DNA of 64,000 nucleotides from Candidatus Nitrosocosmicus franklandus (lineage in GTDB: Archaea > Thermoproteota > Nitrososphaeria > Nitrososphaerales > Nitrososphaeraceae). The stretch is from NCBI RefSeq assembly GCF_900696045.1, contig NZ_LR216287.1, forward strand, positions 1,116,001 to 1,180,000, read 5' to 3'. The number at the start of each line of letters is the position of its first letter. Positions within the stretch are counted from its first letter, which is position 1. The position numbers and the translations under genes were made by a program. The notes under the pieces are model-generated. The model made no database searches and had not been told where the DNA came from. It worked only from the letters and a program-made list of their open reading frames with translations. Positions 1 to 64,000 of the stretch are shown here, one piece after another.

Positions 1-80
1 GCACAACGACCTGGACATTTCTTAAACCAGATGGGCTTACCGACGAACACTTTGAAGAACAATTAAAGGATTTGATGTAG
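1..80 (+). CDS. 3' end of an unidentified protein (partial)
   Basis: An open frame enters from the left edge and ends at TAG 78-80, giving about 25 residues ending in DGLTDEHFEEQLKDLM. The composition (acidic, helical, no stops) looks like a real C-terminus and the other two frames stop early. The rest of the gene lies outside the window, so no function can be assigned. Confidence 0.5.
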   Translation, partial: TTTWTFLKPDGLTDEHFEEQLKDLM

Positions 81-471
81 AGATTGAGAACTGGAATAAA
101 CACCTATCGACTAATAAATTCCGATACTAGTCTTTTTGATTTGAAGGACTAACTAGAACAACTAGTAACATCTCTCTTCCAGGGTATTTTTATACACCTG
201 CTAAAATTAGTACACCTTCGTGTAAAAATTTATAATGGTCATAAAAAGACGTCCTTACACTCACACGCTAGTTTTAGTAATCCCTTTATGTATTTAATTT
301 TGGAAATACTGAACATTAACTAATATGAACAAGCTAGAGCAACAAACAAGAGATCATAATTCGATGAAGGTGTATCCGATCAAGTAAACAAGTCAATTCA
401 GAGGAACAACTTGTAAGTACAATAAATCGGTCTATATCCCTATTAACAAAAAAGCTGTATATACCAAACAT
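81..471. other. Intergenic, nothing recognised
   Basis: AT-rich stretch between the partial gene at the left edge and the convergent Rieske fusion gene. I see no ORF, RNA or copy of the dispersed element here. Confidence 0.5.
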
Positions 472-1677
472 TTAATCCTCATTTTTAGTATACAAAACTT
501 TTTGATCATATCTATTTTGTTTTAAGAGCAATGCAATTTCGAAGGCACCCTTAATTGTGTTTATCAAATCATTACTCATCTTGGAGATTTTGTTTTCCCC
601 TATGGTATTGTTATTCATAGCAAGACTAGAAGTCATCGAATCGTAATTATTTTCTGTATCCTCAGCATACCATCCTCTTGTCCATCCTGCAAAGGGGAAT
701 TTGCCAAACACAAAGCCCATTTGAGACCAGAATGAAAATAGTTCTCCTGCAACATGCTGAACATTATCCTGACCTCCTGTAATTATGAATGCAGCCACCT
801 TATCTCTTATCAGATATCTATTATTAGTAATTATTTGATTTTGAATACAATTCATTCTTTGAATCATCTTGTAATATAACGAACTCGCGCTACCCCATCT
901 TATTGGTGTGGCAATCAAAACTATATCAGCCCAAAGTATTACTTTTTCATAAATTTGGATCATCTGATCTTCGCGATCTCTTTCTGAAATGGAACAGGGA
1001 AAAATACAGGCGTTAGCATTCTTTGAATAGTATCCCTCACAGTGATTAAATTCTAATTCTCGAAGTTTAATCAAAACCGTTTCTGCTTTTAGTGTTTTCT
1101 TTGCGTATTCCAAAGCAAAGAGTAATGCATCTTCTGATGTACTTTGACGTGGAGCTATCTTATCGTTTGCGTTGGTAGTAGATATTCCAAGAATTCTTAC
1201 TTTTTTATCATCTACTGGGAGAATACTATCACTGGATTTATGCAATAAATAATCATCTACCGAATCCTTTAGTTTCAGATAGGCTTTATGAGGTTGAAAT
1301 AATCTTTTTCCAACGTTAGAAGGGATAGAACTTACATAGATTTTATCATTTTTTATTTTAATAGGATAAGAATTAACACTATCTCCTCCTTTATGGGGAG
1401 ATTTACCAGTCTTGATAGAATATTTCCATCCATGCCATGGACAAGTTACCATTTCTCCTTTAATGAATCCTTTACTTAGTGGTCCCCCTTTGTGTGCACA
1501 TGAATTAGAAATCGCGTAATAGGTTCCCTCGAGATTAAAAATGGCTATTTCAGTAATTTTTTTTCCATCGGTTCTAATAGAAAAGCTCTTTGATAATCCT
1601 CTTGGTATGTCTGTGGTTAAAGCTACATAAAGATATGAAGAATTATCAGTATCTAATCCCTCTTCTCCTTCATTCAT
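472..1677 (-). CDS. Rieske [2Fe-2S] domain fused to NADPH-dependent FMN reductase/flavodoxin-like domain
   Basis: Probable redox protein of 401 aa. The N-terminal 120 residues form a Rieske domain with the two cluster-binding boxes C60-A-H62 and C79-P-W-H82, followed by G-W, as in ferredoxin-type Rieske proteins. From about residue 160 the sequence changes to a flavodoxin-like fold (VRILGISTT at the first strand, later IATPIRWGSASS and FIITGGQDN), typical of the NADPH-dependent FMN reductase/multimeric flavodoxin family. An electron path NAD(P)H - FMN - 2Fe-2S within one chain is inferred from this arrangement. No signal peptide is seen, so it is probably cytoplasmic. The substrate is unknown. 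The neighbours on both sides face unrelated genes and do not help. Confidence 0.85.
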   Translation of the reverse strand: MNEGEEGLDTDNSSYLYVALTTDIPRGLSKSFSIRTDGKKITEIAIFNLEGTYYAISNSCAHKGGPLSKGFIKGEMVTCPWHGWKYSIKTGKSPHKGGDSVNSYPIKIKNDKIYVSSIPSNVGKRLFQPHKAYLKLKDSVDDYLLHKSSDSILPVDDKKVRILGISTTNANDKIAPRQSTSEDALLFALEYAKKTLKAETVLIKLRELEFNHCEGYYSKNANACIFPCSISERDREDQMIQIYEKVILWADIVLIATPIRWGSASSLYYKMIQRMNCIQNQIITNNRYLIRDKVAAFIITGGQDNVQHVAGELFSFWSQMGFVFGKFPFAGWTRGWYAEDTENNYDSMTSSLAMNNNTIGENKISKMSNDLINTIKGAFEIALLLKQNRYDQKVLYTKNED

Positions 1678-1778
1678 AAATTCTTATAAAGAACATAATA
1701 TATCTAAGGGAGTTATCTCATCTTTCTGATTTCCAGGTTAATCAAAACGTTTACGATTTTAAAAAAAGAAGATTTAGG

Positions 1779-2228
1779 TTAGCTTTGTGCTGCTGCGTTG
1801 CTACCGGTGTTTGTTTGGCTTTGAACGTTAATGTTGTTACCAGAACCTACTGTATCTCCACCAGAAACTACTATGCTTCCCTGGTTAGAAGATTGAGATT
1901 GGCTAATGCTTTGTTCTGCAGAGTTTCCACCTTGTCCGGATTGTGCTAAAGCGTTGTTTCCACTGTTGAACTGATGCTGGAAGCTAGCGTTGTTGCATGA
2001 GAAGAATGTACTAGCACCTGAAACACACAGACCATTTTGGTTTGATGACTGTGATTGTTCTATCGATTGTTTTGCTTTATTTCCCTTCTTGTTTGTTGCA
2101 AGAGCATCATTATCCATGGCTACCAATGGACTGGATAATAGAGCCAAAGCGACCACCATTGCAATTGATGCTACAAGCATTTTGTTTTTGTTTGTGTTTT
2201 TATGAATATTTTGTGTTTTATTATTCAT
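1779..2228 (-). CDS. Secreted Gln/Ser/Asn-rich repeat protein with Cys pair
   Basis: 149-aa exported protein of unknown function. Residues 17-45 form a signal peptide (MLVASIAMVVALALLSSPLVA, then a DALA-type end). The mature part contains imperfect repeats built on SIEQSQSSNQ / SISQSQSSNQ and GNN-x-x-x-Q blocks, plus a conserved Cys pair (LCVSG...SCNN). It is paralogous to the gene at 50041-50670 and shares the Cys-pair layout with the genes at 59868 and 60406. The Q-x-x-x-G-N-N-A spacing is reminiscent of curlin repeats, which is a hypothesis only. Its promoter contains the 17-bp palindrome shared with two other secreted-protein units. Confidence 0.85.
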   Translation of the reverse strand: MNNKTQNIHKNTNKNKMLVASIAMVVALALLSSPLVAMDNDALATNKKGNKAKQSIEQSQSSNQNGLCVSGASTFFSCNNASFQHQFNSGNNALAQSGQGGNSAEQSISQSQSSNQGSIVVSGGDTVGSGNNINVQSQTNTGSNAAAQS

Positions 2229-2310
2229 ATCTTTAATATTAGAAAAAAAATATATGGGATTTGCTAACTAGTTGCAATACTCTAATATTCTAGTACTTTT
2301 AGAATTAATC
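2229..2310 (-). promoter_or_regulatory. Shared palindromic promoter, copy 1
   Basis: Directly before the start of the 1779-2228 gene, reading on the minus strand: an AT box (TTCTAAAA, TAGAATATTAGAG), the imperfect palindrome at 2261-2277 (TTGC, AACTAGTT core, GCAA), then ATATATTTTTT as the likely TATA element about 20-30 bases from ATG. The same order and nearly the same bases recur at 48069-48150 and 50671-50752. Confidence 0.75.
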
Positions 2311-3129
2311 AAGGAGAATACAAAAGAGCAGAAATACAAAGGTAGTCTTTAGTGATGGCAGCAGGGATTAGGGTCAATATGATATTTTAGTTCTAGCGTA
2401 TAAAAAAGAAAAATGGTATCAAGATCTATTAGAAAACGATAACCAAGTTAGTTGATGATAGTGATTTTAGTGGTGGTCATGGCGATGGTGGTAGTGATGA
2501 TGGTAATGCTCAAGCGGATACTAGATGTAGAAGGAGAGGAACATGCCAAACCATATCATTATCTAGTTTCAAAAATTTATTCTAAGAGGGGTATAGGAAG
2601 AAGAAGAAGAAGAAAGAAAAACCCACTTCTTCTGCCCCACTGTAAACAGGATAGAAAATCATGCTTTTTGAGCAAGTAGACTTGTCATAGATATTATGAG
2701 GATTACCGATTGGAATATGTAGTACTAACTACCCGTTTGGGGATGCAAACTCTAGCATAGACCATTATTACAATCATAAAACCCAGAGGAAAATCAAACT
2801 CAAACGGATATACTGTGGTACGGTAAGAATTGGGTATCTAAAATTTTGATCATTTATAAATGTTTCGTGGTATAGATCTATTAAGGATAATTAATTAAAC
2901 ATTTGTGTCGCATGCGACACATTTATTTCGTGCTTGAAAAGTATATAAAGAAATCATCAATTTTCCAGTAAGAGAAAAGCTTTACAATCTTTTGATTGCT
3001 GAAGCATATATTATATCATACATTAATAAGAATATATATAAAACAAATATTTTGGCTCAGTCAAGTTTATTTGAACAAAATCCATCTTAACCGATAGATA
3101 ATCATTCAAAAATAGATAACTTTTCTAAA
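2311..3129. other. Intergenic with perfect palindrome and TATA box
   Basis: No convincing gene. The low-complexity open frame at 2452-2679 is rejected. The stretch contains an isolated perfect palindrome at 2904-2921 with a good TATA box just downstream (2942-2948), so a transcript starting near 2970 is likely. Confidence 0.5.
2904..2921. promoter_or_regulatory. 18-bp perfect palindrome, probable operator
   Basis: TGTGTCGCATGCGACACA reads the same on both strands. It is GC-rich in an AT-rich background and lies about 20 bp upstream of GAAAAGTATATAAAG, a strong BRE/TATA-like box at 2936-2950. This is the usual position for an archaeal activator or upstream repressor site. No regulator can be named. 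Confidence 0.55.
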
Positions 3130-3297
3130 ATGAACCAATCTCATGACGAAACTATGCTAATTTCTTCTATTGGAGGGGTTTCTAGCGATATCAGGATAGT
3201 GATAGTGATAGTAGGACCCGGCTCTACTCGCTTCAGTGTGGGACGAATTCTTCGAGTAAATCAAACACAATATAGCATTATCGAGGATTTACTATAA
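3130..3297 (+). CDS. Possible 55-aa small protein
   Basis: ATG 3130 to TAA 3295-3297 encodes 55 aa (start MNQSHDETMLISSIGG, end IIEDLL). It is the first longer frame downstream of the TATA box at 2942-2948, but the leader would be about 160 nt and the middle is a low-complexity IVIVIV stretch. No family is recognised, and it could be chance. Confidence 0.25.
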   Translation: MNQSHDETMLISSIGGVSSDIRIVIVIVGPGSTRFSVGRILRVNQTQYSIIEDLL

Positions 3298-3402
3298 CAA
3301 AGGTAAATTCTGAGAACATGGAGATATGCTTCGAAGGTGAATGGAATCAACCAATGATTCTACTATACCAGTAATAAATAACCAAATCACAATCCCTGTT
3401 TG

Positions 3403-4149
3403 TTAATTTATCCTTAATGTTTGAATTGCATTATCGATGACTGGTTCGAATTTAGATAAGTATGATTCAATTATCATTTTATTTGATGAATAGTCACTAG
3501 ATAATACCAATTGTAGGATATACATTGTGGTAGGTGAATCATATTTGTAAGATTTAGTTATTTCATGATGACCAAAGTCGATACTTTCGGCTATCGGTTC
3601 TTTATCAGCCATTGAGCACTTCATTGTTGAAATTTGAAATAGTTTACCATTTATTGTGGATGTTGAATTAGAGATTAATTCTGTGCACTCGGAAGAGAAA
3701 GACGATGAGGATCCAGACATGGAAGATGACAGCTGTCGTTCTCTAAGATCTATCTTATCTTGCACAACAAGGTTCAGTATAGGCAGTGTTTCATTGTCGG
3801 GAAGAGTATTTAATCGTGTGAAGAATTCTTCGGTTGTCCCTGGAATCATAGTGAGAACAATTCCATTATCACCATTCATACTTTCTGTCGCAAACCAGTC
3901 AACAGGAATTTCAAATTCTATTATACCATATTTAGGATTTGTATATTTTCCACCAATATCTTGTCTAAATTCAGAGGTTTGTGCAAATGCATTGTTGCTA
4001 TTGTTATTATTGTTACTAATCTCATTACCATCACTGGACGTATCTGCATTGAATACGGTGTTTCCAATCATAAAAACTCCAAAGAATATGAAAATAATAT
4101 AATGAGATTTGATAGAATTCTTAGACGAAATCAAAATATTTTCTAACAT
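3403..4149 (-). CDS. Exported protein, PsbP-like type
   Basis: 248 aa. A hydrophobic segment at residues 17-30 (HYIIFIFFGVFMIGNTVF) is followed by an Asn/Ser-rich linker and an FAQ-type end, which indicates export or membrane anchoring. The core begins GKYTNPKYGIIEFEIPVDW and continues with alternating strands, resembling PsbP-like or DUF1795-type domains seen in exported proteins of thaumarchaea. The ligand or role is unknown. It lies upstream of the two-TM gene on the same strand but with its own gap, so an operon is uncertain. Confidence 0.7.
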   Translation of the reverse strand: MLENILISSKNSIKSHYIIFIFFGVFMIGNTVFNADTSSDGNEISNNNNNSNNAFAQTSEFRQDIGGKYTNPKYGIIEFEIPVDWFATESMNGDNGIVLTMIPGTTEEFFTRLNTLPDNETLPILNLVVQDKIDLRERQLSSSMSGSSSSFSSECTELISNSTSTINGKLFQISTMKCSMADKEPIAESIDFGHHEITKSYKYDSPTTMYILQLVLSSDYSSNKMIIESYLSKFEPVIDNAIQTLRIN

Positions 4150-4205
4150 TTGACTGTATGTAGTAATTAGTTATTTAAGAATATCTCTATTGAAGACATA
4201 TTTTC

Positions 4206-4469
4206 TTAATCTAACCAATACTTTTTTAAAAAATATCTCAAATCCTTGCCTACATATAGATATTTGATCAAAAGATCTATAGATAGTAATAAAAACACAA
4301 GCCAAGGGATAAATTCAAAGTAAATTTTGTATTCTTTAGGTAGTGGTATGATAGATTCACTCATTCCAAACAGATCATAATCATATGACAGAAAACCTAT
4401 TACAAACAGGATTAACAATGCGAATATCGCTATGTCATTCACAATAAGTAGTTTCTGAACCATCTGCAT
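4206..4469 (-). CDS. Small two-TM membrane protein
   Basis: 87 aa with two hydrophobic helices (about residues 12-28 and 52-70) and a basic tail ending in DLRYFLKKYWLD. The helices and tail resemble the beginning of the transmembrane domain of voltage-gated-channel-like proteins, so it may be a shortened relative; this is not established. It lies 56 bp upstream (on the minus strand) of the start of the exported protein gene. Confidence 0.5.
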   Translation of the reverse strand: MQMVQKLLIVNDIAIFALLILFVIGFLSYDYDLFGMSESIIPLPKEYKIYFEFIPWLVFLLLSIDLLIKYLYVGKDLRYFLKKYWLD

Positions 4470-5224
4470 CGTTGTATGGTGAATACAATTAAAACATCAT
4501 ATAATTAATTGGATAGTTGCTATACACATTTTAAAATTCTAAAAATAATATTTTTATCAAATTTAGATTTACTAAAGGTGAAAGTATTTATAAAGTCAAA
4601 TGACATCCTTATCGCTGTATTTAACACGGACAGAAAATTTGTAGTAGACCGATCAAGTATAATTAACCATTCAAGAGTGAAAAAGTTACTATCGTCGTGG
4701 ATATCAAATATGTAGGTTGAGTTGAAAACACCGTGGGGATGGGTCAAGGTTAAATAAAATCTTTTTTGTACATTATTCCGAAGTAGAGAAACTTTCCTAG
4801 CTTAGAAGTGCAGCTCAGAGTTGAATGAATTTACATAGTTATTTCAGATCATATTCAATTGATGATGATGATGCAACGTACCACTATTAGACATATGGTC
4901 ATAAATTATTTCATAGACAAAGGATATAGAATCACAAGAATCTAGGACATGGAAATGAGCAAGTCTATTCCAAAGTATGAAAATAAAAGAGGAAATGAAA
5001 TGACTACGCATACATACCAAAGAACTGTTTACTCGAGCAAATATTGGCATTACTATTGAATTAACCAAATATAAATACTGCTGCAATGACATGATAACTA
5101 CGTAGAGACAGAAAAATAATTGAAATGTAAAAATGCTATCAATTTTTGCGTGATGAAGAATGCTATCAAAACAAAAAAACATGAGTGTATATTAGATCCT
5201 GTTAGTAAGAGATGAGGCCTTGAA
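4470..5224. other. Intergenic, no supported gene
   Basis: Open frames occur on both strands (4509-4747 and 4844-5182) but they overlap each other or have poor composition, with many F/I/H and no domain pattern. I treat them as chance. The last 50 bases before 5225 resemble the bases before 12246, so they belong to a duplicated unit. Confidence 0.4.
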
Positions 5225-5389
5225 ATGAGTTACGAGAATGAAATGTGTCAATATATGGAATGCAAAAACCAGGCAACAGGCTCAACGACAATAAGATTGT
5301 ATGGATTTAAAATTACAATATATAATTGTGATAAACATAAACAAAATTCACTTAATCTGTATGACAAATGGTTGAAAGGGAGGATTTAA
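5225..5389 (+). CDS. 54-aa Cys-rich small protein (putative Zn-binding)
   Basis: ATG 5225 to TAA 5387-5389 encodes 54 aa starting MSYENEMCQYMECKNQATG and ending in KWLKGRI. Cys8 and Cys13 (C-x4-C) and a later C-D-K-H group (Cys36, His39) could form one metal site. A second copy at 12246-12392 is nearly identical at the DNA level, including the upstream 40 bases, which argues that this is a real transcribed unit. No family name is recognised. Confidence 0.65.
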   Translation: MSYENEMCQYMECKNQATGSTTIRLYGFKITIYNCDKHKQNSLNLYDKWLKGRI

Positions 5390-5584
5390 AAAGATAGATT
5401 TGTTTATATTAATCCTGATAGACAAACCTTATAGTTCATTCTACTACCATGTTTAGTATCAGTGTATATATGGTATATGGTGTTCTCAATTGTGGAGTTA
5501 TAGATGTTGATTCTATGAAAAATGAATACCATCAAAAAATAAGTTATTTCTTATAATGTCACTGATTTGATCATTCTGTTTTGG

Positions 5585-6013
5585 TTACGAATCAAAAGAT
5601 ACCTGTACTAATTTATTAAATCCACCAAATGACACTACCGAACCTGGAGTTATTAATTGCGTAAATTCTTTATAAAGTGATTCAATACTTGTGTCGCCTT
5701 CCATGCTTTTTGAAAATTCTTTTACATGTTCTGCATCTCTGTAAGATTGAATCTCAAGCCATACTTCTTCCTCCTCAGAAGCAGAAATGGTTTTTGACAG
5801 ATTCACAAATTCCATTATGTTCTCTCTATTTTCAAGAGAAAACACCTCAAAGCTAGAAGCTCCGTGCTTCATAAAGAAATCTCTAGATTTCCTGTTGACC
5901 TCCATCATTGCATCATGGTTTTTCGTAGGGGCGCGGTAAAGGAAAATTTCTATATGATTACGAGGAATTTTATCCTTAAACGAGCTGCTACCACTAGTGC
6001 CTGCGTTACTCAT
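5585..6013 (-). CDS. DUF1428-like dimeric alpha/beta-barrel protein
   Basis: 142 aa, cytoplasmic. After a short Ser/Gly-rich lead the sequence HIEIFLYRAPTKNHDAMMEVN begins an alpha+beta unit with RDFFMKHGASSFEVF and the later EEVWLEIQSYRDAEHVKEF, the pattern of DUF1428/YbaA-like small barrel proteins. Biochemical role unknown. It stands alone on its strand. Confidence 0.65.
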   Translation of the reverse strand: MSNAGTSGSSSFKDKIPRNHIEIFLYRAPTKNHDAMMEVNRKSRDFFMKHGASSFEVFSLENRENIMEFVNLSKTISASEEEEVWLEIQSYRDAEHVKEFSKSMEGDTSIESLYKEFTQLITPGSVVSFGGFNKLVQVSFDS

Positions 6014-6049
6014 GAAGATTCATTGTCTTTAAGATATAAAAATCATAAA

Positions 6050-6190
6050 GGGATCAAGAGTATAGTTGCTCTATTACATTGAAGAGGATGGATTCGGTAG
6101 AATGCACTGCTAATTTGGAATGAATATTTGGAAAAATTGTAATAATCGCGTATTGATCTACTACCATTATTACTACGAGACAGTCGCATT
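6050..6190. repeat. Duplicated intergenic segment, copy 1
   Basis: The bases leading into the dispersed element at 6185 (agtatagttg..., gaagaggatggattcgg, aatatttggaaaaa) match those at about 48985-49103 with scattered changes. The two segments are copies of one locus, but the element that follows is type A here and type B there. Confidence 0.7.
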
Positions 6191-6238
6191 TAGTTTGGAC
6201 TCGCGGGGATTAAGTTACCAGTATTAATAGGGTTTCGT
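6185..6238 (+). repeat. Dispersed element, type A
   Basis: GCATTTAGTTTGGACTCG, then GGGGATTAAGTT and TTAATAGGGTTTC. Intergenic, between divergently placed neighbours. Confidence 0.8.
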
Positions 6239-6336
6239 AAAACAATTAACTATATCCAGATAAATCCTAGATTATGCTGAAATTCAAATAAAAAATATTG
6301 ATATCAATGTAGGAATAGATTTACAATTTACAGTTA

Positions 6337-6843
6337 TCACTTTGACAATAAACTCAGTACTGGTGTAAAGTAAATTAATATAGATTCCTGATCAAACAAT
6401 GACTCTAATTTGCTTTTTAGATTAGCGAAGTATTGTCTATTTTCTTCTGTATCTGGTACTATTATCCAGTACACTTTGTTTTTATCAACGTAGGCTTTAT
6501 TATCTTGTGGATTAATCCAATAACCGTTTATTGTAGAGTTGTTTTCAGATACTGCACCAAATTCCTTAACTAATTCATTAAATAATGCGTTATACTTTTC
6601 CTGTTCTATACTAGTACCATTATTGTAATGCGTTGGAATAAGGATTTCAGCTTTAAATTGTGGTTCTAATGATGATTCACGGTCTTGCTCAGTTGGATTT
6701 GATATCAATTGGTCAATGGTTCCTGCTGTTGTTATGTTGTTACTCTGTGCTTGTACCGATATAACTGAAGACAATATACCAGAAAATGCTACCACCACCA
6801 AAAACATTGTCGTTAGTGTAAAGAACATTGAATTTTTGATCAT
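6337..6843 (-). CDS. Exported protein of unknown function
   Basis: 168 aa with an N-terminal signal peptide (basic MIKN, hydrophobic stretch to residue 30, end VQAQ). The mature domain (KAEILIPTHYNNG, YNALFNELVKEFGAVSENN, KVYWIIVPDTEENRQYF) forms a compact alpha/beta pattern: a strand, a helix, then a YWIIVPDT strand followed by a helix. I cannot place it in a named family. The gene is monocistronic. Confidence 0.7.
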   Translation of the reverse strand: MIKNSMFFTLTTMFLVVVAFSGILSSVISVQAQSNNITTAGTIDQLISNPTEQDRESSLEPQFKAEILIPTHYNNGTSIEQEKYNALFNELVKEFGAVSENNSTINGYWINPQDNKAYVDKNKVYWIIVPDTEENRQYFANLKSKLESLFDQESILIYFTPVLSLLSK

Positions 6844-7032
6844 GTTTTGGAGAATAAGTAATCCTATTTAAGTTAGAGACTTCATCGAATGCAAGTCCAA
6901 CACCATTAACTGTAACCCATGTTTCCTGTAAGAATAAGAAAATTCAAGATCGAATAGAAACAAGAATTAATTATAGTCGGGATCTGAAAAAATGAAAAAT
7001 TTTGTGCAGGATAATATCTTTATCAAATATAT

Positions 7033-7087
7033 TATCACTTAGTCTGAGCGCGTGGGGGCATAGTTCAATGCTCAAGAGTACCTATCC
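7033..7087 (+). repeat. Dispersed element, type B
   Basis: ATTATCACTTAGTCTGAG, CGCGTGGGGGCATAGTTCAA then TGCTCAAGAGTACC. It lies in the 6844-7217 gap, which otherwise holds nothing recognised. Confidence 0.7.
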
Positions 7088-7217
7088 TCATTAAGACACA
7101 GAATCAATATACTGAAGAAAGGAATTTGCTATAATTCATGGTGTCAACCGCCAGCCACAGCAAGGCTATACCCATCAAGTCCATCTTCATTTGTCCTTTT
7201 AGCATACAGAGTTCTCA

Positions 7218-7559
7218 TCAACCTAAGATGATTGTAATTAAGGTGTCTTTATCTTTCTCTTTTAATGGAGCCCCTTGTTCATAAAAGGTGGATGTAGCTG
7301 ATTCTCCTGCTTGTGAAAGAGTTTCAGTAGACTCTCCCTGATACTTGCTTAAAGCTTTATCTTCACAAACACCAAATCTCAAGATACTTCCATCAAAACT
7401 CTACTTTTCTTGAGGAATACCAAACACTTGGAGATCAATTAATCCTCTTTGGATCAATACATATCCATTTGATACACCCTGAACTCCTCCAAAATCAGCA
7501 TTGTTCAACCCTCTTGCTTCCTTTTTTATGACGTCATTCCAGTCAATATTTGAACTCAT
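7218..7559 (-). pseudogene. PRC-barrel-like (DUF2171-type) protein, one nonsense codon
   Basis: An ATG at 7559 opens a 113-codon frame starting MSSNIDWNDVIKKEARGLN with a single internal TAG at codon 53, after which the same frame continues SFDGSILRFGVCEDKA to TGA 7218-7220. The first half matches the intact gene at 32761-33000 (INWTDVIKREARG, LGEVQEVS). These are PRC-barrel-like small proteins of unknown role. The stop falls where the relative continues toward KFDRD. CAG to TAG would explain it. Either a decayed gene or a sequencing error. Confidence 0.75.
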
Positions 7560-7771
7560 GAAATTCTTAATATAACATCCTATAAATAAAATAATTAGAG
7601 TAACCTCATATTGGTAATAATTTACGTATTTCCAACTAAGGTAAAATCATTTAAGTAATTCCTTAGAAAAAAAATTAAATTTCATGACTAAATAGATTCT
7701 AAAATTAATTTGACAATTAACTAGGTAAAAATTCAAATTCCTATAATTTATAATATTATAACCACATTTAG

Positions 7772-7822
7772 CAACATCATTTTGATGGATGGGATTAAGT
7801 TCCTAGTGATAATGGGTCCATA
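7772..7822 (+). repeat. Dispersed element, type A
   Basis: ACATCATTTTGATGGATGGG, ATTAAGTTCCTAGTGATAAT then GGGTCC. It sits about 100 bp upstream of the SDR gene. Confidence 0.75.
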
Positions 7823-7925
7823 ATATATTTATATCAATATTATATCTTCAATAATTCATTCTTGAAAACAACCAACAATATACTATTTTCTATTGTGAAT
7901 CACTAATTTATATAACATCTTCCTT

Positions 7926-8795
7926 ATGTTTTTAATGCATATAAAAGAAAATAAAGTTGCAGTTGTAACGGGTAGTTCTAGTGGAATTGGATATGAAACT
8001 GCACTACTCTTGGCCAGAAATGGATTTTTCACATTTGCTACTATGCGCAATATTGAAAAATCCGAAAACATAATGGAAACAACAAAGAAAGAAGGATTAC
8101 AGTTACAAGTCATTCAGCTTGATGTCAATGATGATGCCACAGTTAAGAACGCAATAGATAAAATAGTTGAAGAGGGCAAGAGAATTGATGTTCTGGTGAA
8201 CAATGCAGGATACGGTATTTTTGGAGCTTTGGAGGATTTATCTATTGAAGAAATAAAGGCACAATTTGAAACTAACTTTTTTGGAATTATAAGAGTAACA
8301 CAGACAGTTCTACCCATAATGAGAAATCAGAAAGGTGGCGGTACAATAGTGAATATAGGTTCAGTTGGAGGGCAAGCAGGTGTTCCTATGTTATCGGCCT
8401 ATAATAGTACAAAGTTTGCATTGGAGGGTTTAAGTGAATCAATGTCCTACGAATTAGAGCCTTTTGGAATTAGGATGATTCTAATAGAACCGGGCTTTAT
8501 CAAAACCAACATTATGAATTCGAGTGTCTTGGCTAAAAAAGCCTTAGATCAAAAATCACCCTATTATTCAATGACTCAAAAGATAAAAAACTATTTTGAA
8601 TCGATGGTCAATAATCCAGAAGCATCACCACCAGAAGCAGTGGCAAAGGTCATACTAGAAGCAATTAATTCGGATCATATGCAACTAAGATTTACAGTCG
8701 GCAATGATGCTTCAGCTATAATCAACGCAAAAAGAAAAATGTCAGATTTAGACTTTACTAATCTGATTAAACAACAGCTCAAGTTAAAATCATGA
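7926..8795 (+). CDS. Short-chain dehydrogenase/reductase
   Basis: NAD(P)-dependent oxidoreductase of the classical SDR family, 289 aa. The Rossmann motif TGSSSGIG is at residues 15-22, N92-N-A-G, the catalytic Ser146 in IGSVGG and the Y159-NST-K163 pair are all present, and PG follows in IEPGFIKT. The substrate is unknown. A TATA box (TTTATATAAC, 7907-7916) lies only about 15 bases before the ATG at 7926 and about 25 before the ATG at 7935, so for a leaderless message the real start is probably Met4 (7935). It is intact, in contrast to its broken neighbours. Confidence 0.9.
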   Translation: MFLMHIKENKVAVVTGSSSGIGYETALLLARNGFFTFATMRNIEKSENIMETTKKEGLQLQVIQLDVNDDATVKNAIDKIVEEGKRIDVLVNNAGYGIFGALEDLSIEEIKAQFETNFFGIIRVTQTVLPIMRNQKGGGTIVNIGSVGGQAGVPMLSAYNSTKFALEGLSESMSYELEPFGIRMILIEPGFIKTNIMNSSVLAKKALDQKSPYYSMTQKIKNYFESMVNNPEASPPEAVAKVILEAINSDHMQLRFTVGNDASAIINAKRKMSDLDFTNLIKQQLKLKS

Positions 8796-8920
8796 CGATA
8801 AATGTGGTCAATTAACAAAAATTGAAACTTAATTAATTCTATTTGTGAATTCTTTGATATGATTTCTCAATATGATTAATGAAGATTAATTTAGTAACTT
8901 TGCAACAATACTTGCGTGCT

Positions 8921-8951
8921 TCTAACAGAATAGCAAGGTAACTCTGTTAGA
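8921..8951. terminator. Hairpin between convergent genes
   Basis: Perfect 9-bp arms TCTAACAGA and TCTGTTAGA with a 13-base loop, in the gap between the convergent SDR gene and the hydrolase pseudogene. It has no T-tract, so it may instead stabilise a 3' end or act as a protein-binding site. Confidence 0.35.
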
Positions 8952-9097
8952 TAATGTAATTATTCACAATTTTGGCACCGTTGCACTCATTCTTGGGGAT
9001 AAAGGTTTCCGCGGCAGTAGGATTATAACACAAGGAGAATCAATTCCTATTTTGAGAGACAAAGAACAAAAGATGGGATGTACGAACGAATAGTCTA

Positions 9098-10408
9098 TCA
9101 ACCTTGAGTCGAATTTGAATCTGTATCGAAAGTGGTCTGGTGTCTAGTGCTATCAAAAGAGGAATACGAAAGCCCTGAGTGAGCCTCAAGCCATACATAA
9201 AGGTCTGCGAAAACATAGTGTTCGATAGGTCCCAATCCGGTAGACCATTTTGATGAAGGAGAGAATAAACGACCAAGATTTGGATAGGTTATCACCGTAT
9301 GATCTGGATGATTTAATTCAGTAAGTCTTTGTTGTAATAAAAATGCTTGTTGAACTGGCGTCTGAGAATCATTTTCTCCGTTAAGTAGGAGAACATTTGT
9401 GGATTTGGATAGATTACCTATAATATTTAAATTTGGTTCCAAATTAGATATTGATTGCCACCACACAGGACATGGTCCAAGAAGATTGCATGTAAAAGAT
9501 GAATCGAAAGATGTAAGATTATCATATTTTTTCATCAATAAGGATCGAAGTTCTTTTTCAATGTCTATATAGGATTTGGTACCAAAATTCTTTTGTAAAG
9601 TATTAGTTATATCTTGGGTATTATTAGTACTTAGAATAGACGTAGGCACTAGGAACTTTGTTAGTAGAGGATATGTACTCAGATCTTTTATCGATATTAA
9701 TCCAGTGTTATTTTTGTCTAATACTTGTTTTGCATAGTCTAATGGCGAAGTTACTACTTGATAGTAGTACAAATCTTTAACTGGATTCTGAGCTAAAGTT
9801 CCCATAAGAATGACATTATTTACTACTGTCGAATTATCTATCGCAACTCTTGGAGCATATAGTGTACCTTCGCTATGACCAATTACACTTATACGTGTTG
9901 GATCTATTTCTGGCTGGTTTGTAAGAACATTCAAGGCTTTCTTGCTATCATTGATTAGATTATTGGCAGAGGTATTTATCCATACATCGGGATCCAAGAT
10001 TGTATTATTTGTACCAACACCTCTCTTATCATACCTAAGAACTCCAAAACCCCTTTCTGATAGATATTGAGCTATTTGCAAAAGTGGTGTGGGAGCTGAC
10101 GTTGTTTGATTAGAAGTATCAGGGCGTATGAATCCTACTGTCCCATTCTTATCAGTTACATCAGAACCTGGAATAAGAAGAACTCTGGGAAATGGACCTT
10201 CTCCAATTCCAGGCAGAGTTAATTGAGCATTAGTTTTAATTCCGTCGTCTAGATCTATTACTAAATCTCTATACTTTATGGCATCAATATATTGTTGAGC
10301 AAGTCACTTATCTTGTTGTTTAAGAATACTAGAAGATAAAAAGGACAGTGCTAAAACGGATATTAAAAACAAACCAACAGAATGATTGAAATATTGAGCA
10401 TTATTCAA
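9098..10408 (-). pseudogene. Secreted alpha/beta hydrolase, one nonsense codon
   Basis: From TTG 10408 the frame encodes a signal-peptide-like start (NHSVGLFLISVLALSFLSSS), then TGA at 10304-10306, then continues without further stops to 9098. The continuing part holds the hydrolase fold: RVLLIPGSD (oxyanion strand), GVLRYDKRG, the nucleophile elbow G-H-S-E-G, LLLNGENDSQTP (acid) and a C-terminal region. The next ATG (10081) lies inside the domain and would drop the signal and the oxyanion strand, so a working product is unlikely unless the TGA is an error. CGA to TGA would explain the lesion. Confidence 0.75.
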
Positions 10409-10675
10409 ATTTAATATTCATAACGTCGCAGATGTATTTGTATTTATAAGAGGTTTTACGTTAGTAAATTAAATATGTTATTGGATATTTGATTTTTGAT
10501 TCTTCAAATAGGTCATAAAAAAAATTAGGATGTAATATGAGAGTCTAATAACAAGAAGTCTAATATTTGGAGTTTAAATTCCTTAAAGTATAGATTTCAT
10601 GATCCCTAATGAACAGTGAATTTCCTATTTTGAACGTGTATTTTAGCGCTCAATATGTAATACGTTATTCTATAT

Positions 10676-10728
10676 ATAGTAACAGCTTAGGTTATTGAGG
10701 ATATAGTTCAAAGTTGAACCCAATCTAC
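10676..10728 (+). repeat. Dispersed element, type B
   Basis: TATAGTAACAGCTTAGG, TTGAGGATATAGTTCAA then AGTTGAACCCAATC; perfect TTCAA/TTGAA arms. It is the only feature I see in the 10409-10921 gap. Confidence 0.65.
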
Positions 10729-10921
10729 ACGTCATCAGACTAAAATAGTAGGAAAAAAGACGGCCATATTCTCCACAAAAACTCTAACGGTTTTCTTTCG
10801 TTCAGCCTTGCAAACATGTATTAATTTTAGAACTGATTATGTTTGTAAAAAACAATTAATCCATACTTTCACCCTAATCACTAACAATCATCTTTTTATA
10901 TAATTTTGTATTTTAAACAGA

Positions 10922-11868
10922 TTGGGTAGTATTGAAAAGACTACAATTGAACAACCCACCAGGAAAACAGAAGTAATCCACGGTATAGGAAACTTCTTGA
11001 AAGCCGGACTAAAATTTATGCAAGTGCCAAAACCCTCGATGCCGTAGCCGATAAATTTGGTCCTTCCATCCTGATTGAAAATGATTTCTATAAATCGAAT
11101 CTCATTGAACTAAAAAAGAGAAGAGGCATCATACGATATATATCAGACATTACAGAAGAAAATTTGCATTATTGTAAGGAAATGCTATTAATCGCTGATG
11201 AAATGCGTCATTTTGAAGGATTTTCAGGTGCCTTAGCTGTCAGTAATATCGAATATATGGGAACGCCCAATTTAAGAGAAAAGCAACTTTCCGAATTTCT
11301 AATTTATAGTAATGAAAAGGAAATTGTAGAACAACAACAAATTCTTTTTAATACACTATGGGAAAAAGCTATTCCAGCAAAACAAAGGATAAAGGAAATT
11401 GAATTGGGTATTAAGAGGGAATTTGCAGAAACAATCAGAGACCCAACTGAAATTCGAAAACTTTTTTCGAAATTATTAGAATCAGCGGAAAAAGATATTT
11501 TATCAATATCTACGCCAAATACGATCAAAAGGATTGAAAAACTTGGTATAATAAATCAAATAATCAAAGCAGCAAACCTCGGTATAAAGGTAAGGTTGCT
11601 CATAGATTCTCACACTTTTAATGAAAAAATAAATGATAAGTACGGTGGGGAACTTGCTCAAATCAAGTACCATAAACTCATTAAATCCCTGCAATCTTTT
11701 GTTATAAGTATGATAGTAGACGAATCATTATTACTAGTAATCGATATTAAAGATGAATCACAAGAAAATTTTGAAGATTCCATAGGTTTGGCAACTTTTA
11801 CAAATATACGTTCGACATTAGATATCTACTTGTCTTTATTCGAAAAAGGTTGGCATCAATCAGAGTAG
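10922..11868 (+). pseudogene. Stand-alone sensor module (kinase-sensor type), frameshifted near its 5' end
   Basis: A TATA box (TTTTTATATAAT, 10893-10904) points to a leaderless TTG start at 10922 (GSIEKTTIEQPTRKTEVIHG). Around 10985 the coding frame shifts, and the rest continues (KLLESRTKIYASAKTLDAVAD ... SLFEKGWHQSE) to 11868. The same module sits between the membrane part and the HisKA domain of the kinase at 15905-18952 (compare ELKDDSKNTITEAIGLVTY with IDIKDESQENFEDSIGLATF). Here it ends just where a kinase would begin. The fold may be PLD/TrmB-C-terminal-like; ligand unknown. One frameshift makes it non-functional as read. Confidence 0.65.
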
Positions 11869-12245
11869 GTAGAACATCATTAGGTTCAATCACATGTATC
11901 CAAAAGCTTGCCACCTTCATATAAGACATCATTTACTCGTACGTATGAAATCGGTTCAAGTATGAAAAACAATTTTTCAGACATTAGTGATCAGATAGAG
12001 TTGGACTCTAGACCTTGTTACCAGTACAGTAAGAAAACTAACTTTCTTAATTAAATTCTTTCAGGTAGAAAAAGTCGAGTTAGCATACACGTCAAGCATA
12101 ATAACATATTCCATGAATACAGTTACATGAATATATTGGTGAACATAACTTTTCCCAGCATATTTAGGGAAGGACAAAGTAATATCTTTGGATCATACTC
12201 CTGTCCCCTGTGTATATTATATCCTGTCAGAGATGATAAATTAAA
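11869..12245. other. Intergenic, nothing recognised
   Basis: No open frame of note. The final 45 bases resemble those upstream of the small protein at 5225 and belong to the duplicated unit. Confidence 0.5.
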
Positions 12246-12392
12246 ATGAGTCACGAGAATGAAATGTGTCACTATATGGAATGCAAAAACCAGGCAACAG
12301 GCTCAACGACAATAAGATTGCATGGATTTAAAATTACAATATGTAATTACGATAAACATAAGCAACACCCACTTAATCTGTATGACAATTGA
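12246..12392 (+). CDS. 48-aa Cys-rich small protein, shortened paralogue of 5225-5389
   Basis: ATG 12246 to TGA 12390-12392. The protein MSHENEMCHYMECKNQATG ... NLYDN matches the 54-aa copy, but the Trp codon TGG of that copy is TGA here, removing six residues, and the Cys of the second pair has moved (CNYDKH instead of YNCDKH). The metal-site hypothesis is therefore weaker for this copy. It may be a decaying duplicate. Confidence 0.5.
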   Translation: MSHENEMCHYMECKNQATGSTTIRLHGFKITICNYDKHKQHPLNLYDN

Positions 12393-12489
12393 TTGAAAGT
12401 AAGATATAAAATGACAGATATAGTTCCTGAGTAGTTTAATGTTTTCAGAATTAAAATGTATAGGATGTTCAGAATAAGCATACAAATGC

Positions 12490-12542
12490 TAAGGTGCTCG
12501 GCCGTGGGGTTCAAGTTCCGCGTAGTATAAGGGTGTGGTGAA
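12490..12542 (+). repeat. Dispersed element, type A with variant 5' half
   Basis: AAGGTGCTCGGCCGTGGGG, TTCAAGTTCCGCGTAGTATA, then GGGTGTGG. The 5' half GGTGCTC...CGTGG is the same variant as at 32386 and 48180. It is in the 12393-12741 gap before the methyltransferase. Confidence 0.7.
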
Positions 12543-12741
12543 TAATGTGAAATTTTCCAAGGGTTTATAGAAAGATCTCTATGACCATTTTATAGAAATG
12601 AATCTGTGTCTAAAGGTTCTGCATTAGTCGCTTTAATATAATTTTATAGATTGATTAACAGCAGTAGTTCGTCTCATAATCCATTAATTTTTCATTAAAT
12701 GATCCATTTTTATATACTATGTATTCGGAGCGAAATGATGA

Positions 12742-13605
12742 ATGTCAACTTTTGATCCCAATCAGTTTAAGGAAGGTTAACGTCAAGGCTGGAATAATGT
12801 AGCAGACGGATGGCTAAAGTGGTGGAATATAACCGAGATAGCAGGCAAAAGCCTCAGTAAACGGTTGATAGAACTTGCAGGGATAAAACAAGGTTCCAAA
12901 GTTCTTGATATAGCCACTGGTATAGGAGAACCATCTATAACAGCAGCACAACTAGTAGGGGAAAATGGACATGTGTTAGCTATAGATATATCTCCTCAAA
13001 TGCTAGCAGTTGCGAAGGAGAGGTCTATATCTTTAGGTCTACAAGATGTGATGGATTTCAGAGAAGGAGATGCAGAGACTATTAACCTGCCTTTTTCCAC
13101 AATTGATGCATCACTTTGTAGGTTTGGTCTTATGTTTTTACCCAACGTCAAAGCTGGATTATCAAACATTCACAAGTCATTGGCAAAGGATGGACGATTC
13201 GTCGCAGCAGTTTGGGCTTCTCCTGATAAGGTCCCTTTTATTTCATTCCCGCTTGAGATATTAATGAAGGAAACTAACAACCCGCCACCACCAATGAATG
13301 CGCCTGGTCCATTTAGTCTATCTGATGAAAAACTACTAGAAGAATATTTTAGCAAATCAGAATTTAAAGATGTTACTATTGAAAGACACACAATGATCTT
13401 TAACTTTAAGACAGCAGAGGAATTTACAAATTTTGTATGTGAAACAGCATCTCCAGTTCAAGTAATATTATCTGGTCAATCAGAAGGGAGAAGAAAAGAG
13501 ATTTTGAATGTAATAACTGAAGCCGCAGTAAATAACTATATGAACAAGAATTCAGATTCGATTAGTCTTAAGAATGAAGCTGTATGCATTGTAGGAACTA
13601 AATAA
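12742..13605 (+). pseudogene. Class I SAM-dependent methyltransferase, nonsense codon at position 13
   Basis: ATG 12742 starts MSTFDPNQFKEG, followed by TAA 12778-12780 and then RQGWNNVADGWLKWWNI, an N-terminal signature of this methyltransferase group, in the same frame. The SAM-binding motif is VLDIATGIGEPSIT, followed by LAIDISPQML, FREGDAE and the post-motif strand RFVAAVWASPDKVPF. If translation instead restarts inside (for example at codon 42, 12865) the SAM site would be kept but the N-terminal lid would be lost. CAA to TAA would restore the expected Gln. The acceptor molecule is unknown. Confidence 0.75.
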
Positions 13606-13694
13606 TAACAATTCACATATCAGAATAATTTATTAAAGAAATTAGTAAGAATTATAAAAAATATTCACCGGGAAAAGGCCTTTTAAAATTTAAG

Positions 13695-14066
13695 CTACTC
13701 TTTGCATACTCCAGGTTTTCCAGGGACTTCACCTACTGTTCCACCCTTGCATCCAACTACAACAAGTTCACCTACTTCAATATCTACTAAACTATCCTTA
13801 GGCGTGTTACCGTTTGAAAGTTGACTTTCTAGAACTAACATGCGGTTGTTGCTTGGGTTATCGAATACTATGATTTCATCTGGAAAACAATCTGTATAGA
13901 TTTTGGGATTACATCCAGTTTAATCAGGATCATTTGGCTTAGCTGCGAATATGTCGCTTGTAGGCAATATTGAACTCGTTAGCAATGCAAATGCGATTAC
14001 GATAGCAATTACTACATGTTCTTGTGTTTTCTTTTCAGAAAGTTGAGAGGTTATTTTGCTACTCAT
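13695..14066 (-). pseudogene. Secreted Cys-rich protein, one nonsense codon
   Basis: ATG 14066 opens a 124-codon frame with a signal peptide (HVVIAIVIAFALLTSSI), an in-frame TAA at codon 49 (13920-13922), and then TGCNPKIYTDCFPDEI ... GEVPGKPGVCKE. It is a paralogue of the intact gene at 47326-47706 (SGCNPETDTDCFPDD ... GEVPGKPGVCKE). CAA to TAA explains the lesion. It has a degenerate version of the shared promoter upstream. Confidence 0.8.
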
Positions 14067-14455
14067 ATCATAAATAAGGAACAAAAACTATTTTGAATTT
14101 GCCAACTAAATACAAGAGCCTTATATATTCGAATACAATTCTAATCAGTAATTATAGTAACATATCTTTTGATTTGGGTATTGACAGGTGTTATTCTGTT
14201 AATGTTTTTGTCTATAATTTTGAATAATTTGTTTGTAGAAAATAGGCTTCTAAGATCGCTTCTACTTCCAACAAAATGAACTTGATTCCCTCCGTAATAA
14301 TGAAGGTAGTAGAATCTTCTCTTTTATAATCCTAATATAGTAACAACGTATCTACTAGTATAACACACTATTAATTCTAATAATATTAGAATATAAGATT
14401 ATGAGCATATGTTAGTAATTAATAAATATTTTTTGTTGATCTTTTATAATTAGAT
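14067..14455. other. Intergenic with degenerate shared-promoter remnant
   Basis: Bases 14087-14155 (GAATTTGCCAACTAAATAC, then TATATATTCGAATACAATTC) resemble the palindromic promoter at 2229 and 50671 but with a damaged right arm. The rest is AT-rich with nothing else recognised. Confidence 0.45.
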
Positions 14456-15175
14456 ATGATTGATATTAAATATATAATTTTAAGCAAAGTGAATTCTTGG
14501 AATAAAGAATTCTCAAATAGCAATAACAAAAAGTCTAAAGATAATAATAAATTTTCAAAAAGAACAATTCATTTGTCATTATTTATTACAACAATGAGTT
14601 TGATCATGTTATTGGTATTTCCGATATCCACTGCATTATCAATTACAGATAAAGAAAGATATGATTCAGGATACCAGTATGGCTGTAATGACGCTAAGAT
14701 ACCTGGTATTTTAGATGACTATATAAAACAACTAGCTAAGGAACCTAGCAGTCATACTAAAGCATTTATGCAAGGCTATGATGACGGATTAAATGATTGT
14801 TCTAAAAAGATCACTTCTAGTGATATCAATCCCAAGTATTTGACTGATGAAGATAGTTTCATAGTGCAAATAACTCTAGTCGATGATTTAAATATCGATA
14901 TAGATAGTATTTTTTATGATCTTGTTAACATATACATACATGAATATCCAGACTACGGACGATTTAACATGGACTTGGGTGGAGCATTGTACAGCGATAG
15001 TTCTGACGGTGAATACACCTTCCAAATTAGAATACCTGCTGGTTTAATAGAAACAGATGAGATATTTCATGTATGCATAGAAGATTCTGAAGATCAAAAA
15101 AATGGTCAAGTATTTTGCTATGAAATGACAAATAGTCCACAAAAGAAACCAGAAAGGATAATAATAAGAGTATGA
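14456..15175 (+). CDS. Exported protein with YxxGYxxGxxDA motifs
   Basis: 239 aa. A hydrophobic segment at about residues 38-62 (HLSLFITTMSLIMLLVFPIS) is preceded by a long charged lead, so it is exported or membrane-anchored. Just after it are two related motifs, YDSGYQYGCNDAK and AFMQGYDDGLNDC, each with one Cys, a pattern also visible in the gene at 29964-30248 (IEGCKQGWYDHDHC, FYSGYFAGWKKGHC). The C-terminal part looks like a beta-rich domain. Function unknown. Confidence 0.7.
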   Translation: MIDIKYIILSKVNSWNKEFSNSNNKKSKDNNKFSKRTIHLSLFITTMSLIMLLVFPISTALSITDKERYDSGYQYGCNDAKIPGILDDYIKQLAKEPSSHTKAFMQGYDDGLNDCSKKITSSDINPKYLTDEDSFIVQITLVDDLNIDIDSIFYDLVNIYIHEYPDYGRFNMDLGGALYSDSSDGEYTFQIRIPAGLIETDEIFHVCIEDSEDQKNGQVFCYEMTNSPQKKPERIIIRV

Positions 15176-15904
15176 TGTCTGATTTTTCTAAAAATATAAT
15201 AATATTTTATTTTCGAGACATATCATGCTTGCTACATAAGAAAATCACAGTTTTGCGGGTCATCATTATTAAATTGAATTTCTCTATTCTTATTTTCTGT
15301 TGTATTCCTGCTAGTTCTTCACATCTTTAAGAAAACCAACTCCATCATTTTGAATCAACATCTTTTGCTAATAACGCTTAAGCAACTATTTACTAAGATA
15401 AATATGAACATACATCTCACATTACAACCAAAGACATGAAAATTAACTTATCACATACACAAATTTTAATAAAACAACAAAAGAAAAGATAATTTACATC
15501 ACAAATTTAATGTATTTTTGAATCAATCAAAAGATAATCCTGACAAAAATAACGGTTAAAAATAATATCAATCAAGAATATTATTTTCAATTGATGAAAA
15601 GAGAAAAACAACCAATTTTGAGGTTAAACCTAGTAGCCACCCCATCAGAAAAATCAGCAATGTGAACAAACCTAAAGAGAATGTTGCCTGCTAGAATTCT
15701 TATTTCAAATCGTATAGACCCATTGTCAATCACCAAAACTAATCTACAAGATCCCCCGATAAAATAGAAAATGTTTGATTAGAGCATAGAATTTGGACAA
15801 ATTGATATTTTTATTAGCATTTTTTTCATGATTTTGGGTCCTAACCCAATAATCAAAAATTAAAATGGTAAAGGTCTAATATAACCTTCTTCTTAGCACG
15901 GCTA
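15176..15904. other. Intergenic before the large kinase
   Basis: 730 AT-rich bases without a supported gene. Near the right end are an inverted repeat at 15834-15849 (TTGGGT, loop CCTA, ACCCAA) and a TATA-like AATATAACC at 15878-15886. Together they look like the operator and promoter of the kinase operon. Confidence 0.5.
15834..15849. promoter_or_regulatory. Inverted repeat upstream of kinase operon
   Basis: TTGGGT-CCTA-ACCCAA, 30-35 bp upstream of the TATA-like box at 15878-15886. The position suits an activator or autoregulatory site. No regulator is implied by the sequence. Confidence 0.4.
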
Positions 15905-18900
15905 TTGGACCCGGAGACGATCAATCCCATAAACAAACTTCTTGAAAACACCAAGCTTCCGATAGCTATGGGAATATCGATAATAATAACAGTAATCGTC
16001 GATCTGTTAATGACCCGCCAATTATTGGATTATAATCACATAACCGGAAATATTATGATGATCATTACCATAGTCATTTGCTATGGCATCGGATCTTTCA
16101 TTCTCCTTAGCTACGCTCACAGGGTAAGTAGAGAACTGAGGAGTAGATCTCGCCTAGGCAATCTAATGCACTGGACTGTAATTATTACGCAGTTTGGAAT
16201 TTTGATAACTCTGATATTTATGTTATTTATTGGTAATTCTAGCTATATCCTATCCAAATCGATATTTGCAGCCAGTTCGTTACTGGCTACAGTAATTATG
16301 ATCATAATCTCTTTTAAATTTTTTTCATGGTATAGATCTAGCATGTCTAAGAGTCCCATCGTCCTATTCTATGCCCTAGCTGCATTGACCCTAGCATGTT
16401 CTATTTTTGAAGATGCAAGTACAAAATTACTAATGGTTCAGATCATCTACGAAGAGCCCAGGGCAGAGGGCCAAGTTATTGGATCATCATTTCAATACAA
16501 AGGATCAGAGAAATATGACGGGCAAATTGTATTTGTCGATTCGAAACCAGATGAAACGGCTCTCTTTGTGATCCCGCAGTCGAACCTGGAATTGTATAAC
16601 TACCTTAATTCAATAATTCTCCCAGTGGGGTTTATATTTAGATGGATAGCTTCTTCAATGCTACTTCGGAATATTTACAAGAAAATTAGCACTTTACCAA
16701 TATCTTTTTGGATCATACTATCACTACCACTTGTACTCTATTTGATTGGAAAGATGCCGGGTTTCTTTTCAGGTGAAAGTCTTTCTGGAGTTGACGAAGC
16801 ATATCGATACTATTTTCGCATATTATTCAGAGTAGGTACTATTGCTGGAAACATTCTATTTGGTCTGGCATTTTTCATCGTTGCAAAGAAATTGAAATCA
16901 TCAAGAGTTAGAGATTATCTTATCTTAGCTGGTCTTGGCGATACAATAGTTGGGATCGCTCTTTCTACCTCAGCAATAGAACCAAGTTTTGGTGTTGCTG
17001 CACATTCATTGGTCCTTCTTTCTACATATCTATTTACACTTGGTCTTTATTCCTCGGCTATTACAATTTCACAGGAAATTAAATTAAGACAGTCAATAAG
17101 AGACTCTGCTATCGAAGAGTCAAAACTACTAGTTGGTATAGGGTCGGCACAAATGGTACAAGAAATAGAAAAAAAAGTCCTTTCAGTAGTCGAAAAGAAA
17201 AAAGCAGAACTGGCCAGGAGTACGGGATTGCAACCGTCCTTCACAGAACTAGAAACAAAAGAGTATCTAAATACAGTACTTAAAGAGATAAAAATAATTC
17301 AAAATATTGAAGATATAATTTCAAAAAGCAAAAATATCCTATCGCACTCTAGAGAATTCATTTTGTGTACTAGACCTTCTGGATTGAGATTAGCTTATAA
17401 TAATTATTTTGAAATCTATCAGCAGATTTGCGGAAATGCAAAAATTCGCCAACACAGGGGAATCAGGATTATCACATCTATTGCAGACAATAACGATATA
17501 GAGATAGTAAGCAAGTTCTTAGAACTAGGAATTAGTATCAGACATGTAAAAAATCTTCCTCCTATCAACTTTGCGGTTTCAGATAAGGAAATGATTGCAA
17601 CAATACAAAAAACAGAGGGTGGGCAAATCCATCAAAATCTTCTTACAACCAATGAACCAGCATATATCGAGCATTTTCATTCAATCTTTATTGAATTATG
17701 GGAAAATGGCATTGACATCAAAAATAGGATTCACGATATCGAATCTGGAGTAGATAATGGAGGGATAGAAATCATTCAGAACCCTAAAACATTCGAGAAA
17801 TTATTCTACAGCCTCATTACATCAGCGAAGGGAGATATTGTCGGAATCTTTTCAACACCAAATGCTTTTAGACGTCATAAATTTGCCGGGACGTTTGATA
17901 TCGTAAAAGAAAGACTAGAAACTACCCCCTTAAATGTAAGAATTCTGGTCCCAGAGGATGAATTGATTTATCAGACTATAAACGAATTTGAAGATGAAGG
18001 AATTTCAGACAGAATCAAAATTAGACTCATGGAGCCCAGTATGCAAACCAAAGTATCAGTAGTAGTGATTGACAGGAAATATTCACTTGCAGTAGAACTA
18101 AAAGACGATTCTAAGAATACTATAACTGAGGCCATCGGATTAGTAACGTATTCTGACAGCAAATCAACCGTACTATCCTATTATTCGATTTTTGAAAGCT
18201 TATGGAGACAAACAGAGTTGTACAAACAATTGCAATTAAACGAGAGAATGCATAAGGAATTTATCAATACAGCCGCTCATGAATTGAGGACACCGATTCA
18301 ACCGATCCTCGGGGTGATAGATATACTAAAAAATAGCACGTCAAGTTCTGAGGAAAAGGGGCTCGTTGAAGTCGTCAGCCGTAACGCTAGAAGGTTGAAA
18401 AAACTGGCAGAAGACATACTCGATGTAACCAAAATGGAAGGATACCATTTAAACCTAAATAAAGAAACATTTAGAATTAGTGATGTAATATTAGAGAATA
18501 TTCACAATTATGAATCAAATTTTGAAAAAGGTAATTATGAAATTAAATACGATGAAGTGAACGACGTACAAATTTTTGCACACAAGGACGGAATTAGTCG
18601 AGTTATTTCCAATTTGATAAACAACTCAATAAAGTTTTTACCACGTGAGAGAGGATTCATCCTGATTACTACTAAACTAACGAAGAACCAAATTAATGAA
18701 AAGTCATATGAGATGATAGAAGTGAGCATAACAGACAACGGGAGTGGAATAGATAGCGAGATGTTTTCCAAGCTATTTACAAAGTTTGCAACTAAATCAT
18801 TTCATGGTATTGGCCTTGGATTATATATTTCAAAAAGCATAATTGAGGCACATGGTGGTAGGATTTGGGCCAAAAATAACAGTGTGAGACAAGGCGCTAC

Positions 18901-18952
18901 TTTTTCATTTGTTATACCCCTGGACAATTTTGATCAGAGTGACGACAAATAA
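15905..18952 (+). CDS. Membrane histidine kinase with internal sensor module
   Basis: 1015 aa, TTG start chosen because the TATA-like box at 15878 predicts transcription from about here. The first 390 residues hold about nine to ten hydrophobic segments. Residues about 395-480 are helical linker. About 480-770 is the sensor module also found alone at 10922, 39803 and 55630. The HisKA box follows (FINTAAHELRTPIQP, phospho-acceptor His792), then the HATPase domain with N box NLINNSIKF, G1 DNGSGID and G2 GIGLGLYISKSIIEAHGG. It autophosphorylates in response to an unknown signal and most likely passes phosphate to the receiver protein encoded 18 bp downstream. Confidence 0.9.
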   Translation: MDPETINPINKLLENTKLPIAMGISIIITVIVDLLMTRQLLDYNHITGNIMMIITIVICYGIGSFILLSYAHRVSRELRSRSRLGNLMHWTVIITQFGILITLIFMLFIGNSSYILSKSIFAASSLLATVIMIIISFKFFSWYRSSMSKSPIVLFYALAALTLACSIFEDASTKLLMVQIIYEEPRAEGQVIGSSFQYKGSEKYDGQIVFVDSKPDETALFVIPQSNLELYNYLNSIILPVGFIFRWIASSMLLRNIYKKISTLPISFWIILSLPLVLYLIGKMPGFFSGESLSGVDEAYRYYFRILFRVGTIAGNILFGLAFFIVAKKLKSSRVRDYLILAGLGDTIVGIALSTSAIEPSFGVAAHSLVLLSTYLFTLGLYSSAITISQEIKLRQSIRDSAIEESKLLVGIGSAQMVQEIEKKVLSVVEKKKAELARSTGLQPSFTELETKEYLNTVLKEIKIIQNIEDIISKSKNILSHSREFILCTRPSGLRLAYNNYFEIYQQICGNAKIRQHRGIRIITSIADNNDIEIVSKFLELGISIRHVKNLPPINFAVSDKEMIATIQKTEGGQIHQNLLTTNEPAYIEHFHSIFIELWENGIDIKNRIHDIESGVDNGGIEIIQNPKTFEKLFYSLITSAKGDIVGIFSTPNAFRRHKFAGTFDIVKERLETTPLNVRILVPEDELIYQTINEFEDEGISDRIKIRLMEPSMQTKVSVVVIDRKYSLAVELKDDSKNTITEAIGLVTYSDSKSTVLSYYSIFESLWRQTELYKQLQLNERMHKEFINTAAHELRTPIQPILGVIDILKNSTSSSEEKGLVEVVSRNARRLKKLAEDILDVTKMEGYHLNLNKETFRISDVILENIHNYESNFEKGNYEIKYDEVNDVQIFAHKDGISRVISNLINNSIKFLPRERGFILITTKLTKNQINEKSYEMIEVSITDNGSGIDSEMFSKLFTKFATKSFHGIGLGLYISKSIIEAHGGRIWAKNNSVRQGATFSFVIPLDNFDQSDDK

Positions 18953-18970
18953 ACACAGTATGGCGGGATC

Positions 18971-19345
18971 ATGACTATAAGAAAAATACTAATAATTGAT
19001 GACGAATCCGACATCGCTTTTGTATTTAAGATAATTCTTGAGGAAAAAGGTTTTGTTGCAAACGTCTATAACGATCCATTTATTGCGCTTTCAGGATATA
19101 AACCATGTTATTATGCTTTAGTAATGATTGATCTAAGGTTGCCTGGAATGACTGGTTTTGAGTTATATAATCAACTCAGGAAGATTGACAACATAACCAA
19201 GATATGCTTTTTGACTTCTAGTGAGCAGTTTCACAAGCAATATCGTAGCAATGAATTTCAAGATTTTGACCCAAACCTTTTCATTCAAAAACCAGTCGAG
19301 ATTACAGTGTTGATAGATAAGATAACCAAAATTATTGAAATGTGA
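18971..19345 (+). CDS. Single-domain response regulator (receiver)
   Basis: 124 aa, almost exactly one REC domain: the acidic pair D10-D11, phospho-acceptor Asp54 in MIDLRLPGMTG, Thr82 in FLTSS and Lys107 in IQKPV are all present. There is no output domain, so it acts by protein contact, as a phosphorelay step or through another partner. The gene begins 18 bp after the kinase stop, so they form an operon. Confidence 0.9.
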   Translation: MTIRKILIIDDESDIAFVFKIILEEKGFVANVYNDPFIALSGYKPCYYALVMIDLRLPGMTGFELYNQLRKIDNITKICFLTSSEQFHKQYRSNEFQDFDPNLFIQKPVEITVLIDKITKIIEM

Positions 19346-19548
19346 TCTACAGATACGATTATCCACTCGAATTCCTTGATCAGGTCGCAATTCTAACTTT
19401 AATAAAGGCAGGTACAGAATTGGATTTCAATATAAAGTGTTTCCCAAACCTTGTTAGCATTCTACTTAACATAGCAAACACCTGTCGTAATTATCACTTC
19501 ACTGTATTATAATTCCAATAATACTTGCTAATCTACGTATGACGTTTT

Positions 19549-19606
19549 ATAATTGTCTGGGGGTGTGGAGATTAAATTCCTCCTGGTAGTGAAGTTCTAC
19601 TACATT
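19549..19606 (+). repeat. Dispersed element, type A
   Basis: TATAATTGTCTGGGGGTG, TGGAGATTAAATTCCTCC, TGGTAGTGAAGTTCTACTAC. It is the only structured feature I see in the 19346-19880 gap. Confidence 0.75.
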
Positions 19607-19880
19607 CTCACAATAACAAGATAGTGCACATGAAGTAAAATTAAGAAGCTATACCCTAATAGTTCCCAAAAGATATCAGCTCATCAATGTACACAATTTC
19701 GTACAATTAATTGAAATGAAAAATAGAAAACTTGTCTCTAATTTTTTTCTTCTTTATTTCATAAAAATTTGTAAGAAACTATTGCGATTGATTAAAAGAA
19801 TCTTGATATGTACATTCTTGCTCTTAACCATAGATAAAGCCTTTTAAATTTGGATAATAATACCAACACTACACAAAACA

Positions 19881-20516
19881 ATGCAAACAATAATCCTTGT
19901 ATCCGGAGGGATATTTTGGATTCTTACTTATATCTTCATCATTTCTAAAGGCTATAAAGATAAAACGTATGGTATGCCACTCTTTGCATTATGTGCAAAT
20001 ATTTCATGGGAGTTCATTTTTTCTTTTATTCTACCTCATTCCTCGCCTCAGTTATATATCAATTATCTGTGGTTTGGCTTAGACGTAGTAATCGTTTTTC
20101 AGTTTTTCAAATATCACAAGAAAGAGTTTCCAAACATTCAATCATTGAAGCTATATGCTATTTTCGTAGTTGCTTTAGCTTCTGCTTTCAGCATAATACT
20201 GACTGGCGGAATGGCTCTTGGTGATACTGACGGAGTATATGCAGCTTTTGGTCAAAATCTATTGATGTCAATACTATTTGTTTTGATGTTTTTTAAGCGA
20301 GAAAAGGAATTAAGAGGGCAGTCTATTTTTATTGCGGTATTTAAAATGCTAGGAACAGGCTTAACAAGTATTCATTTTTATTTCTTTGAACCTGTTTCCC
20401 AAAGCTCTGTAGTCCTGCCAGTTTTGTTTATATCGATATTCGCATTTGATCTACTTTATACTCTTTTAATATTGAACCAGTATAAGAAAAACCATAAATC
20501 ATTATTTTCTATCTAA
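19881..20516 (+). CDS. Seven-TM protein resembling Pyr4/PaxB-type transmembrane terpene cyclases
   Basis: 211 aa and almost entirely membrane-embedded (about seven helices). The motif ALCANISWEFIFSF after the second helix and WFGLDVVIVFQFFKYH soon after match the N-x-(A/S)-W-E and W-x-x-x-D pattern that carries the acidic catalytic residues in Pyr4/PaxB-like transmembrane terpene cyclases of fungi and bacteria. A role in cyclising an isoprenoid chain is inferred; a seven-TM receptor-like or transport protein is the alternative. No isoprenoid gene is adjacent, though an FAD desaturase-like gene and a P450 lie elsewhere in the window. Confidence 0.5.
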   Translation: MQTIILVSGGIFWILTYIFIISKGYKDKTYGMPLFALCANISWEFIFSFILPHSSPQLYINYLWFGLDVVIVFQFFKYHKKEFPNIQSLKLYAIFVVALASAFSIILTGGMALGDTDGVYAAFGQNLLMSILFVLMFFKREKELRGQSIFIAVFKMLGTGLTSIHFYFFEPVSQSSVVLPVLFISIFAFDLLYTLLILNQYKKNHKSLFSI

Positions 20517-20534
20517 ATACATGTTTGGAGATCA

Positions 20535-20590
20535 AGCCATTTGCGCAAACTCCTGACGACATGGTTCAGGGTCGAATCTAATTAGGTTCA
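20535..20590 (+). repeat. Dispersed element, type B (degenerate 5' half)
   Basis: AGCCATTTGCGCAAACTCC, GACGACATGGTTCAGGG, TCGAATCTAATTAGG. It lies in the 20517-20780 gap. Confidence 0.6.
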
Positions 20591-20780
20591 GTTTGACTAA
20601 TCACAGTATAATGTAAAATTCAAATTTGATTGCACAATCATAATCCCATTAGTTAACAATAACTTAACCTTATTGATATAAGGTATCGGGATCAGAACAC
20701 GGTTTGTATCTCGATGCAAATTTCCTATTAAAAAATAGAGCATTGTCTTAATCTCATCATCAAGGACATATTTTGTTTAT

Positions 20781-21860
20781 ATGTTACCTCAAGAGAATGT
20801 GTGTATGTATAGCAATAGTAAGATAAGAAAAAATCATCTTTTAATCATAGTAGTTCTATCGAGTTTGCTTTTATCAAGTACTTTATTAATTAACGATGGT
20901 CGTCATGGTGTTACCAACTTTGCGTATGGTCAAACAAGTACTACTCAGCAGATAAATTCTTCCCATACTAATTCAAACTTGGTTAATTTACAAGATATTC
21001 CATTAAAAAAGGTCCGTGTTGGAGACATTGACATCGCATACAAGATGTTTGGCAAAGGTGATCCTATAGTACTTTTCAATGGAGCCTCTGATGGTCTTGG
21101 TGCGTGGGATCCAGCACTTTTGACAGTCATTTCTACAAATCATTCTGTGATTGCATTTGATCAACGCGGAATTGGAAATTCGACGGTTGGCTCCCAACCC
21201 TATACCCATCAACAACTTGCAAATGACACTGCAGGTTTGTTGAACGCGCTAAATATTTCAAAAACAGATGTTGCAGGATTATCTCTTGGATCATATTTGG
21301 CTCAACAATTTACAATTATGCATCCAGACAAGGTCAACAGTTTAACCCTTGTTGGCTCTTCTTGCGGCGGAAAAGATCATACACCCAAACCAGCCGAATT
21401 TATAAGATTACAATCAGAAATTGTAAATAAATCTCTAAATAACATTCCACTTTCGACTGATGAATTAAGAGAGCTTATTGCTGCTTCATTAGGTCCAGGC
21501 TGGGTCAAACTACATCCAGAATCAGTAGACCTTCCAGCAAACATTACTTCACTACAGCAATTGAAACCAGGTTTGCCTCCTGAAATAGCTGATAGTCAAA
21601 ACAAGGTAGGAAAGTATTGGGAAGACAATCCACAATGGAGTAGTACTTGTGATGAACTTGCCAAGTTGGGCAAGGCCACTTTGGTTATAACCGGAACCGA
21701 TGATATAAAATATCAACCTTATGTCAATTCTTTAAAAATTGCAGAAAAGATACCAGGCGCTTGGCTTGTACAGATGAAGAATGCGGGTCATGCAGTAATG
21801 GACCAATATCCCGAAGAGGTAGGCAGTATCTTAAACACTTTTCTTTCGACCATAAAATGA
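20781..21860 (+). CDS. Secreted alpha/beta hydrolase
   Basis: 359 aa. The signal peptide lies at about residues 20-50 (HLLIIVVLSSLLLSSTLLIN, end AYGQ). The hydrolase core has PIVLFNGASDGLGAWDP (oxyanion), VIAFDQRGIGNS, the nucleophile elbow G-L-S168-L-G-S, the acid in TLVITGTDDIKYQP and the catalytic His in NAGHAVMDQYPEEV. It is an intact relative of the broken hydrolase at 9098. Met9 is a possible alternative start. Likely acts outside the membrane on an unknown ester or amide. Confidence 0.85.
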   Translation: MLPQENVCMYSNSKIRKNHLLIIVVLSSLLLSSTLLINDGRHGVTNFAYGQTSTTQQINSSHTNSNLVNLQDIPLKKVRVGDIDIAYKMFGKGDPIVLFNGASDGLGAWDPALLTVISTNHSVIAFDQRGIGNSTVGSQPYTHQQLANDTAGLLNALNISKTDVAGLSLGSYLAQQFTIMHPDKVNSLTLVGSSCGGKDHTPKPAEFIRLQSEIVNKSLNNIPLSTDELRELIAASLGPGWVKLHPESVDLPANITSLQQLKPGLPPEIADSQNKVGKYWEDNPQWSSTCDELAKLGKATLVITGTDDIKYQPYVNSLKIAEKIPGAWLVQMKNAGHAVMDQYPEEVGSILNTFLSTIK

Positions 21861-21948
21861 TGATGATGACCGATCTTACAATAACAAATGGATATTGAAT
21901 AGGATGCCTGGATTATGATTTTGTTCGCTCTAGTTATGCCGGGTATCA

Positions 21949-22014
21949 TTATCATATAAAGTATCATTTAGTTGAGGCACACGTGGACACTGTTCAGAGT
22001 TGAAGTGAACTTTT
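21949..22014 (+). repeat. Dispersed element, type B
   Basis: ATTATCATATAAAGTATCAT, TTAGTTGAGGCACACGTGG, ACACTGTTCAGAGTTGAAG. Full 5' half with the CATATAAAG lead seen also at 27650 and 49095. Confidence 0.8.
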
Positions 22015-22189
22015 GTTCACAAATCGCTCTACAGTATAAGAATTATTCGAGTTATAGAAGTCATTTTACCAAAGCTAGATAAATAATATGTATCAAAAAA
22101 AGTCTTGTAAAAGAGCCTAATATAGACAGCTAATCATTATGTAATGATTTAAAACATCTGAATTTGATTAAATATTAAAGAAGTTTAAA

Positions 22190-23248
22190 TTAAAGTGTAA
22201 GACGATAGAATGTCCATAGAAAATGATTGATCGGTAAAACTTCAATTTTTGAAAAACCAGATTCAATTGCATATTTCTTAAATGTCGAACTAGTCATTGC
22301 AGCTCCCGTCGATACAGAATTTGTATGATTCATCGATTGTGGAAGACAAAGCAACACACTAAAATTATAATATAGTTTCCCTGCAAAATCGTTTTTTTCT
22401 TCTAGTGTATCTTTCATGCTAACATCGCCTATCAAGACTGCTCCATCGGAAGAAACAATCTTTCTCATTTTTCGCAATGCTTCAACTGGATATGGCATAT
22501 CATGTATTGATTCAAAAGTCATCACTAAATCATATTTTTCTTTAAATTCTGATTTCTCCATTAGTGAATGATGTAGTGATATTCTATTTTCCAAGCCCTC
22601 GTTACGAACATTTTTTTTAGCGTTTTCTATAGATTGGGAATCTGCATCCACAGCATCTACTTTAGTCAGAGGAAATGATTTAGCTAATGAAATACTGGCC
22701 CAGCCATCTCCACAACCTACATCAAGAACACGCCCACCTTTTGATCTTAATTTTTCAGCTATATCCGGCATAGTTGAAATCCACTTTGCTACATCGTTTA
22801 CAAACATGGGCCTATTTCCTTCACCTTGTGCATACAACATATCGGGTCCATACATAGAGTAAGGAACACCATTACCTGTCTTGAAAGCTTCCAATAATTT
22901 GTCCAAAGCCAATGATAAACTTGGAATCCAATAAACAAAAAGAATCGTATATGCAACATTGTCACGGTCACATAATACTACGGCATATTCATCAGATAAA
23001 GAGAATTTATTAGTTGATGGATCGTGTTCTATATAGCCATTAACTGTCATACACTCTAACCATTCTCGTAGATATCGTTCGGAATAGTGAGTCTTTTTAG
23101 ATAGTTCCTCAGAATCTATGGGACCAGTTTCCCTAATTATATTGAAAAGGTCAAGCTTGTGACCAATATATAGAGTTAGACAATTCATTGCAGAATTTGT
23201 ATCATTAATAATGCGTTCAGAAAGCTTGTCAATCTTTTCTTGATTCAC
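22190..23248 (-). CDS. SAM-dependent methyltransferase with N-terminal winged helix
   Basis: 352 aa. The first 100 residues form a dimerisation/winged-helix segment (DLFNIIRETGPIDSEELSKK, ERYLREWLECM), as in O-methyltransferase and Rv2258c-like proteins. The SAM site is VLDVGCGDGWASI, followed by VDAVDADSQSI and the DLVMTFESIHDMP strand. The acceptor is unknown; size and layout fit a small-molecule methyltransferase better than an RNA one. It stands alone on the minus strand next to a decayed hydrolase. Confidence 0.85.
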   Translation of the reverse strand: MNQEKIDKLSERIINDTNSAMNCLTLYIGHKLDLFNIIRETGPIDSEELSKKTHYSERYLREWLECMTVNGYIEHDPSTNKFSLSDEYAVVLCDRDNVAYTILFVYWIPSLSLALDKLLEAFKTGNGVPYSMYGPDMLYAQGEGNRPMFVNDVAKWISTMPDIAEKLRSKGGRVLDVGCGDGWASISLAKSFPLTKVDAVDADSQSIENAKKNVRNEGLENRISLHHSLMEKSEFKEKYDLVMTFESIHDMPYPVEALRKMRKIVSSDGAVLIGDVSMKDTLEEKNDFAGKLYYNFSVLLCLPQSMNHTNSVSTGAAMTSSTFKKYAIESGFSKIEVLPINHFLWTFYRLTL

Positions 23249-23454
23249 GCTATATACATCTCCTTCGTATTTAAAAGGTTAAAGCTAAGGAATATTTATT
23301 TCTCATATTAAAAGAACTATACAATTTCATATTTTTAATTTCTAAATACTAATAAGTACAGAGATTAAGTTCTCTAGTTCCAACAACACATAAGAGAATG
23401 TTTCAAAATCATCTGCGTATATGATGAATATTTATCTTTCTGGTTAATTCATGT

Positions 23455-24285
23455 ATGCCAGGTTCAATTATAGAGAAAGCATCGAATGAAGGTGCAGAGA
23501 TCGATTGTGAACACAGAGGTTACGGTCCATCACTTTTACTGATACATGGTACTATGGAAGATATGGGTTTTTACTCTTTTGCCGCAGAAATTCTTGCAGA
23601 GATTTAAAGTTATAACTTATGACAGGCATTGCAACTCCTAAAGCTCAGAGGACCATAGTACAGATATGCCTGTGGTTCAGCAGGCTCGCGATGCTGCTGC
23701 CAGCATAAAGAAAATAAGGAACGCAAAAACTGTCGTAGTTGGTAAAACCAGGGTAGTGTAATCATTGATCTTCTGAACTTGAAGCAATGAGACCTGAGAC
23801 GATTAATTTGATAATAGTTCACGAACCACCAGTGATCGAGTTCTTAGATGAAATTGAGAAACAGCGATGGCGTTTTTTTGTTAATGAGGTATCCGAAAAA
23901 AATTGAATGAAGGCCCGGATGCATCTCAGAATGAATTTATAGAGTCTCTTGTAAATGTATCTCTTGATTCATATCCTGCGGATCCCAGTGAAAGACTCTC
24001 AGGTAATGTAGAATTCTTTTTCAAACACGAATTAAGAGAAGAGGGTTATTTGGATATTTACCCAAAACTAATAATAACTCAATCAGGAATAGTAAAGTCA
24101 ATATAATAATGGATGTAGGAGCCGACAGTAAAGACCCCTATTACGTTCAGGTGACAAGAGCATTGGCTTCTGAACTTTAATGTGATGAAATAAAGTCCCA
24201 GGTCATAACGACGTTTGTTTTTGGATGTCAAAAGAATTTGCTTACACAATCAATAGTACTCCAATAGATATGAGGATATCCATTC
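23455..24285 (+). pseudogene. Alpha/beta hydrolase remnant with several lesions
   Basis: ATG 23455 encodes MPGSIIEKASNEGAEIDCEH and GPSLLLIHGTMEDM (oxyanion strand), then TAA after EILAEI. The reading continues in other frames with VITYDRH, VVQQARDAAASIKKIRNAK, LLELEAMRPETINLIIVHEP and EIEKQRWRFFVNE. At least four frame changes or stops are needed to join the pieces, so this is clear decay rather than a single error. Confidence 0.8.
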
Positions 24286-24330
24286 ATTTGGATAGATGGT
24301 TTTGTGTATACAACTAAATGACATTATGTC

Positions 24331-24391
24331 TATATTAAGCAACATCTATTTTGAACGCGTGGGAACACGGCCCAGGGTTGAATTCAATCAC
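24331..24391 (+). repeat. Dispersed element, type B
   Basis: TATTAAGCAACATCTATTTT, GAACGCGTGGGAACACGG, CCCAGGGTTGAATTCAATC. It lies between the hydrolase remnant and the patatin gene. Confidence 0.7.
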
Positions 24392-24475
24392 ATTTTTGAT
24401 CAATAAATGATGTGTTGGTTAACAAATTAAAGAATGAATACACTAATTTAGAAACTCAGATATGATTGTTTATAC

Positions 24476-26233
24476 CTATACGTTTATCTCCCATTCTTCA
24501 TAATACTCTTTAAACCATTTATCAGCATCCTTAAGACCGTCGTCATATAGTTTGGCAAGAGTCGTAGGTGTAAAGTCACTAGCCTTACCAAATATAGTAT
24601 CTTTATCGTCTTCTCTATCTATTCGGTACACTTTCACTCTAAATTTATCCTCAACTAGTTGAGTCCAAGTTCTCTTCTGTTTAACATCACGTTTTGTAGA
24701 TTCGCCAGTTGTCTTTAAAAGATTTTCAATTTCCTCTTTACTCACTTTTCCTTTCTCCGTGGCTAATTTTATCAATTCTCTAGTCAAATCTATATAATCT
24801 GTAATCAAGTGGGCAACTTTCTCATCATATTTTGAACGATCATGGAACCGAATGTCGTTTATCCTATCCTCAATTTTGTCTTTACCTCTTGGTAGCCCCG
24901 AATCAATAGTCTCGACTGCAGGATAGAGATTAACTATGAATATCTCGAGATCCGGTATTTTAGGGCTTGTCGGAATTTTTCCATTTTTGTGGTTTTCGTA
25001 TATCTCTTTTTCATGTTCACCAAATTTATCATATTCAATATCATTGGCCGTAAAATAATCACTCCAAAAATCCTTATGCTTTTGAATTACTTCTCTTAAT
25101 GGAGTATTGCTTAAGAATGCACCATCCCAAAAAGTGCGAATCCCTTTTGAACACAAATCATAAAGTTTAGTATGATTGCTTGAATAAGGAAAGAGACAAC
25201 TAGTCATTAAAATATCGTTGTCGATTCCATTATGAACAACAACATGTTTTTGATCATCCCGCTCCTCATCGCCATATATTGTCATCCAAACACTGTTACT
25301 TTCCTGCTCATCCGTAATGCTATTTCCAGAAACACTTTTTTCTAAAATCTCATTATCTACGTCTTTCTTTCGGGCTATTTCGCACAGGTGTTCTCTAATA
25401 TGGTTTGCCAACAATCGATTTTGTTTCAAGTCTTTACCGCAAACATCGCAACTGCGTTTATAGCTTCGATAACTATCGAAGAGTACTGGGGAAGAACAAT
25501 CCATTACATCAACTGAGAGCAGAAGAAGCCTTGGTTGATTTTTCTCGACATCAGTCTTTATTGGATAGTTAATTGAACTTGACATTAATTGTTTTAGCGG
25601 TTTATAATTATACAAATAGAAGGCATTGAGTGGACTGAGAAATCTATCATCATATTGATAAACAGAGTAGCAGAGATTTGGAGAACTTCCCATTGGATAT
25701 GGATTACAGGTCAATTGATAAAATGACCAATACCGTCTTGCTGATTCTGTTGATGCGATTAGTGGATTAAACATCCTATAATTGTTCCACATAATCTGAA
25801 ACATTGGACCATCAGCGATGGTGTTTGCCTCGAAATTATTCCAAAAAGACTTTAGTTTATTCGCACAATCTATCCAATTGCCATTATTCTTTAGAACGTA
25901 GTCAACCAGAAAGACTGCGTTAATCGCACCAATTGAGACACCCGCGACAATATCAAAATATTGTTCTTCATAATATTTTTTATTGTTACCATCCGTATAC
26001 ACATCGTTTTCAGTAACAGAACCTCTTTGTGGTTCGTGTAATTCAGATCGAACTTCCTGCGTGGACAGCCTTTTGAACAAATGATCACACAATGATTGCA
26101 ATACTCCAATTTCATAATAACCCAAGGCACCCCCTCCCTGTAAAATCAACGCCCTTTGTTTTGTAGGGATCGAAAATATTTTTCCTTGTTTGTTCTTAGT
26201 CGATACCATAATTCTTTGGTTCTTTTGTTTCAT
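24476..26233 (-). CDS. Patatin-like phospholipase with inserted C2H2 zinc finger
   Basis: 585 aa. The patatin core has the glycine-rich oxyanion loop LQGGGALGYYEIGV, the Ser nucleophile in GVSIGAINA and the Asp in FWDGAFLSNTP (the DGG/DGA dyad). It should hydrolyse lipid acyl esters. Between the central strand (LLLLSVDVMD) and the catalytic Asp is an extra segment of roughly 90 residues starting with C-D-V-C...H-I-R-E-H (about residues 262-282), a textbook C2H2 spacing (C-x2-C-x12-H-x3-H). The paralogue at 54105-55487 lacks it. The finger could bind zinc for stability or contact another macromolecule. The C-terminal third is charged and shared by both paralogues. Confidence 0.85.
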   Translation of the reverse strand: MKQKNQRIMVSTKNKQGKIFSIPTKQRALILQGGGALGYYEIGVLQSLCDHLFKRLSTQEVRSELHEPQRGSVTENDVYTDGNNKKYYEEQYFDIVAGVSIGAINAVFLVDYVLKNNGNWIDCANKLKSFWNNFEANTIADGPMFQIMWNNYRMFNPLIASTESARRYWSFYQLTCNPYPMGSSPNLCYSVYQYDDRFLSPLNAFYLYNYKPLKQLMSSSINYPIKTDVEKNQPRLLLLSVDVMDCSSPVLFDSYRSYKRSCDVCGKDLKQNRLLANHIREHLCEIARKKDVDNEILEKSVSGNSITDEQESNSVWMTIYGDEERDDQKHVVVHNGIDNDILMTSCLFPYSSNHTKLYDLCSKGIRTFWDGAFLSNTPLREVIQKHKDFWSDYFTANDIEYDKFGEHEKEIYENHKNGKIPTSPKIPDLEIFIVNLYPAVETIDSGLPRGKDKIEDRINDIRFHDRSKYDEKVAHLITDYIDLTRELIKLATEKGKVSKEEIENLLKTTGESTKRDVKQKRTWTQLVEDKFRVKVYRIDREDDKDTIFGKASDFTPTTLAKLYDDGLKDADKWFKEYYEEWEINV

Positions 26234-27048
26234 TGGATGTGAATTGCAATTGAATTTTTAGATTAATAAGTTTTATCTTTATTGATAAAATTTCTTATTT
26301 CTCCGCTCTCTTCTTGTCATAATATAGTGATCTAACAAATTTTTTAATCCTAGTTAATTGGAATTATTAGAAATATCCGTAAGAACATTTTCAAGGCAGT
26401 GTAGACTCACTTAGGTTTGCCATGAGCCTGTAGTGAAGCATTCAAATCCCACTAAACAATAACAATCATATTATGATACTACCATTATATAGTATCATTT
26501 AATGTAGGCACGTGAGAACATGGTTCAATGTTGAACATAATCTGGGTAAAGCGATGACCAAAGATCAAGAAAAATTATACACACATAGTTATACCTTTTT
26601 GTATCAACGATTCCGGTATGTCATCGATCAATGACACTGAAGAAAATTAATTATATATATAAAGAATCGAATTAAGCAGAAACATCTGAAAATACTTGGA
26701 AGAAAAAGACAATAAAATAATCAAATCAATCAAAAGGGAAACCTTAGAAAAGGAAGAAAAGAAGAAAGGATGCCCTACAATAAGGAACAAACAACTTCTC
26801 TTTTGAGTAATAGGGATTGAATGGATACGATTACATATTTTTCAAACTCATATGCAAACCTTATTTTGTCAAAAAAACATATCAAGTGTATTTGCTTTTG
26901 ACTAAAGAATGTCATCATCAAGATCAAATTGAACCTTCGGGTAATGAAAGTGGGTTTGGGAGCAACAGTATTTCTACAAAAAATTTGAAAAGAAGATTGA
27001 AGGACACTCTTAATAGTTCGCCAATTCCATTCTCCTATGGAAGTTAAC
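26234..27048. other. Intergenic, contains one dispersed element
   Basis: Apart from the element at 26488-26544 I find no supported gene. The 76-aa frame at 26817-27047 has no recognisable pattern. The stretch 26660-26780 is A-rich and purine-biased. Confidence 0.45.
26488..26544 (+). repeat. Dispersed element, type B
   Basis: TATAGTATCATTTAATGTAG, GCACGTGAGAACATGG, TTCAATGTTGAACATAATC; near-perfect TTCAA/TTGAA arms. Confidence 0.8.
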
Positions 27049-27234
27049 TCAATCTACACCAAGGTTGCCGCCGCAAGCGCAGAAACCGAATTCATCTATA
27101 CGAGAATTACAAAAAGGACATGGTCCAATACTATCATAATCAACATCGGCAGCATTTTTACCAAAGAGAACAAGGTGATCGTCTAACTCATCTACTACTT
27201 CACGGGCGCTCATTATTATAATATGTATGTTCAA
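27049..27234 (-). CDS. Small Zn-ribbon protein
   Basis: 61 aa (or 54 aa if it starts at Met8, MSAREVVDELDDH). The C-terminal half has C-P-F-C and, nine residues later, C-A-C-G-G, a four-Cys site that likely binds one zinc. The N-terminal half is acidic and helical. Small proteins with a helix plus ribbon are common in thaumarchaea; role unknown. Confidence 0.65.
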   Translation of the reverse strand: MNIHIIIMSAREVVDELDDHLVLFGKNAADVDYDSIGPCPFCNSRIDEFGFCACGGNLGVD

Positions 27235-27949
27235 ACTTTAATCTTTTATTGATAATTGTCAGCAAGATAGATCTTTTCTTCATTCTATTGTAAAAATTAT
27301 AAGTATATTTTAGAAAATCCCAAAAAATTAATAGTCATTTCCAAAAGGAACTTTATCGAAGTTAATTTGCTACATAAACAGCAACTACGCAGTCAAATCG
27401 AATGCTAGAAGTTTTATTCATATTCATATGTATACCTGACTACAACAGGGTCATTTTTTCGGTGCCATATATAAAAGACGATATTTCTTTTAGCCTTCAT
27501 TCAATTCTTTCCATCACAAATTTTGGCTTTATTTCTTAGCAGTGATCCCTTATCCAATGAGAACATTTAATCCAACCTTATGCGAAAGTCATTCGACTTT
27601 CACCGACATATTTATGATGTCTTTTGAAGATATACATCATATTATTATCATGTAAAGTATCATTTAGTTTAGTCGCGTGGGGATTAAGTTTTCCGTCGTA
27701 AATGGGTTCATTAAAATAGTTACAAAATAAGACAATCATATCCAAAAGGATAAACATTTCGAAAATATTCTATATACATCGCATACATATGAAATTTGAG
27801 AATTTAGGCTATTTCAAGACTTCAAATTGATAAATATGTGAATAGTTGGATCAAGTCCTTTTTTTGTGAAAATGTAAAAACAGGTTAAAAAATACCGCTC
27901 TGTTTAGAAAATGTAAGATTGTTGCATCTCGTTTTAAATATCTCCCAGG
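27235..27949. other. Intergenic, contains one dispersed element
   Basis: Apart from the element at 27655-27715, nothing is recognised on either strand. Confidence 0.45.
27655..27715 (+). repeat. Dispersed element, type A
   Basis: AAAGTATCATTTAGTTTAG, TCGCGTGGGGATTAAGTTTT, CGTAAATGGGTTC. Confidence 0.85.
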
Positions 27950-28504
27950 TTAGCGGTTAAAAGCGTTCGAAAAAAAGTTTGATATCCCATCAAAAATCGT
28001 AACTCTTAATCCATTGTCGGTATTGTTTTGACTGTTTAATGTGTCATTGATTTCATTTGTTACAGGTGTAGAAGTTTCATTTGTTACAGGTGTAGAAGTT
28101 TCATTTGTTACAGGTGTAGAAGTTTCATTTGTTACAGGTGTAGAAGTTTCATTTGCTATTGTTTCATCACAAAATGTATTTATTATATCAATACCCTTTG
28201 CACTAAATATAAAACACAATTCTGCTATGGATTGATTATGTCCGATTGAATTTTGGTAACTGCATATATTGGATACTTGTTGCATATTTGATCCAATAGG
28301 TGATTCTATGTAATCCATTACCTGGCAAATCAAAATATCATTAGATGTATTATAATTCTGTTGCTTCTCTTGACCAAGAACAATAGGACTAGGATATAAG
28401 GCAAATAACATGAGAGGTAACATAATAAGAGTCAACAATACTATGTTTTTGCAATATATGACTTTCAAATGTAAGGTTTTGATGGATTGAGTTGATTTTT
28501 GCAT
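27950..28504 (-). CDS. Exported protein with tandem NETSTPVT repeats
   Basis: 184 aa. A hydrophobic signal (residues 20-40, NIVLLTLIMLPLMLFALYPS, end LGQ) is followed by a Cys-containing domain with four to five Cys (ILICQV, NICSYQ, ELCFIF, TFCDE). Next come four perfect copies of NETSTPVT and a C-terminal tail. Each repeat offers an N-E-T glycosylation sequon and a Thr/Pro-rich stretch, as in extended, glycosylated surface stalks. Role unknown. Confidence 0.75.
   Translation of the reverse strand: MQKSTQSIKTLHLKVIYCKNIVLLTLIMLPLMLFALYPSPIVLGQEKQQNYNTSNDILICQVMDYIESPIGSNMQQVSNICSYQNSIGHNQSIAELCFIFSAKGIDIINTFCDETIANETSTPVTNETSTPVTNETSTPVTNETSTPVTNEINDTLNSQNNTDNGLRVTIFDGISNFFSNAFNR
28056..28151. 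repeat. Four tandem 24-bp units
   Basis: The unit (ACAGGTGTAGAAGTTTCATT plus TGTT, plus strand) is repeated head to tail four times with almost no change inside the exported-protein gene. Copy number is likely to vary by slippage. Not a CRISPR: there are no spacers. Confidence 0.9.
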
Positions 28505-28760
28505 TTCTATTCAAATTATTTGCACTCCCAATATAAGTATTGTTCTGCTTTTTCAAGAGTGTCAGTAATTCAATTACCATGTTTTCATTTGTAATATCCA
28601 AGGGATAATTACTACTTGAAAAATATTTAATTTTCCATAAGAATTGATTCATTGTAGTTATTTTCTTAAAATTTAGCTTTATTGAAGAAAGCAAGCCATT
28701 TGGTTTAAAATTATAATAGACATATTTAGCATCGCTGTAGATAATTTTTCCAACTTCCAA
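28505..28760 (-). CDS. Possible gene fragment upstream of the repeat protein
   Basis: A frame starting at TTG 28760 (MEVGKIIYSDAKYVYYNF ... ELLTLLKKQNNTYIGSANNL) has natural composition for about 85 residues, then runs into the next gene in another frame (to 28389). The frame is also open upstream to about 28820 (NKTLAQIQIHYLEL). It looks like part of a secreted or lipid-facing protein gene that has lost its ends. Weak support. Confidence 0.35.
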
Positions 28761-29330
28761 TTCAAGATAGTGGATCTGAATTTGGGCTAGAGTTTTATTC
28801 GGAATATAATAGTGGTTGGATTATCACAACAATCTGTTCGAATATATATGAAATTTTTCACTATATTTTCCAACAAACTTTATTTAATTCAAATAGGGTG
28901 ATCTTATTTAATTTCGCTGATTGAATTTTTTTCAATTCTAACCACCTTAATACTAATACCACATTGTGGCTATACCATTCAAAATTAAAACAATCCATTA
29001 ATTAATTTGATGCGAGTTTTGAGAGATGAATTCATGTTTCGGCCAACCTTGTTGTTGCTACAAGTATAATTTAAGCCATTTAGTTTGGGCGTGTGAGGAT
29101 CGAGTTCCTAGTGGTTGTGTGGTTCTAATACAAAAATTCAAAGACAACTAATTTTAAAGTACATGTGATTAAAAGTCATGTAAATTAGTTAATAGACTTT
29201 GGTTATATCCTCGATATTTACAATTTACAAAGCTTTTGTAAAAGGATATGTTTCAAGAAAAATAAATAGGTGATTATAGATATAGATCTAAAAAAAAGAT
29301 ATTATTTAAATCCCTAATGAATCAGGACAA
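28761..29330. other. Intergenic, contains one dispersed element
   Basis: Only the element at 29075-29130 is recognised; the remainder is AT-rich without a credible frame. Confidence 0.45.
29075..29130 (+). repeat. Dispersed element, type A
   Basis: GCCATTTAGTTTGGGCGTG, TGAGGATCGAGTTCCTAG, TGGTTGTGTGGTTCTAATAC. Confidence 0.85.
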
Positions 29331-29840
29331 CTATGGTATGTCCACCAACTGTCCTCTTACTTCACCTTCAGGATTTTGCTCGGTATGAACGTTGACATAA
29401 GTACTACCATTCTTCATTGCTGCTATAAGGTCAGGTATTGTTTTTCCTTGAAGAGGACCTTCAAGATTATTAGCAGTAATGTTTCCTTTTTCAAAAACAG
29501 TATTTTGAGGAAAATCGAACTTGAACAAAGTTACAATAATTGCGCCATTTTTTCCTTGAGCTCCACTATGTATATGACCTTGTGTTGCACCTTGTATCCC
29601 CGTTACATTGACAAAATACTGAATGGTTTGATTAGAAGGCGATATTGGAACTAAAATAGCATGTCCAGTTGCTTGCGTGTCAACAGGAGGAACTTCTTCT
29701 AGGCCTGTTAGATTCGCTGCGAATTCATGATTTGCATATGCGGTAGATATACTTGAGATGGTAGTCACGAGCACCCCCGCAATTGCTGCTGTAATAGACA
29801 ATAACATGAAGGTCATCATATAATTACTAGTTTTCATCAC
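29331..29840 (-). CDS. Secreted CHRD-domain protein
   Basis: 169 aa with a signal peptide to about residue 36 (end AYANHE). The CHRD fold is clear: FAANLTGLEEVPPVDTQATG at the start, GIQGATQGHIHSGAQGKNGAI with the paired His, and TYVNVHTEQNPEGEVRGQL at the end. These domains occur in extracellular or surface proteins in archaea and bacteria and in chordin; the ligand is unknown. Monocistronic. Confidence 0.9.
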   Translation of the reverse strand: MMKTSNYMMTFMLLSITAAIAGVLVTTISSISTAYANHEFAANLTGLEEVPPVDTQATGHAILVPISPSNQTIQYFVNVTGIQGATQGHIHSGAQGKNGAIIVTLFKFDFPQNTVFEKGNITANNLEGPLQGKTIPDLIAAMKNGSTYVNVHTEQNPEGEVRGQLVDIP

Positions 29841-29963
29841 CTAATTGACAGAATACTACTATATATTATATTTGTCAAAAGGTTTATTCTAAATATACAT
29901 ACCTAATAAATTTACTAACATTGAGAAATAACACTTGACTGATAATCATAAATGTTTTTATAG

Positions 29964-30248
29964 ATGTCGGATCCAAGAAGGCTAATGCAACTTATAAAAT
30001 TACTTGTAATAGCAATTGCAGTAACATCTATGGCACTAGCTCCCTCCCTTTTAATCAATAAATCAGCAGATGCTGCGTCACATTCTTGTGAAGATACAAA
30101 GGGAAAGTCCAAGGATTGGATAGAAGGATGTAAACAAGGTTGGTATGATCATGATCATTGTTATGGAGCTGATCCAGATGATGGAAAATCACAGCAATTT
30201 TATAGTGGATATTTCGCTGGATGGAAGAAGGGACACTGTAACAAGTAA
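29964..30248 (+). CDS. Small secreted Cys-containing protein
   Basis: 94 aa with signal peptide (LLVIAIAVTSMALAPSLLI, end ADAASHS). The mature part has four Cys and the motifs IEGCKQGWYDHDHC and FYSGYFAGWKKGHC, relatives of those in 14456-15175. The TATA-like TTTTTATA (29951-29958) lies only 6-12 bases before ATG 29964 but about 27 before ATG 29985, so the true start may be Met8 (MQLIKLL), which also gives a shorter, more typical signal peptide. Confidence 0.75.
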   Translation: MSDPRRLMQLIKLLVIAIAVTSMALAPSLLINKSADAASHSCEDTKGKSKDWIEGCKQGWYDHDHCYGADPDDGKSQQFYSGYFAGWKKGHCNK

Positions 30249-30514
30249 ATAGCGTCACACCATCATTTTTTTATCTTGATTGTATAATTTGATTCATAAT
30301 TAGATTATTGTAACTTTTTCACGTTATGAAACATCAGTTTCAAAGTAACTTGTATCTTCTAACACATCTTACCGACAAGCACACTTATCAGCTACGGATT
30401 TCATCTTCGAGGGTAAAGTGACGGCGATAGCAGGGTTCTACAATGCCTAATAGCTCATTGAATTCTTTGATTCTACGAATCATATTCGTTCATAATATAC
30501 GAAGGGTTAAGAAC

Positions 30515-31130
30515 ATTTTTTAGTAACAGTTTGGACGCGTAGGGATAAGTCCTTGTGGTAGTAAGGTTCTAATGTATTAAATATTTAGTTTTTCGAAACG
30601 TAACAAAATAATATATGAATTTACTGGGTCAACCATCAAAGGAAAAGCGAAAAAAACTTATAGATATTTTAATCCAAATAATTTGGAGGATATAATTTCT
30701 GACCATACCTTTCTGCAATACTCTGAACCCGTTTTTGTTCTTCGAAAGTCATTTGTGAAGGAGGTAAGAATGTGTTTGCAGGAACTGGTTTTCCTATTTC
30801 TCTAAACATTTTTTCCATACCAGCTGGTGTAATAAGGCATAACATGTGGGTTACCTTTTTTGTTTTGTTAATAAATTTATGCACTGGTCCATTAAAAGGA
30901 ATATTTACATGTGAACCCTTTGAAGCAGTATACGTTCCATCCTTCGTAATCACTTCAATCTCTCCATCTATTACATAAAATGCCTCTTGGAATTTGGGAT
31001 GAGAATGAGGTGGTGGACCACCATTTGGCGGAATCAACATATCTACAAGAGAATAAGCACCGCCTGTTTGCTCACCTCCGATTATAATTCTATAAGTATC
31101 TCCTCCTATTGATACGCTGTCTCCTTCCAG
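30515..31130. repeat. Segmental duplication, copy 1 (element plus cupin gene)
   Basis: This segment and 58568-59188 are nearly identical: the dispersed element, a spacer and most of the cupin gene. The sequence diverges beyond the cupin's 5' end, so this copy is the complete one. Confidence 0.85.
30521..30573 (+). repeat. Dispersed element, type A
   Basis: TAGTAACAGTTTGGACGCG, TAGGGATAAGTCCTTG, TGGTAGTAAGGTTCTAATG. The TAGTAACAG lead is shared with 10676, 41352, 50859 and 58574. Confidence 0.85.
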
Positions 31131-31169
31131 ATCGGTTATGGCAATAATGGAATTATTTGAGCTTTCCAT
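30669..31169 (-). CDS. Cupin-domain protein
   Basis: 166 aa with a single cupin barrel. Motif 1, PPHSHPKFQEAFYVIDGEIEV, supplies two His and a Glu for a metal site; motif 2 is around NIPFNGPVHKFINKT (the fourth, His, ligand). The C-terminal helix (QMTFEEQKRVQSIAERYG) is typical of archaeal single-domain cupins. Substrate unknown. A truncated copy lies at 58720. Confidence 0.85.
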   Translation of the reverse strand: MESSNNSIIAITDLEGDSVSIGGDTYRIIIGGEQTGGAYSLVDMLIPPNGGPPPHSHPKFQEAFYVIDGEIEVITKDGTYTASKGSHVNIPFNGPVHKFINKTKKVTHMLCLITPAGMEKMFREIGKPVPANTFLPPSQMTFEEQKRVQSIAERYGQKLYPPNYLD

Positions 31170-31756
31170 ATTTTAACCTGATAGCACATGAATTTAAAAT
31201 TATTTGTATTTTCTAGAATCAAGGGTGTTTTGAGCAGCATTTCCTTATTCCAAGTAATTCATAATCGCCATTTATAATATCATCTAGTCATGTAGTCAAA
31301 GCTTGATACAAAATATCTGAGAAATTACAAACAGTTTTCAGTCATTTTGAAATGATTCAAAGTGAATGAAATCAAGAATTAATTTGACAATTATATCTGG
31401 AAATGGATTCAATTATTGTCAATAATATTATTGTTATCATATTCAGTATCATCTAGTTTGGACGCATGGGAATCAAGTTCCCAGTAGTAATAGAGTCCAT
31501 AAAGTCCTAAAAAAATCTAATTACTCAGAGCCCTAGTTTAGCTGTTTATAGTCAAAGTATCATCTGTTGTTGATGCTTTTTCCAACTATATAAATGAAAA
31601 GTTGATTCCATAATGACAGGTCATAGGAAAAATATTCATATAATCTCAAATTTACATTTGTAAACTCCGGTATTTTTGTATCTTTTATTTCTACATACAG
31701 TATGACGTTTGTTATAAAAAGATAAAGATTCTACAAAAAGTGCCAAGGAAATCGTT
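31170..31756. other. Intergenic, contains one dispersed element
   Basis: Besides the element at 31445-31502 there is only a TATA box (TTATAAAAAG, 31711-31720) upstream of the SnoaL-like pseudogene. Confidence 0.45.
31445..31502 (+). repeat. Dispersed element, type A
   Basis: CAGTATCATCTAGTTTGGAC, GCATGGGAATCAAGTTCCC, AGTAGTAATAGAGTCC. Confidence 0.85.
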
Positions 31757-32098
31757 ATGGAGTTTGTAGATACTATGGAGTGAAAAGATTTTAAAAATTG
31801 TCAGAAGTCACAAAAGCTAGATAACAATTCGGTTGTAGCACCCGGACCTGTTGAACTAACAAAAATTGGCCAAGCTGAACCATATATGAAATATCTAGAA
31901 AATGCAAACCTACCACCATTTGAGATCAAAAAGGAGTTTGAAGATAACAATGATGTCTGTCTTCTCTTAGAAATGAATTATCGTGAACCACTCATGATGA
32001 TCTTTGTATGTGGATGGTTTCAGGTAAATGACGATAGGAAAATAACTTCAATTAGACTCGTTGCAGATATTAGATATCTGTTAGAATATAAAAAATAG
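31757..32098 (+). pseudogene. SnoaL/NTF2-like protein, one nonsense codon
   Basis: From ATG 31757 the frame reads MEFVDTME, TGA (31781-31783), KDFKNCQKSQKL and then without interruption to LEYKK (32098). The C-terminal part FEIKKEFEDNNDVCLLLEMN, IFVCGWFQVNDDRKITSIRLVADIR is the SnoaL-like cone fold. TGG to TGA restores the WKDF expected after the first helix. ATG 31886 would give only the last 70 residues. Confidence 0.65.
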
Positions 32099-32760
32099 AA
32101 ATGTTACAATGTAACAATATCGATGATAGCTGTGATATATGATAACAAAATGGGCAAGCAATCCATCATTACAGGTATAATTCAAGGAAAGATATCATTG
32201 TGAATATCCTCTATACGAGTGAATCAGAATTTGGCGGTCCAATGTCAGAAGACGAAGTTATAGGAGTTTTCTTAGTTTAGTTAACAGCAGCAGCATCATC
32301 AACAAGAATGTTCATATTTCAAATTCAATAACCTACAGTTTTAGAATTAAATTACAAAAAATGAAAATAATATTACAAAAATACTGGGGTGCTCCATCAT
32401 GGAGGTAAAGTTCCTTGTAGTAAAGGGGTTCCATTACTTGTTAGATTTCTTAATTCACAGAGACCATTAGACTGTTGTTAATAGAGAAAAAACATCTTCA
32501 CCTAAAACGACCAAGGTCCTTGTTTTGAAAGTTGAGGCAAATTGGTGATTCGGTTGATTAGACGGGTTTGTACCACTACCATTTACATCTTGACAATTCA
32601 AGATAATAGGTTTGATTATAATGATTAGCACAAGACGGGTAGGAATTATCCAGATATTCAACGCGAAAGATGATAAACATATTTTGTTCAATAACATGTT
32701 AATCAATAATTATATACGATAATTATGTAGGTTTTTATAAAATATTATATAATTTCTTCC
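32099..32760. other. Intergenic, contains one dispersed element
   Basis: Apart from the element at 32386-32437 and the TATA box (TTTTTATAAAAT, 32731-32742) of the next gene nothing is supported. A short frame near 32200-32279 (VNILYTSESEFGGPMSEDEV) may be a gene scrap. Confidence 0.4.
32386..32437 (+). repeat. Dispersed element, type A with variant 5' half
   Basis: GGGGTGCTCCATCATGGAGG, TAAAGTTCCTTGTAGTAAA, GGGGTTCC. Same GGTGCTC variant as at 12490 and 48180. Confidence 0.75.
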
Positions 32761-33000
32761 ATGTCCAATAACAACTTTGACATAAACTGGACTGATGTTA
32801 TCAAAAGAGAAGCAAGAGGATCGGATGGATATGATCTTGGCGAAGTTCAAGAAGTTTCTACAGACTACAGAATCACAGAAAAAGGAATTGTCGATAAGAC
32901 AAAATATGTGATACCAAAAAGTCTCGCACAAAAGTTTGATAGAGATTGTCTCTATTTTCAAATTTCAGAAGAGGGTGCGAAAGTATACAAAAAAGAATAG
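32761..33000 (+). CDS. PRC-barrel-like (DUF2171-type) small protein
   Basis: 79 aa, cytoplasmic. INWTDVIKREARGSDGYDLG then EVQEVSTDYRITEKGIVDKTKYVIPKSL shows the short beta-barrel pattern of PRC-like domains. The ATG is 25 bases downstream of a strong TATA box (32731-32742), consistent with leaderless translation. It is the intact relative of the pseudogene at 7218-7559. Confidence 0.75.
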   Translation: MSNNNFDINWTDVIKREARGSDGYDLGEVQEVSTDYRITEKGIVDKTKYVIPKSLAQKFDRDCLYFQISEEGAKVYKKE

Positions 33001-33099
33001 CGTCTTTGAATTTATTGTTATCGTTTAGTGGTAATGATATTTATATAAGTAATAGATAATTGGATGATAATATGTATCCAAATTCAATTATATGAGTAT

Positions 33100-33648
33100 T
33101 TATTGAGGTATCAAAACACTTGTTTGTACTTTGCCAATAATCTTTCTTGTGTTACTAAACAAAGACTCTATCCAAGAATTTAAATGAGAGGACGTTAAAA
33201 TAACCAGATCGCAATTCATTTCGTTAACTTCATTTACTATTTCATCCACAATGTTACCAGTTTTAAATTTGTACGAAACTTTACTCTTACATCCTGTTTG
33301 CTCAATCATTTTAATTTTTTCTTCCATCGAATTTATTAAATTACCTTCAATTTTCTTTATATAATGTCGTCCTTTACTCTCGGATGATGAGGGTTGAGAT
33401 ATTTTTGTAGAGGATGATTGAGATGAGGATGACTCATGATTGCTGAAGACATTTACAGCAGTGCCCTCTAATTTTTGTGCATCATCAATTATTTGTAAAA
33501 TTACTATCTCTGCACCAGACAATTTTGATAAATAAATAGCATGGTTAATTGCCTTGTTAGATTTGTCTTTTCCATCATGTGTTACAAGAATTTTTCTAAA
33601 CGATGGAAGAACAAACTCAGAAATAGATTCTGTTGGGTCTGGATACAT
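33100..33648 (-). CDS. Universal stress protein (UspA) family
   Basis: 182 aa. FRKILVTHDGKDKSNKAINHAIYLSKLSGAEIVILQII is the first Usp strand-helix unit, and CDLVILTSSHLNSWIESLFSNTRKIIGKVQTSVLIPQ the last. A Ser-rich insert of about 30 residues (FSNHESSSSQSSS...) splits the domain. The G-x2-G-x9-G-(S/T) ATP loop is not present, so ATP binding is doubtful. Probably a cytoplasmic stress-linked protein. Confidence 0.85.
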   Translation of the reverse strand: MYPDPTESISEFVLPSFRKILVTHDGKDKSNKAINHAIYLSKLSGAEIVILQIIDDAQKLEGTAVNVFSNHESSSSQSSSTKISQPSSSESKGRHYIKKIEGNLINSMEEKIKMIEQTGCKSKVSYKFKTGNIVDEIVNEVNEMNCDLVILTSSHLNSWIESLFSNTRKIIGKVQTSVLIPQ

Positions 33649-33796
33649 ATGGATAATAATAGAACAATTTATTTAACAATACTTCATATTAGACATTCAA
33701 ACAAAATAGTTTTCGAAAAACTCCTTCACCTAAATCAAAACAACGTTTAGCGATTCAGAAGGACAGTTAATTATCAAGTCATTTTATGCTGTTTTG

Positions 33797-34078
33797 CTAG
33801 AACTTTCCAAATTTATTCTTTAATTCCGTTATATATTCGTCAATGGCAAATTCCCTGAATCTATCAGAATCCAGATCAGATAAACTATTTTCTATCTGTC
33901 TACTCATAACGTTATGTTTGACATCATTTTTCATACCTAATATCTGGACTCCCACCGGTTTGTCACTTTTGTCCAAATCAACATAGATATTTTTGCTTAT
34001 GGGTTCTGTTTTTACTATTTCATTATCAGTAAATTTGACATATCCAGCGTCAACATCATCATTATAATAAGAAACCAT
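33797..34078 (-). CDS. DUF2283 protein
   Basis: 93 aa. The pattern SYYNDDVDAGYVKFTDNEIVKTEPISKNIYVDLD followed by KPVGVQILGMK is the DUF2283 signature (Y-x4-D-x2-Y, then vD-x-d-x-vG-x-x-IL). These are small beta proteins of unknown role, sometimes toxin-antitoxin associated elsewhere, but no toxin gene is adjacent. A helical C-terminal tail of 40 residues follows. Confidence 0.8.
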   Translation of the reverse strand: MVSYYNDDVDAGYVKFTDNEIVKTEPISKNIYVDLDKSDKPVGVQILGMKNDVKHNVMSRQIENSLSDLDSDRFREFAIDEYITELKNKFGKF

Positions 34079-34347
34079 ATACTATCTCACACACACTTTG
34101 CTAAATTAGATCGAATCCGATCAATAAAAGTATGTCGGATAATTTCCAGTTGATAATATGTGAAATGATTGACCGTAGTAATATGGAATCTAAATCGGCA
34201 AAATTTCAGACCGTTCATCTTTAAAATCTTCGACGATTCCGGAGTAGTTGTTTACTGTAAATACATCCTACCTCCTTACTTTTTATATCCTATTTCAATA
34301 TTTATTGGCGAAAGAGAGAAAAGCAAGAAGAAAAACAATTTCCAAAG

Positions 34348-34611
34348 TTACAGCCTTGGATTATAGATCGAGTCATTACTATCAGGATAAATGAACCCGC
34401 AATCATCACACTCAATCGTTGGAGTGTTACGACCTAGATTAATTCCTCCAACTGAGCAGGTGACATCCGCATAATCTATACAATATACAAGTAGCAGGAA
34501 TCGCATCCTTACTGAAGATTTAGCCAATCCTTCCGTAATGTAGTTACCATCGTTATCTGGATATCTTTTCAAATCAATGATTGTTACTGATTTTAGAAAT
34601 ATATATTGCAA
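34348..34611 (-). CDS. Possible small Cys-containing protein
   Basis: 87-aa frame with TIECDDCGFIYPDSND near its end, a C-x2-C knuckle like half a zinc ribbon, preceded by a mixed region (GLAKSSVRMRFLLLVYCIDYADVTC). No partner Cys pair of normal spacing is seen. It may be a decayed Zn-ribbon gene. Confidence 0.35.
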   Translation of the reverse strand: MQYIFLKSVTIIDLKRYPDNDGNYITEGLAKSSVRMRFLLLVYCIDYADVTCSVGGINLGRNTPTIECDDCGFIYPDSNDSIYNPRL

Positions 34612-35011
34612 ACGACGTTTGAATTCAACTCAAAAATTTACAAGATATTATGCAATCATATACAAGATTCACTAACTAAATCTGAGAATATAAATTCTAT
34701 ACAATCCTTAACTTTGATCTTGAAGTCTAAATCATATATTATGATTCTAGAATTATATATTTTAAAATAGTAATTAATTAAATATTTAGAAAGGCTATTA
34801 CAATCACTTTATTGTTTTGCAAAATAATGTGTCCGTTAAGTACCCATGCCGACCAAGAACTTGTTGGATAATTTATTCGGTAATGAATTAAAAACGTTGA
34901 AACCAACTCTGATTTAATCATTTATTTAACATGCTATATAACCATCATATAACAAGAATATAGTACCATTTTAGGTAATAAATATATCAAATAAAACACC
35001 TTTGAATCAGT
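34612..35011. other. Intergenic, nothing recognised
   Basis: AT-rich; the last 60 bases contain TATA-like stretches (TAATAAATATATCAAATAAA) before the secreted-peptide gene. Confidence 0.45.
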
Positions 35012-35215
35012 ATGAATAAAATATACTTACTTGCAATCGCTACTATTCTTGCAACAGTGTCTCTGATGGCTACTGGAATATTTACATCTACCGCAGTTTC
35101 TCAAATACCAACTACTTCGGGTATTGACCCTGCCGAAAATACTGGGCCAGGAGTTTTACCAAATGGTACTGTGGTAAATACAACGACCATTAACGCAACA
35201 GCTGGCGGATACTAA
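35012..35215 (+). CDS. Small secreted peptide
   Basis: 67 aa. Signal peptide MNKIYLLAIATILATVSLMA with TAVSQ end, leaving about 35 residues rich in Thr, Asn, Gly and Pro (GIDPAENTGPGVLPNG) and two or three N-x-T sequons. Probably secreted or surface-bound; function unknown. Confidence 0.6.
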   Translation: MNKIYLLAIATILATVSLMATGIFTSTAVSQIPTTSGIDPAENTGPGVLPNGTVVNTTTINATAGGY

Positions 35216-35452
35216 GAATTCAACAATATCAAAGTAGTTAAGAAACTAAAAAACAACCAAGAATTATTTAATCCCCTTTTTATTCTTGACATTATTCTTA
35301 CAAAGTAAATCCTTGATTTATTACCTATTAAAAATAATAAGATATAAAAAATGTTATCCGACATTACTAGAGATTTAAAAAATAAATTTACAATCGCCAT
35401 TTGCTAATTATTTAAAGTTTATTTTCAAAATAGATAACGTAGAGTAATACAG

Positions 35453-36526
35453 GTGGAGGAAAATGAGCAAAAGAAGAGAATCGGCTTATCTATAAAAGAC
35501 CAGCTTGAAATAAAAACATGCGAATTAATAGCCAGGACCGAAGATCTGAGAGAAGCGAATGAATCTGTTCGACTTGCAAATATCGAGGTCAAAAAAAAGG
35601 TAGAAGATCTGAAAAAAGCAAAAAAAGACCTAACAGAAACTGAACGGGATCTTATTGTAGCCAATGATAAACTTACTGAAGCCAACCATCAACTCTCCAT
35701 TATGAACAATCAAGTAATAGAGGTTACCAAAGATCTTGTTGCGGTCAATGAAGAGATAAAGAAATTAGCATTAAAACAAAAAGAGTTTATAGACATTACA
35801 GCTCATGAGCTAAGAACCCCAACTCAAGTAATAATAGGATACAGTGATATGATACTATCTGAACCAAAGGTTAATTTAGAACATGTTAAAGTTATAGTCA
35901 GAAACGCAAATCGAATTCAAAAACTTATATCCAATATATTAGATATGGTAAAAATAGATGATCTCTCTCTTAAACTGTATAAAGAACAGTTTAGTTTACC
36001 TAGCTTAATATCTACAGTTGTTCTAGATTTCAGAAATCAGATTCGATTCAACAATCGAAATTTGGAATTAATTTATGATGATAATAATTCTGCATCTAAT
36101 TTTACAGAAAGAAATAGTAACAATAAAGATGTTATCATAGAAGCAGATAAAGAAAGAATTGCTCAAGTACTCATCAACATCATTGATAATGCAATTAAAA
36201 ATACAAAAAATGGTGGTAAGATAGCAATTACTGTTAATAGTAATAGTAGTATAAACGTAACTAACACAGAAGCTATAAATCCCAACTCTCGAAAAGAAAT
36301 AATTGTCAAGGTAAAAGATTCTGGCAAGGGTTTGGATCCCAGATTATTTTCCAAAGTATTCTTAAAATTCTTTATTGGTTCTGAGCTTGGTGGCACAGGA
36401 TTGGGTCTTTATATTTGCAAAGCCATTATCGAAGCACATGATGGTAAGATATGGGTTGAAAACAACAAAGATGAGAAAGGAGTAACCTTCGCATTTAGTC
36501 TACCATCAAATACGTCACAATATTAA
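35453..36526 (+). CDS. Soluble histidine kinase with coiled-coil N-terminus
   Basis: 357 aa, GTG start. Residues 1-120 are almost continuous heptads (coiled coil: LREANESVRLANIEVKKKVE...). HisKA box FIDITAHELRTPTQVIIGYSD, then HATPase with N box VLINIIDNAIKNTKNGG, G1 VKDSGKGLDP and G2 GGTGLGLYICKAIIEAHDG. No membrane helix and no sensor domain, so the signal must come through a partner. The stand-alone sensor modules in this window are candidates, an inference. No receiver gene is adjacent. Confidence 0.9.
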   Translation: MEENEQKKRIGLSIKDQLEIKTCELIARTEDLREANESVRLANIEVKKKVEDLKKAKKDLTETERDLIVANDKLTEANHQLSIMNNQVIEVTKDLVAVNEEIKKLALKQKEFIDITAHELRTPTQVIIGYSDMILSEPKVNLEHVKVIVRNANRIQKLISNILDMVKIDDLSLKLYKEQFSLPSLISTVVLDFRNQIRFNNRNLELIYDDNNSASNFTERNSNNKDVIIEADKERIAQVLINIIDNAIKNTKNGGKIAITVNSNSSINVTNTEAINPNSRKEIIVKVKDSGKGLDPRLFSKVFLKFFIGSELGGTGLGLYICKAIIEAHDGKIWVENNKDEKGVTFAFSLPSNTSQY

Positions 36527-36664
36527 ATACAAATATAAAATTAACTCGAGGTTTATCTACTTCGTTTAGGATATAGTATTAGTAACAAATTGCGGCCGCA
36601 CAAAATTTATACCACAATCTACATGTAGTTGGACGATATTAATAATTCGACAATTCCATAGCCA

Positions 36665-37048
36665 TTATAACAACTTTAAATGAGCAACAATGTGTTCAAC
36701 CTTGCTTCGATTTATCGGTCCAAATGCTAAAACTATTGGAGTATTATCACCGATCTTTATTTTTTGGTCATCTTTTACAATCTTAATGGGAAAACTTTGT
36801 TCATGAGACAACTCCAATAATTTTGAATGTAATTCATAAAATTCTCTTTGCGAATTCACTTTCAAGACAATCTTCCGAGATCCATGGAATTTTTTCCAAG
36901 TTGTATAGGTAATGTATTTTCTTAGTATGCACTCCTCTATAATATATTGAGTAACATCTGCCACCTTACCTGCAATTTGTCCTTTACTCATTTTAATGTC
37001 AGATCGTACTACAAAAATCATCACTACTTTATCACCTTCCAAACTCAT
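36665..37048 (-). CDS. pth2: Peptidyl-tRNA hydrolase Pth2-like protein
   Basis: 127 aa. Pth2 frees tRNA from dropped-off peptidyl-tRNA. The start VVMIFVVRSDIKMSKGQIAGKVADV matches the archaeal/eukaryal Pth2 pattern (R-x-D-L-x-M-x-x-G-K-x-A-x-Q-x-x-H-A), the centre has GSRKIVLKVNS, and the end is VLAFGPINRSKVEHIVAHLKLL, close to the family's IGPAP...GHLKLL. The usual Q-x-x-H-A is V-A-D-V here, so catalytic competence is uncertain, and this may be a paralogue of the main enzyme. Confidence 0.75.
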   Translation of the reverse strand: MSLEGDKVVMIFVVRSDIKMSKGQIAGKVADVTQYIIEECILRKYITYTTWKKFHGSRKIVLKVNSQREFYELHSKLLELSHEQSFPIKIVKDDQKIKIGDNTPIVLAFGPINRSKVEHIVAHLKLL

Positions 37049-37898
37049 CTTCTTCTCTTCACAATCTATACTATAAGATGTTTAACATAAGAAGGGGGAG
37101 GAGAAGGAGAAGAAGGAGAAGCAAGCGTATATCCAACGTTGTTGTTTATTTATTGACTGACAATTGTCTTGACTAATTACGGAAAACGACCAACCTCTAT
37201 AAGGATGGAGTTCAAATAATGTCATTTCCTTATTTCTTTGATTTTACCCTTTAATAAACACCTGTTTAGTAGCAGCGACCATTTTATCATACTATAATAG
37301 TTTCTGGCATTTGACATGACCGTTTGGACGAGTTCGAAACAGCGCGACTCATAATATCATTACTAAATGCAGCATCATTTAGTTTGGGCGCCCGGGAATT
37401 AGGTTTCCAATGGTAGAACAGTTCTAATGAACTTTCAAGACAAAATAACAAAATATGGTCATAAAGTTTTTGGAGACGGTTCATTACGATGCCTTGAATT
37501 GCTAATCTATCTAAAGGGTAGATTTGGCTATGCTTTTAACTCTTATCGCGTTTATAAACTGCTATTGGAATAATCGCTCGACATTACTTCTTCCGAAACA
37601 TATTATTATTTATTGTCCAGAGATATAGCTGATTATTTGATCTTTAATTATTTTATCTTATCGGAGACCATTGCAAGCTAGATAGCCTCATCTATCTTCT
37701 GTTGCTATGGTATAATATCTTGTAGTATACCAAATAGTATACAACCTACTGAAACAAGACAATATTCTGTCAATCCACATTAAAATGAGATAATGAAACT
37801 GCTGACAAATTAATAGTAAGACCAAGGCGTATCTCACATCATCCAAACCCTTGATATAATTATTGGTCAAATATTGATACAAGATTCATCATCATCAT
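37049..37898. other. Intergenic, contains one dispersed element
   Basis: Holds the element at 37370-37430 and a purine tract at 37094-37123 (ggggaggagaaggagaagaa). The frames at 37287 and 37688 have no credible composition. Confidence 0.45.
37370..37430 (+). repeat. Dispersed element, type A
   Basis: AGCATCATTTAGTTTGGGCG, CCCGGGAATTAGGTTTCC, ATGGTAGAACAGTTCTAATG. Confidence 0.85.
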
Positions 37899-38273
37899 TC
37901 AACTATCTATCCCCGCTCCTACAACGTCGAACTTAACTCCACAGAAAGGACAGAACTTTATCTGTTCAACAATAGGCTTTTGACCGTTTTCAAAATAGTA
38001 AAAAAGTTTTCTCCTTACCTCAAACATTCTTGGATTTTTATCAATATATAATTCTTCATTTGAAAATTCTTTGAACCCTTCACAACAAACCAAGTGTTTT
38101 TTGTTCTTTGTTGTAGCCGTTAATGCTGCTACCTCATCCCTTTCATAAACCCCACAGTAATCACAGCTAATCAAATGCACCTTTTCGTTATTATCAAACC
38201 ATAGATAGGACTTTTCGTTACCACATTTTTTACAAGATACTGTTAAATTCTCATAAAACTCATAGTCATTCAC
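37899..38273 (-). CDS. Multi-Cys Zn-ribbon protein
   Basis: 124 aa with three C-x2-C knuckles (CKKCG, CDYCG, CPFCG) and a CC pair, so probably two zinc sites. The final CPFCGVKFD pattern is common in small archaeal ribbons. The middle (FEVRRKLFYYFENG) is helical. Likely a cytoplasmic structural or nucleic-acid contact protein; no family is named. Confidence 0.7.
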   Translation of the reverse strand: MNDYEFYENLTVSCKKCGNEKSYLWFDNNEKVHLISCDYCGVYERDEVAALTATTKNKKHLVCCEGFKEFSNEELYIDKNPRMFEVRRKLFYYFENGQKPIVEQIKFCPFCGVKFDVVGAGIDS

Positions 38274-38685
38274 GTGAATTTACACCTACTGTTAAATGAC
38301 ATCATGATTAATAGCCTTAATAAAAACAATCTAACAAATTTGTCAACAATCAAAAATTGGATTGCATTGAGATAAAGTCAATTTTTTTGAAATTAAGGTG
38401 AAATAAGGAAGAAAGAGAAAAAAAAGATTATCATAAATCTAAAGAAAATTAAATGAGGGCAGTCAGTTACGTATTTCAATTAGATCAATGATTTTTTATT
38501 AGAAAAATTAGCTGAAACTATTAGTTGTTGGAAGATCCATATAATGAAAGCCATCCTAATCAAGAGTTCAATTTTTTAGATCTATATACTCAAATAATTC
38601 TATTATCATTTCATGATGTTATAAAGGGTTTTTTATCAAATGGATTAGGTAGTAAAATAATTACTACTTTTTAATATATCGCTCG
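38274..38685. other. Intergenic, nothing recognised
   Basis: AT-rich stretch between the Zn-ribbon gene and the IS target site. Confidence 0.5.
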
Positions 38686-38693
38686 ATTGATAT

Positions 38694-39362
38694 GGCTCTG
38701 TTCACTTAATATGTTTTATTTCATTGTTATGATAGTCTACAAAGAGCCGCAGCCAATTCCGTACATGCTTTAACTTGTAATTCTTTATTCTACAAGGAAA
38801 GTAGTCATCGAAACTTTCGGTTCTATCCTTTATGTATTGCATCTTTCTTTCAATCAGACTTTTCTCCAGAGAGGAATGAATGTGATGATCGAGATTTAAG
38901 AATCTACAGGCCATTGGATACCAAGTACCTCCATCATCAGTCGAAACTGGATGAATTCCATGAATCTTGACTAAATCTGAAATGAATCTTTCAGCTACAA
39001 ACATGTTTCTTTCTTTAGAGATAGACAGTGCGAGAATTTGCCTGTTTTCGGGTTCAGTTGCAACCCAGAGCCAGACAAACTCTGATCCCACCTTCAACAT
39101 GGTCTCATCTATTATATACTCTAGAACTCTTCTTCTAGTTGACTTAGCTTTTGAGGCTTGTACTTTTGAATCCAATTCCAAATGGAAACGTGATTTCTCT
39201 TGTATATCTGAGATAATCTTTCCGAGGCTTTCCTTAAGGATAGGCCTGAAAAGTACAAATGCAACCCATAATATACATACTTTGAAGGCGTTCTGTTTCT
39301 AGTAAGCATAAAAGAAATGGAATGCTTTCAAGCTATAGGCTTATCGTTAACTGAACAGAGCC
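38694..39362 (-). mobile_element. Insertion sequence copy 1 (IS6-like), 669 bp
   Basis: The ends are inverted: GGCTCTGTTCACTTAA on the left and the complement of GGCTCTGTTCAGTTAA on the right. Both sides carry the 8-bp direct repeat ATTGATAT (38686-38693 and 39363-39370), a target duplication of the size made by the IS6 family. It encodes one DDE transposase on the minus strand, with a 1-base deletion near 39142 relative to copy 2. Intact target duplications suggest simple insertion. Confidence 0.9.
38702..39309 (-). pseudogene. IS6-like DDE transposase, frameshifted (copy 1)
   Basis: The N-terminal part (MLTRNRTPSKYVYYGLHLYF, helix-turn-helix region RKASERLSQIYKRNHVSIWNW) is in one frame to about 39142. 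The catalytic part (YIIDETMLKVG with Asp, VSTDDGGTWY with Asp, SLIERKMQYIKDR with Glu) continues in another frame. Copy 2 shows the missing base (TTGACTTCAGC against TTGACTTAGC). The catalytic D-D-E triad itself is intact. Confidence 0.85.
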
Positions 39363-39456
39363 ATTGATATAGTACATAATAGTAATGAAATATCATGTAA
39401 TCGTTCCATAATAAGTAATGAGTCTTTTAGAAATTACAACTGCATTGCCTTATGGT

Positions 39457-39515
39457 ACAATATCGAATATGAACGCATGGGGATTAAGTTCCCGGTGGTA
39501 ATGAGGTTTTACCAG
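39457..39515 (+). repeat. Dispersed element, type A
   Basis: ACAATATCGAATATGAACGC, ATGGGGATTAAGTTCCCGG, TGGTAATGAGGTTTTACC. Only recognised feature of the 39371-39802 gap. Confidence 0.8.
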
Positions 39516-39802
39516 AATTTGAAAAACAATATGTATAGTTCAAATAGATTTCATTTACATTGCAAACAGGGCCAAGAATAATATAACAGTCATAGTCTGA
39601 ATCGATTTTAAATACCATTCCTATAAATTATTTGATTTATGAACTTTCTGTTAGCACAAAAATCTTATGCGTGGTGTATGATTTGAATGAACAAGATGAC
39701 TATAAATTAAGGTTTTTTCACTGACATACAGCAAAGTCACTCACAATTTGCAATAATCTTGTAAGGGACAACTTTATACGTTTATACTCAATAGATTAGG
39801 AG

Positions 39803-41161
39803 ATGCAACCGCAAAGGATCGCAAAAACGACAATATTAGACGCTACTTCTTATGAGCTCAAACTCTTGCTACGAGGAATAATATTACCCGCATCCTTAGT
39901 GTTGTTCTTTGTTTACATGATAATAATGATTATTGACGTCGATAAGACTGGATATTACAATAGTTTACCCACATCGTTCATACTTTCTGTTGGTACGCTA
40001 ATTGCAATCAAATTATTACTGCATACCAAATTAGAAAAATTGGAGATCCGCAGGTTTAGATTTGTTTTTCTAGCTTTGTTCTGTTATTTGATAGGAGAAT
40101 TAATCTACCTTTATTACCAGGTCTTTCTGGGGATAGTTGTTCCATATCCATCAATAGGTGATCTGTTCTATTTATCAGCGACAGGATTTCTTTCATTCCA
40201 TCTATACCATATTCTTCATTTAAAGAAGAGATTACTAAAAAACAAAGCATATCATTATTTGGGATTGATAGGCTCCTCTTTTCCAATTTATTTATTGATA
40301 GACACTATTTACAATTATCAATCATATTATTCTGATTCATCCATAGAATTGATAATAAATGCGTCATACTATGCAAGTGATGCTATAGTAATCTTTCCTT
40401 GTATACCTATAATTTTGAGTTTAAAGAAGAAGGATCCATTTATATTTCATTGGTTACTTGTATCGTTATCCATATTGGTATTGGTATCAGGAGATTTATT
40501 TTATACTTTTCTCGCATCGATAAACGAAGAATTGCTTACAATCACCGATTGGTTATGGGCATTCGTATACGCAATTGGATATCTACTTCTTTCTGCATCA
40601 ATTCTTTGGTTTAGTAAATTGAAAGCTATCCTCGAGTATGAAAGATATTCTAAACATCTGGAAAGCGAACAATATGATTCTTTGAACGAAATCCAAGATA
40701 GAGAAAATACAATATTTCTTTTGGACGTAAACGATATTCTAAGAAATTTGATCAATTTGATTGAAAACTCGAAAGAACGTATTGATATCCTATTTGTTGA
40801 AGTTATACAAAAAGATGACATAATTAGATTCTTGGAAATATTGAAAGATACAAAGAGAATAAAAAAATCCGTGAATATTAGGATTCTTCTGCCTTATTCT
40901 AAACTTGACAAAGAAATCATTTTTAGACGATCTAATAAATTGATTTCGATAAAACATTTTGACCGTCCTTTGGCCACTAACACCATCACTGCTATTATAG
41001 ACTCAGAAATCATGTATATGCTGGGAGTCGGAACGAATGATTACCAAAACAAAAATAAATTTTTCATCAAACAAACCACCAATAAAATGAAAATTTATGC
41101 GTTTGATGCACTATTTGAAAAAATCTGGTTTTTAGAAAAATCTATAGATTTTGGTGGATGA
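39803..41161 (+). CDS. Membrane-anchored stand-alone sensor
   Basis: 452 aa. Residues about 22-275 hold roughly eight transmembrane helices (IILPASLVLFFVYMIIMI at the first; others to YAIGYLLLSASILWF). The cytoplasmic part from about 280 is a linker plus a sensor module (NLINLIENSKERIDILFVEVI, NIRILLPYSKLDKEI, FDALFEKIWFLEKS) related to that of the 15905 kinase, and it ends where a HisKA domain would begin. It lacks any kinase or output domain. It probably passes a signal to a separate kinase, for instance the soluble one at 35453 (inference). Confidence 0.75.
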   Translation: MQPQRIAKTTILDATSYELKLLLRGIILPASLVLFFVYMIIMIIDVDKTGYYNSLPTSFILSVGTLIAIKLLLHTKLEKLEIRRFRFVFLALFCYLIGELIYLYYQVFLGIVVPYPSIGDLFYLSATGFLSFHLYHILHLKKRLLKNKAYHYLGLIGSSFPIYLLIDTIYNYQSYYSDSSIELIINASYYASDAIVIFPCIPIILSLKKKDPFIFHWLLVSLSILVLVSGDLFYTFLASINEELLTITDWLWAFVYAIGYLLLSASILWFSKLKAILEYERYSKHLESEQYDSLNEIQDRENTIFLLDVNDILRNLINLIENSKERIDILFVEVIQKDDIIRFLEILKDTKRIKKSVNIRILLPYSKLDKEIIFRRSNKLISIKHFDRPLATNTITAIIDSEIMYMLGVGTNDYQNKNKFFIKQTTNKMKIYAFDALFEKIWFLEKSIDFGG

Positions 41162-41250
41162 CATAGAATTTAGTCTATCGATATAATTTTCATGAGTGAT
41201 TACGAACTATCTCAATAATTTCTTAGCAGTTTTAGAACAAATTAAAGAAA

Positions 41251-41275
41251 TTCCAAACTAGTGGGGTTCTATAAC
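41251..41275 (+). repeat. Solo 3' half of a type A element
   Basis: TTCCAAACTAGTGGGGTTC followed by TATAAC, without the usual 5' half, 100 bp upstream of the complete element at 41352. Confidence 0.45.
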
Positions 41276-41351
41276 ATCTAATTGCATTACGAATCTTTGA
41301 TTTGATTGTGCAAATTAATGCTTAATATTAAGACATTTGATATGCGTAATA

Positions 41352-41408
41352 GTAGTAACAGTCTGCGCGCGGGGATCAAGTTCTTGGAGATAATATGGTT
41401 CTACTACG
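41352..41408 (+). repeat. Dispersed element, type A
   Basis: TAGTAACAGTCTGCGCGCGG, GGATCAAGTTCTTGGAG, ATAATATGGTTCTACTAC. TAGTAACAG lead variant. Confidence 0.8.
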
Positions 41409-41428
41409 TTAATACACTATACAGTTTA

Positions 41429-42022
41429 TCATGATTTTAGGATCGACAATACCATATTCCTAACTTGTATCCAATATTTTTTATTCTCTAAATCTCGAGA
41501 AGGATCCAGTAGTATTTCAAAAGCAATTCCATTAAATAGAGCCAAAAGAACTTTTGATATTTCTTCTGTCTTTTTTATGTCTATCCTTAATATTTTATTT
41601 TGAATTGCTTCATCCAATACTTTTTTTATTGATGCAGTAACTTTGGTGCTGCATATAACTAGTTGGTCTTTGATTTTATCGCTTCTTCTTGAAGCGCACC
41701 ACATCTCAAACAAAAATGCATAAAAGTCAGGGTATTCCTTAAAGCTTTGTATACTATCATTGATGATGTTGTCTGCCATTTCCTCTGGAGTTTTTCCCTT
41801 AATACCTCTAATAGTGGTTTGAATAATATTTTCAGAACTATAAGCCAATACTTTGCTTACCAGATCCTCCTTATTCGAAAAATAATAATGCAATATGCCT
41901 CTGCTTACTTTTGATTCATTTGCAATGGTAGCTATAGTCGTGTTCTCATATCCGTTCTTAGCAAGGATTTTTAGAGAATTTTTTAATATTTCACTGATCT
42001 TTTGTTCTCTTGTCTCACTCAC
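41429..42022 (-). CDS. TetR/AcrR-family repressor
   Basis: 197 aa. N-terminal helix-turn-helix: ILAKNGYENTTIATIANESKVSRGILHYYFSNKEDLVSKVL, the usual TetR recognition-helix pattern. The C-terminal part is all-helical (ligand/dimer domain; BetI-like in EMWCASRRSDKI). It is divergent from the FAD oxidoreductase with an 88-bp gap that carries two copies of one palindromic site (42061, 42107), so it most likely represses both genes until an unknown ligand binds. Confidence 0.9.
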   Translation of the reverse strand: MSETREQKISEILKNSLKILAKNGYENTTIATIANESKVSRGILHYYFSNKEDLVSKVLAYSSENIIQTTIRGIKGKTPEEMADNIINDSIQSFKEYPDFYAFLFEMWCASRRSDKIKDQLVICSTKVTASIKKVLDEAIQNKILRIDIKKTEEISKVLLALFNGIAFEILLDPSRDLENKKYWIQVRNMVLSILKS

Positions 42023-42060
42023 TCTAAGTCAATCAGAGCAATAGGTCAATATAAATTTAG

Positions 42061-42076
42061 TCGGTTAGCCAACCAA
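42061..42076. promoter_or_regulatory. TetR-type operator, site 1
   Basis: TCGGTTAGCCAACCAA, an imperfect TTGG-N8-CCAA palindrome, immediately upstream of the TATA-like AATATTTATATAC (42076-42088). Confidence 0.6.
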
Positions 42077-42106
42077 ATATTTATATACAAAGAATAGATA
42101 GATAAG

Positions 42107-42122
42107 TTGGATGACTAACCAA
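42107..42122. promoter_or_regulatory. TetR-type operator, site 2, overlapping the start codon
   Basis: TTGGATGACTAACCAA contains the ATG (42111) of the oxidoreductase. With a TATA at 42076-42088, transcription starts near here, so a protein bound to this site would block the start. The spacing to site 1 is 46 bp. Confidence 0.6.
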
Positions 42123-43505
42123 TATGTTAAATTGCTAAGAGATGAATCCGATGATAAGACAAACGAGGTAGCAATAGTTGGTGGTGGATTAGCTGGTCTT
42201 ACCGCCGCCGTATATCTGGCTAAAAACGGCAAGAATGTTACCATTATAGAAAAGTCTAGTGACTTGGGAGGAAGAGCTAGAACTGCCACAAAAAATGGAT
42301 TCTATTTTAATCAGGGTCCACATGCTCTCTATGCAAATGGTTTAGGAAGCAAGATTTTAGAGGAACTAAACGTAAAATATAATGGCAATAAAGTTGACTA
42401 CGGCAAATATTTTGTTATAAATGAAGGAAAACTGTATGAATCTCCTACAAAATTAAGCCAGATGCTTGCAACAAAACTGCTGAATGGTCTAGGAAGCAAG
42501 ATTGAAATTATGAGGTTTTTTGTACAACTGAACAAAATGAATCTCGACAAACTCCAAAGGATCAGTTTTCAGAAATGGTTAGACAAGAATTTCAAAATTT
42601 CTGATTCTAAAGATTTTGTCAAGATGTTAGGCAGGATTTCCACATATACTTATAATGCAGAAAACCTAAGCGCCAAACTGGCGTTAAATCAAATAAAAAC
42701 AGCCGTGTCTGGAGGCGTTATCTATATAGACAAAGGCTGGCAAATATTAGTAGATCAGCTTGTTGGGATAGCAAAAAGTACTGGTGTAAAGTTCGTGTAC
42801 GGTAAGAATGTTGTTTCTATCCAGCAGAAGCATGACACTTATGGAACAAACAGACAACCACTATGGAAAATTGGATTGTCTGACAATACTAACCTTTTAT
42901 ATCCCGATGTCACTATTGCGACTAATCCTTCGCATGTGTATAGTCTACTGAAGGATAACGACTCAATTAACCCGGAGTTTCTTAATCAACTTGAAAAAAT
43001 AAACAGACCTTCAAGGGTTGCAACTTTAGATATTGTATTGAACAGTCTCCCGAATCCCCATGTATATGAAGCATATGGAATGGACGTTCCTGTGTATCTA
43101 TCATTGCACTCTGCTTTTGCTAAGTTATCTATTGACGGTAATGGAGTATTATTTCACGCAATGAAATATTTGGATTCTTCTGTTGTCACCAATCCAATAA
43201 AGGACAAACTGGAGCTAGAGGATTTACTAGATAGGGTGCAGCCAGGTTGGAGAAAATTGGTTGTAAAACAGCGCTTTCTTCCGAATATGATAGCTTCTCA
43301 CACTTTTATCGATCAGGATAGTAAAGGAGTGATGGGAGACAGACCTGACATGAAGGTTCCTGGAGTCGATAATTTATACATTATCGGTGACTGGGTCGGG
43401 CCAGAAGGAATGTTGGCAGATGCAAGCTTTGCGAGTGCTAAATCAGTTGCATTAAAAATCCTGGGAAAAAATAGAAAAAGAATTGAAATTCTCAATGCGA
43501 GATAA
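42111..43505 (+). CDS. FAD-dependent oxidoreductase (phytoene-desaturase / amine-oxidase type)
   Basis: 464 aa. Dinucleotide fold VAIVGGGLAGLTAAVYLAKNG with the GG-doublet motif, EKSSDLGGRARTATKNGFYF (flavin motif), and the family C-terminal flavin box NLYIIGDWVGPEGMLADAS. The substrate region is hydrophobic, as in carotenoid/isoprenoid desaturases and protoporphyrinogen oxidase-like enzymes; the exact substrate is unknown. Controlled by the adjacent TetR protein, inferred from the divergent arrangement and shared sites. Confidence 0.85.
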   Translation: MTNQYVKLLRDESDDKTNEVAIVGGGLAGLTAAVYLAKNGKNVTIIEKSSDLGGRARTATKNGFYFNQGPHALYANGLGSKILEELNVKYNGNKVDYGKYFVINEGKLYESPTKLSQMLATKLLNGLGSKIEIMRFFVQLNKMNLDKLQRISFQKWLDKNFKISDSKDFVKMLGRISTYTYNAENLSAKLALNQIKTAVSGGVIYIDKGWQILVDQLVGIAKSTGVKFVYGKNVVSIQQKHDTYGTNRQPLWKIGLSDNTNLLYPDVTIATNPSHVYSLLKDNDSINPEFLNQLEKINRPSRVATLDIVLNSLPNPHVYEAYGMDVPVYLSLHSAFAKLSIDGNGVLFHAMKYLDSSVVTNPIKDKLELEDLLDRVQPGWRKLVVKQRFLPNMIASHTFIDQDSKGVMGDRPDMKVPGVDNLYIIGDWVGPEGMLADASFASAKSVALKILGKNRKRIEILNAR

Positions 43506-43619
43506 TATAATGAAACAACGTCATTTCCAATAGCATTCACGAAGGTGGCAAGATTGCGATGTGTTTTTAAATGATTGAACATTGATATGAGACTACAAAC
43601 AAAGGTACAAGATTAGAAT

Positions 43620-44377
43620 CTATGTTTGATTTCTAAACTTTTTTACCTCGTCTGCTACCTCTTGTAGGTAACGTTTCATCTCATCGTTAGACATAGGTTG
43701 ATTAAACTCATATTCATTCTCGATTTCGTTTGAGAATTTTTTGATTAAGGGAGCAATCTTCTTAAAGGTAATTTCTTGTAATTCGGAGTCAGACAAATTA
43801 TCAATTAATTTGAATTCATGTAAAGATATCGCTTTTATTTCCTTTCTTAATTTATGATTGAATGAAATCTTGTAGGCAAGATTAATGAACCCCAGCATCA
43901 GTATAAAACTAGCAATACCTAATAGTGAATTTGAAAATACCCCATATGGAGGAAAAGCAGCTTGCTCCATAGGTGTGGATGTTCCAAGTTGTAGAAGAAT
44001 TATCCCAAAACCTATTAATAAAACTGGCTTTTCCACATATTCTTTCAAGCCTAAGTGTTTTTTTATGGATTTTGAAAGAATAAAAAAAGGTAATGCAAAA
44101 AAATGCTCTGGACCAATAATATTAGGCAAAAAAAGACATAGTAATGTAAGGGGTCAGGAAACATGTCTATTGGAAGAGAGTATGTCAGGACAATGACAAA
44201 CAATGGGCTAATTAACGAAATGGCTAACATCGTCTTTCCCAAGACCTTTGAATATTCCTTTAGTAAAAATACATTTACAAAGAAAATCAAGATAGTAGAT
44301 ATTATGCTTCCATATCCACTTAATTGAGTAACAAAGTAAAACGGAGAGTTTATTCCAATTTCATGGAAAATTGCCAC
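43620..44377 (-). pseudogene. Membrane protein interrupted by a homopolymer frameshift
   Basis: GTG 44377 starts AIFHEIGINSPFYFVTQLSG, three or four TM helices, then LHYYVFF. At a run of seven A (plus strand 44128-44134) the coding frame shifts and continues with LPNIIGPEHFFALPFFILSK, further TM helices and a charged C-terminus (ending VADEVKKFRNQT). Adding or removing bases in that run restores a single frame of about 250 aa. Either a real frameshift, slippage-controlled expression or a sequencing error. Function unknown. Confidence 0.65.
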
Positions 44378-45342
44378 ACATTAGATCGGACAATAAAGAA
44401 TACCATGAGAAGATCATATCCGACTATATACATGATGGAGACACAATAAATGTTCTCGGTAATCGTACTTTTGGTATCAGATTTTTGGGCGTAGATACGG
44501 CCGAAGTTTCAATAGATTATCCAAGTGTTATAAGGCCTACAAATTTACCTGACTGGTATGAATGGTCAGACGTAAGTTCTTTTAAAGAATATTTGACTGA
44601 TCCATTTCAATATGCAGGATCAGAATCCTTTAAAAAGTCGCTAGGACCTAGACTGCTGGAATACCCAAGACATAATTAAATCCAGAAACAGCCCAAAATC
44701 ACCAAATTTATTGAGATATTGCTTTAAAGAAATTACAAAATATTGTAAATGGAGACATATTAAAGTATTATTCAAATGATCCAAAGCACGATTTTTCTTT
44801 TTTATGGTATTTGCTTTTGAGATAATGGATAGATATGGCAGGTTTCTGTGTTTTGTTGATCGGACGAAGACTACAGAAGAGCGACAGAATGACAAATTGA
44901 CTTATAACGAGAAATTACTCAAAGAGGGATTCTCGATTCCATATTTTATTTGGCCAAACGTTAATCCGTTCAGAGAAGATGCCGTTCATAAAACATTCTA
45001 AAGGATGCCATTTATCCCCCTGACGAGTTTTACGATAAAATTAATGCTGATGAAAGACTTTCAGAAGTTCGCAATTCTGTAAAAAATGCACAAGTAAATC
45101 ACACAGGCATCTTTACTAAAGACAACCCAATACTCATTCAACCGTTCGAATTGAGATACCTTTTCCGACGCCAAGCTCCAGATAGATATGTATTGGACAT
45201 GTCATCGAAAGAACATCCGATTCTGTTAAAACCAACTGAATACTTTACGGCAGCTTATGAGGATAGGTTGTTTGTCGATGAAATTTATTTGCATTTATTT
45301 AAACAAAAAGGCTATTTGGTTCAGGGAGAAAACGATCAGTAA
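44371..45342 (+). pseudogene. Staphylococcal-nuclease-like (SNase) protein with multiple frameshifts
   Basis: First piece: IISDYIHDGDTINVLGNRTFGIRFLGVDTAEVSI, with the D-G-D-T and R-x-x-G-x-D-x-x-E catalytic pattern of SNases. It stops at 44679. Second piece (about 44708-44800): LKKLQNIVNGDILKYYSND. Third: VFAFEIMDRYGRFLCFVDRT and KLLKEGFSIPYFIWPN. Fourth, from 45001: KDAIYPPDEFYDKINADERL ... PTEYFTAAYEDRLFVDEI. At least three frame changes join them, so it is decayed. Confidence 0.8.
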
Positions 45343-45465
45343 TACGTGGAGGAAATAGGATACAATATTCCCGTTGTTAATAAGACAATGAATTATTGGG
45401 TAAAGTAAATTGGTTAAATTTCATTAAAGACCAAATCCCAGCGATGGGTAATAGGGATACCATGG

Positions 45466-45526
45466 ATAGTATTATTTAGTTTGGGTGCGCGGGGATTAAG
45501 TTCCGTGTGATAATAGAGTTCTAAAA
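45466..45526 (+). repeat. Dispersed element, type A
   Basis: ATAGTATTATTTAGTTTGGG, TGCGCGGGGATTAAGTTCCG, TGATAATAGAGTTCTAAAAC. In the 45343-45647 gap. Confidence 0.85.
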
Positions 45527-45647
45527 CATTGATCAATAATATACATCTTTTGATACCAAAATAATCTAGCAATTGGATGAACAGAACCTAATAGATACAC
45601 ATCTACAGTTGTCATATTTAGGGTTGACCTAGGATTGTTGTAAATTA

Positions 45648-46184
45648 TCAAAGACCAATACAACCACCACATTCTAAAAGATTTGCAAAGCAAAGTAGTG
45701 GGCTTGTCAAATAAACCTGTAATAATTTGTTTTTTTGGCCAGACTTGTAATAAAAATTCTCTTTAATAATATTAATAGCCGCTTTAGGCCACCCTGATTC
45801 CTTTGTTACTTCAATTGAACTTGGGCTATAAATGGTGCTATATTCCAGGTCTTGATCATTTATGCTGAAAAAACAATTCATTATTTCCCCATTGTCATTA
45901 TTTATCAAGACAGGACTATGATCACTGGACAAAAATACACCACCGGTAATTTTTATCGGTTTTCCATTTTGTAATATGGGTATAGCATTATCTAAAGTAA
46001 CACCTAATCCAATGCTTGCGTTTTGAATGTTATTTTCTTTTATTATCTTTGCTGCTTTTAGCCAGTCAAACATTTTTAAGACTTTAGGATGTGATCTATC
46101 ATTATCATCAACATCTGTATTAAAGCGATTCAACAAAACTCTTTTACCTCCTTCTATCCAAGTAGATATTTTTGGTACGACCAC
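45648..46184 (-). CDS. Protein of unknown function
   Basis: 178 aa, GTG start. No signal peptide or TM helix. KMFDWLKAAKIIKENNIQNASIGLG, then DNAIPILQNGKPIKITGGVFLSSDHSPVL shows a mixed alpha/beta pattern, and the C-terminus has a Cys cluster LLECGGCIGL. I do not recognise the family. Confidence 0.55.
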   Translation of the reverse strand: MVVPKISTWIEGGKRVLLNRFNTDVDDNDRSHPKVLKMFDWLKAAKIIKENNIQNASIGLGVTLDNAIPILQNGKPIKITGGVFLSSDHSPVLINNDNGEIMNCFFSINDQDLEYSTIYSPSSIEVTKESGWPKAAINIIKENFYYKSGQKNKLLQVYLTSPLLCFANLLECGGCIGL

Positions 46185-47325
46185 AAGGCTTAAAATCGAT
46201 ATGACTAATTTTACTTCAATTAAATACTAGTCTATATCCAATTAGCCATAGGAAAATTTGATTGTTGTTGAGAGATACCTTATCAAGCATTTCTTCAAAA
46301 AGAGTATGAGAATAGCATCTTTAGATCACATTCTTCTTCATTTTATTTCTTGTTTGTAACATCATCTTGACAATGACTGCATTTCCCCTTTATGCTTTTT
46401 TATTAATGGAATACCGACTTTGAGTTTTATTGTCTTTGTCAACATTATACAATTTTGATGTTTATCATTTATTGTTGTACAGAATGCATCTGACTTTTAT
46501 AGATATGAATTAATAAATTATAGAATCTATGATAAAAATGCAATCCTGAAGAATTATATTGATACGTTATATTTTGTTGGTGCTATTTATTGGTAGTAGT
46601 GTTGTAACGTGGGGATTAAGTTCCTAGTGGTAATAGGGTTCCAACATAACTTATTGATATGTATGGTATGATCAAATTAAACAGATCTAGAATCTAAAAT
46701 CTAAAACTAATCTTGTTTGGGAACTGAAAGCTAAGGATAACAACCGGAACACAATTTAACACATGCAGGCATCGGATCTTGGTACTGAAATCTGTTGGTG
46801 CGTTTCAAGACCTTTATTGGCTTTCGCCAAAGCCTACATACTGTTGCAGAAGGAATATGTATATATGCAAAATTATCATAAATTATTTTCTAAGCCGGTA
46901 TTTTTTTACCCCTTTTTTACAATTGTATTTTTATCCTTTAGTATAAGTAACAAGATAAAGTCAATTCTATGTTTTCATTCTGACAGAAATAATTCCTGAA
47001 GTAATAACTAAACAACAGAAAATTATTTGTTAAAAATGGATCGCCAGCTTTAGGTCATCATTGATGAATTTTTTAGTGCATTTAATGTCTTACCTCCCTT
47101 GTATTTCTTGCTTTTCATTGTATTGCAACCCTTGTCTGATTCGTTACAGGCATATTTTTTGATCATATCAAAGCATTAATATCCAAATCCTGTGGTAACG
47201 GTAGTCAAATTCGTGACGGATCCGATCAAAAACGCAGTAACAAAAAACTATGTAATTATTTGAAAGTCAGTTTTGAATTTTCCAAATTTTTCTGGCTTTG
47301 GTTTTTATTCATATCGCAGACATCA
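46185..47325. other. Long intergenic, contains one dispersed element
   Basis: Besides the element at 46596-46648 no gene is supported; the frame at 46763-46999 starts out of context and has poor composition. Confidence 0.45.
46596..46648 (+). repeat. Dispersed element, type A
   Basis: GTAGTGTTGTAACGTGGGG, ATTAAGTTCCTAGTGG, TAATAGGGTTCCAAC. The 3' half equals the consensus. Confidence 0.8.
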
Positions 47326-47706
47326 TTACTCTTTACAAACGCCTGGTTTTCCAGGGACCTCCCCTTTTGTTCCACTCTCACATCCTTTTACTACTATTTC
47401 GTCCATTTCAATCACTTCTGATCTATCTGCTTCATTGAAAGAACTTTTGAACCGATCATGAAGTGTCAACAGCTGTGTGTTAGTTAAATCACCAGATGTA
47501 AAGATATCATCGGGAAAACAATCTGTATCAGTTTCAGGATTGCACCCAGACTCTTCAGGGGTTGTTGGTACATATGCGAGTGTAACGTTTGTAGGTAATA
47601 TCAAATATACCAGGACTGTAAATGTAGTTATTATCGAAACTGCAGCATACATCATTGGGTACTTTTTACAAGATTTAGATCGTACTTTATTATCCAAAAA
47701 CCTCAC
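47326..47706 (-). CDS. Secreted Cys-rich protein
   Basis: 126 aa. Signal/anchor at residues 19-45 (YAAVSIITTFTVLVYLILPT, then a LAYVPTT end). The mature part has four Cys: SGCNPETDTDCFPDD near the start, VKGCESGT and GKPGVCKE at the end, so two disulfides are likely. The 13695-14066 pseudogene is a paralogue. It begins 11 bp after the next upstream gene (47718-48068) on the same strand and shares its promoter. Confidence 0.75.
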   Translation of the reverse strand: MRFLDNKVRSKSCKKYPMMYAAVSIITTFTVLVYLILPTNVTLAYVPTTPEESGCNPETDTDCFPDDIFTSGDLTNTQLLTLHDRFKSSFNEADRSEVIEMDEIVVKGCESGTKGEVPGKPGVCKE

Positions 47707-47717
47707 TTCAAAAAAAA

Positions 47718-48068
47718 TTATAGGGGTTCTCCGGTATCACAATCGATGGGATACGATTGACCACTATCTTCATCCTCAACACCACAATGATCTCCATTAA
47801 TTATGATTGTCTCTCCAATATCAACATGTGTGTCTTTGGCATCTGAATTTGGAACAGCAAAATTCAAACTATATTGTTGGCCCAGCGCTGTTTTTTTAGC
47901 TGACTCACCGCTATATTTTTCGAATTTCCTAATTTCTTCACCCATAGCTACAGATGGTGTGATGACAATGCTTAGTGCAGAACCCATTATGAGAGCAGCC
48001 ATTAAAAAGAGACAGCTCATTGTGACATTCCTTTTGTTGTATTTTTTATGAGTTGTTAATTTCCTCAT
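47718..48068 (-). CDS. Secreted protein, first gene of a two-gene operon
   Basis: 116 aa. Signal peptide at residues 17-42 (MSCLFLMAALIMGSALSIVI, end SVAMGEE). The mature part has two Cys (DHCGVED, PIDCDTG) and a beta-rich pattern (YSLNFAVPNSDAKDTHVDIG). Its promoter contains the shared palindrome. Function unknown; co-expression with the downstream Cys-rich protein suggests a joint surface role. Confidence 0.75.
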   Translation of the reverse strand: MRKLTTHKKYNKRNVTMSCLFLMAALIMGSALSIVITPSVAMGEEIRKFEKYSGESAKKTALGQQYSLNFAVPNSDAKDTHVDIGETIIINGDHCGVEDEDSGQSYPIDCDTGEPL

Positions 48069-48150
48069 ATGTTACTTGTTTAAGAAAAATTATATGGAAT
48101 TTGCTAACTAGTTGCAATACTCTAATATTCTAGCAGTTTTAGAATCAAAG
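48069..48150 (-). promoter_or_regulatory. Shared palindromic promoter, copy 2
   Basis: Same order as copies at 2229 and 50671: AT box, imperfect palindrome at 48101-48117 (TTGC, AACTAGTT core, GCAA), then a CCATATAATTTTT TATA-like box before the ATG at 48068. Confidence 0.75.
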
Positions 48151-48179
48151 TGTAAAGAATAATGCAGTGTACAAAAATG

Positions 48180-48228
48180 CTGCGGTGCTCCGCCATGGAG
48201 ACATGATTAAAGGTTGAATCTAATCCCA
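48180..48228 (+). repeat. Dispersed element, type B with variant 5' half
   Basis: TGCGGTGCTCCGCCATGG, AGACATGATTAAAGG, TTGAATCTAATCCC. GGTGCTC 5' half combined with a type B 3' half. Confidence 0.75.
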
Positions 48229-48246
48229 ACAAATGACACCTTACTT

Positions 48247-48840
48247 TCAATTTTTCTCTACTTCATAATGGAGCAAAACTGTTCCAGAGTCAAACGCGAT
48301 TGATTCAACAAGAGACAATTTACGGATCTCTTTTAGGTCCTTAAAAATGGTCTTTCCATTTCCAATTGCAACAGGATTTACAAACAAATAATATTCATCA
48401 ATCAAGTTTTCTTTTATCAAAGCAGAATCAAAAGAGGCACCACCATAAACTATAATATCACCACCATCTTGTCTCTTTAACTTTGTAATTTCCTCTTTGA
48501 GATCACCTGTTGCTATTTTGGTATTTGGCCACTCTGATTTATCGAGTGTCATAGTAAAAACAATTTTTGGTGTTTCTATCATTTTTTTAGCAAATGCATT
48601 CCAAGGGTCATCGGGTTTGTTCATCACATTAGACCAATAGGAAACAAATTCATTAGTCATTTTCCTTCCCAGAAGAATGGTATCAACTGGCTCGTGTAAT
48701 CTATTCTCATATTCCATCAATTCTTCATTCCAAGTAAAATCTATCCAGTCCATTTCATTGTTGGGTCCTGCGATACAACCATCAACTGAAATGTCTACAT
48801 GTAGTTTTAATTTTCTCATTGCCTTTTTATTATCGTTCAT
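48247..48840 (-). CDS. Dihydrofolate-reductase-like (RibD C-terminal type) reductase
   Basis: 197 aa. MRKLKLHVDISVDGCIAGPNNEMDWI begins the family (strand, then VDG-(F/C)-IAG), followed by LGRKMTNEFVSYW, and later GDIIVYGGASFDSALI with the YGG nucleotide loop and ENLIDEYYLFVNPVAIGNG. Stand-alone RibD_C/YyaP-like proteins reduce unknown substrates with NADPH. Cytoplasmic, monocistronic. Confidence 0.85.
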   Translation of the reverse strand: MNDNKKAMRKLKLHVDISVDGCIAGPNNEMDWIDFTWNEELMEYENRLHEPVDTILLGRKMTNEFVSYWSNVMNKPDDPWNAFAKKMIETPKIVFTMTLDKSEWPNTKIATGDLKEEITKLKRQDGGDIIVYGGASFDSALIKENLIDEYYLFVNPVAIGNGKTIFKDLKEIRKLSLVESIAFDSGTVLLHYEVEKN

Positions 48841-48984
48841 CTAATCTACCTCCACCTCCAATTCTAAGGTTCCTGCTTTCTGCATCGGATTAATTTTATC
48901 ACCTCAAAAATACATTCTTGCAAATAGGAATTAGTCATCAAGAATAGGTCATAACGATGCCTAATAAGCATATACGAGATCAAA

Positions 48985-49102
48985 AGTATAGTTGTTATAT
49001 TACATTAAAGAAGATGGATTCGGGTAGAATTCATGGCTAATTTGACATGAATATTTGGAAAAAGATAATAACCTCCTCTTGATTTGTTACCGTTATCATA
49101 TA
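48985..49102. repeat. Duplicated intergenic segment, copy 2
   Basis: Matches 6050-6190 (AGTATAGTTGTTATATTAC, AGAAGATGGATTCGG, GAATATTTGGAAAAA) with scattered differences. The element that follows is type B here and type A there. Confidence 0.7.
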
Positions 49103-49156
49103 AAGTATCATTTAGTATGGGCACGTGGGGAAATGTTCAAGGTTGAATAGAATCCA
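49103..49156 (+). repeat. Dispersed element, type B
   Basis: AAGTATCATTTAGTATGGGC, ACGTGGGGAAATGTTCAAGG, TTGAATAGAATCC; perfect TTCAA/TTGAA arms. Confidence 0.85.
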
Positions 49157-49337
49157 TAATCTGTGAATACCACAAAGAAAAGTAATTCAGAGAAAAAAAT
49201 ATGTTAAATTCAAGTCAATCATTATTAAGATTTGAAATATCATTGTCGATCTATTCCGAAATCTTGTCAATGCATAAATATTGATATAACATTTACAAAT
49301 AGGGGCATTTGGTATAACAAGGCGATTCATTATTTGT

Positions 49338-49892
49338 TTGACAGGTATGCCTGGAGCGGGAAAATCAACCGTGGCCAATTATCTAAGAAAAAATGACTTT
49401 TACGTGCTAAGTATGGGAGATATAATAAAGGAAAAAGCATTAGAACTAAATCTTGATTTCAACGATAAAAATCTTGGAGACCTCATGTTAAGTCTAAGGA
49501 AGGAGACAAACGACAGTGGAATTGTCGCAAAATTAATGCTTGAAAAAATTATGGAACTAAAGGACACAGAAAAAATAGTAGTAGATGGAATTAGAAGTTA
49601 CGAAGAATTTTTGGTATTTAAAAAAATCGGATTTGCAAAATTATTGGCAATCCATGCTTCTTCCAATAAACGCTATGAAAATATAAAAGCACGAAATAGG
49701 TCGGACACTCCACAAGACTTTGTTAGATTCAGTAGTAGAGATGAAAGAGAAATAAGCGTTGGGATTCTTAAGGCAATCACACTGGCTGATAAATCAATTG
49801 ATAATGAGGATTTATCTTTGGATGATCTTCATAATCAAGTCGAAGAAATAGTCAAAGAATGGTCAAATGAATTTAAGAGAATTGATAAATAA
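49338..49892 (+). CDS. P-loop kinase-like ATPase (archaeal dephospho-CoA-kinase-like / UPF0200 type)
   Basis: Walker A is MPGAGKST right at the start, followed by LRKNDFYVLSMGDIIKEKALELNL, KIVVDGIRSYEEF and a helical C-terminus, the layout of archaeal UPF0200 nucleotide-kinase-like proteins. The only usual start in frame is TTG 49338, but it leaves out the strand before the P-loop. In-frame codons further up (from 49290: ...RRFIIC) encode that missing strand without a stop, so the true start may be an unusual ATT/ATA codon upstream. Confidence 0.75.
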   Translation: MTGMPGAGKSTVANYLRKNDFYVLSMGDIIKEKALELNLDFNDKNLGDLMLSLRKETNDSGIVAKLMLEKIMELKDTEKIVVDGIRSYEEFLVFKKIGFAKLLAIHASSNKRYENIKARNRSDTPQDFVRFSSRDEREISVGILKAITLADKSIDNEDLSLDDLHNQVEEIVKEWSNEFKRIDK

Positions 49893-49923
49893 ATACATGA
49901 TTTTGAGTTTATTATCATCATAC

Positions 49924-49981
49924 AATATCATTTAGTTTAAGCGCTTGGAGATTAAGGGCCGAGTGGTGAAGGGGTTCTATA
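49924..49981 (+). repeat. Dispersed element, type A
   Basis: AATATCATTTAGTTTAAGCG, CTTGGAGATTAAGGGCCG, AGTGGTGAAGGGGTTC. Confidence 0.8.
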
Positions 49982-50040
49982 ATAAAGCTATTAAGATAAT
50001 CCAGGATTAAACTGAAAGTAAGAAAGAAGAGGTTTTGGAT

Positions 50041-50670
50041 TTAGTTTTGGGCTGCTGCGTTGCTACCGCTGTTTGTTTGGCTTTGAACGTTCACATTGTT
50101 GCCAGAGCCTATTGTGTCTCCGCCGGATACTACCTGACTGTTTTGTTCACTTGATTGTGATTGGCTGATGCTTTGTTCTGCAGAGTTGCCACTTCCTTTT
50201 CCACTTCCTTGTTGTTGTGCCAATGCGTTGTTACCAGAGTTTTCTTGGTTCTGAACGTTGATGTTGTTGCCAGAGCCTATTGTGTCTCCGCCGGATACTA
50301 CCTGACTGTTTTGTTCACTTGATTGTGATTGGCTGATGCTTTGTTCTGCAGAGTTGCCACTTCCTTTTCCACTTCCTTGTTGTTGTGCCAATGCGTTGTT
50401 TCCTGTATTCTTTTGGTTTTGGAAGCTAAGGTTATTGCATGATACGAATGTTCCACTTCCAGATACACACAAGGCATTTTGTACCGAAGCTTGTGACTGC
50501 TCTATAGCTTGCTGAGCTACGTTACCACTTTTTTTCTTGTTGGTTGCAAATGCATCATTATCCATAGCCATTAACGGACTGGTGATTAATGCCAAAGCGA
50601 CCACTATTGCGATTGATGCTACCATAAATTTGTTTTTGTTTGTGTTGTGAATATTTTTTGTTTTGTTCAT
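50041..50670 (-). CDS. Secreted repeat protein with exact 168-bp internal repeat
   Basis: 209 aa, paralogue of 1779-2228. Signal peptide MVASIAIVVALALITSPLMA. Cys pair CVSGSGTFVSCNN after the first SQASVQN block. The mature region contains two copies of a 56-residue unit (starts NNALAQQQGSGKGSG, then NSAEQSISQSQSSEQNSQVV and SGGDTIGSG) with almost no DNA difference, so the duplication is recent or kept alike by gene conversion. Gln/Asn/Ser/Gly-rich periodic sequence suggests a beta-solenoid or curlin-like fibre subunit (hypothesis). Expressed from the shared palindromic promoter. Confidence 0.85.
   Translation of the reverse strand: MNKTKNIHNTNKNKFMVASIAIVVALALITSPLMAMDNDAFATNKKKSGNVAQQAIEQSQASVQNALCVSGSGTFVSCNNLSFQNQKNTGNNALAQQQGSGKGSGNSAEQSISQSQSSEQNSQVVSGGDTIGSGNNINVQNQENSGNNALAQQQGSGKGSGNSAEQSISQSQSSEQNSQVVSGGDTIGSGNNVNVQSQTNSGSNAAAQN
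50098..50433. repeat. Two direct 168-bp repeats inside the gene
   Basis: Units begin at about 50098 and 50266 (TTGCCAGAGCCTATTGTG in both) and are identical over most of their length. Copy number may vary between strains. Confidence 0.85.
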
Positions 50671-50752
50671 ATTTTTACTAAGATAGAAAAAATATATGGA
50701 ATTTGCTAACTAGTTGCAATACTCTAATATTCTAGCAGTTTTAGAATTAACT
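50671..50752 (-). promoter_or_regulatory. Shared palindromic promoter, copy 3
   Basis: The palindrome is at 50703-50719 (TTGC, AACTAGTT core, GCAA), with the conserved flanks GGAATTTGC and AATACTCTAATATTC on the plus strand, followed (minus strand) by ATATATTTTTT before ATG 50670. Confidence 0.8.
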
Positions 50753-50759
50753 TATAGAA

Positions 50760-50786
50760 TCCGAAACTAATAGGGTTCTATTACAC
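50760..50786 (+). repeat. Solo 3' half of a type A element
   Basis: TCCGAAACTAATAGGGTTC, then TATTACAC, without the 5' half; 70 bp upstream of the complete type B element at 50859. Confidence 0.45.
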
Positions 50787-50858
50787 TTTACAAATAGTAG
50801 ATTCTTTGACCTAAGTATGCTTATTTGTGCTTAAAGTAAGACAATTATACCTGTTTCT

Positions 50859-50908
50859 TAGTAACAATCTAGGCGCGTGGGGACATGATTCAAGGTTGAA
50901 TCCAATTC
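50859..50908 (+). repeat. Dispersed element, type B
   Basis: TAGTAACAATCTAGGCGCG, TGGGGACATGATTCAAGG, TTGAATCCAATTC; perfect TTCAA/TTGAA arms. Confidence 0.85.
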
Positions 50909-51187
50909 TTTCATACAGCAATGTTCTATATAATCAGTCTAGAACTATATTATTGGGACACTTTTTGAGATAGGGTTATTCAACCACTTATTGATTATAT
51001 CATTAATGCGTCAATTCAAATCTATACAACTGATATGTTTGTAGCCATGTTAAATTTTCAAAGAATTAATGATTATCGTCCTTTTAAGGATCTCAGTTTA
51101 GGAGTATTTGAAAGGCAGAAGACCTGGACTGTTATAGACCAAATCAAACCCAATCCACTAAGATTAAATCTTTGAATTGCTAAATAA

Positions 51188-51697
51188 ATGATATTGATTG
51201 AAAGTAATTCCAAAATACAAACTAGGAATAATAATATTGACATAAATCATGAAAACTTTTTTCCAAAATTTGATTTAGATGGGATTACATTCAAGACTAT
51301 AATATCGGGAGACAAAACCGGGAATGATTATTCAATAATAGAAATTCTATTCCCCGAAGGCGATATTGAGAAAGAAATCCCCCTCCATATACAGAGTCAG
51401 GAAATTGTAATAGTTTGTGTGGTTCACGGTGATTTTGAAATTGTTTATGGTAAGCAAAACATTAGGGGAACTGAAGGAACAGTTTTAAAATTAGAAAAAG
51501 ATATTCCGAGGTCTTTTAAAAAGAAGAATAATTCATATGGAAAATTGCTGGTGACTTATCTACCTGCAGGATTCGAAAATTTCTTTAGAGAAATAGCATC
51601 ATGTAATATCGAGGATCTCAAGAAGAACGAAATTGAGGATCCTATTTTGATTCAATTGCTAGAAAAAAATTACGGAGCCAAGGTTCTATTTGAATAA
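51188..51697 (+). CDS. Divergent cupin-like protein
   Basis: 169 aa. The barrel strands DGITFKTIISGDKTGNDYSI and IVIVCVVHGDFEIVYG follow the layout of the cupin at 30669, including the C-terminal helix region, but the H-x-H metal motif is replaced by PLHIQSQE (one His). Metal binding is therefore doubtful. ATG 51188 follows TAAATA-like bases. Role unknown. Confidence 0.7.
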   Translation: MILIESNSKIQTRNNNIDINHENFFPKFDLDGITFKTIISGDKTGNDYSIIEILFPEGDIEKEIPLHIQSQEIVIVCVVHGDFEIVYGKQNIRGTEGTVLKLEKDIPRSFKKKNNSYGKLLVTYLPAGFENFFREIASCNIEDLKKNEIEDPILIQLLEKNYGAKVLFE

Positions 51698-51769
51698 TCC
51701 TAAGCAATTCGACTATAACTTTAATATCAATTATTAGGATTTAAAAAATTAGTTAAAAGTATATTATAG

Positions 51770-52121
51770 GATCCAACCTGGCCTGCAATAGCCATATTTC
51801 CCCGTAGATTATCTACGTTACGCAAATTTGGAAAGATTAAAGATCATACTCTTTCGACATTTTCCGGTGTGGTTTCAACCATTAGGTCTAATCGAATTTC
51901 CCTGTTCTCAATTTGTTTTTCAACTATTCTAAATCCGTATTGAAAGTATTTGTAAGTCGAGTCGAAAATGGCACTATCCATACCGCATTATGCCCTTTTT
52001 CTGTGAATGGAAGATCTCTACAAGCGAGTTCATACATAAAATGTGGATCAGAGATTATATCAGTCATGACAGGGGTCCGAAAGTTTGATGCTATCAATTG
52101 GTTAACCGTCGATTCATCCAC
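51770..52121 (-). pseudogene. Sensor-module protein, truncated and frameshifted
   Basis: Starts MDESTVNQLIASNFRTPVMT and matches the first 120 residues of the gene at 55630-56607. A frameshift occurs after FTEKGHNAVW (the frame continues DSAIFDSTYKYFQYGF), a TGA stop follows VERV, and the rest of the gene is missing. The upstream DNA (52122-52318) is also duplicated from the 56608-56806 region. Confidence 0.8.
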
Positions 52122-52376
52122 AAAATCGTATAGTTATGTTATTTGATAAAAACCTCATGATATAACCTACATTAAGGGATTCAAAAATTCTTTAAGCATT
52201 TAATCTTTGATTGAATTCATTTGATGTATATGATTTAATCCATAAAAGAAATAGTCAACTCGGTATTATCATGTTAAAAAAGTTCAAATCAAGTCAAATT
52301 AATATCGTTATCCATATATAGTATCATTTAGTTTGGGAGCGTGGAGACACGGTTCATGATTGAATAGATTCTGAAG
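52122..52376. repeat. Duplicated upstream region, copy 1, ending in a type B element
   Basis: The 200 bases (AATCGTATAGTTAT, AAAAACCTCATG, ATTCATTTGATGTATATG ...) match 56608-56806. Both copies end in a dispersed element, but this one is type B and the other type A. Confidence 0.85.
52319..52376 (+). repeat. Dispersed element, type B
   Basis: TAGTATCATTTAGTTTGGG, AGCGTGGAGACACGG, TTCATGATTGAATAG. Confidence 0.85.
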
Positions 52377-52499
52377 ACAACGACGTATCCAGCATATGGA
52401 TAAATCCATTAGTTCGATTCACCAATTCTATCTCATAAAAGTCAAATATTGACCTCATCAAGGCAAGTTTTTAATAAAATGGGATTTTAATACAATACA

Positions 52500-52643
52500 G
52501 TGGATGAGAAAACACTCAAGCAGTTAAAAGAGTCCAATTATTATCATCCTGTAATTACAGATGTTATTAATAATTACAAAATAATGCTTGAAATAACCAT
52601 GGACGGAATAAATCAATGCGAAATAGGTTTCAACACAGTCTGG
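52500..52643 (+). pseudogene. Sensor-module gene cut by an insertion sequence
   Basis: GTG 52500 starts DEKTLKQLKESNYYHPVITD, clearly related to the starts of the 51770 and 55630 sensor genes, and reads to GFNTVWG (the relatives continue DSAIF). At 52644 the IS begins. The continuation is not found beyond its right end, so the rest has been lost. Confidence 0.8.
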
Positions 52644-53320
52644 GGCTCTGTTCAGTTAACATGTTTTATTTCATTGTTGTGATAGTCTACAAAGAGCCGC
52701 AGCCAATTCCGTACATGCTTTAACTTGCAGTTCTTTATTCTACAAGGAAAGTAATCATCGAAACTTTCGGTTCTATCCTTTATGTATTGCATCTTTCTTT
52801 CAATCAGACTTTTCTCCAGAGAGGAATGAATGTGATGATCGAGATTTAAGAATCTACAGGCCATTGGATACCAAGTACCTCCTCCATCATCAGTCGAAAC
52901 TGGATGAATTCCATGAATCTTGACTAAATCTGAAATGAATCTTTCAGCTACAAACATGTTTCTTTCTTTAGAGATAGACAGTGCGAGAATTTGCCTGTTT
53001 TCTGTCTGGTTCAGTTGCAACCCAGAGCCAGACAAACTCTGATCCCACCTTCAACATGGTCTCATCTATTATATACTCTAGAACTCTTCTTCTAGTTGAC
53101 TTCAGCTTTTGAGGCTTGTACTTTTGAATCCAATTCCAGATGGAGACATGGTTTCTTTTATACATCTGAGACAATCTTTCCGAGGCTTTTCTTAAAGATA
53201 AACCTGAAAAGTACAAATGCAACCCATAACATACATACTTTGAAGGCGTTCTGTTTCTAGTAAGCATAAAAGAAATGGAATGCTTTCAAGCTATAGGCTT
53301 ATCGTTAACTGAACAGAGCC
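52644..53320 (-). mobile_element. Insertion sequence copy 2 (IS6-like), 677 bp
   Basis: Ends GGCTCTGTTCAGTTAA and its complement. No target duplication flanks it (CAGTCTGG against AGATGAAG), unlike copy 1, so a deletion or recombination has removed one side. Length differs from copy 1 by +8 from three indels (+1, +4, +3). Confidence 0.9.
52652..53267 (-). pseudogene. IS6-like DDE transposase, frameshifted (copy 2)
   Basis: The N-terminal part reads through the position where copy 1 is broken (KYKPQKLKSTRRRVLEYIID). A 4-base insertion near 53004 (TTTTCTGTCTGG against TTTTCGGG) then changes the frame after WVATEP. An extra GGA codon gives DDGGG. Combining the two copies would restore a full transposase. 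Confidence 0.85.
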
Positions 53321-54104
53321 AGATGAAGATATATCATTCCTTATAATTTGAATATATTGACATTGTATGATGGAATGAAAAAAATCTATTTAAATTGATG
53401 TCATAATAAGTGTGTTTTAGTTGGGGTATAACATAATTACACAGTCGAAATTATTCCTTCATAACATCACAGGCATTTTCATGTGATCATAGGATCGATA
53501 AATATCTATGTAGAGGACTAAAAGCAATATTTTATTTGGCTCGCTTCAATTCTCCCTAGATTTGCTATGTTATTTTCTGCACAGGATGGGATTTCCTGAT
53601 CCTGTTCCAGAGAAATCGATAATGACTAAATGTCCTTTTGCGGATGCACATATAAATTGAAGGAATTTTCTCATAAGTATATTTAAGGTAATCTCTTATA
53701 TAAGGATATTGGATTTTAATTACAATCATAACCAATTATTACAATAATGATAAATGATGCGGTAATCATCGGTGAAAATGCAATACTCTCATAATGAAGT
53801 AATTCTTTAAAAATCATGGTTCCTATCCGATGAGCAGAGAATCCTTGTGATACAATATCATGATTTAACATACTGCCCCTTCCCTTATGAAGCAAAGAAA
53901 ATCTTTGATTTGAAAGTTTAACCAACTCACATGAAACCAATACTGAAGGGCGTAATAATATATTTAGTGTATCCTCCAAAACTCCTTATATCGTCTTAAA
54001 TGAAACATTCTAAGAATATTGCGAATTTGCCGGATTGTACCTTTTATTGTCATTTTAGTCCAATTATAAGTAAGAATTAATAACTTGTCTCATTTTAGAG
54101 AGTT
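53321..54104. other. Intergenic, one weak frame
   Basis: Contains only a weak 87-aa frame (TTG 53979 to 53716, minus), with a hydrophobic end (FSPMITASFIIIVIIGYDCN) that could be a tail anchor. No family pattern. Otherwise nothing. Confidence 0.4.
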
Positions 54105-55487
54105 ATGGCAGTTAGTTCTGAAATTCCAGATAAACAGCGAGTATTGATTTTACAGGGTGGAGGAGCATTAGGTGCATATCAGGTAGGTGCTTTTAAGGCT
54201 CTTGCGGAGGAGCTCCCGAAAATGGATGCGAATAGAGGTGAAACAAATAGACCTTTGTTCGATATTGTTGCAGGCACTTCAATAGGTGCCATAAATGCTG
54301 CAATCTTGGTCAGTCACTTTAAACAAAATAATGGCTGGAAAGGTGCATTTGAAAAACTTGAGGAATTCTGGAATTATATTTCTTTTGACACTAGTCACGC
54401 TGTTGACTCTGATATCAGTTGGTGGGAATCAGATCATAAGAATGATGAAAACGCTGCTTCAGTTGAAGCTGCAAGGAGATATTATTCTGCGAAGTTCTTT
54501 TTGAAAAACGGAACACCTCACGTCTTTTCTTATCCTGAATTTAAAGAAGATGACAGATTCTTTGACTATAGCATTTCACTACCTAATAATCAATGGTTTC
54601 TTTATAGTAATGAGGAACTTAAGAGAACCATTTGTGACTCAGGATTTGCAAAATTTCCCATATCTACAACTATAGGGGAGCCTAGGTTGTTAATTGTAAG
54701 CACAGATGTAGGTGACGGAGCAACGGTAACATTTGATAGTTATTTACCAGAATCAAAGTATGGACGAGTTGACGAAAGATCTGGTAAATATTTAGAACAT
54801 ACAATAAAGCACAATCAAGGTATAGAAGTATCACACGTTATGGCCAGTGCATGTATACCCTTGTTCTATAATTATGAGGAAATCGATGGAAGAAAATTCT
54901 GGGATGGTGGTGTACTTAGCAATACTCCGTTACGAGAAGTCATACATATGCATCGTTACTATTGGTATGACAAAATAGGTAAAAGAGAACCTGGAAGTAA
55001 GGTACCAAACTTGGAAATCTATATAATTGGAGTATGGCCTTCCTCAGAAGATGGCGATAGTGTCAATAAAGATAACGCAATTCCATCTGACTACGATGGA
55101 TTAAAAGCAAAGTTTTATGACATAAATCTTTCTGACAAAACTGAGTATGACGAAAAGTCTGCAACAATGGTGTCAGATCTTATTGAAATAATTGGGAATA
55201 TTAGGTCTTTAGCCCCAAAACATATGAATTTGGATCAGCAGAAAGAATTTGACATGATTCTACAAGACTTCTTGAAGAGAGACGCACAAAGTAAGAGCCG
55301 TGATGGAGAAAAGAGAAGTTATGGATCACTGTTAAACGGTCGAGTTAAATTAGACAAAGTTGTGAGAATAGAACTAAGGGAGAGTAAAAATGATATATCA
55401 AACAAAGCATTTGATCTTTCTGCTATTACGACCAAGAATCTGATGGAGCAAGGAGAAAAAGATACGAAATACATTCTTAAAGATTAA
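54105..55487 (+). CDS. Patatin-like phospholipase
   Basis: 460 aa, same family and layout as the 24476 gene but without its zinc-finger insert: LQGGGALGAYQVGAFKALAE (oxyanion loop), GTSIGAINAAI (Ser nucleophile) and FWDGGVLSNTP (Asp). Expected to hydrolyse acyl lipids in the cytoplasm or at the membrane. The C-terminal charged region (MVSDLIEIIGNIRSLAPKH...) is shared with the paralogue. The gene stands alone. Confidence 0.9.
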   Translation: MAVSSEIPDKQRVLILQGGGALGAYQVGAFKALAEELPKMDANRGETNRPLFDIVAGTSIGAINAAILVSHFKQNNGWKGAFEKLEEFWNYISFDTSHAVDSDISWWESDHKNDENAASVEAARRYYSAKFFLKNGTPHVFSYPEFKEDDRFFDYSISLPNNQWFLYSNEELKRTICDSGFAKFPISTTIGEPRLLIVSTDVGDGATVTFDSYLPESKYGRVDERSGKYLEHTIKHNQGIEVSHVMASACIPLFYNYEEIDGRKFWDGGVLSNTPLREVIHMHRYYWYDKIGKREPGSKVPNLEIYIIGVWPSSEDGDSVNKDNAIPSDYDGLKAKFYDINLSDKTEYDEKSATMVSDLIEIIGNIRSLAPKHMNLDQQKEFDMILQDFLKRDAQSKSRDGEKRSYGSLLNGRVKLDKVVRIELRESKNDISNKAFDLSAITTKNLMEQGEKDTKYILKD

Positions 55488-55520
55488 CCAAATTGAAAAA
55501 ATTATATGTCACCACATTTG

Positions 55521-55576
55521 GATATCATTTAGTTTGTGTGTGTGGAAGTACAATTCAAGACGGAATAGAATCTCAA
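55521..55576 (+). repeat. Dispersed element, type B
   Basis: GGATATCATTTAGTTTGTG, TGTGTGGAAGTACAATTCAA, GACGGAATAGAATC. It sits between convergent genes. Confidence 0.8.
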
Positions 55577-55629
55577 TCATAGTAAATCCAAGTCAGATGA
55601 GAAATACTGGCTTATCTAGTTGATTGAGC

Positions 55630-56607
55630 CTAGTTATCAGAAATTTCGAGGCTTTGGATTTCATTCCAGTATTTTTCGAACAGTACATCCTGAACCAAAA
55701 CCATATGTTCTTCATTGGAAGACAATGCAAATATTTTGCCATCTTGTTGGTTTTTTGTCTGCAAAACTTGTTTCCCATCAGCCAATACAACCATTTCATT
55801 AAAGCAGCAAAGACTTTTGCCATGACCATATCTTATGGGATTGTCTTCGTTTGTTTGATTAAGTTCTGATATTTGTTTTGAAAATATTTCATCGGTTTCA
55901 TCAGTCAATATTTTTATTGATACCCCTCTTTTCTGAGCAGATTTAATTTTAGCAATATTATGTCTATTAATAAATAGTTGATTAAGAGAACTCAGGGATG
56001 AAAATATCAATAGTTCTTTTCTACTCTGGTCTATGATAAAATTAAGTTCATCTTTGAATTCATAAATATTGTTGATCATTCGCTGATACTTTGATCGATC
56101 GCTTCCATCTAATTCTCTTATTCGGACAGAAAGCGGAATGCTGATTTCCCATAATTTGTTAAAAAGGCCTACCTGTCGTTTCACTAGATCAGGATTATTA
56201 CTAAATAAGGTTTGATCAGGTAAGTCGCTCTTTTGATGAAAGAGATAAACCATATATGCCCTCTGGTCAGCGATACCCATATTTCCCCTTAGACTGTCCA
56301 CATGACGAATGTTTGGAAAATTTAATTCGCTTACGCGATCGACATTTTCAGGAGTGACCTCAATAATAAGATTTAATATAATTTCGTTATTTGCAATTTG
56401 CTTCTCTACTACTCTAAAACCATCTTGGAAATATTTGTATGCAGATTCAAAAATAGCACTATCCCATATAGTGTTATGGCCTTTCTCTGTGAATGGGAGA
56501 CCTCTACGAACTATTTCATACATCATATGGGGATCCGATATTACATCAGTAATTACGGGACTTCGAAAATTAGATGCAATCAATTGATTAATCGTTGATT
56601 CATCCAC
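55630..56607 (-). CDS. Stand-alone sensor-module protein (intact)
   Basis: 325 aa, GTG start. N-terminal unit DESTINQLIASNFRSPVITD with PHMMYEIVRRGLPFTEKGHN; middle IIDQSRKELLIFSSLSSLNQLF; C-terminal VSIKILTDE, RYGHGKSLCCFNEMVVLADG and VLFEKYWNEIQSLE. The second half is the module found in the 15905 kinase and it stops where a kinase would start. No TM or output domain, so a soluble partner protein for a kinase is the best guess. Fragments of it occur at 51770, 52500 and 59189. Confidence 0.75.
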   Translation of the reverse strand: MDESTINQLIASNFRSPVITDVISDPHMMYEIVRRGLPFTEKGHNTIWDSAIFESAYKYFQDGFRVVEKQIANNEIILNLIIEVTPENVDRVSELNFPNIRHVDSLRGNMGIADQRAYMVYLFHQKSDLPDQTLFSNNPDLVKRQVGLFNKLWEISIPLSVRIRELDGSDRSKYQRMINNIYEFKDELNFIIDQSRKELLIFSSLSSLNQLFINRHNIAKIKSAQKRGVSIKILTDETDEIFSKQISELNQTNEDNPIRYGHGKSLCCFNEMVVLADGKQVLQTKNQQDGKIFALSSNEEHMVLVQDVLFEKYWNEIQSLEISDN

Positions 56608-56806
56608 AAAATCGTATAGTTATATTATTTGTTAAAAACCTCATGGTATAATCTACATTAAAAGATTCAAACATTTTTTAGATATTTAATCTTTGATTGA
56701 ATTCATTTGATGTATATGATTTAATCTATATAAGAAATAGTCAACTCGGTATTAGCATGTTAAAACAAGTTCAAATCTTAAGTCAAATTAATATCGTTAT
56801 TAATGT
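56608..56806. repeat. Duplicated upstream region, copy 2
   Basis: Matches 52122-52318 closely; followed by a type A element. Confidence 0.85.
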
Positions 56807-56870
56807 ATAGTATCATTTAGTTTGAGTGCGTGGGGATTAAGTTCCTTGTGGTAGCAGGGTTCTAACACAA
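56807..56870 (+). repeat. Dispersed element, type A
   Basis: TATAGTATCATTTAGTTTGA, GTGCGTGGGGATTAAGTTCC, TGTGGTAGCAGGGTTCTAAC. Confidence 0.9.
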
Positions 56871-56947
56871 ACAAGAATTTTAAGCAAACGCCGATTAAGA
56901 AACCATAAAAATATTATCAATCAAGTATATAGTTATATCTAGAATTC

Positions 56948-58495
56948 ATGATACCTGACTCCAAATCTAACGGTAATCGGGAGAATTACAAATATCCCCC
57001 AGGACCATTGGAAATATTTCCATATAGTCTTGCTTTAAATTTTATATCAAATCCTTTACCCATATTAAAAAAGATTACCGTCAAATATGGAGATATTTCT
57101 CATTTTAAATTTGGACCAAGGTTACATGTATATCTTATAAATAACCCATATCTAATTGAAAATATTTTAGTAGGACATAACCAGTATTTTATCAAAAGCC
57201 CAGGATTGCAGTTAGCAAGACGAGTAATTGGTAATGGACTAATAACAAATGAGGGGGAAAGTCATTTAAAACAAAGAAGACTAGTCCAGCAAGCATTTAC
57301 CAAAGACAAAATAGAAGTGTATGGAAACATTCTAGCAGAACACTGTATAGAATATACAAATGCAAACTGGAAAGACGGAATAACGGTGAATATTCACAGA
57401 GAGATGACCAAGTTGACACTCTCTATAATCAGTAAATTGTTATTTGGAAACAACGCCTTAACATTGAACGAAGTAGACCAAATCAGCAACAATATTACCC
57501 TAACTATTGAATTTATCAATAAACTTAGACTTCCATTTTTAAGATTTATTGAAAAACTTCCAATACCATCAACCTTAGAATATAAGCGAGCATTAAAACA
57601 ATTAGACGAGATCATTTATGCCAGAATAGATGCAGAACGTCAAAATATGTCGCACAACGACAATAAAAAATTTGATAAATATGACTTGAATGGTACTGCA
57701 TTAAGAGAACATAATAATCTTAAAAAACATAAAAGTAAATCAAACATTCTTTCTATTCTTATTGATTCAACCGATATAGAAACAACGGTTGAAGATGAAA
57801 AGTTATTACTAGATCGTGGAAAAAAGAAAAAAGAAACATCAAAAATGACTGATAACCAACTTCGAGACGAAGTAATGACTATATTTTTAGCAGGTCACGA
57901 GACTACAGCCAATGCGTTGACATGGACATTTTATTTATTATCTCGTCATCCCGATGTCGAATTCAAAATTCTCGAAGAAATCGCGCTAATAATTGATGAC
58001 AAGGAAAGTGACAACAACAGACACAAAGAAATTATCTCGATTGAAGATTTGCCGAGATTAAAGTACACAGAAAAAGTCTTAATGGAATCGATGAGACTTT
58101 ATCCTCCTTCCTGGGCCATAGGCCGTCAAGCAATAGAAGACTACGCCCTAAATGATAAGTATACAATACCTTCTGGCGCAGTCATAATAATGAGTCAATA
58201 TCTAGTACATCGTGATAGCAGATATTTTACAGACCCTGAAAAATTTGTTCCTGAAAGATGGTCATCAAAATTCAAAACATCAATACCTCGATTCAGCTAC
58301 TTCCCATTCGGAGGCGGACCGAGATCGTGTATAGGAGAACCATTAGCTTGGAGTGAAGGTATCATTGTATTAGCAAATATTATCAAGAGATGGAAGATTA
58401 CACTTGACGAGAAAAACATAACAGACGTAAAATTACAACCACTAGTAACACTAAGACCAAAAAATGGAATCAGAACGATAATGTCAAAAAGGTAG
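56948..58495 (+). CDS. Cytochrome P450
   Basis: 515 aa. All signature motifs are present: I-helix FLAGHETTANALTW, K-helix ESMRLYPPSWAIGR (E-x-x-R), the PERW meander PEKFVPERW and the heme loop FPFGGGPRSCIGEP with Cys461 as axial ligand. No TM anchor at the N-terminus (starts PDSKSNGNRENYKYPPGP, a proline-rich hinge), so a soluble bacterial-type P450. A charged insertion of about 35 residues (DNKKFDKYDLNGTALREHNN) precedes the I helix. No ferredoxin partner is adjacent; the Rieske fusion is 55 kb away. Substrate unknown. Confidence 0.95.
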   Translation: MIPDSKSNGNRENYKYPPGPLEIFPYSLALNFISNPLPILKKITVKYGDISHFKFGPRLHVYLINNPYLIENILVGHNQYFIKSPGLQLARRVIGNGLITNEGESHLKQRRLVQQAFTKDKIEVYGNILAEHCIEYTNANWKDGITVNIHREMTKLTLSIISKLLFGNNALTLNEVDQISNNITLTIEFINKLRLPFLRFIEKLPIPSTLEYKRALKQLDEIIYARIDAERQNMSHNDNKKFDKYDLNGTALREHNNLKKHKSKSNILSILIDSTDIETTVEDEKLLLDRGKKKKETSKMTDNQLRDEVMTIFLAGHETTANALTWTFYLLSRHPDVEFKILEEIALIIDDKESDNNRHKEIISIEDLPRLKYTEKVLMESMRLYPPSWAIGRQAIEDYALNDKYTIPSGAVIIMSQYLVHRDSRYFTDPEKFVPERWSSKFKTSIPRFSYFPFGGGPRSCIGEPLAWSEGIIVLANIIKRWKITLDEKNITDVKLQPLVTLRPKNGIRTIMSKR

Positions 58496-58573
58496 AATCA
58501 TATATCTATAGAAGCAGATTAATTGATGATTAAACAACTCAATTCAACGACCCATATTTTGTACAATCATTAA

Positions 58574-58626
58574 TAACAGTTTGGACGCGTACGGATCAAA
58601 GTCCTTGTGGTAGTAAGGTTCTAATG
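58574..58626 (+). repeat. Dispersed element, type A
   Basis: TAATAACAGTTTGGACGCG, TACGGATCAAAGTCCTTG, TGGTAGTAAGGTTCTAATG; near-identical to the element at 30521. Confidence 0.85.
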
Positions 58627-58719
58627 TATTAAATATTTAGTCTTCGAGACGTAACAAAACAATATATGAATTTACTGGGTCAACCATCAAAGGAAAGGCG
58701 GAAAAAACTTATAGATATT

Positions 58720-59188
58720 TTAATCCAAATAATTTGGAGGATATAATTTCTGACCATACCTTTCTGCAATACTCTGAACCCGTTTTTGTTCTTCGAAAGT
58801 CATTTGTATAGGGGGTAAGAATGTGTTTGCTGGAACTGGTTTTCCTATTTCTCTAAACATTTTTTCCATACCAGCTGGTGTAATAAGGCATAACATGTGG
58901 GTTACCTTTTTTGTTTTGTTAATAAATTTATGCACTGGTCCATTAAAAGGAATATTTACATGTGAACCCTTTGAAGCAGTATACGTTCCATCCTTCGTAA
59001 TCACTTCAATCTCTCCATCTATTACATAAAATGCCTCTTGGAATTTGGGATGAGAATGAGGTGGTGGACCACCATTTGGCGGAATCAACATATCTACAAG
59101 AGAATAAGCACCGCCTGTTTGCTCACCTCCTATGATAATTCGATAAGTATCCCCTACTATTGATATGCTGTCGCCTTCCAGATCGGTT
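58720..59188 (-). pseudogene. Truncated cupin copy
   Basis: The cupin frame (TDLEGDSISIVGDTYRII ... LYPPNYLD) is intact but its first 11 residues are gone, and an in-frame TAA stands directly before the remaining part. Translation could start only at Met 59091 (MLIPPNGGPPPHSHPKFQE), losing the first barrel strands, though the metal residues would remain. Confidence 0.75.
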
Positions 59189-59296
59189 TATGTCTATTAA
59201 TAAATAGTTGATTAAGAGAACTCAGGGATGAAAATATCAATAGTTCTTTTCTACTCTGGTCTATGATATAATTAAGTTCATCTTTGAATTCATAAA
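59189..59296 (-). pseudogene. Fragment of the sensor-module gene
   Basis: 108 bases identical except one position to 55959-56066 (encoding YEFKDELNYIIDQSRKEL, then LIFSSLSSLNQLFINRH). It is joined on one side to the truncated cupin and on the other, in frame, to an integrase start. The near-identity shows a recent rearrangement. Confidence 0.8.
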
Positions 59297-59471
59297 ATTG
59301 ATTGGCCTTCTCTTCAATAGACGACCCTAGTAGCTTCAAATAGTCAAGGAAAACCTCCAAACGTTTAGGATATTGCCTTCTTGTTTCTGGAGCCCTTAAT
59401 GCATAAATAAATCTAAAGTATGGAGAATCTATCATGATCGGTTCCGTTATATTGTGCTCATGTGATTGCAA
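59297..59471 (-). pseudogene. N-terminal fragment of a tyrosine recombinase/integrase
   Basis: TTG 59471 encodes QSHEHNITEPIMIDS, PYFRFIYALRAPETRRQYPK and RLEVFLDYLKLLG: the SAM-like core-binding start of archaeal phage-type integrases (R-Y-P-K-R-L followed by FLDYL). The catalytic domain is missing. The fragment ends 56 bp from the 3' end of a tRNA-Lys gene on the same strand, the usual location of integrase genes. Confidence 0.6.
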
Positions 59472-59527
59472 CTCTATCTCTAACGATATTCATCACATTG
59501 GGCCTAAAAAAGGATTCAGTTATGAAG

Positions 59528-59618
59528 CGGGCCCGTGGGGATTCGAACCCCAGACAGCCGGATTTCTTTCTAAAACTAGTTAAAAGTCCGGTACTCTACC
59601 TGGCTGAGCTACGGGCCC
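59528..59618 (-). tRNA. tRNA-Lys(UUU) with intron
   Basis: Reads GGGCCCG (acceptor), GCTCAGCCAGGTAGAGT (D arm), CCGGA-CTTTTA (anticodon arm, TTT), a 17-base intron after position 37 (ACTAGTTTTAGAAAGAA), A-TCCGG, then GGGGTTCGAATCCCC (T arm) and CGGGCCC with discriminator G. No CCA is encoded. Introns at 37/38 are the standard archaeal site. A CTATAAAAT box about 40 bases upstream fits its promoter. Confidence 0.95.
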
Positions 59619-59819
59619 ATTACCTCCTATACCGGACTAGTACAATTTAATTTTATAGATTAGCTATTTACCGGTTGGTCAAGAAGTTATTAATATTATA
59701 AGATTACGTAGATTGAAATGCAAATTCCCGTCAACTATGGGGGAAGCAAAGATTAAAAAATAAGAAAATTTCAGAAGAAAATTTTATATCATCCTACTAT
59801 TAGAGAAAGACAGTAACAA

Positions 59820-59867
59820 GTATCCAAACTATGATATAATTAATTTAGATTATACATATCAATTACA
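59820..59867 (+). promoter_or_regulatory. Promoter of twin gene 1
   Basis: GTATCCAAACTATGATATAA, TTAATTTAGATTATA just before ATG 59868. The same bases recur at 60358-60405, while the sequence on either side differs, so this block is under selection or was copied with the gene. Confidence 0.7.
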
Positions 59868-60137
59868 ATGAGTAACATAACAAAAAACTATAAGGTCGGA
59901 ATATTTGCAATGTTTATTGCAGCAGCCTTAATCGGTTCAGTAGTTGCCTTTGGTGACAACTATGCATACGCTGGTGGAAAGAAGAAATCTAATGATGCAG
60001 AACAAGAAATCGAACAAGGTCAAGCAAACGAGCAGAACGGACAATGTGTTACTGGCACCTTCTCCTTAATAAACTGCAATAACGTAGGATTACTATTCCA
60101 AGACAACGAAGGCAACCTAGCATTAGGTCAGCAATAA
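59868..60137 (+). CDS. Small secreted Cys-pair protein, twin 1
   Basis: 89 aa. Signal peptide VGIFAMFIAAALIGSVVAFG with AYAGG end, then basic GGKKKSNDAEQ, the block EIEQGQANEQNGQCVTG and the second Cys SLINCNNVG. The layout E/Q-x-x-Q, CV-(S/T)-G, CNN is the one seen in the 1779 and 50041 proteins, so all four form one superfamily of surface proteins. A tandem copy follows. Confidence 0.85.
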   Translation: MSNITKNYKVGIFAMFIAAALIGSVVAFGDNYAYAGGKKKSNDAEQEIEQGQANEQNGQCVTGTFSLINCNNVGLLFQDNEGNLALGQQ

Positions 60138-60141
60138 ACAA

Positions 60142-60160
60142 ACTTTTCTTTTTTTGTTTT
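60142..60160 (+). terminator. T-rich terminator after twin 1
   Basis: CTTTTCTTTTTTTGTTTT directly after the stop codon, the oligo-T type used by archaeal RNA polymerase. A similar run follows twin 2. Confidence 0.6.
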
Positions 60161-60357
60161 ATAAATCTAAATACTTGAAGCATAATTTTAAAGATTTTTA
60201 GTAGACTTCTTTTTTTCGTTTTTTATGGTTACCGTATGGTAGATATACATCCAACAGATAAATATCACAGCTTCGGCATTAAATTGATCATTGTTCTATA
60301 ATTAGTTTCTTTCAAAAACATCCATAAAACTATTTCAAATTAAAATAACAGTAAGGA

Positions 60358-60405
60358 GTATCCAAACTATGATATAATTAATTTAGATTATAGAATTTGA
60401 TTATA
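60358..60405 (+). promoter_or_regulatory. Promoter of twin gene 2
   Basis: Copy of the 59820 block: GTATCCAAACTATGATATAA then TTAATTTAGATTATA. This shows the ATG 60406 is the real start. Confidence 0.7.
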
Positions 60406-60675
60406 ATGAGTAACATAACAAAAACCCACAAAGTTGGCATTTTTGCAATGTTTATTGCAGCAGCCTTAATCGGTTCAGTAGTTGCCTTTGGTGACAACTA
60501 TGCATACGCTGGTGGAAAGAAGAAATCTAATGATGCAGAACAAGAAATCGAACAAGGTCAAGCAAACGAGCAGAACGGACAATGTGTATCTGCAACCTTT
60601 ACAATAGCTGGATGTAACAACCTCGGATTAATGTTCCAGTTCCAAGACGGTAATATTGCCGCAGGACAACAATAA
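60406..60675 (+). CDS. Small secreted Cys-pair protein, twin 2
   Basis: 89 aa from ATG 60406 (an upstream TTG at 60397 is ignored because twin 1 starts with the same MSNITK). DNA from the signal peptide to NGQCV is identical to twin 1; the C-terminal third differs (SATFTIAGCNNLGLMFQFQD). A sharply bounded identical block suggests gene conversion or very recent duplication with diversifying tails. Confidence 0.85.
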   Translation: MSNITKTHKVGIFAMFIAAALIGSVVAFGDNYAYAGGKKKSNDAEQEIEQGQANEQNGQCVSATFTIAGCNNLGLMFQFQDGNIAAGQQ

Positions 60676-60680
60676 ACCAA

Positions 60681-60703
60681 ACTTTTCTTTTCTTTTTTCT
60701 TCT
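60681..60703 (+). terminator. T-rich terminator after twin 2
   Basis: CTTTTCTTTTCTTTTTTCTT follows the stop codon. Confidence 0.6.
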
Positions 60704-60759
60704 AGATCTATCTAACAGTTATCAAATAATCATTTTCGATATCCCACATCTGTACTGGT

Positions 60760-61320
60760 TTATCTATTCTTTTTTGGATTTCTATCGAATAATAATTCCC
60801 CAAGTAGCCACTTTACTTCGGTTTTGATAAGAGTACGATTATTATGATTACCACTATCGCCATCACTGTATCCATAATTAATAATACTGTTGTCATCTAG
60901 ACCTTTATCATTCATAGAATTTTCAGAATAAACATCAGATACAGTTTTGGTGTTGAAGATACTACTTTTGTCACCAGTAATCAAATAACAAGTCTCTTCC
61001 CTATAAAAAAAAGTTGAACCTTGCGAGTCAATAAACATCAAAAATGAGATCCTTTTGTCGTACTTTTCTTTGATGCAGAGTTGTTTTCTGTCATTGGTAT
61101 AGGTATTCTTCCTACCAACTTCCTCTTTTTTGTTCTCATTCTGCAAAAGTATCATATATTGTTCTAGTACAGGGATTATTTTTCTGATAAAATTTTTCAA
61201 ATGATTTATTTCATGTACATCAATACCAAGCTCATTAGCATCCCATTGAAAAAAGTAATTTCCTATCCTAATGTCGGGTTTGAAGATATATTTTTTGTAA
61301 TCGTATATTTGTACTTCCAT
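60760..61320 (-). CDS. Protein of unknown function
   Basis: 186 aa, no signal peptide or TM helix. The first half is an alpha/beta mix (YIFKPDIRIGNYFFQWDANE, INHLKNFIRKIIPVLEQYM), then a charged loop, RISFLMFIDSQGSTFFYREE and an acidic Asn/Gly-rich stretch before a final helix (IKTEVKWLLGELLFDRN). Not recognised. Downstream of the helicase on the same strand but 220 bp away. Confidence 0.55.
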   Translation of the reverse strand: MEVQIYDYKKYIFKPDIRIGNYFFQWDANELGIDVHEINHLKNFIRKIIPVLEQYMILLQNENKKEEVGRKNTYTNDRKQLCIKEKYDKRISFLMFIDSQGSTFFYREETCYLITGDKSSIFNTKTVSDVYSENSMNDKGLDDNSIINYGYSDGDSGNHNNRTLIKTEVKWLLGELLFDRNPKKNR

Positions 61321-61541
61321 TATCTAGGCACCACCACCACTACCCTCGTTATGACCATAGGCAATGATAGATCTATGACTGCTATTTACTTTTGTCAACA
61401 AATGAGAGGTCATAATAGTGACTATGAGGTTTTAAATCTACTTTTTTTCTTGTTCTCTTATTATCATTTCCTGCAATAGCAGCAGTGGTAGCTGTAGTGG
61501 TAACAGTGACAGCAACAATAACTCTGTTACATTAACCTGAA

Positions 61542-63383
61542 CTACCTAGTGATAATGGCTTCTGAAAACCACTTTGGAACCATATCTCGACCATTTTTTA
61601 AAAGGTATGAAACACTACTATCTAAAATGTAGGTATTTGCATAATCCTCAGAATTTCTTACGCTTCTTCCATATGCCTGAATAAGCCTGAGAATGGTATT
61701 CCATTCATACCATTTTGGATTGCGTTGCTTTAATACAGAGATCTTTTTGTCGGTTAAATCTGGATAAGGCACCTTTACTATAATCTGAAATCTAGAGAGA
61801 TCATCTTTAAGATCCACTCCCAAAAACATGGATGGTGATATCAGGACTGTTGGCTTTGGGCTTTGAGTATGCTTTAAGATCATTTCGCTTCGGTCAAACT
61901 TGGGATTGGTTTCAATAAGTCTTGACAAATTGCCTTTTGAAAGATTATTTTTGATAAACTGAACTTGAGAGTACGATGTTGTGTGTATAATACCTTTGTC
62001 ATTTTTATGTACAGTTAACAGGTTATCGAGTACTTTGACAATATTTGGTAAAGCCTCGTTCATTGTTTTTGCGTTTAACCAAGCCACATTCATCAAATAA
62101 ATAGGCCTATTTCTAATTGGAAAATCTGAGCTTTCTACTCTTATAAACTTGACATCATCGTCTTTCAGCCCCACAGCCTTGCACAAGTTTTCCTTACTCA
62201 ATATGGTAGCGCTCATCAGAAGAGAAGTTTCACCCTTGTCAAATATGTCTTCAAAGTAATTTGATACTACCAAGGGTTCTAATTTAATTCTAGAAATTGT
62301 ATTGTCAATTTCATTTCTAGTAATGTTTGTAACAAGCCAGTTATCCTTATGAAGCTTTAAATCTTCAAGAAAGGAAGTCAAGGTTTTTTCATAATTTAGT
62401 GCATCTATAAGATTTTTTTCGCTCACATAAATGTCTCCTTCCTCCTCCTCCTGCTCCTTCAAATTATTTGAGCCATATCTGGAACTTTTGCTATTGTTGT
62501 TAATACTTTTGCCTCCATAACTGTTACTACCACCACTATTACTACTAACAAGCCTACTACCGCTACTGCCACCATCTCCCAAAATGTTAGCGGCTCTTTC
62601 GATATAACGTGAAAATTGATCCCTCAATGTAGTACAGAAGGCTATCCAGGTCTCAATATCAGTTTGTTTGTTGTCTGGGAATTTGATCCTAGGAAAGAAC
62701 CTGGCCAGAGACTCTTTGCTAAATATGATATTCTTAAATGAAGAAAGTTCAGATTCCAGCGTATGTGCTTCATCTAGTATCAAAAGCTTTCTCTTGTTTA
62801 CCCCCGAAGAATAAAATAAATCAGACAAAAAGTACTTGTAATTGTATATAGTATGGCTTGATTTTATAGATACCCATTTTTGATGATAATAAAGGCACGG
62901 TTTCCACTCTATTCTAATCAGCTGAGAATGTTCTTTTGCTTTATCATGATATTTTTTTAATGCGTATTTGTTTATCTCGATATTTTCATAAATGGTCCCT
63001 TCAGCCTTTACATCATAGTCACTCATCCTTGTCTTGTAGATACAGTCAAAATTATCATCCTTTAGGCATGGTCCGTATTCACAGTTTTCACTTATTCCCA
63101 TATCTTCCTTGATTATGCACGGAAAATTATTACGTCCCTTTACTTCAGAAAGATAAGGAAAATCTCTGTTATACTGAGTTTGAAGGTCCTTGGTAGATGT
63201 ACATATATGTGAGCTTCCCAAAAATCTTGCAAGTGTTACTGCAACTGCACTTTTTCCAAACCCAGTGGGTGCTTCTAAAAATATAAATTTATATCTTGAC
63301 TTTAAAGCCTGATCAATCTCCTCGAGAACCTTTGCCTGCTTCGGACGGATGCTCTCAAAAGGAAAAAAACTTTGTATAGACAT
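61542..63383 (-). CDS. XPD/DinG-type Fe-S ATP-dependent DNA helicase
   Basis: 613 aa, superfamily 2. Walker A EAPTGFGKSAVAV with Lys44, four Cys for a 4Fe-4S cluster between helicase motifs Ia and II (FPCIIKED, ENCEYGPC, DNFDCIYK), the DEAH box LLILDEAHTLESE, motif III LLMSATIL and motif VI QAYGRSVRNSEDY. A low-complexity Ser/Gly/Asn insert of about 50 residues (about 270-320) lies in the arch region. Roles of XPD/DinG relatives are nucleotide excision repair and resolution of DNA structures; the exact one is unknown here. Confidence 0.9.
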   Translation of the reverse strand: MSIQSFFPFESIRPKQAKVLEEIDQALKSRYKFIFLEAPTGFGKSAVAVTLARFLGSSHICTSTKDLQTQYNRDFPYLSEVKGRNNFPCIIKEDMGISENCEYGPCLKDDNFDCIYKTRMSDYDVKAEGTIYENIEINKYALKKYHDKAKEHSQLIRIEWKPCLYYHQKWVSIKSSHTIYNYKYFLSDLFYSSGVNKRKLLILDEAHTLESELSSFKNIIFSKESLARFFPRIKFPDNKQTDIETWIAFCTTLRDQFSRYIERAANILGDGGSSGSRLVSSNSGGSNSYGGKSINNNSKSSRYGSNNLKEQEEEEGDIYVSEKNLIDALNYEKTLTSFLEDLKLHKDNWLVTNITRNEIDNTISRIKLEPLVVSNYFEDIFDKGETSLLMSATILSKENLCKAVGLKDDDVKFIRVESSDFPIRNRPIYLMNVAWLNAKTMNEALPNIVKVLDNLLTVHKNDKGIIHTTSYSQVQFIKNNLSKGNLSRLIETNPKFDRSEMILKHTQSPKPTVLISPSMFLGVDLKDDLSRFQIIVKVPYPDLTDKKISVLKQRNPKWYEWNTILRLIQAYGRSVRNSEDYANTYILDSSVSYLLKNGRDMVPKWFSEAIITR

Positions 63384-63442
63384 TAGAGGGGATGTTTATC
63401 TGTATACAAATGGCTTATTAAATCCTAACCAAACATCTTGTC

Positions 63443-64000
63443 CTATCCCATAATTCCATGACCCATTATCCTCATCCCCTTTGAATCAGGTCTGAATAAT
63501 ACACACTTGTCACCTTTGACGTATGCTATGGGTTTTTCAAATTGGACTATCAAGTTTGATTGGTGGTGGTGATGATGATGGTCGCCACCGTCGCTGCCGT
63601 TAGTGTGTTTTAGCTTTACCGTACGAATCTGAAGGCCTACACATGTCATATAGTTCTGAGTTTCAGAAATTTCTTCTTTAAAGAACTGATTCTTTATGAA
63701 TTTGATTTGAAATTCATTGTTTGCAATTTTGGCCAAACCAGGAGATGTAATCATATCACCTCGTGAAATTTCCTTTGCAGATATACCTTTGATGGCCAGA
63801 CCCACACGTGAAGGTTTCTTTGAAATATTAACAGGATCATCATGCATCTGAATTGACTTTATAAGTACGGTTTTATTGACTGGACTCAGTACAAGCTCAT
63901 CATATGTTTTGATTTCTCCTTGTTTCACTGAGCCCAGAACCACGGTTCCGACACCCTTGACATCAAATGCATGGTCTATGGAAACACAAACGCCCTTTTT
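63443..64000 (-). CDS. EF-Tu-like translation-factor GTPase, C-terminal part (partial)
   Basis: The frame is open past the right edge. Visible: KGVCVSIDHAFDVKGVGTVVLGSVKQGEI, the start of EF-Tu/SelB/IF2-gamma-type domain 2, then SRVGLAIKGISAKEISRGDMI, and domain 3 ending YVKGDKCVLFRPDSKGMRIMGHG. The GTPase domain lies outside. A run of six His (HHHHHH) in a Gly/Asp loop in domain 3 is unusual. EF-1alpha-paralogue or SelB-like; which one cannot be decided. Confidence 0.8.
   Translation of the reverse strand, partial: KKGVCVSIDHAFDVKGVGTVVLGSVKQGEIKTYDELVLSPVNKTVLIKSIQMHDDPVNISKKPSRVGLAIKGISAKEISRGDMITSPGLAKIANNEFQIKFIKNQFFKEEISETQNYMTCVGLQIRTVKLKHTNGSDGGDHHHHHHQSNLIVQFEKPIAYVKGDKCVLFRPDSKGMRIMGHGIMG

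Follow-up and report, generated by a model that had tools for sequence, protein, structure and literature searches.

Directional tandem arrays of elements sharing one site, some without a recombinase of their own, are known from SCC elements and from the tycheposons of Prochlorococcus. To our knowledge such arrays have far fewer units and larger elements than the array described here, and use different recombinases or sites. Integrons known to date from Archaea rely on IntI and attC (PMC9668308), and cores of attachment sites as short as 8 bp are reported for archaeal elements or recombinases (PMC6563490, PMC8371274). PMC6563490, a survey of thaumarchaeal elements from 2019, states that counterparts of bacterial classes, integrons for example, may await discovery, leaving the existence of such a system open, and neither Nitrosocosmicus nor cassette arrays are mentioned there. 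Term searches of this survey and of the review of archaeal recombinases (PMC8371274) found no such system described (subscription papers and preprints lay outside the search).

A stretch of 64 kb (the window, positions 1116001-1180000 of a complete 2.84-Mb Candidatus Nitrosocosmicus genome) was analysed. It probably carries an integron-like array of non-autonomous cassettes at a tRNA-Lys gene, mobilised in trans by a tyrosine integrase of a thaumarchaeal family, with recombination deduced from the comparisons given below.

The tRNA-Lys anchor and the site array

The initial annotation, made from the letters alone, had placed an intron-containing tRNA-Lys beside an integrase, and this was upheld: RF00005, the only Rfam family matched, scored 57.8 bits and the anticodon loop is CTTTTAA. 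An ARAGORN call of Leu(TAA) for 59527-59618 was dropped, as this conserved loop is interrupted at 37/38; read together with its relatives, the sequence is that of a tRNA-Lys(UUU) with an intron of about 16 nt. The right flank of the gene is syntenic in the seven relatives compared, whereas the left flank differs in each of them, starting from the tRNA 3' end. This tRNA is therefore a hot spot of integration, in keeping with the annotated view that an integrase beside a tRNA 3' end usually marks an integrated element, and the second tRNA 3' end that had been thought worth seeking was absent from the window and neighbouring stretches. Upstream of the tRNA is a gene for a small secreted Q/N-rich protein, conserved in relatives, in tandem copies (59868-60137 and 60397-60675), with longer relatives at 1779-2228 and 50041-50670 of the window.

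The 3' end of tRNA-Lys (GGGCCC GTGGGGAT TCGAACCCC) holds the core of a site of about 60 bp, made up of a left arm, the core GTGGGGAT and a right arm. The primary core lies at 59535-59542 on the + strand, and in the consensus a left arm GTATCATTTAGTTTGGGCGC (A) or CTTAGTAACAGTCTGGGCGC (B) is followed by GTGGGGAT and then by one of four right arms. Scanning with the type-1 right arm alone found 18 copies in the window and a two-arm scan about 29, all on the + strand (Table 1). The cupin copy in the initial annotation begins at one of these sites and is one among about 28 such units in the window, a point absent from that annotation. All 18 sites scored above 29, while 30 dinucleotide shuffles gave a top score of 15.5 and no site. 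As the scoring matrix had been built from the same 18 sites, the left arms served as an independent check: 11 matches were found in the window against 0.03 expected. The arms are mosaic, A and B both occurring with right arms 1 to 4 and C with 1 and 2, and the arm types assort and recombine freely. The accessory genes of the window include those for cytochrome P450, cupins, sensors, methyltransferases and dehydrogenases. A transposase-like element of about 680 bp is present in three copies, 96-99% identical and one of them inverted (38687-39373, 52644-53321 and, in the right flank, about G000:1186115-1186789).

Table 1. Coordinates of features in the window (A and B, left arms; 1 and 2, right arms)
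Feature	Position	Strand	Evidence or remark
tRNA-Lys(UUU) gene with intron	59527..59618	-	Rfam RF00005, 57.8 bits
Integrase-side arm (attI-like), integrase start to tRNA core	59472..59534	+	same sequence in G003 and G009
Tyrosine integrase, first 66 codons, catalytic part deleted	59274..59471	-	76% identity to G003 integrase
Sensor-gene filler	59188..59300	-	98.2% to 55958-56071; overlaps integrase remnant over TGAATTCATA
Second cupin cassette copy, truncated, starts at own site	58589..59187	-	96.6% to 30520-31137
Site, core 58589, B-1	58569..58628	+	PSSM/arm scan
Cargo: cytochrome P450	56948..58495	+	Pfam PF00067, 5.8e-80
Site, core 56830, A-1, best match in window	56810..56869	+	PSSM/arm scan and independent checks
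Cargo: sensor-like protein, weak PLD-like match, filler source	55630..56607	-	Pfam
Site, core 55542, A-2	55522..55581	+	two-arm scan, left-arm check
Site, core 52341, A-2	52321..52380	+	two-arm scan, left-arm check
Site, core 50877, B-2; left end of cassette also in G003 C11 and G013	50857..50916	+	two-arm scan
Site, core 49945, A-1	49925..49984	+	PSSM/arm scan
Site, core 49125, A-2	49105..49164	+	two-arm scan, left-arm check
Site, core 48195, weak left arm, right arm 2	48175..48234	+	two-arm scan
Site, core 46609, right arm 1	46589..46648	+	PSSM/arm scan and independent check
Site, core 45489, A-1	45469..45528	+	PSSM/arm scan
Site, core 41369, B-1; left end of cassette common with G013	41349..41408	+	PSSM/arm scan
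Site, core 39477, right arm 1	39457..39516	+	PSSM/arm scan
Site, core 37392, A-1	37372..37431	+	PSSM/arm scan
Site, core 32399, right arm 1	32379..32438	+	PSSM/arm scan
Site, core 31466, A-1	31446..31505	+	PSSM/arm scan
Parental intact cupin gene, 166 aa	30669..31169	-	source of the second copy
Site, core 30539, B-1, start of parental cupin cassette	30519..30578	+	PSSM/arm scan
Site, core 29093, A-1	29073..29132	+	PSSM/arm scan
Site, core 27677, A-1	27657..27716	+	PSSM/arm scan
Site, core 26512, A-2	26492..26551	+	two-arm scan
Site, core 24359, right arm 2, weak	24339..24398	+	two-arm scan
Site, core 21981, A-2	21961..22020	+	two-arm scan, left-arm check
Site, core 19565, right arm 1	19545..19604	+	PSSM/arm scan
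Site, core 12504, right arm 1, decayed	12484..12543	+	PSSM/arm scan
Site, core 10695, right arm 2	10675..10734	+	two-arm scan
Site, core 8993, right arm 1; starts cassette 8993-10695	8973..9032	+	whole cassette common with G003 C24
Site, core 7788, right arm 1, decayed	7768..7827	+	PSSM scan
Site, core 7052, A-2	7032..7091	+	two-arm scan, left-arm check
Site, core 6203, A-1	6183..6242	+	PSSM/arm scan
Possible site, core 3318, right arm 2, very weak	3298..3357	+	two-arm scan

By the two-arm scan, relatives have arrays of 15-70 sites with one dominant orientation, the longest reaching about 70 sites and 165 kb. Orientations were 50:2 (G006), 70:0 (G013) and 15:0 (G003 contig 24) in arrays beside the equivalent tRNA-Lys, and 21:0 (G003 contig 11) and 29:0 (G009) on contigs without that gene. 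Small secondary groups of sites were seen away from tRNA-Lys at G006:C1:196419-209305 and G013:C1:655999-664167. When the site pattern was searched for in about 85,000 species, 26 of 27 matches were in Nitrosocosmicus/Nitrososphaerales and the remaining one was a chance match. The site is essentially confined to Nitrosocosmicus. It is absent from four Nitrosocosmicus genomes, other relatives have chance-level matches at most, and the type-2 arm is present in one other genus of the family. IMG/VR contigs gave no match to the site pattern, and viral contigs searched for the integrase family gave one distant integrase only.

Site quality falls with distance from tRNA-Lys in three complete genomes (rho -0.62, -0.61 and -0.37), which fits insertion at the tRNA end; no such gradient was seen in the short contig G003 C24. 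To the left of the detectable array, in G000:C1:1036001-1116000, blocks match single cassettes of other genomes and sites are unrecognisable. The island in the source genome may exceed 130 kb, with a decayed old part.

Proposed cassette exchange and the integrase

Homology between arrays is limited by cassettes. The 262 homology blocks found between array positions contained 8 sites against 113 expected by shifting, and 147 of their 1048 ends fell at cores against 27 expected. As the sites are intergenic, this null somewhat overstates the result, and a gene-gap control was therefore made: neighbouring genes stayed adjacent across 3 of the 24 site-bearing gaps, compared with 25 of the 42 site-free ones (Fisher p = 2e-4), or in 3 of 23 against 13 of 28 when gaps of at least 150 bp were taken. 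The control meets the objection, but with smaller numbers. The whole cassette 8993-10695 sits between other neighbours in G003 C24, and the cupin cassette is present in another context in G003 C11 (90% identity). Duplicates inside G006 and G013 are 97.7-97.9% identical, which suggests recent events. In pairs with a common right-hand body identity ends to the left of the core, and in pairs with a common left-hand body it ends from position +7; the overlap is GTGGGGA, and on these alignments the crossover maps to GTGGGGA(T). To judge by such comparisons, the DNA between sites behaves as mobile cassettes.

In the relatives, autonomous elements of 8-15 kb lie directly behind tRNA-Lys and encode an integrase and a P-loop ATPase, joined in two of three by a primase. 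The element of G003, about 8 kb and intact, is bounded by the tRNA at 42.2 kb and by the first site at 34.0 kb, and encodes the integrase and a P-loop ATPase-like protein (P-loop read from the sequence by eye). In each of G006 and G013 an ATPase-like protein is likewise encoded by the head element, which adds a primase (PriX domain in G006; G013 similar by eye). In 13 relatives of the integrase R163, K191, H294..R297, H319 and Y327 are conserved, corresponding to the catalytic R, K, HxxR, H/W and Y of tyrosine recombinases; the remnant in the window is without that part. PF00589 was matched in 10 of these 13 family members, the best NCBIfam match of the integrase was XerA_Arch (weak, far below cut-off) and a PDB profile search with the family gave no match. 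The closest proteins are archaeal XerA-type and thaumarchaeal integrases. Across Nitrosocosmicus the family is found 3' of Lys, Arg, Ala and Val tRNA genes.

The type-4 cassette arm is identical with the arm that separates tRNA-Lys from the 407-aa integrase of G006 (z 10.7), and the 9-kb element there ends in this arm on its far side as well; the type-3 arm is similar to that of two other integrases. The commonest right arms, 1 and 2, matched no particular integrase. In G009 a hybrid site joins the integrase-side arm at GTGGGGATT to a type-1 cassette right arm.

Apart from two remnants in G013, the arrays of G006, G013, G009 and the window have practically no integrase genes, and since the cassettes are without integrases, we infer that integrase acts on them in trans. 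The 3' end of tRNA-Lys(UUU) would be the primary site for this thaumarchaeal family, with an autonomous element between the tRNA and the array and tens of small cargo cassettes behind (median site spacing 1.8 kb). Each cassette would begin with the core GTGGGGAT and a right arm and finish with a left arm; wherever two cassettes adjoin in the array, the left arm of the first and the right arm of the second would thus form a site. Strand exchange within GTGGGGA(T) would then insert, excise and reshuffle cassettes, with the tRNA/integrase end as the main place of insertion. On this view the integrase of this family would be the catalyst, cassettes would pass through circular intermediates, and the system may be active today. 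Most cassette left arms have GGGCGC, not GGGCCC. Insertion of such a cassette at the tRNA would break one base pair of the acceptor stem, and cassettes may accordingly insert into array sites rather than into the tRNA itself.

The decay gradient, the anchoring at tRNA and the position of the autonomous elements would also fit simple accretion, each unit being what is left of an integrative element that entered tRNA-Lys complete and on its own and then lost its integrase, with no trans-acting system; archaeal cases of tandem integration at a single site are known (PMC6563490). This is unlikely: the units are small (median 1.8 kb), integrases are nearly missing from the four arrays as noted above, and individual cassettes, complete and bounded by cores on either side, recur across arrays and species, as random decay would not have them do. 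Still less probable, and by a wide step, are regulatory or dispersed repeats (terminators, MITE- or REP-like sequences) shuffled by homologous recombination. The sites do lie between genes and contain short inverted repeats, but they keep a near-strict single orientation in each array and are concentrated in one region beside tRNA-Lys; unrelated arms assort freely around an 8-bp core, with a hybrid to the tRNA arm, and the common identity is too short for homologous recombination. Terminators in particular would not suit gene directions that are mixed relative to the sites (263 vs 213).

The integrase remnant beside tRNA-Lys

Pfam gave no integrase match for the 104-aa frame alone, on which score alone the annotation of 59297-59471 as an integrase would have fallen, but DNA and protein comparison with G003 (Nitrosocosmicus sp. 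SS) settles the matter in its favour. Over 66 residues the remnant is 76% identical (E 1e-28) to an intact 419-aa integrase, which adjoins the equivalent intron-containing tRNA-Lys(UUU) and has the equivalent right flank. A near-identical sensor piece (113 bp, 98.2% identity, one mismatch and one gap) is, as annotated, fused in frame with the N-terminal part of the integrase (frame 59157-59471), and next to it stands a truncated copy of the cupin cassette from 30.5 kb (58570-59188 against 30520-31137, 96.6% over 620 bp), which keeps its 3' end and lacks its start.

The junction of integrase and sensor is TGAATTCATA, 10 bp present in both parents; at that of sensor and cupin both parents have TTATG, with an offset of one base. 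These microhomologies agree with the illegitimate joining proposed in the initial annotation. The event would be a deletion sealed with filler from a template 3.2 kb distant, as in microhomology-mediated repair or template-switching, and the missing part corresponds to the element of about 8 kb in G003. The autonomous element here would have been cut to a 256-bp integrase-end remnant by a joining that took in 113 bp copied from a neighbouring cassette and truncated the adjoining cupin cassette. Excision of an element, put forward at first as a possibility, was not supported: comparison of the locus in relatives, where G003 keeps the intact element at the equivalent place, revealed an internal deletion instead, and the integrase would not have survived a precise excision, which cuts at the tRNA core. 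The broken integrase beside tRNA-Lys is what a deleted mobile element has left behind where the array begins.

The C-terminal part of the integrase, which the annotation proposed to seek elsewhere, was not found in the source genome; other members of the family are present there, at or near other tRNA genes. The tRNA-Lys locus of this strain has no intact cognate integrase, and with that enzyme destroyed the array here may have come to a standstill, unless a different integrase acts on it. A further family member, in a state of heavy decay, was seen at G000:C1:2703317-2703967, near an intron-containing tRNA (2705029-2705126) read as Arg(UCU). Truncated integrases that keep the N-terminus also stand beside the equivalent tRNA-Lys at G004:C66:5186-5518 and G015:C216:23085-23339. 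Such N-terminal remnants recur perhaps because the tRNA must stay while the rest gets deleted.

Relation to integrons and tRNA-targeted elements

As in integrons, an array of sites in one orientation stands beside an integrase. Older cassettes lie further away and the first site is a hybrid, a likeness to sedentary chromosomal integrons and to the archaeal IntI/attC systems (PMC9668308); the G009 hybrid at GTGGGGATT is the equivalent of an attI x attC junction. In contrast to integrons, the core here derives from tRNA-Lys, the integrase belongs to a different family and an autonomous element stands at the head. RNAalifold on sites of types 1-4 gave short stems only on the top strand and none on the bottom strand, and no attC-like hairpin on either. 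The cassette genes do not run in one direction (263 vs 213). The system works like an integron but fails in two features tested, the foldable attC and one-way genes. A true integron from bacteria, with IntI and folded attC, is hardly credible, for although a direct-site array adjoins a tyrosine recombinase whose start lies at the primary site and archaeal integrons with IntI are reported (PMC9668308), this reading is contradicted by the missing hairpin, and the core is GTGGGGAT in place of the integron core, the primary site is a tRNA gene, gene orientation is mixed and the integrase is nearest to archaeal XerA-type and thaumarchaeal integrases.

The system is built from parts of tRNA-targeted integrative elements: an integrase lies next to a tRNA 3' end and the att core comes from the tRNA. 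Such elements have an integrase each, whereas here the head element alone has one. Nor is the integrase of the suicidal SSV type, since in G003 the integrase gene is unbroken, with the core upstream of it and the full tRNA alongside.

On balance, and with some reserve, the array in the window and its relatives can be regarded as a convergent archaeal counterpart of the integron, with a tRNA as primary site, short double-stranded sites with exchangeable arms, and integrases of resident elements acting in trans. Nitrosocosmicus are widespread soil ammonia oxidisers. If the proposal is true, a cassette platform would explain accessory gene gain and reshuffling in Nitrosocosmicus, and integron-like gene capture would have arisen a second time, from a tRNA-targeting integrase.
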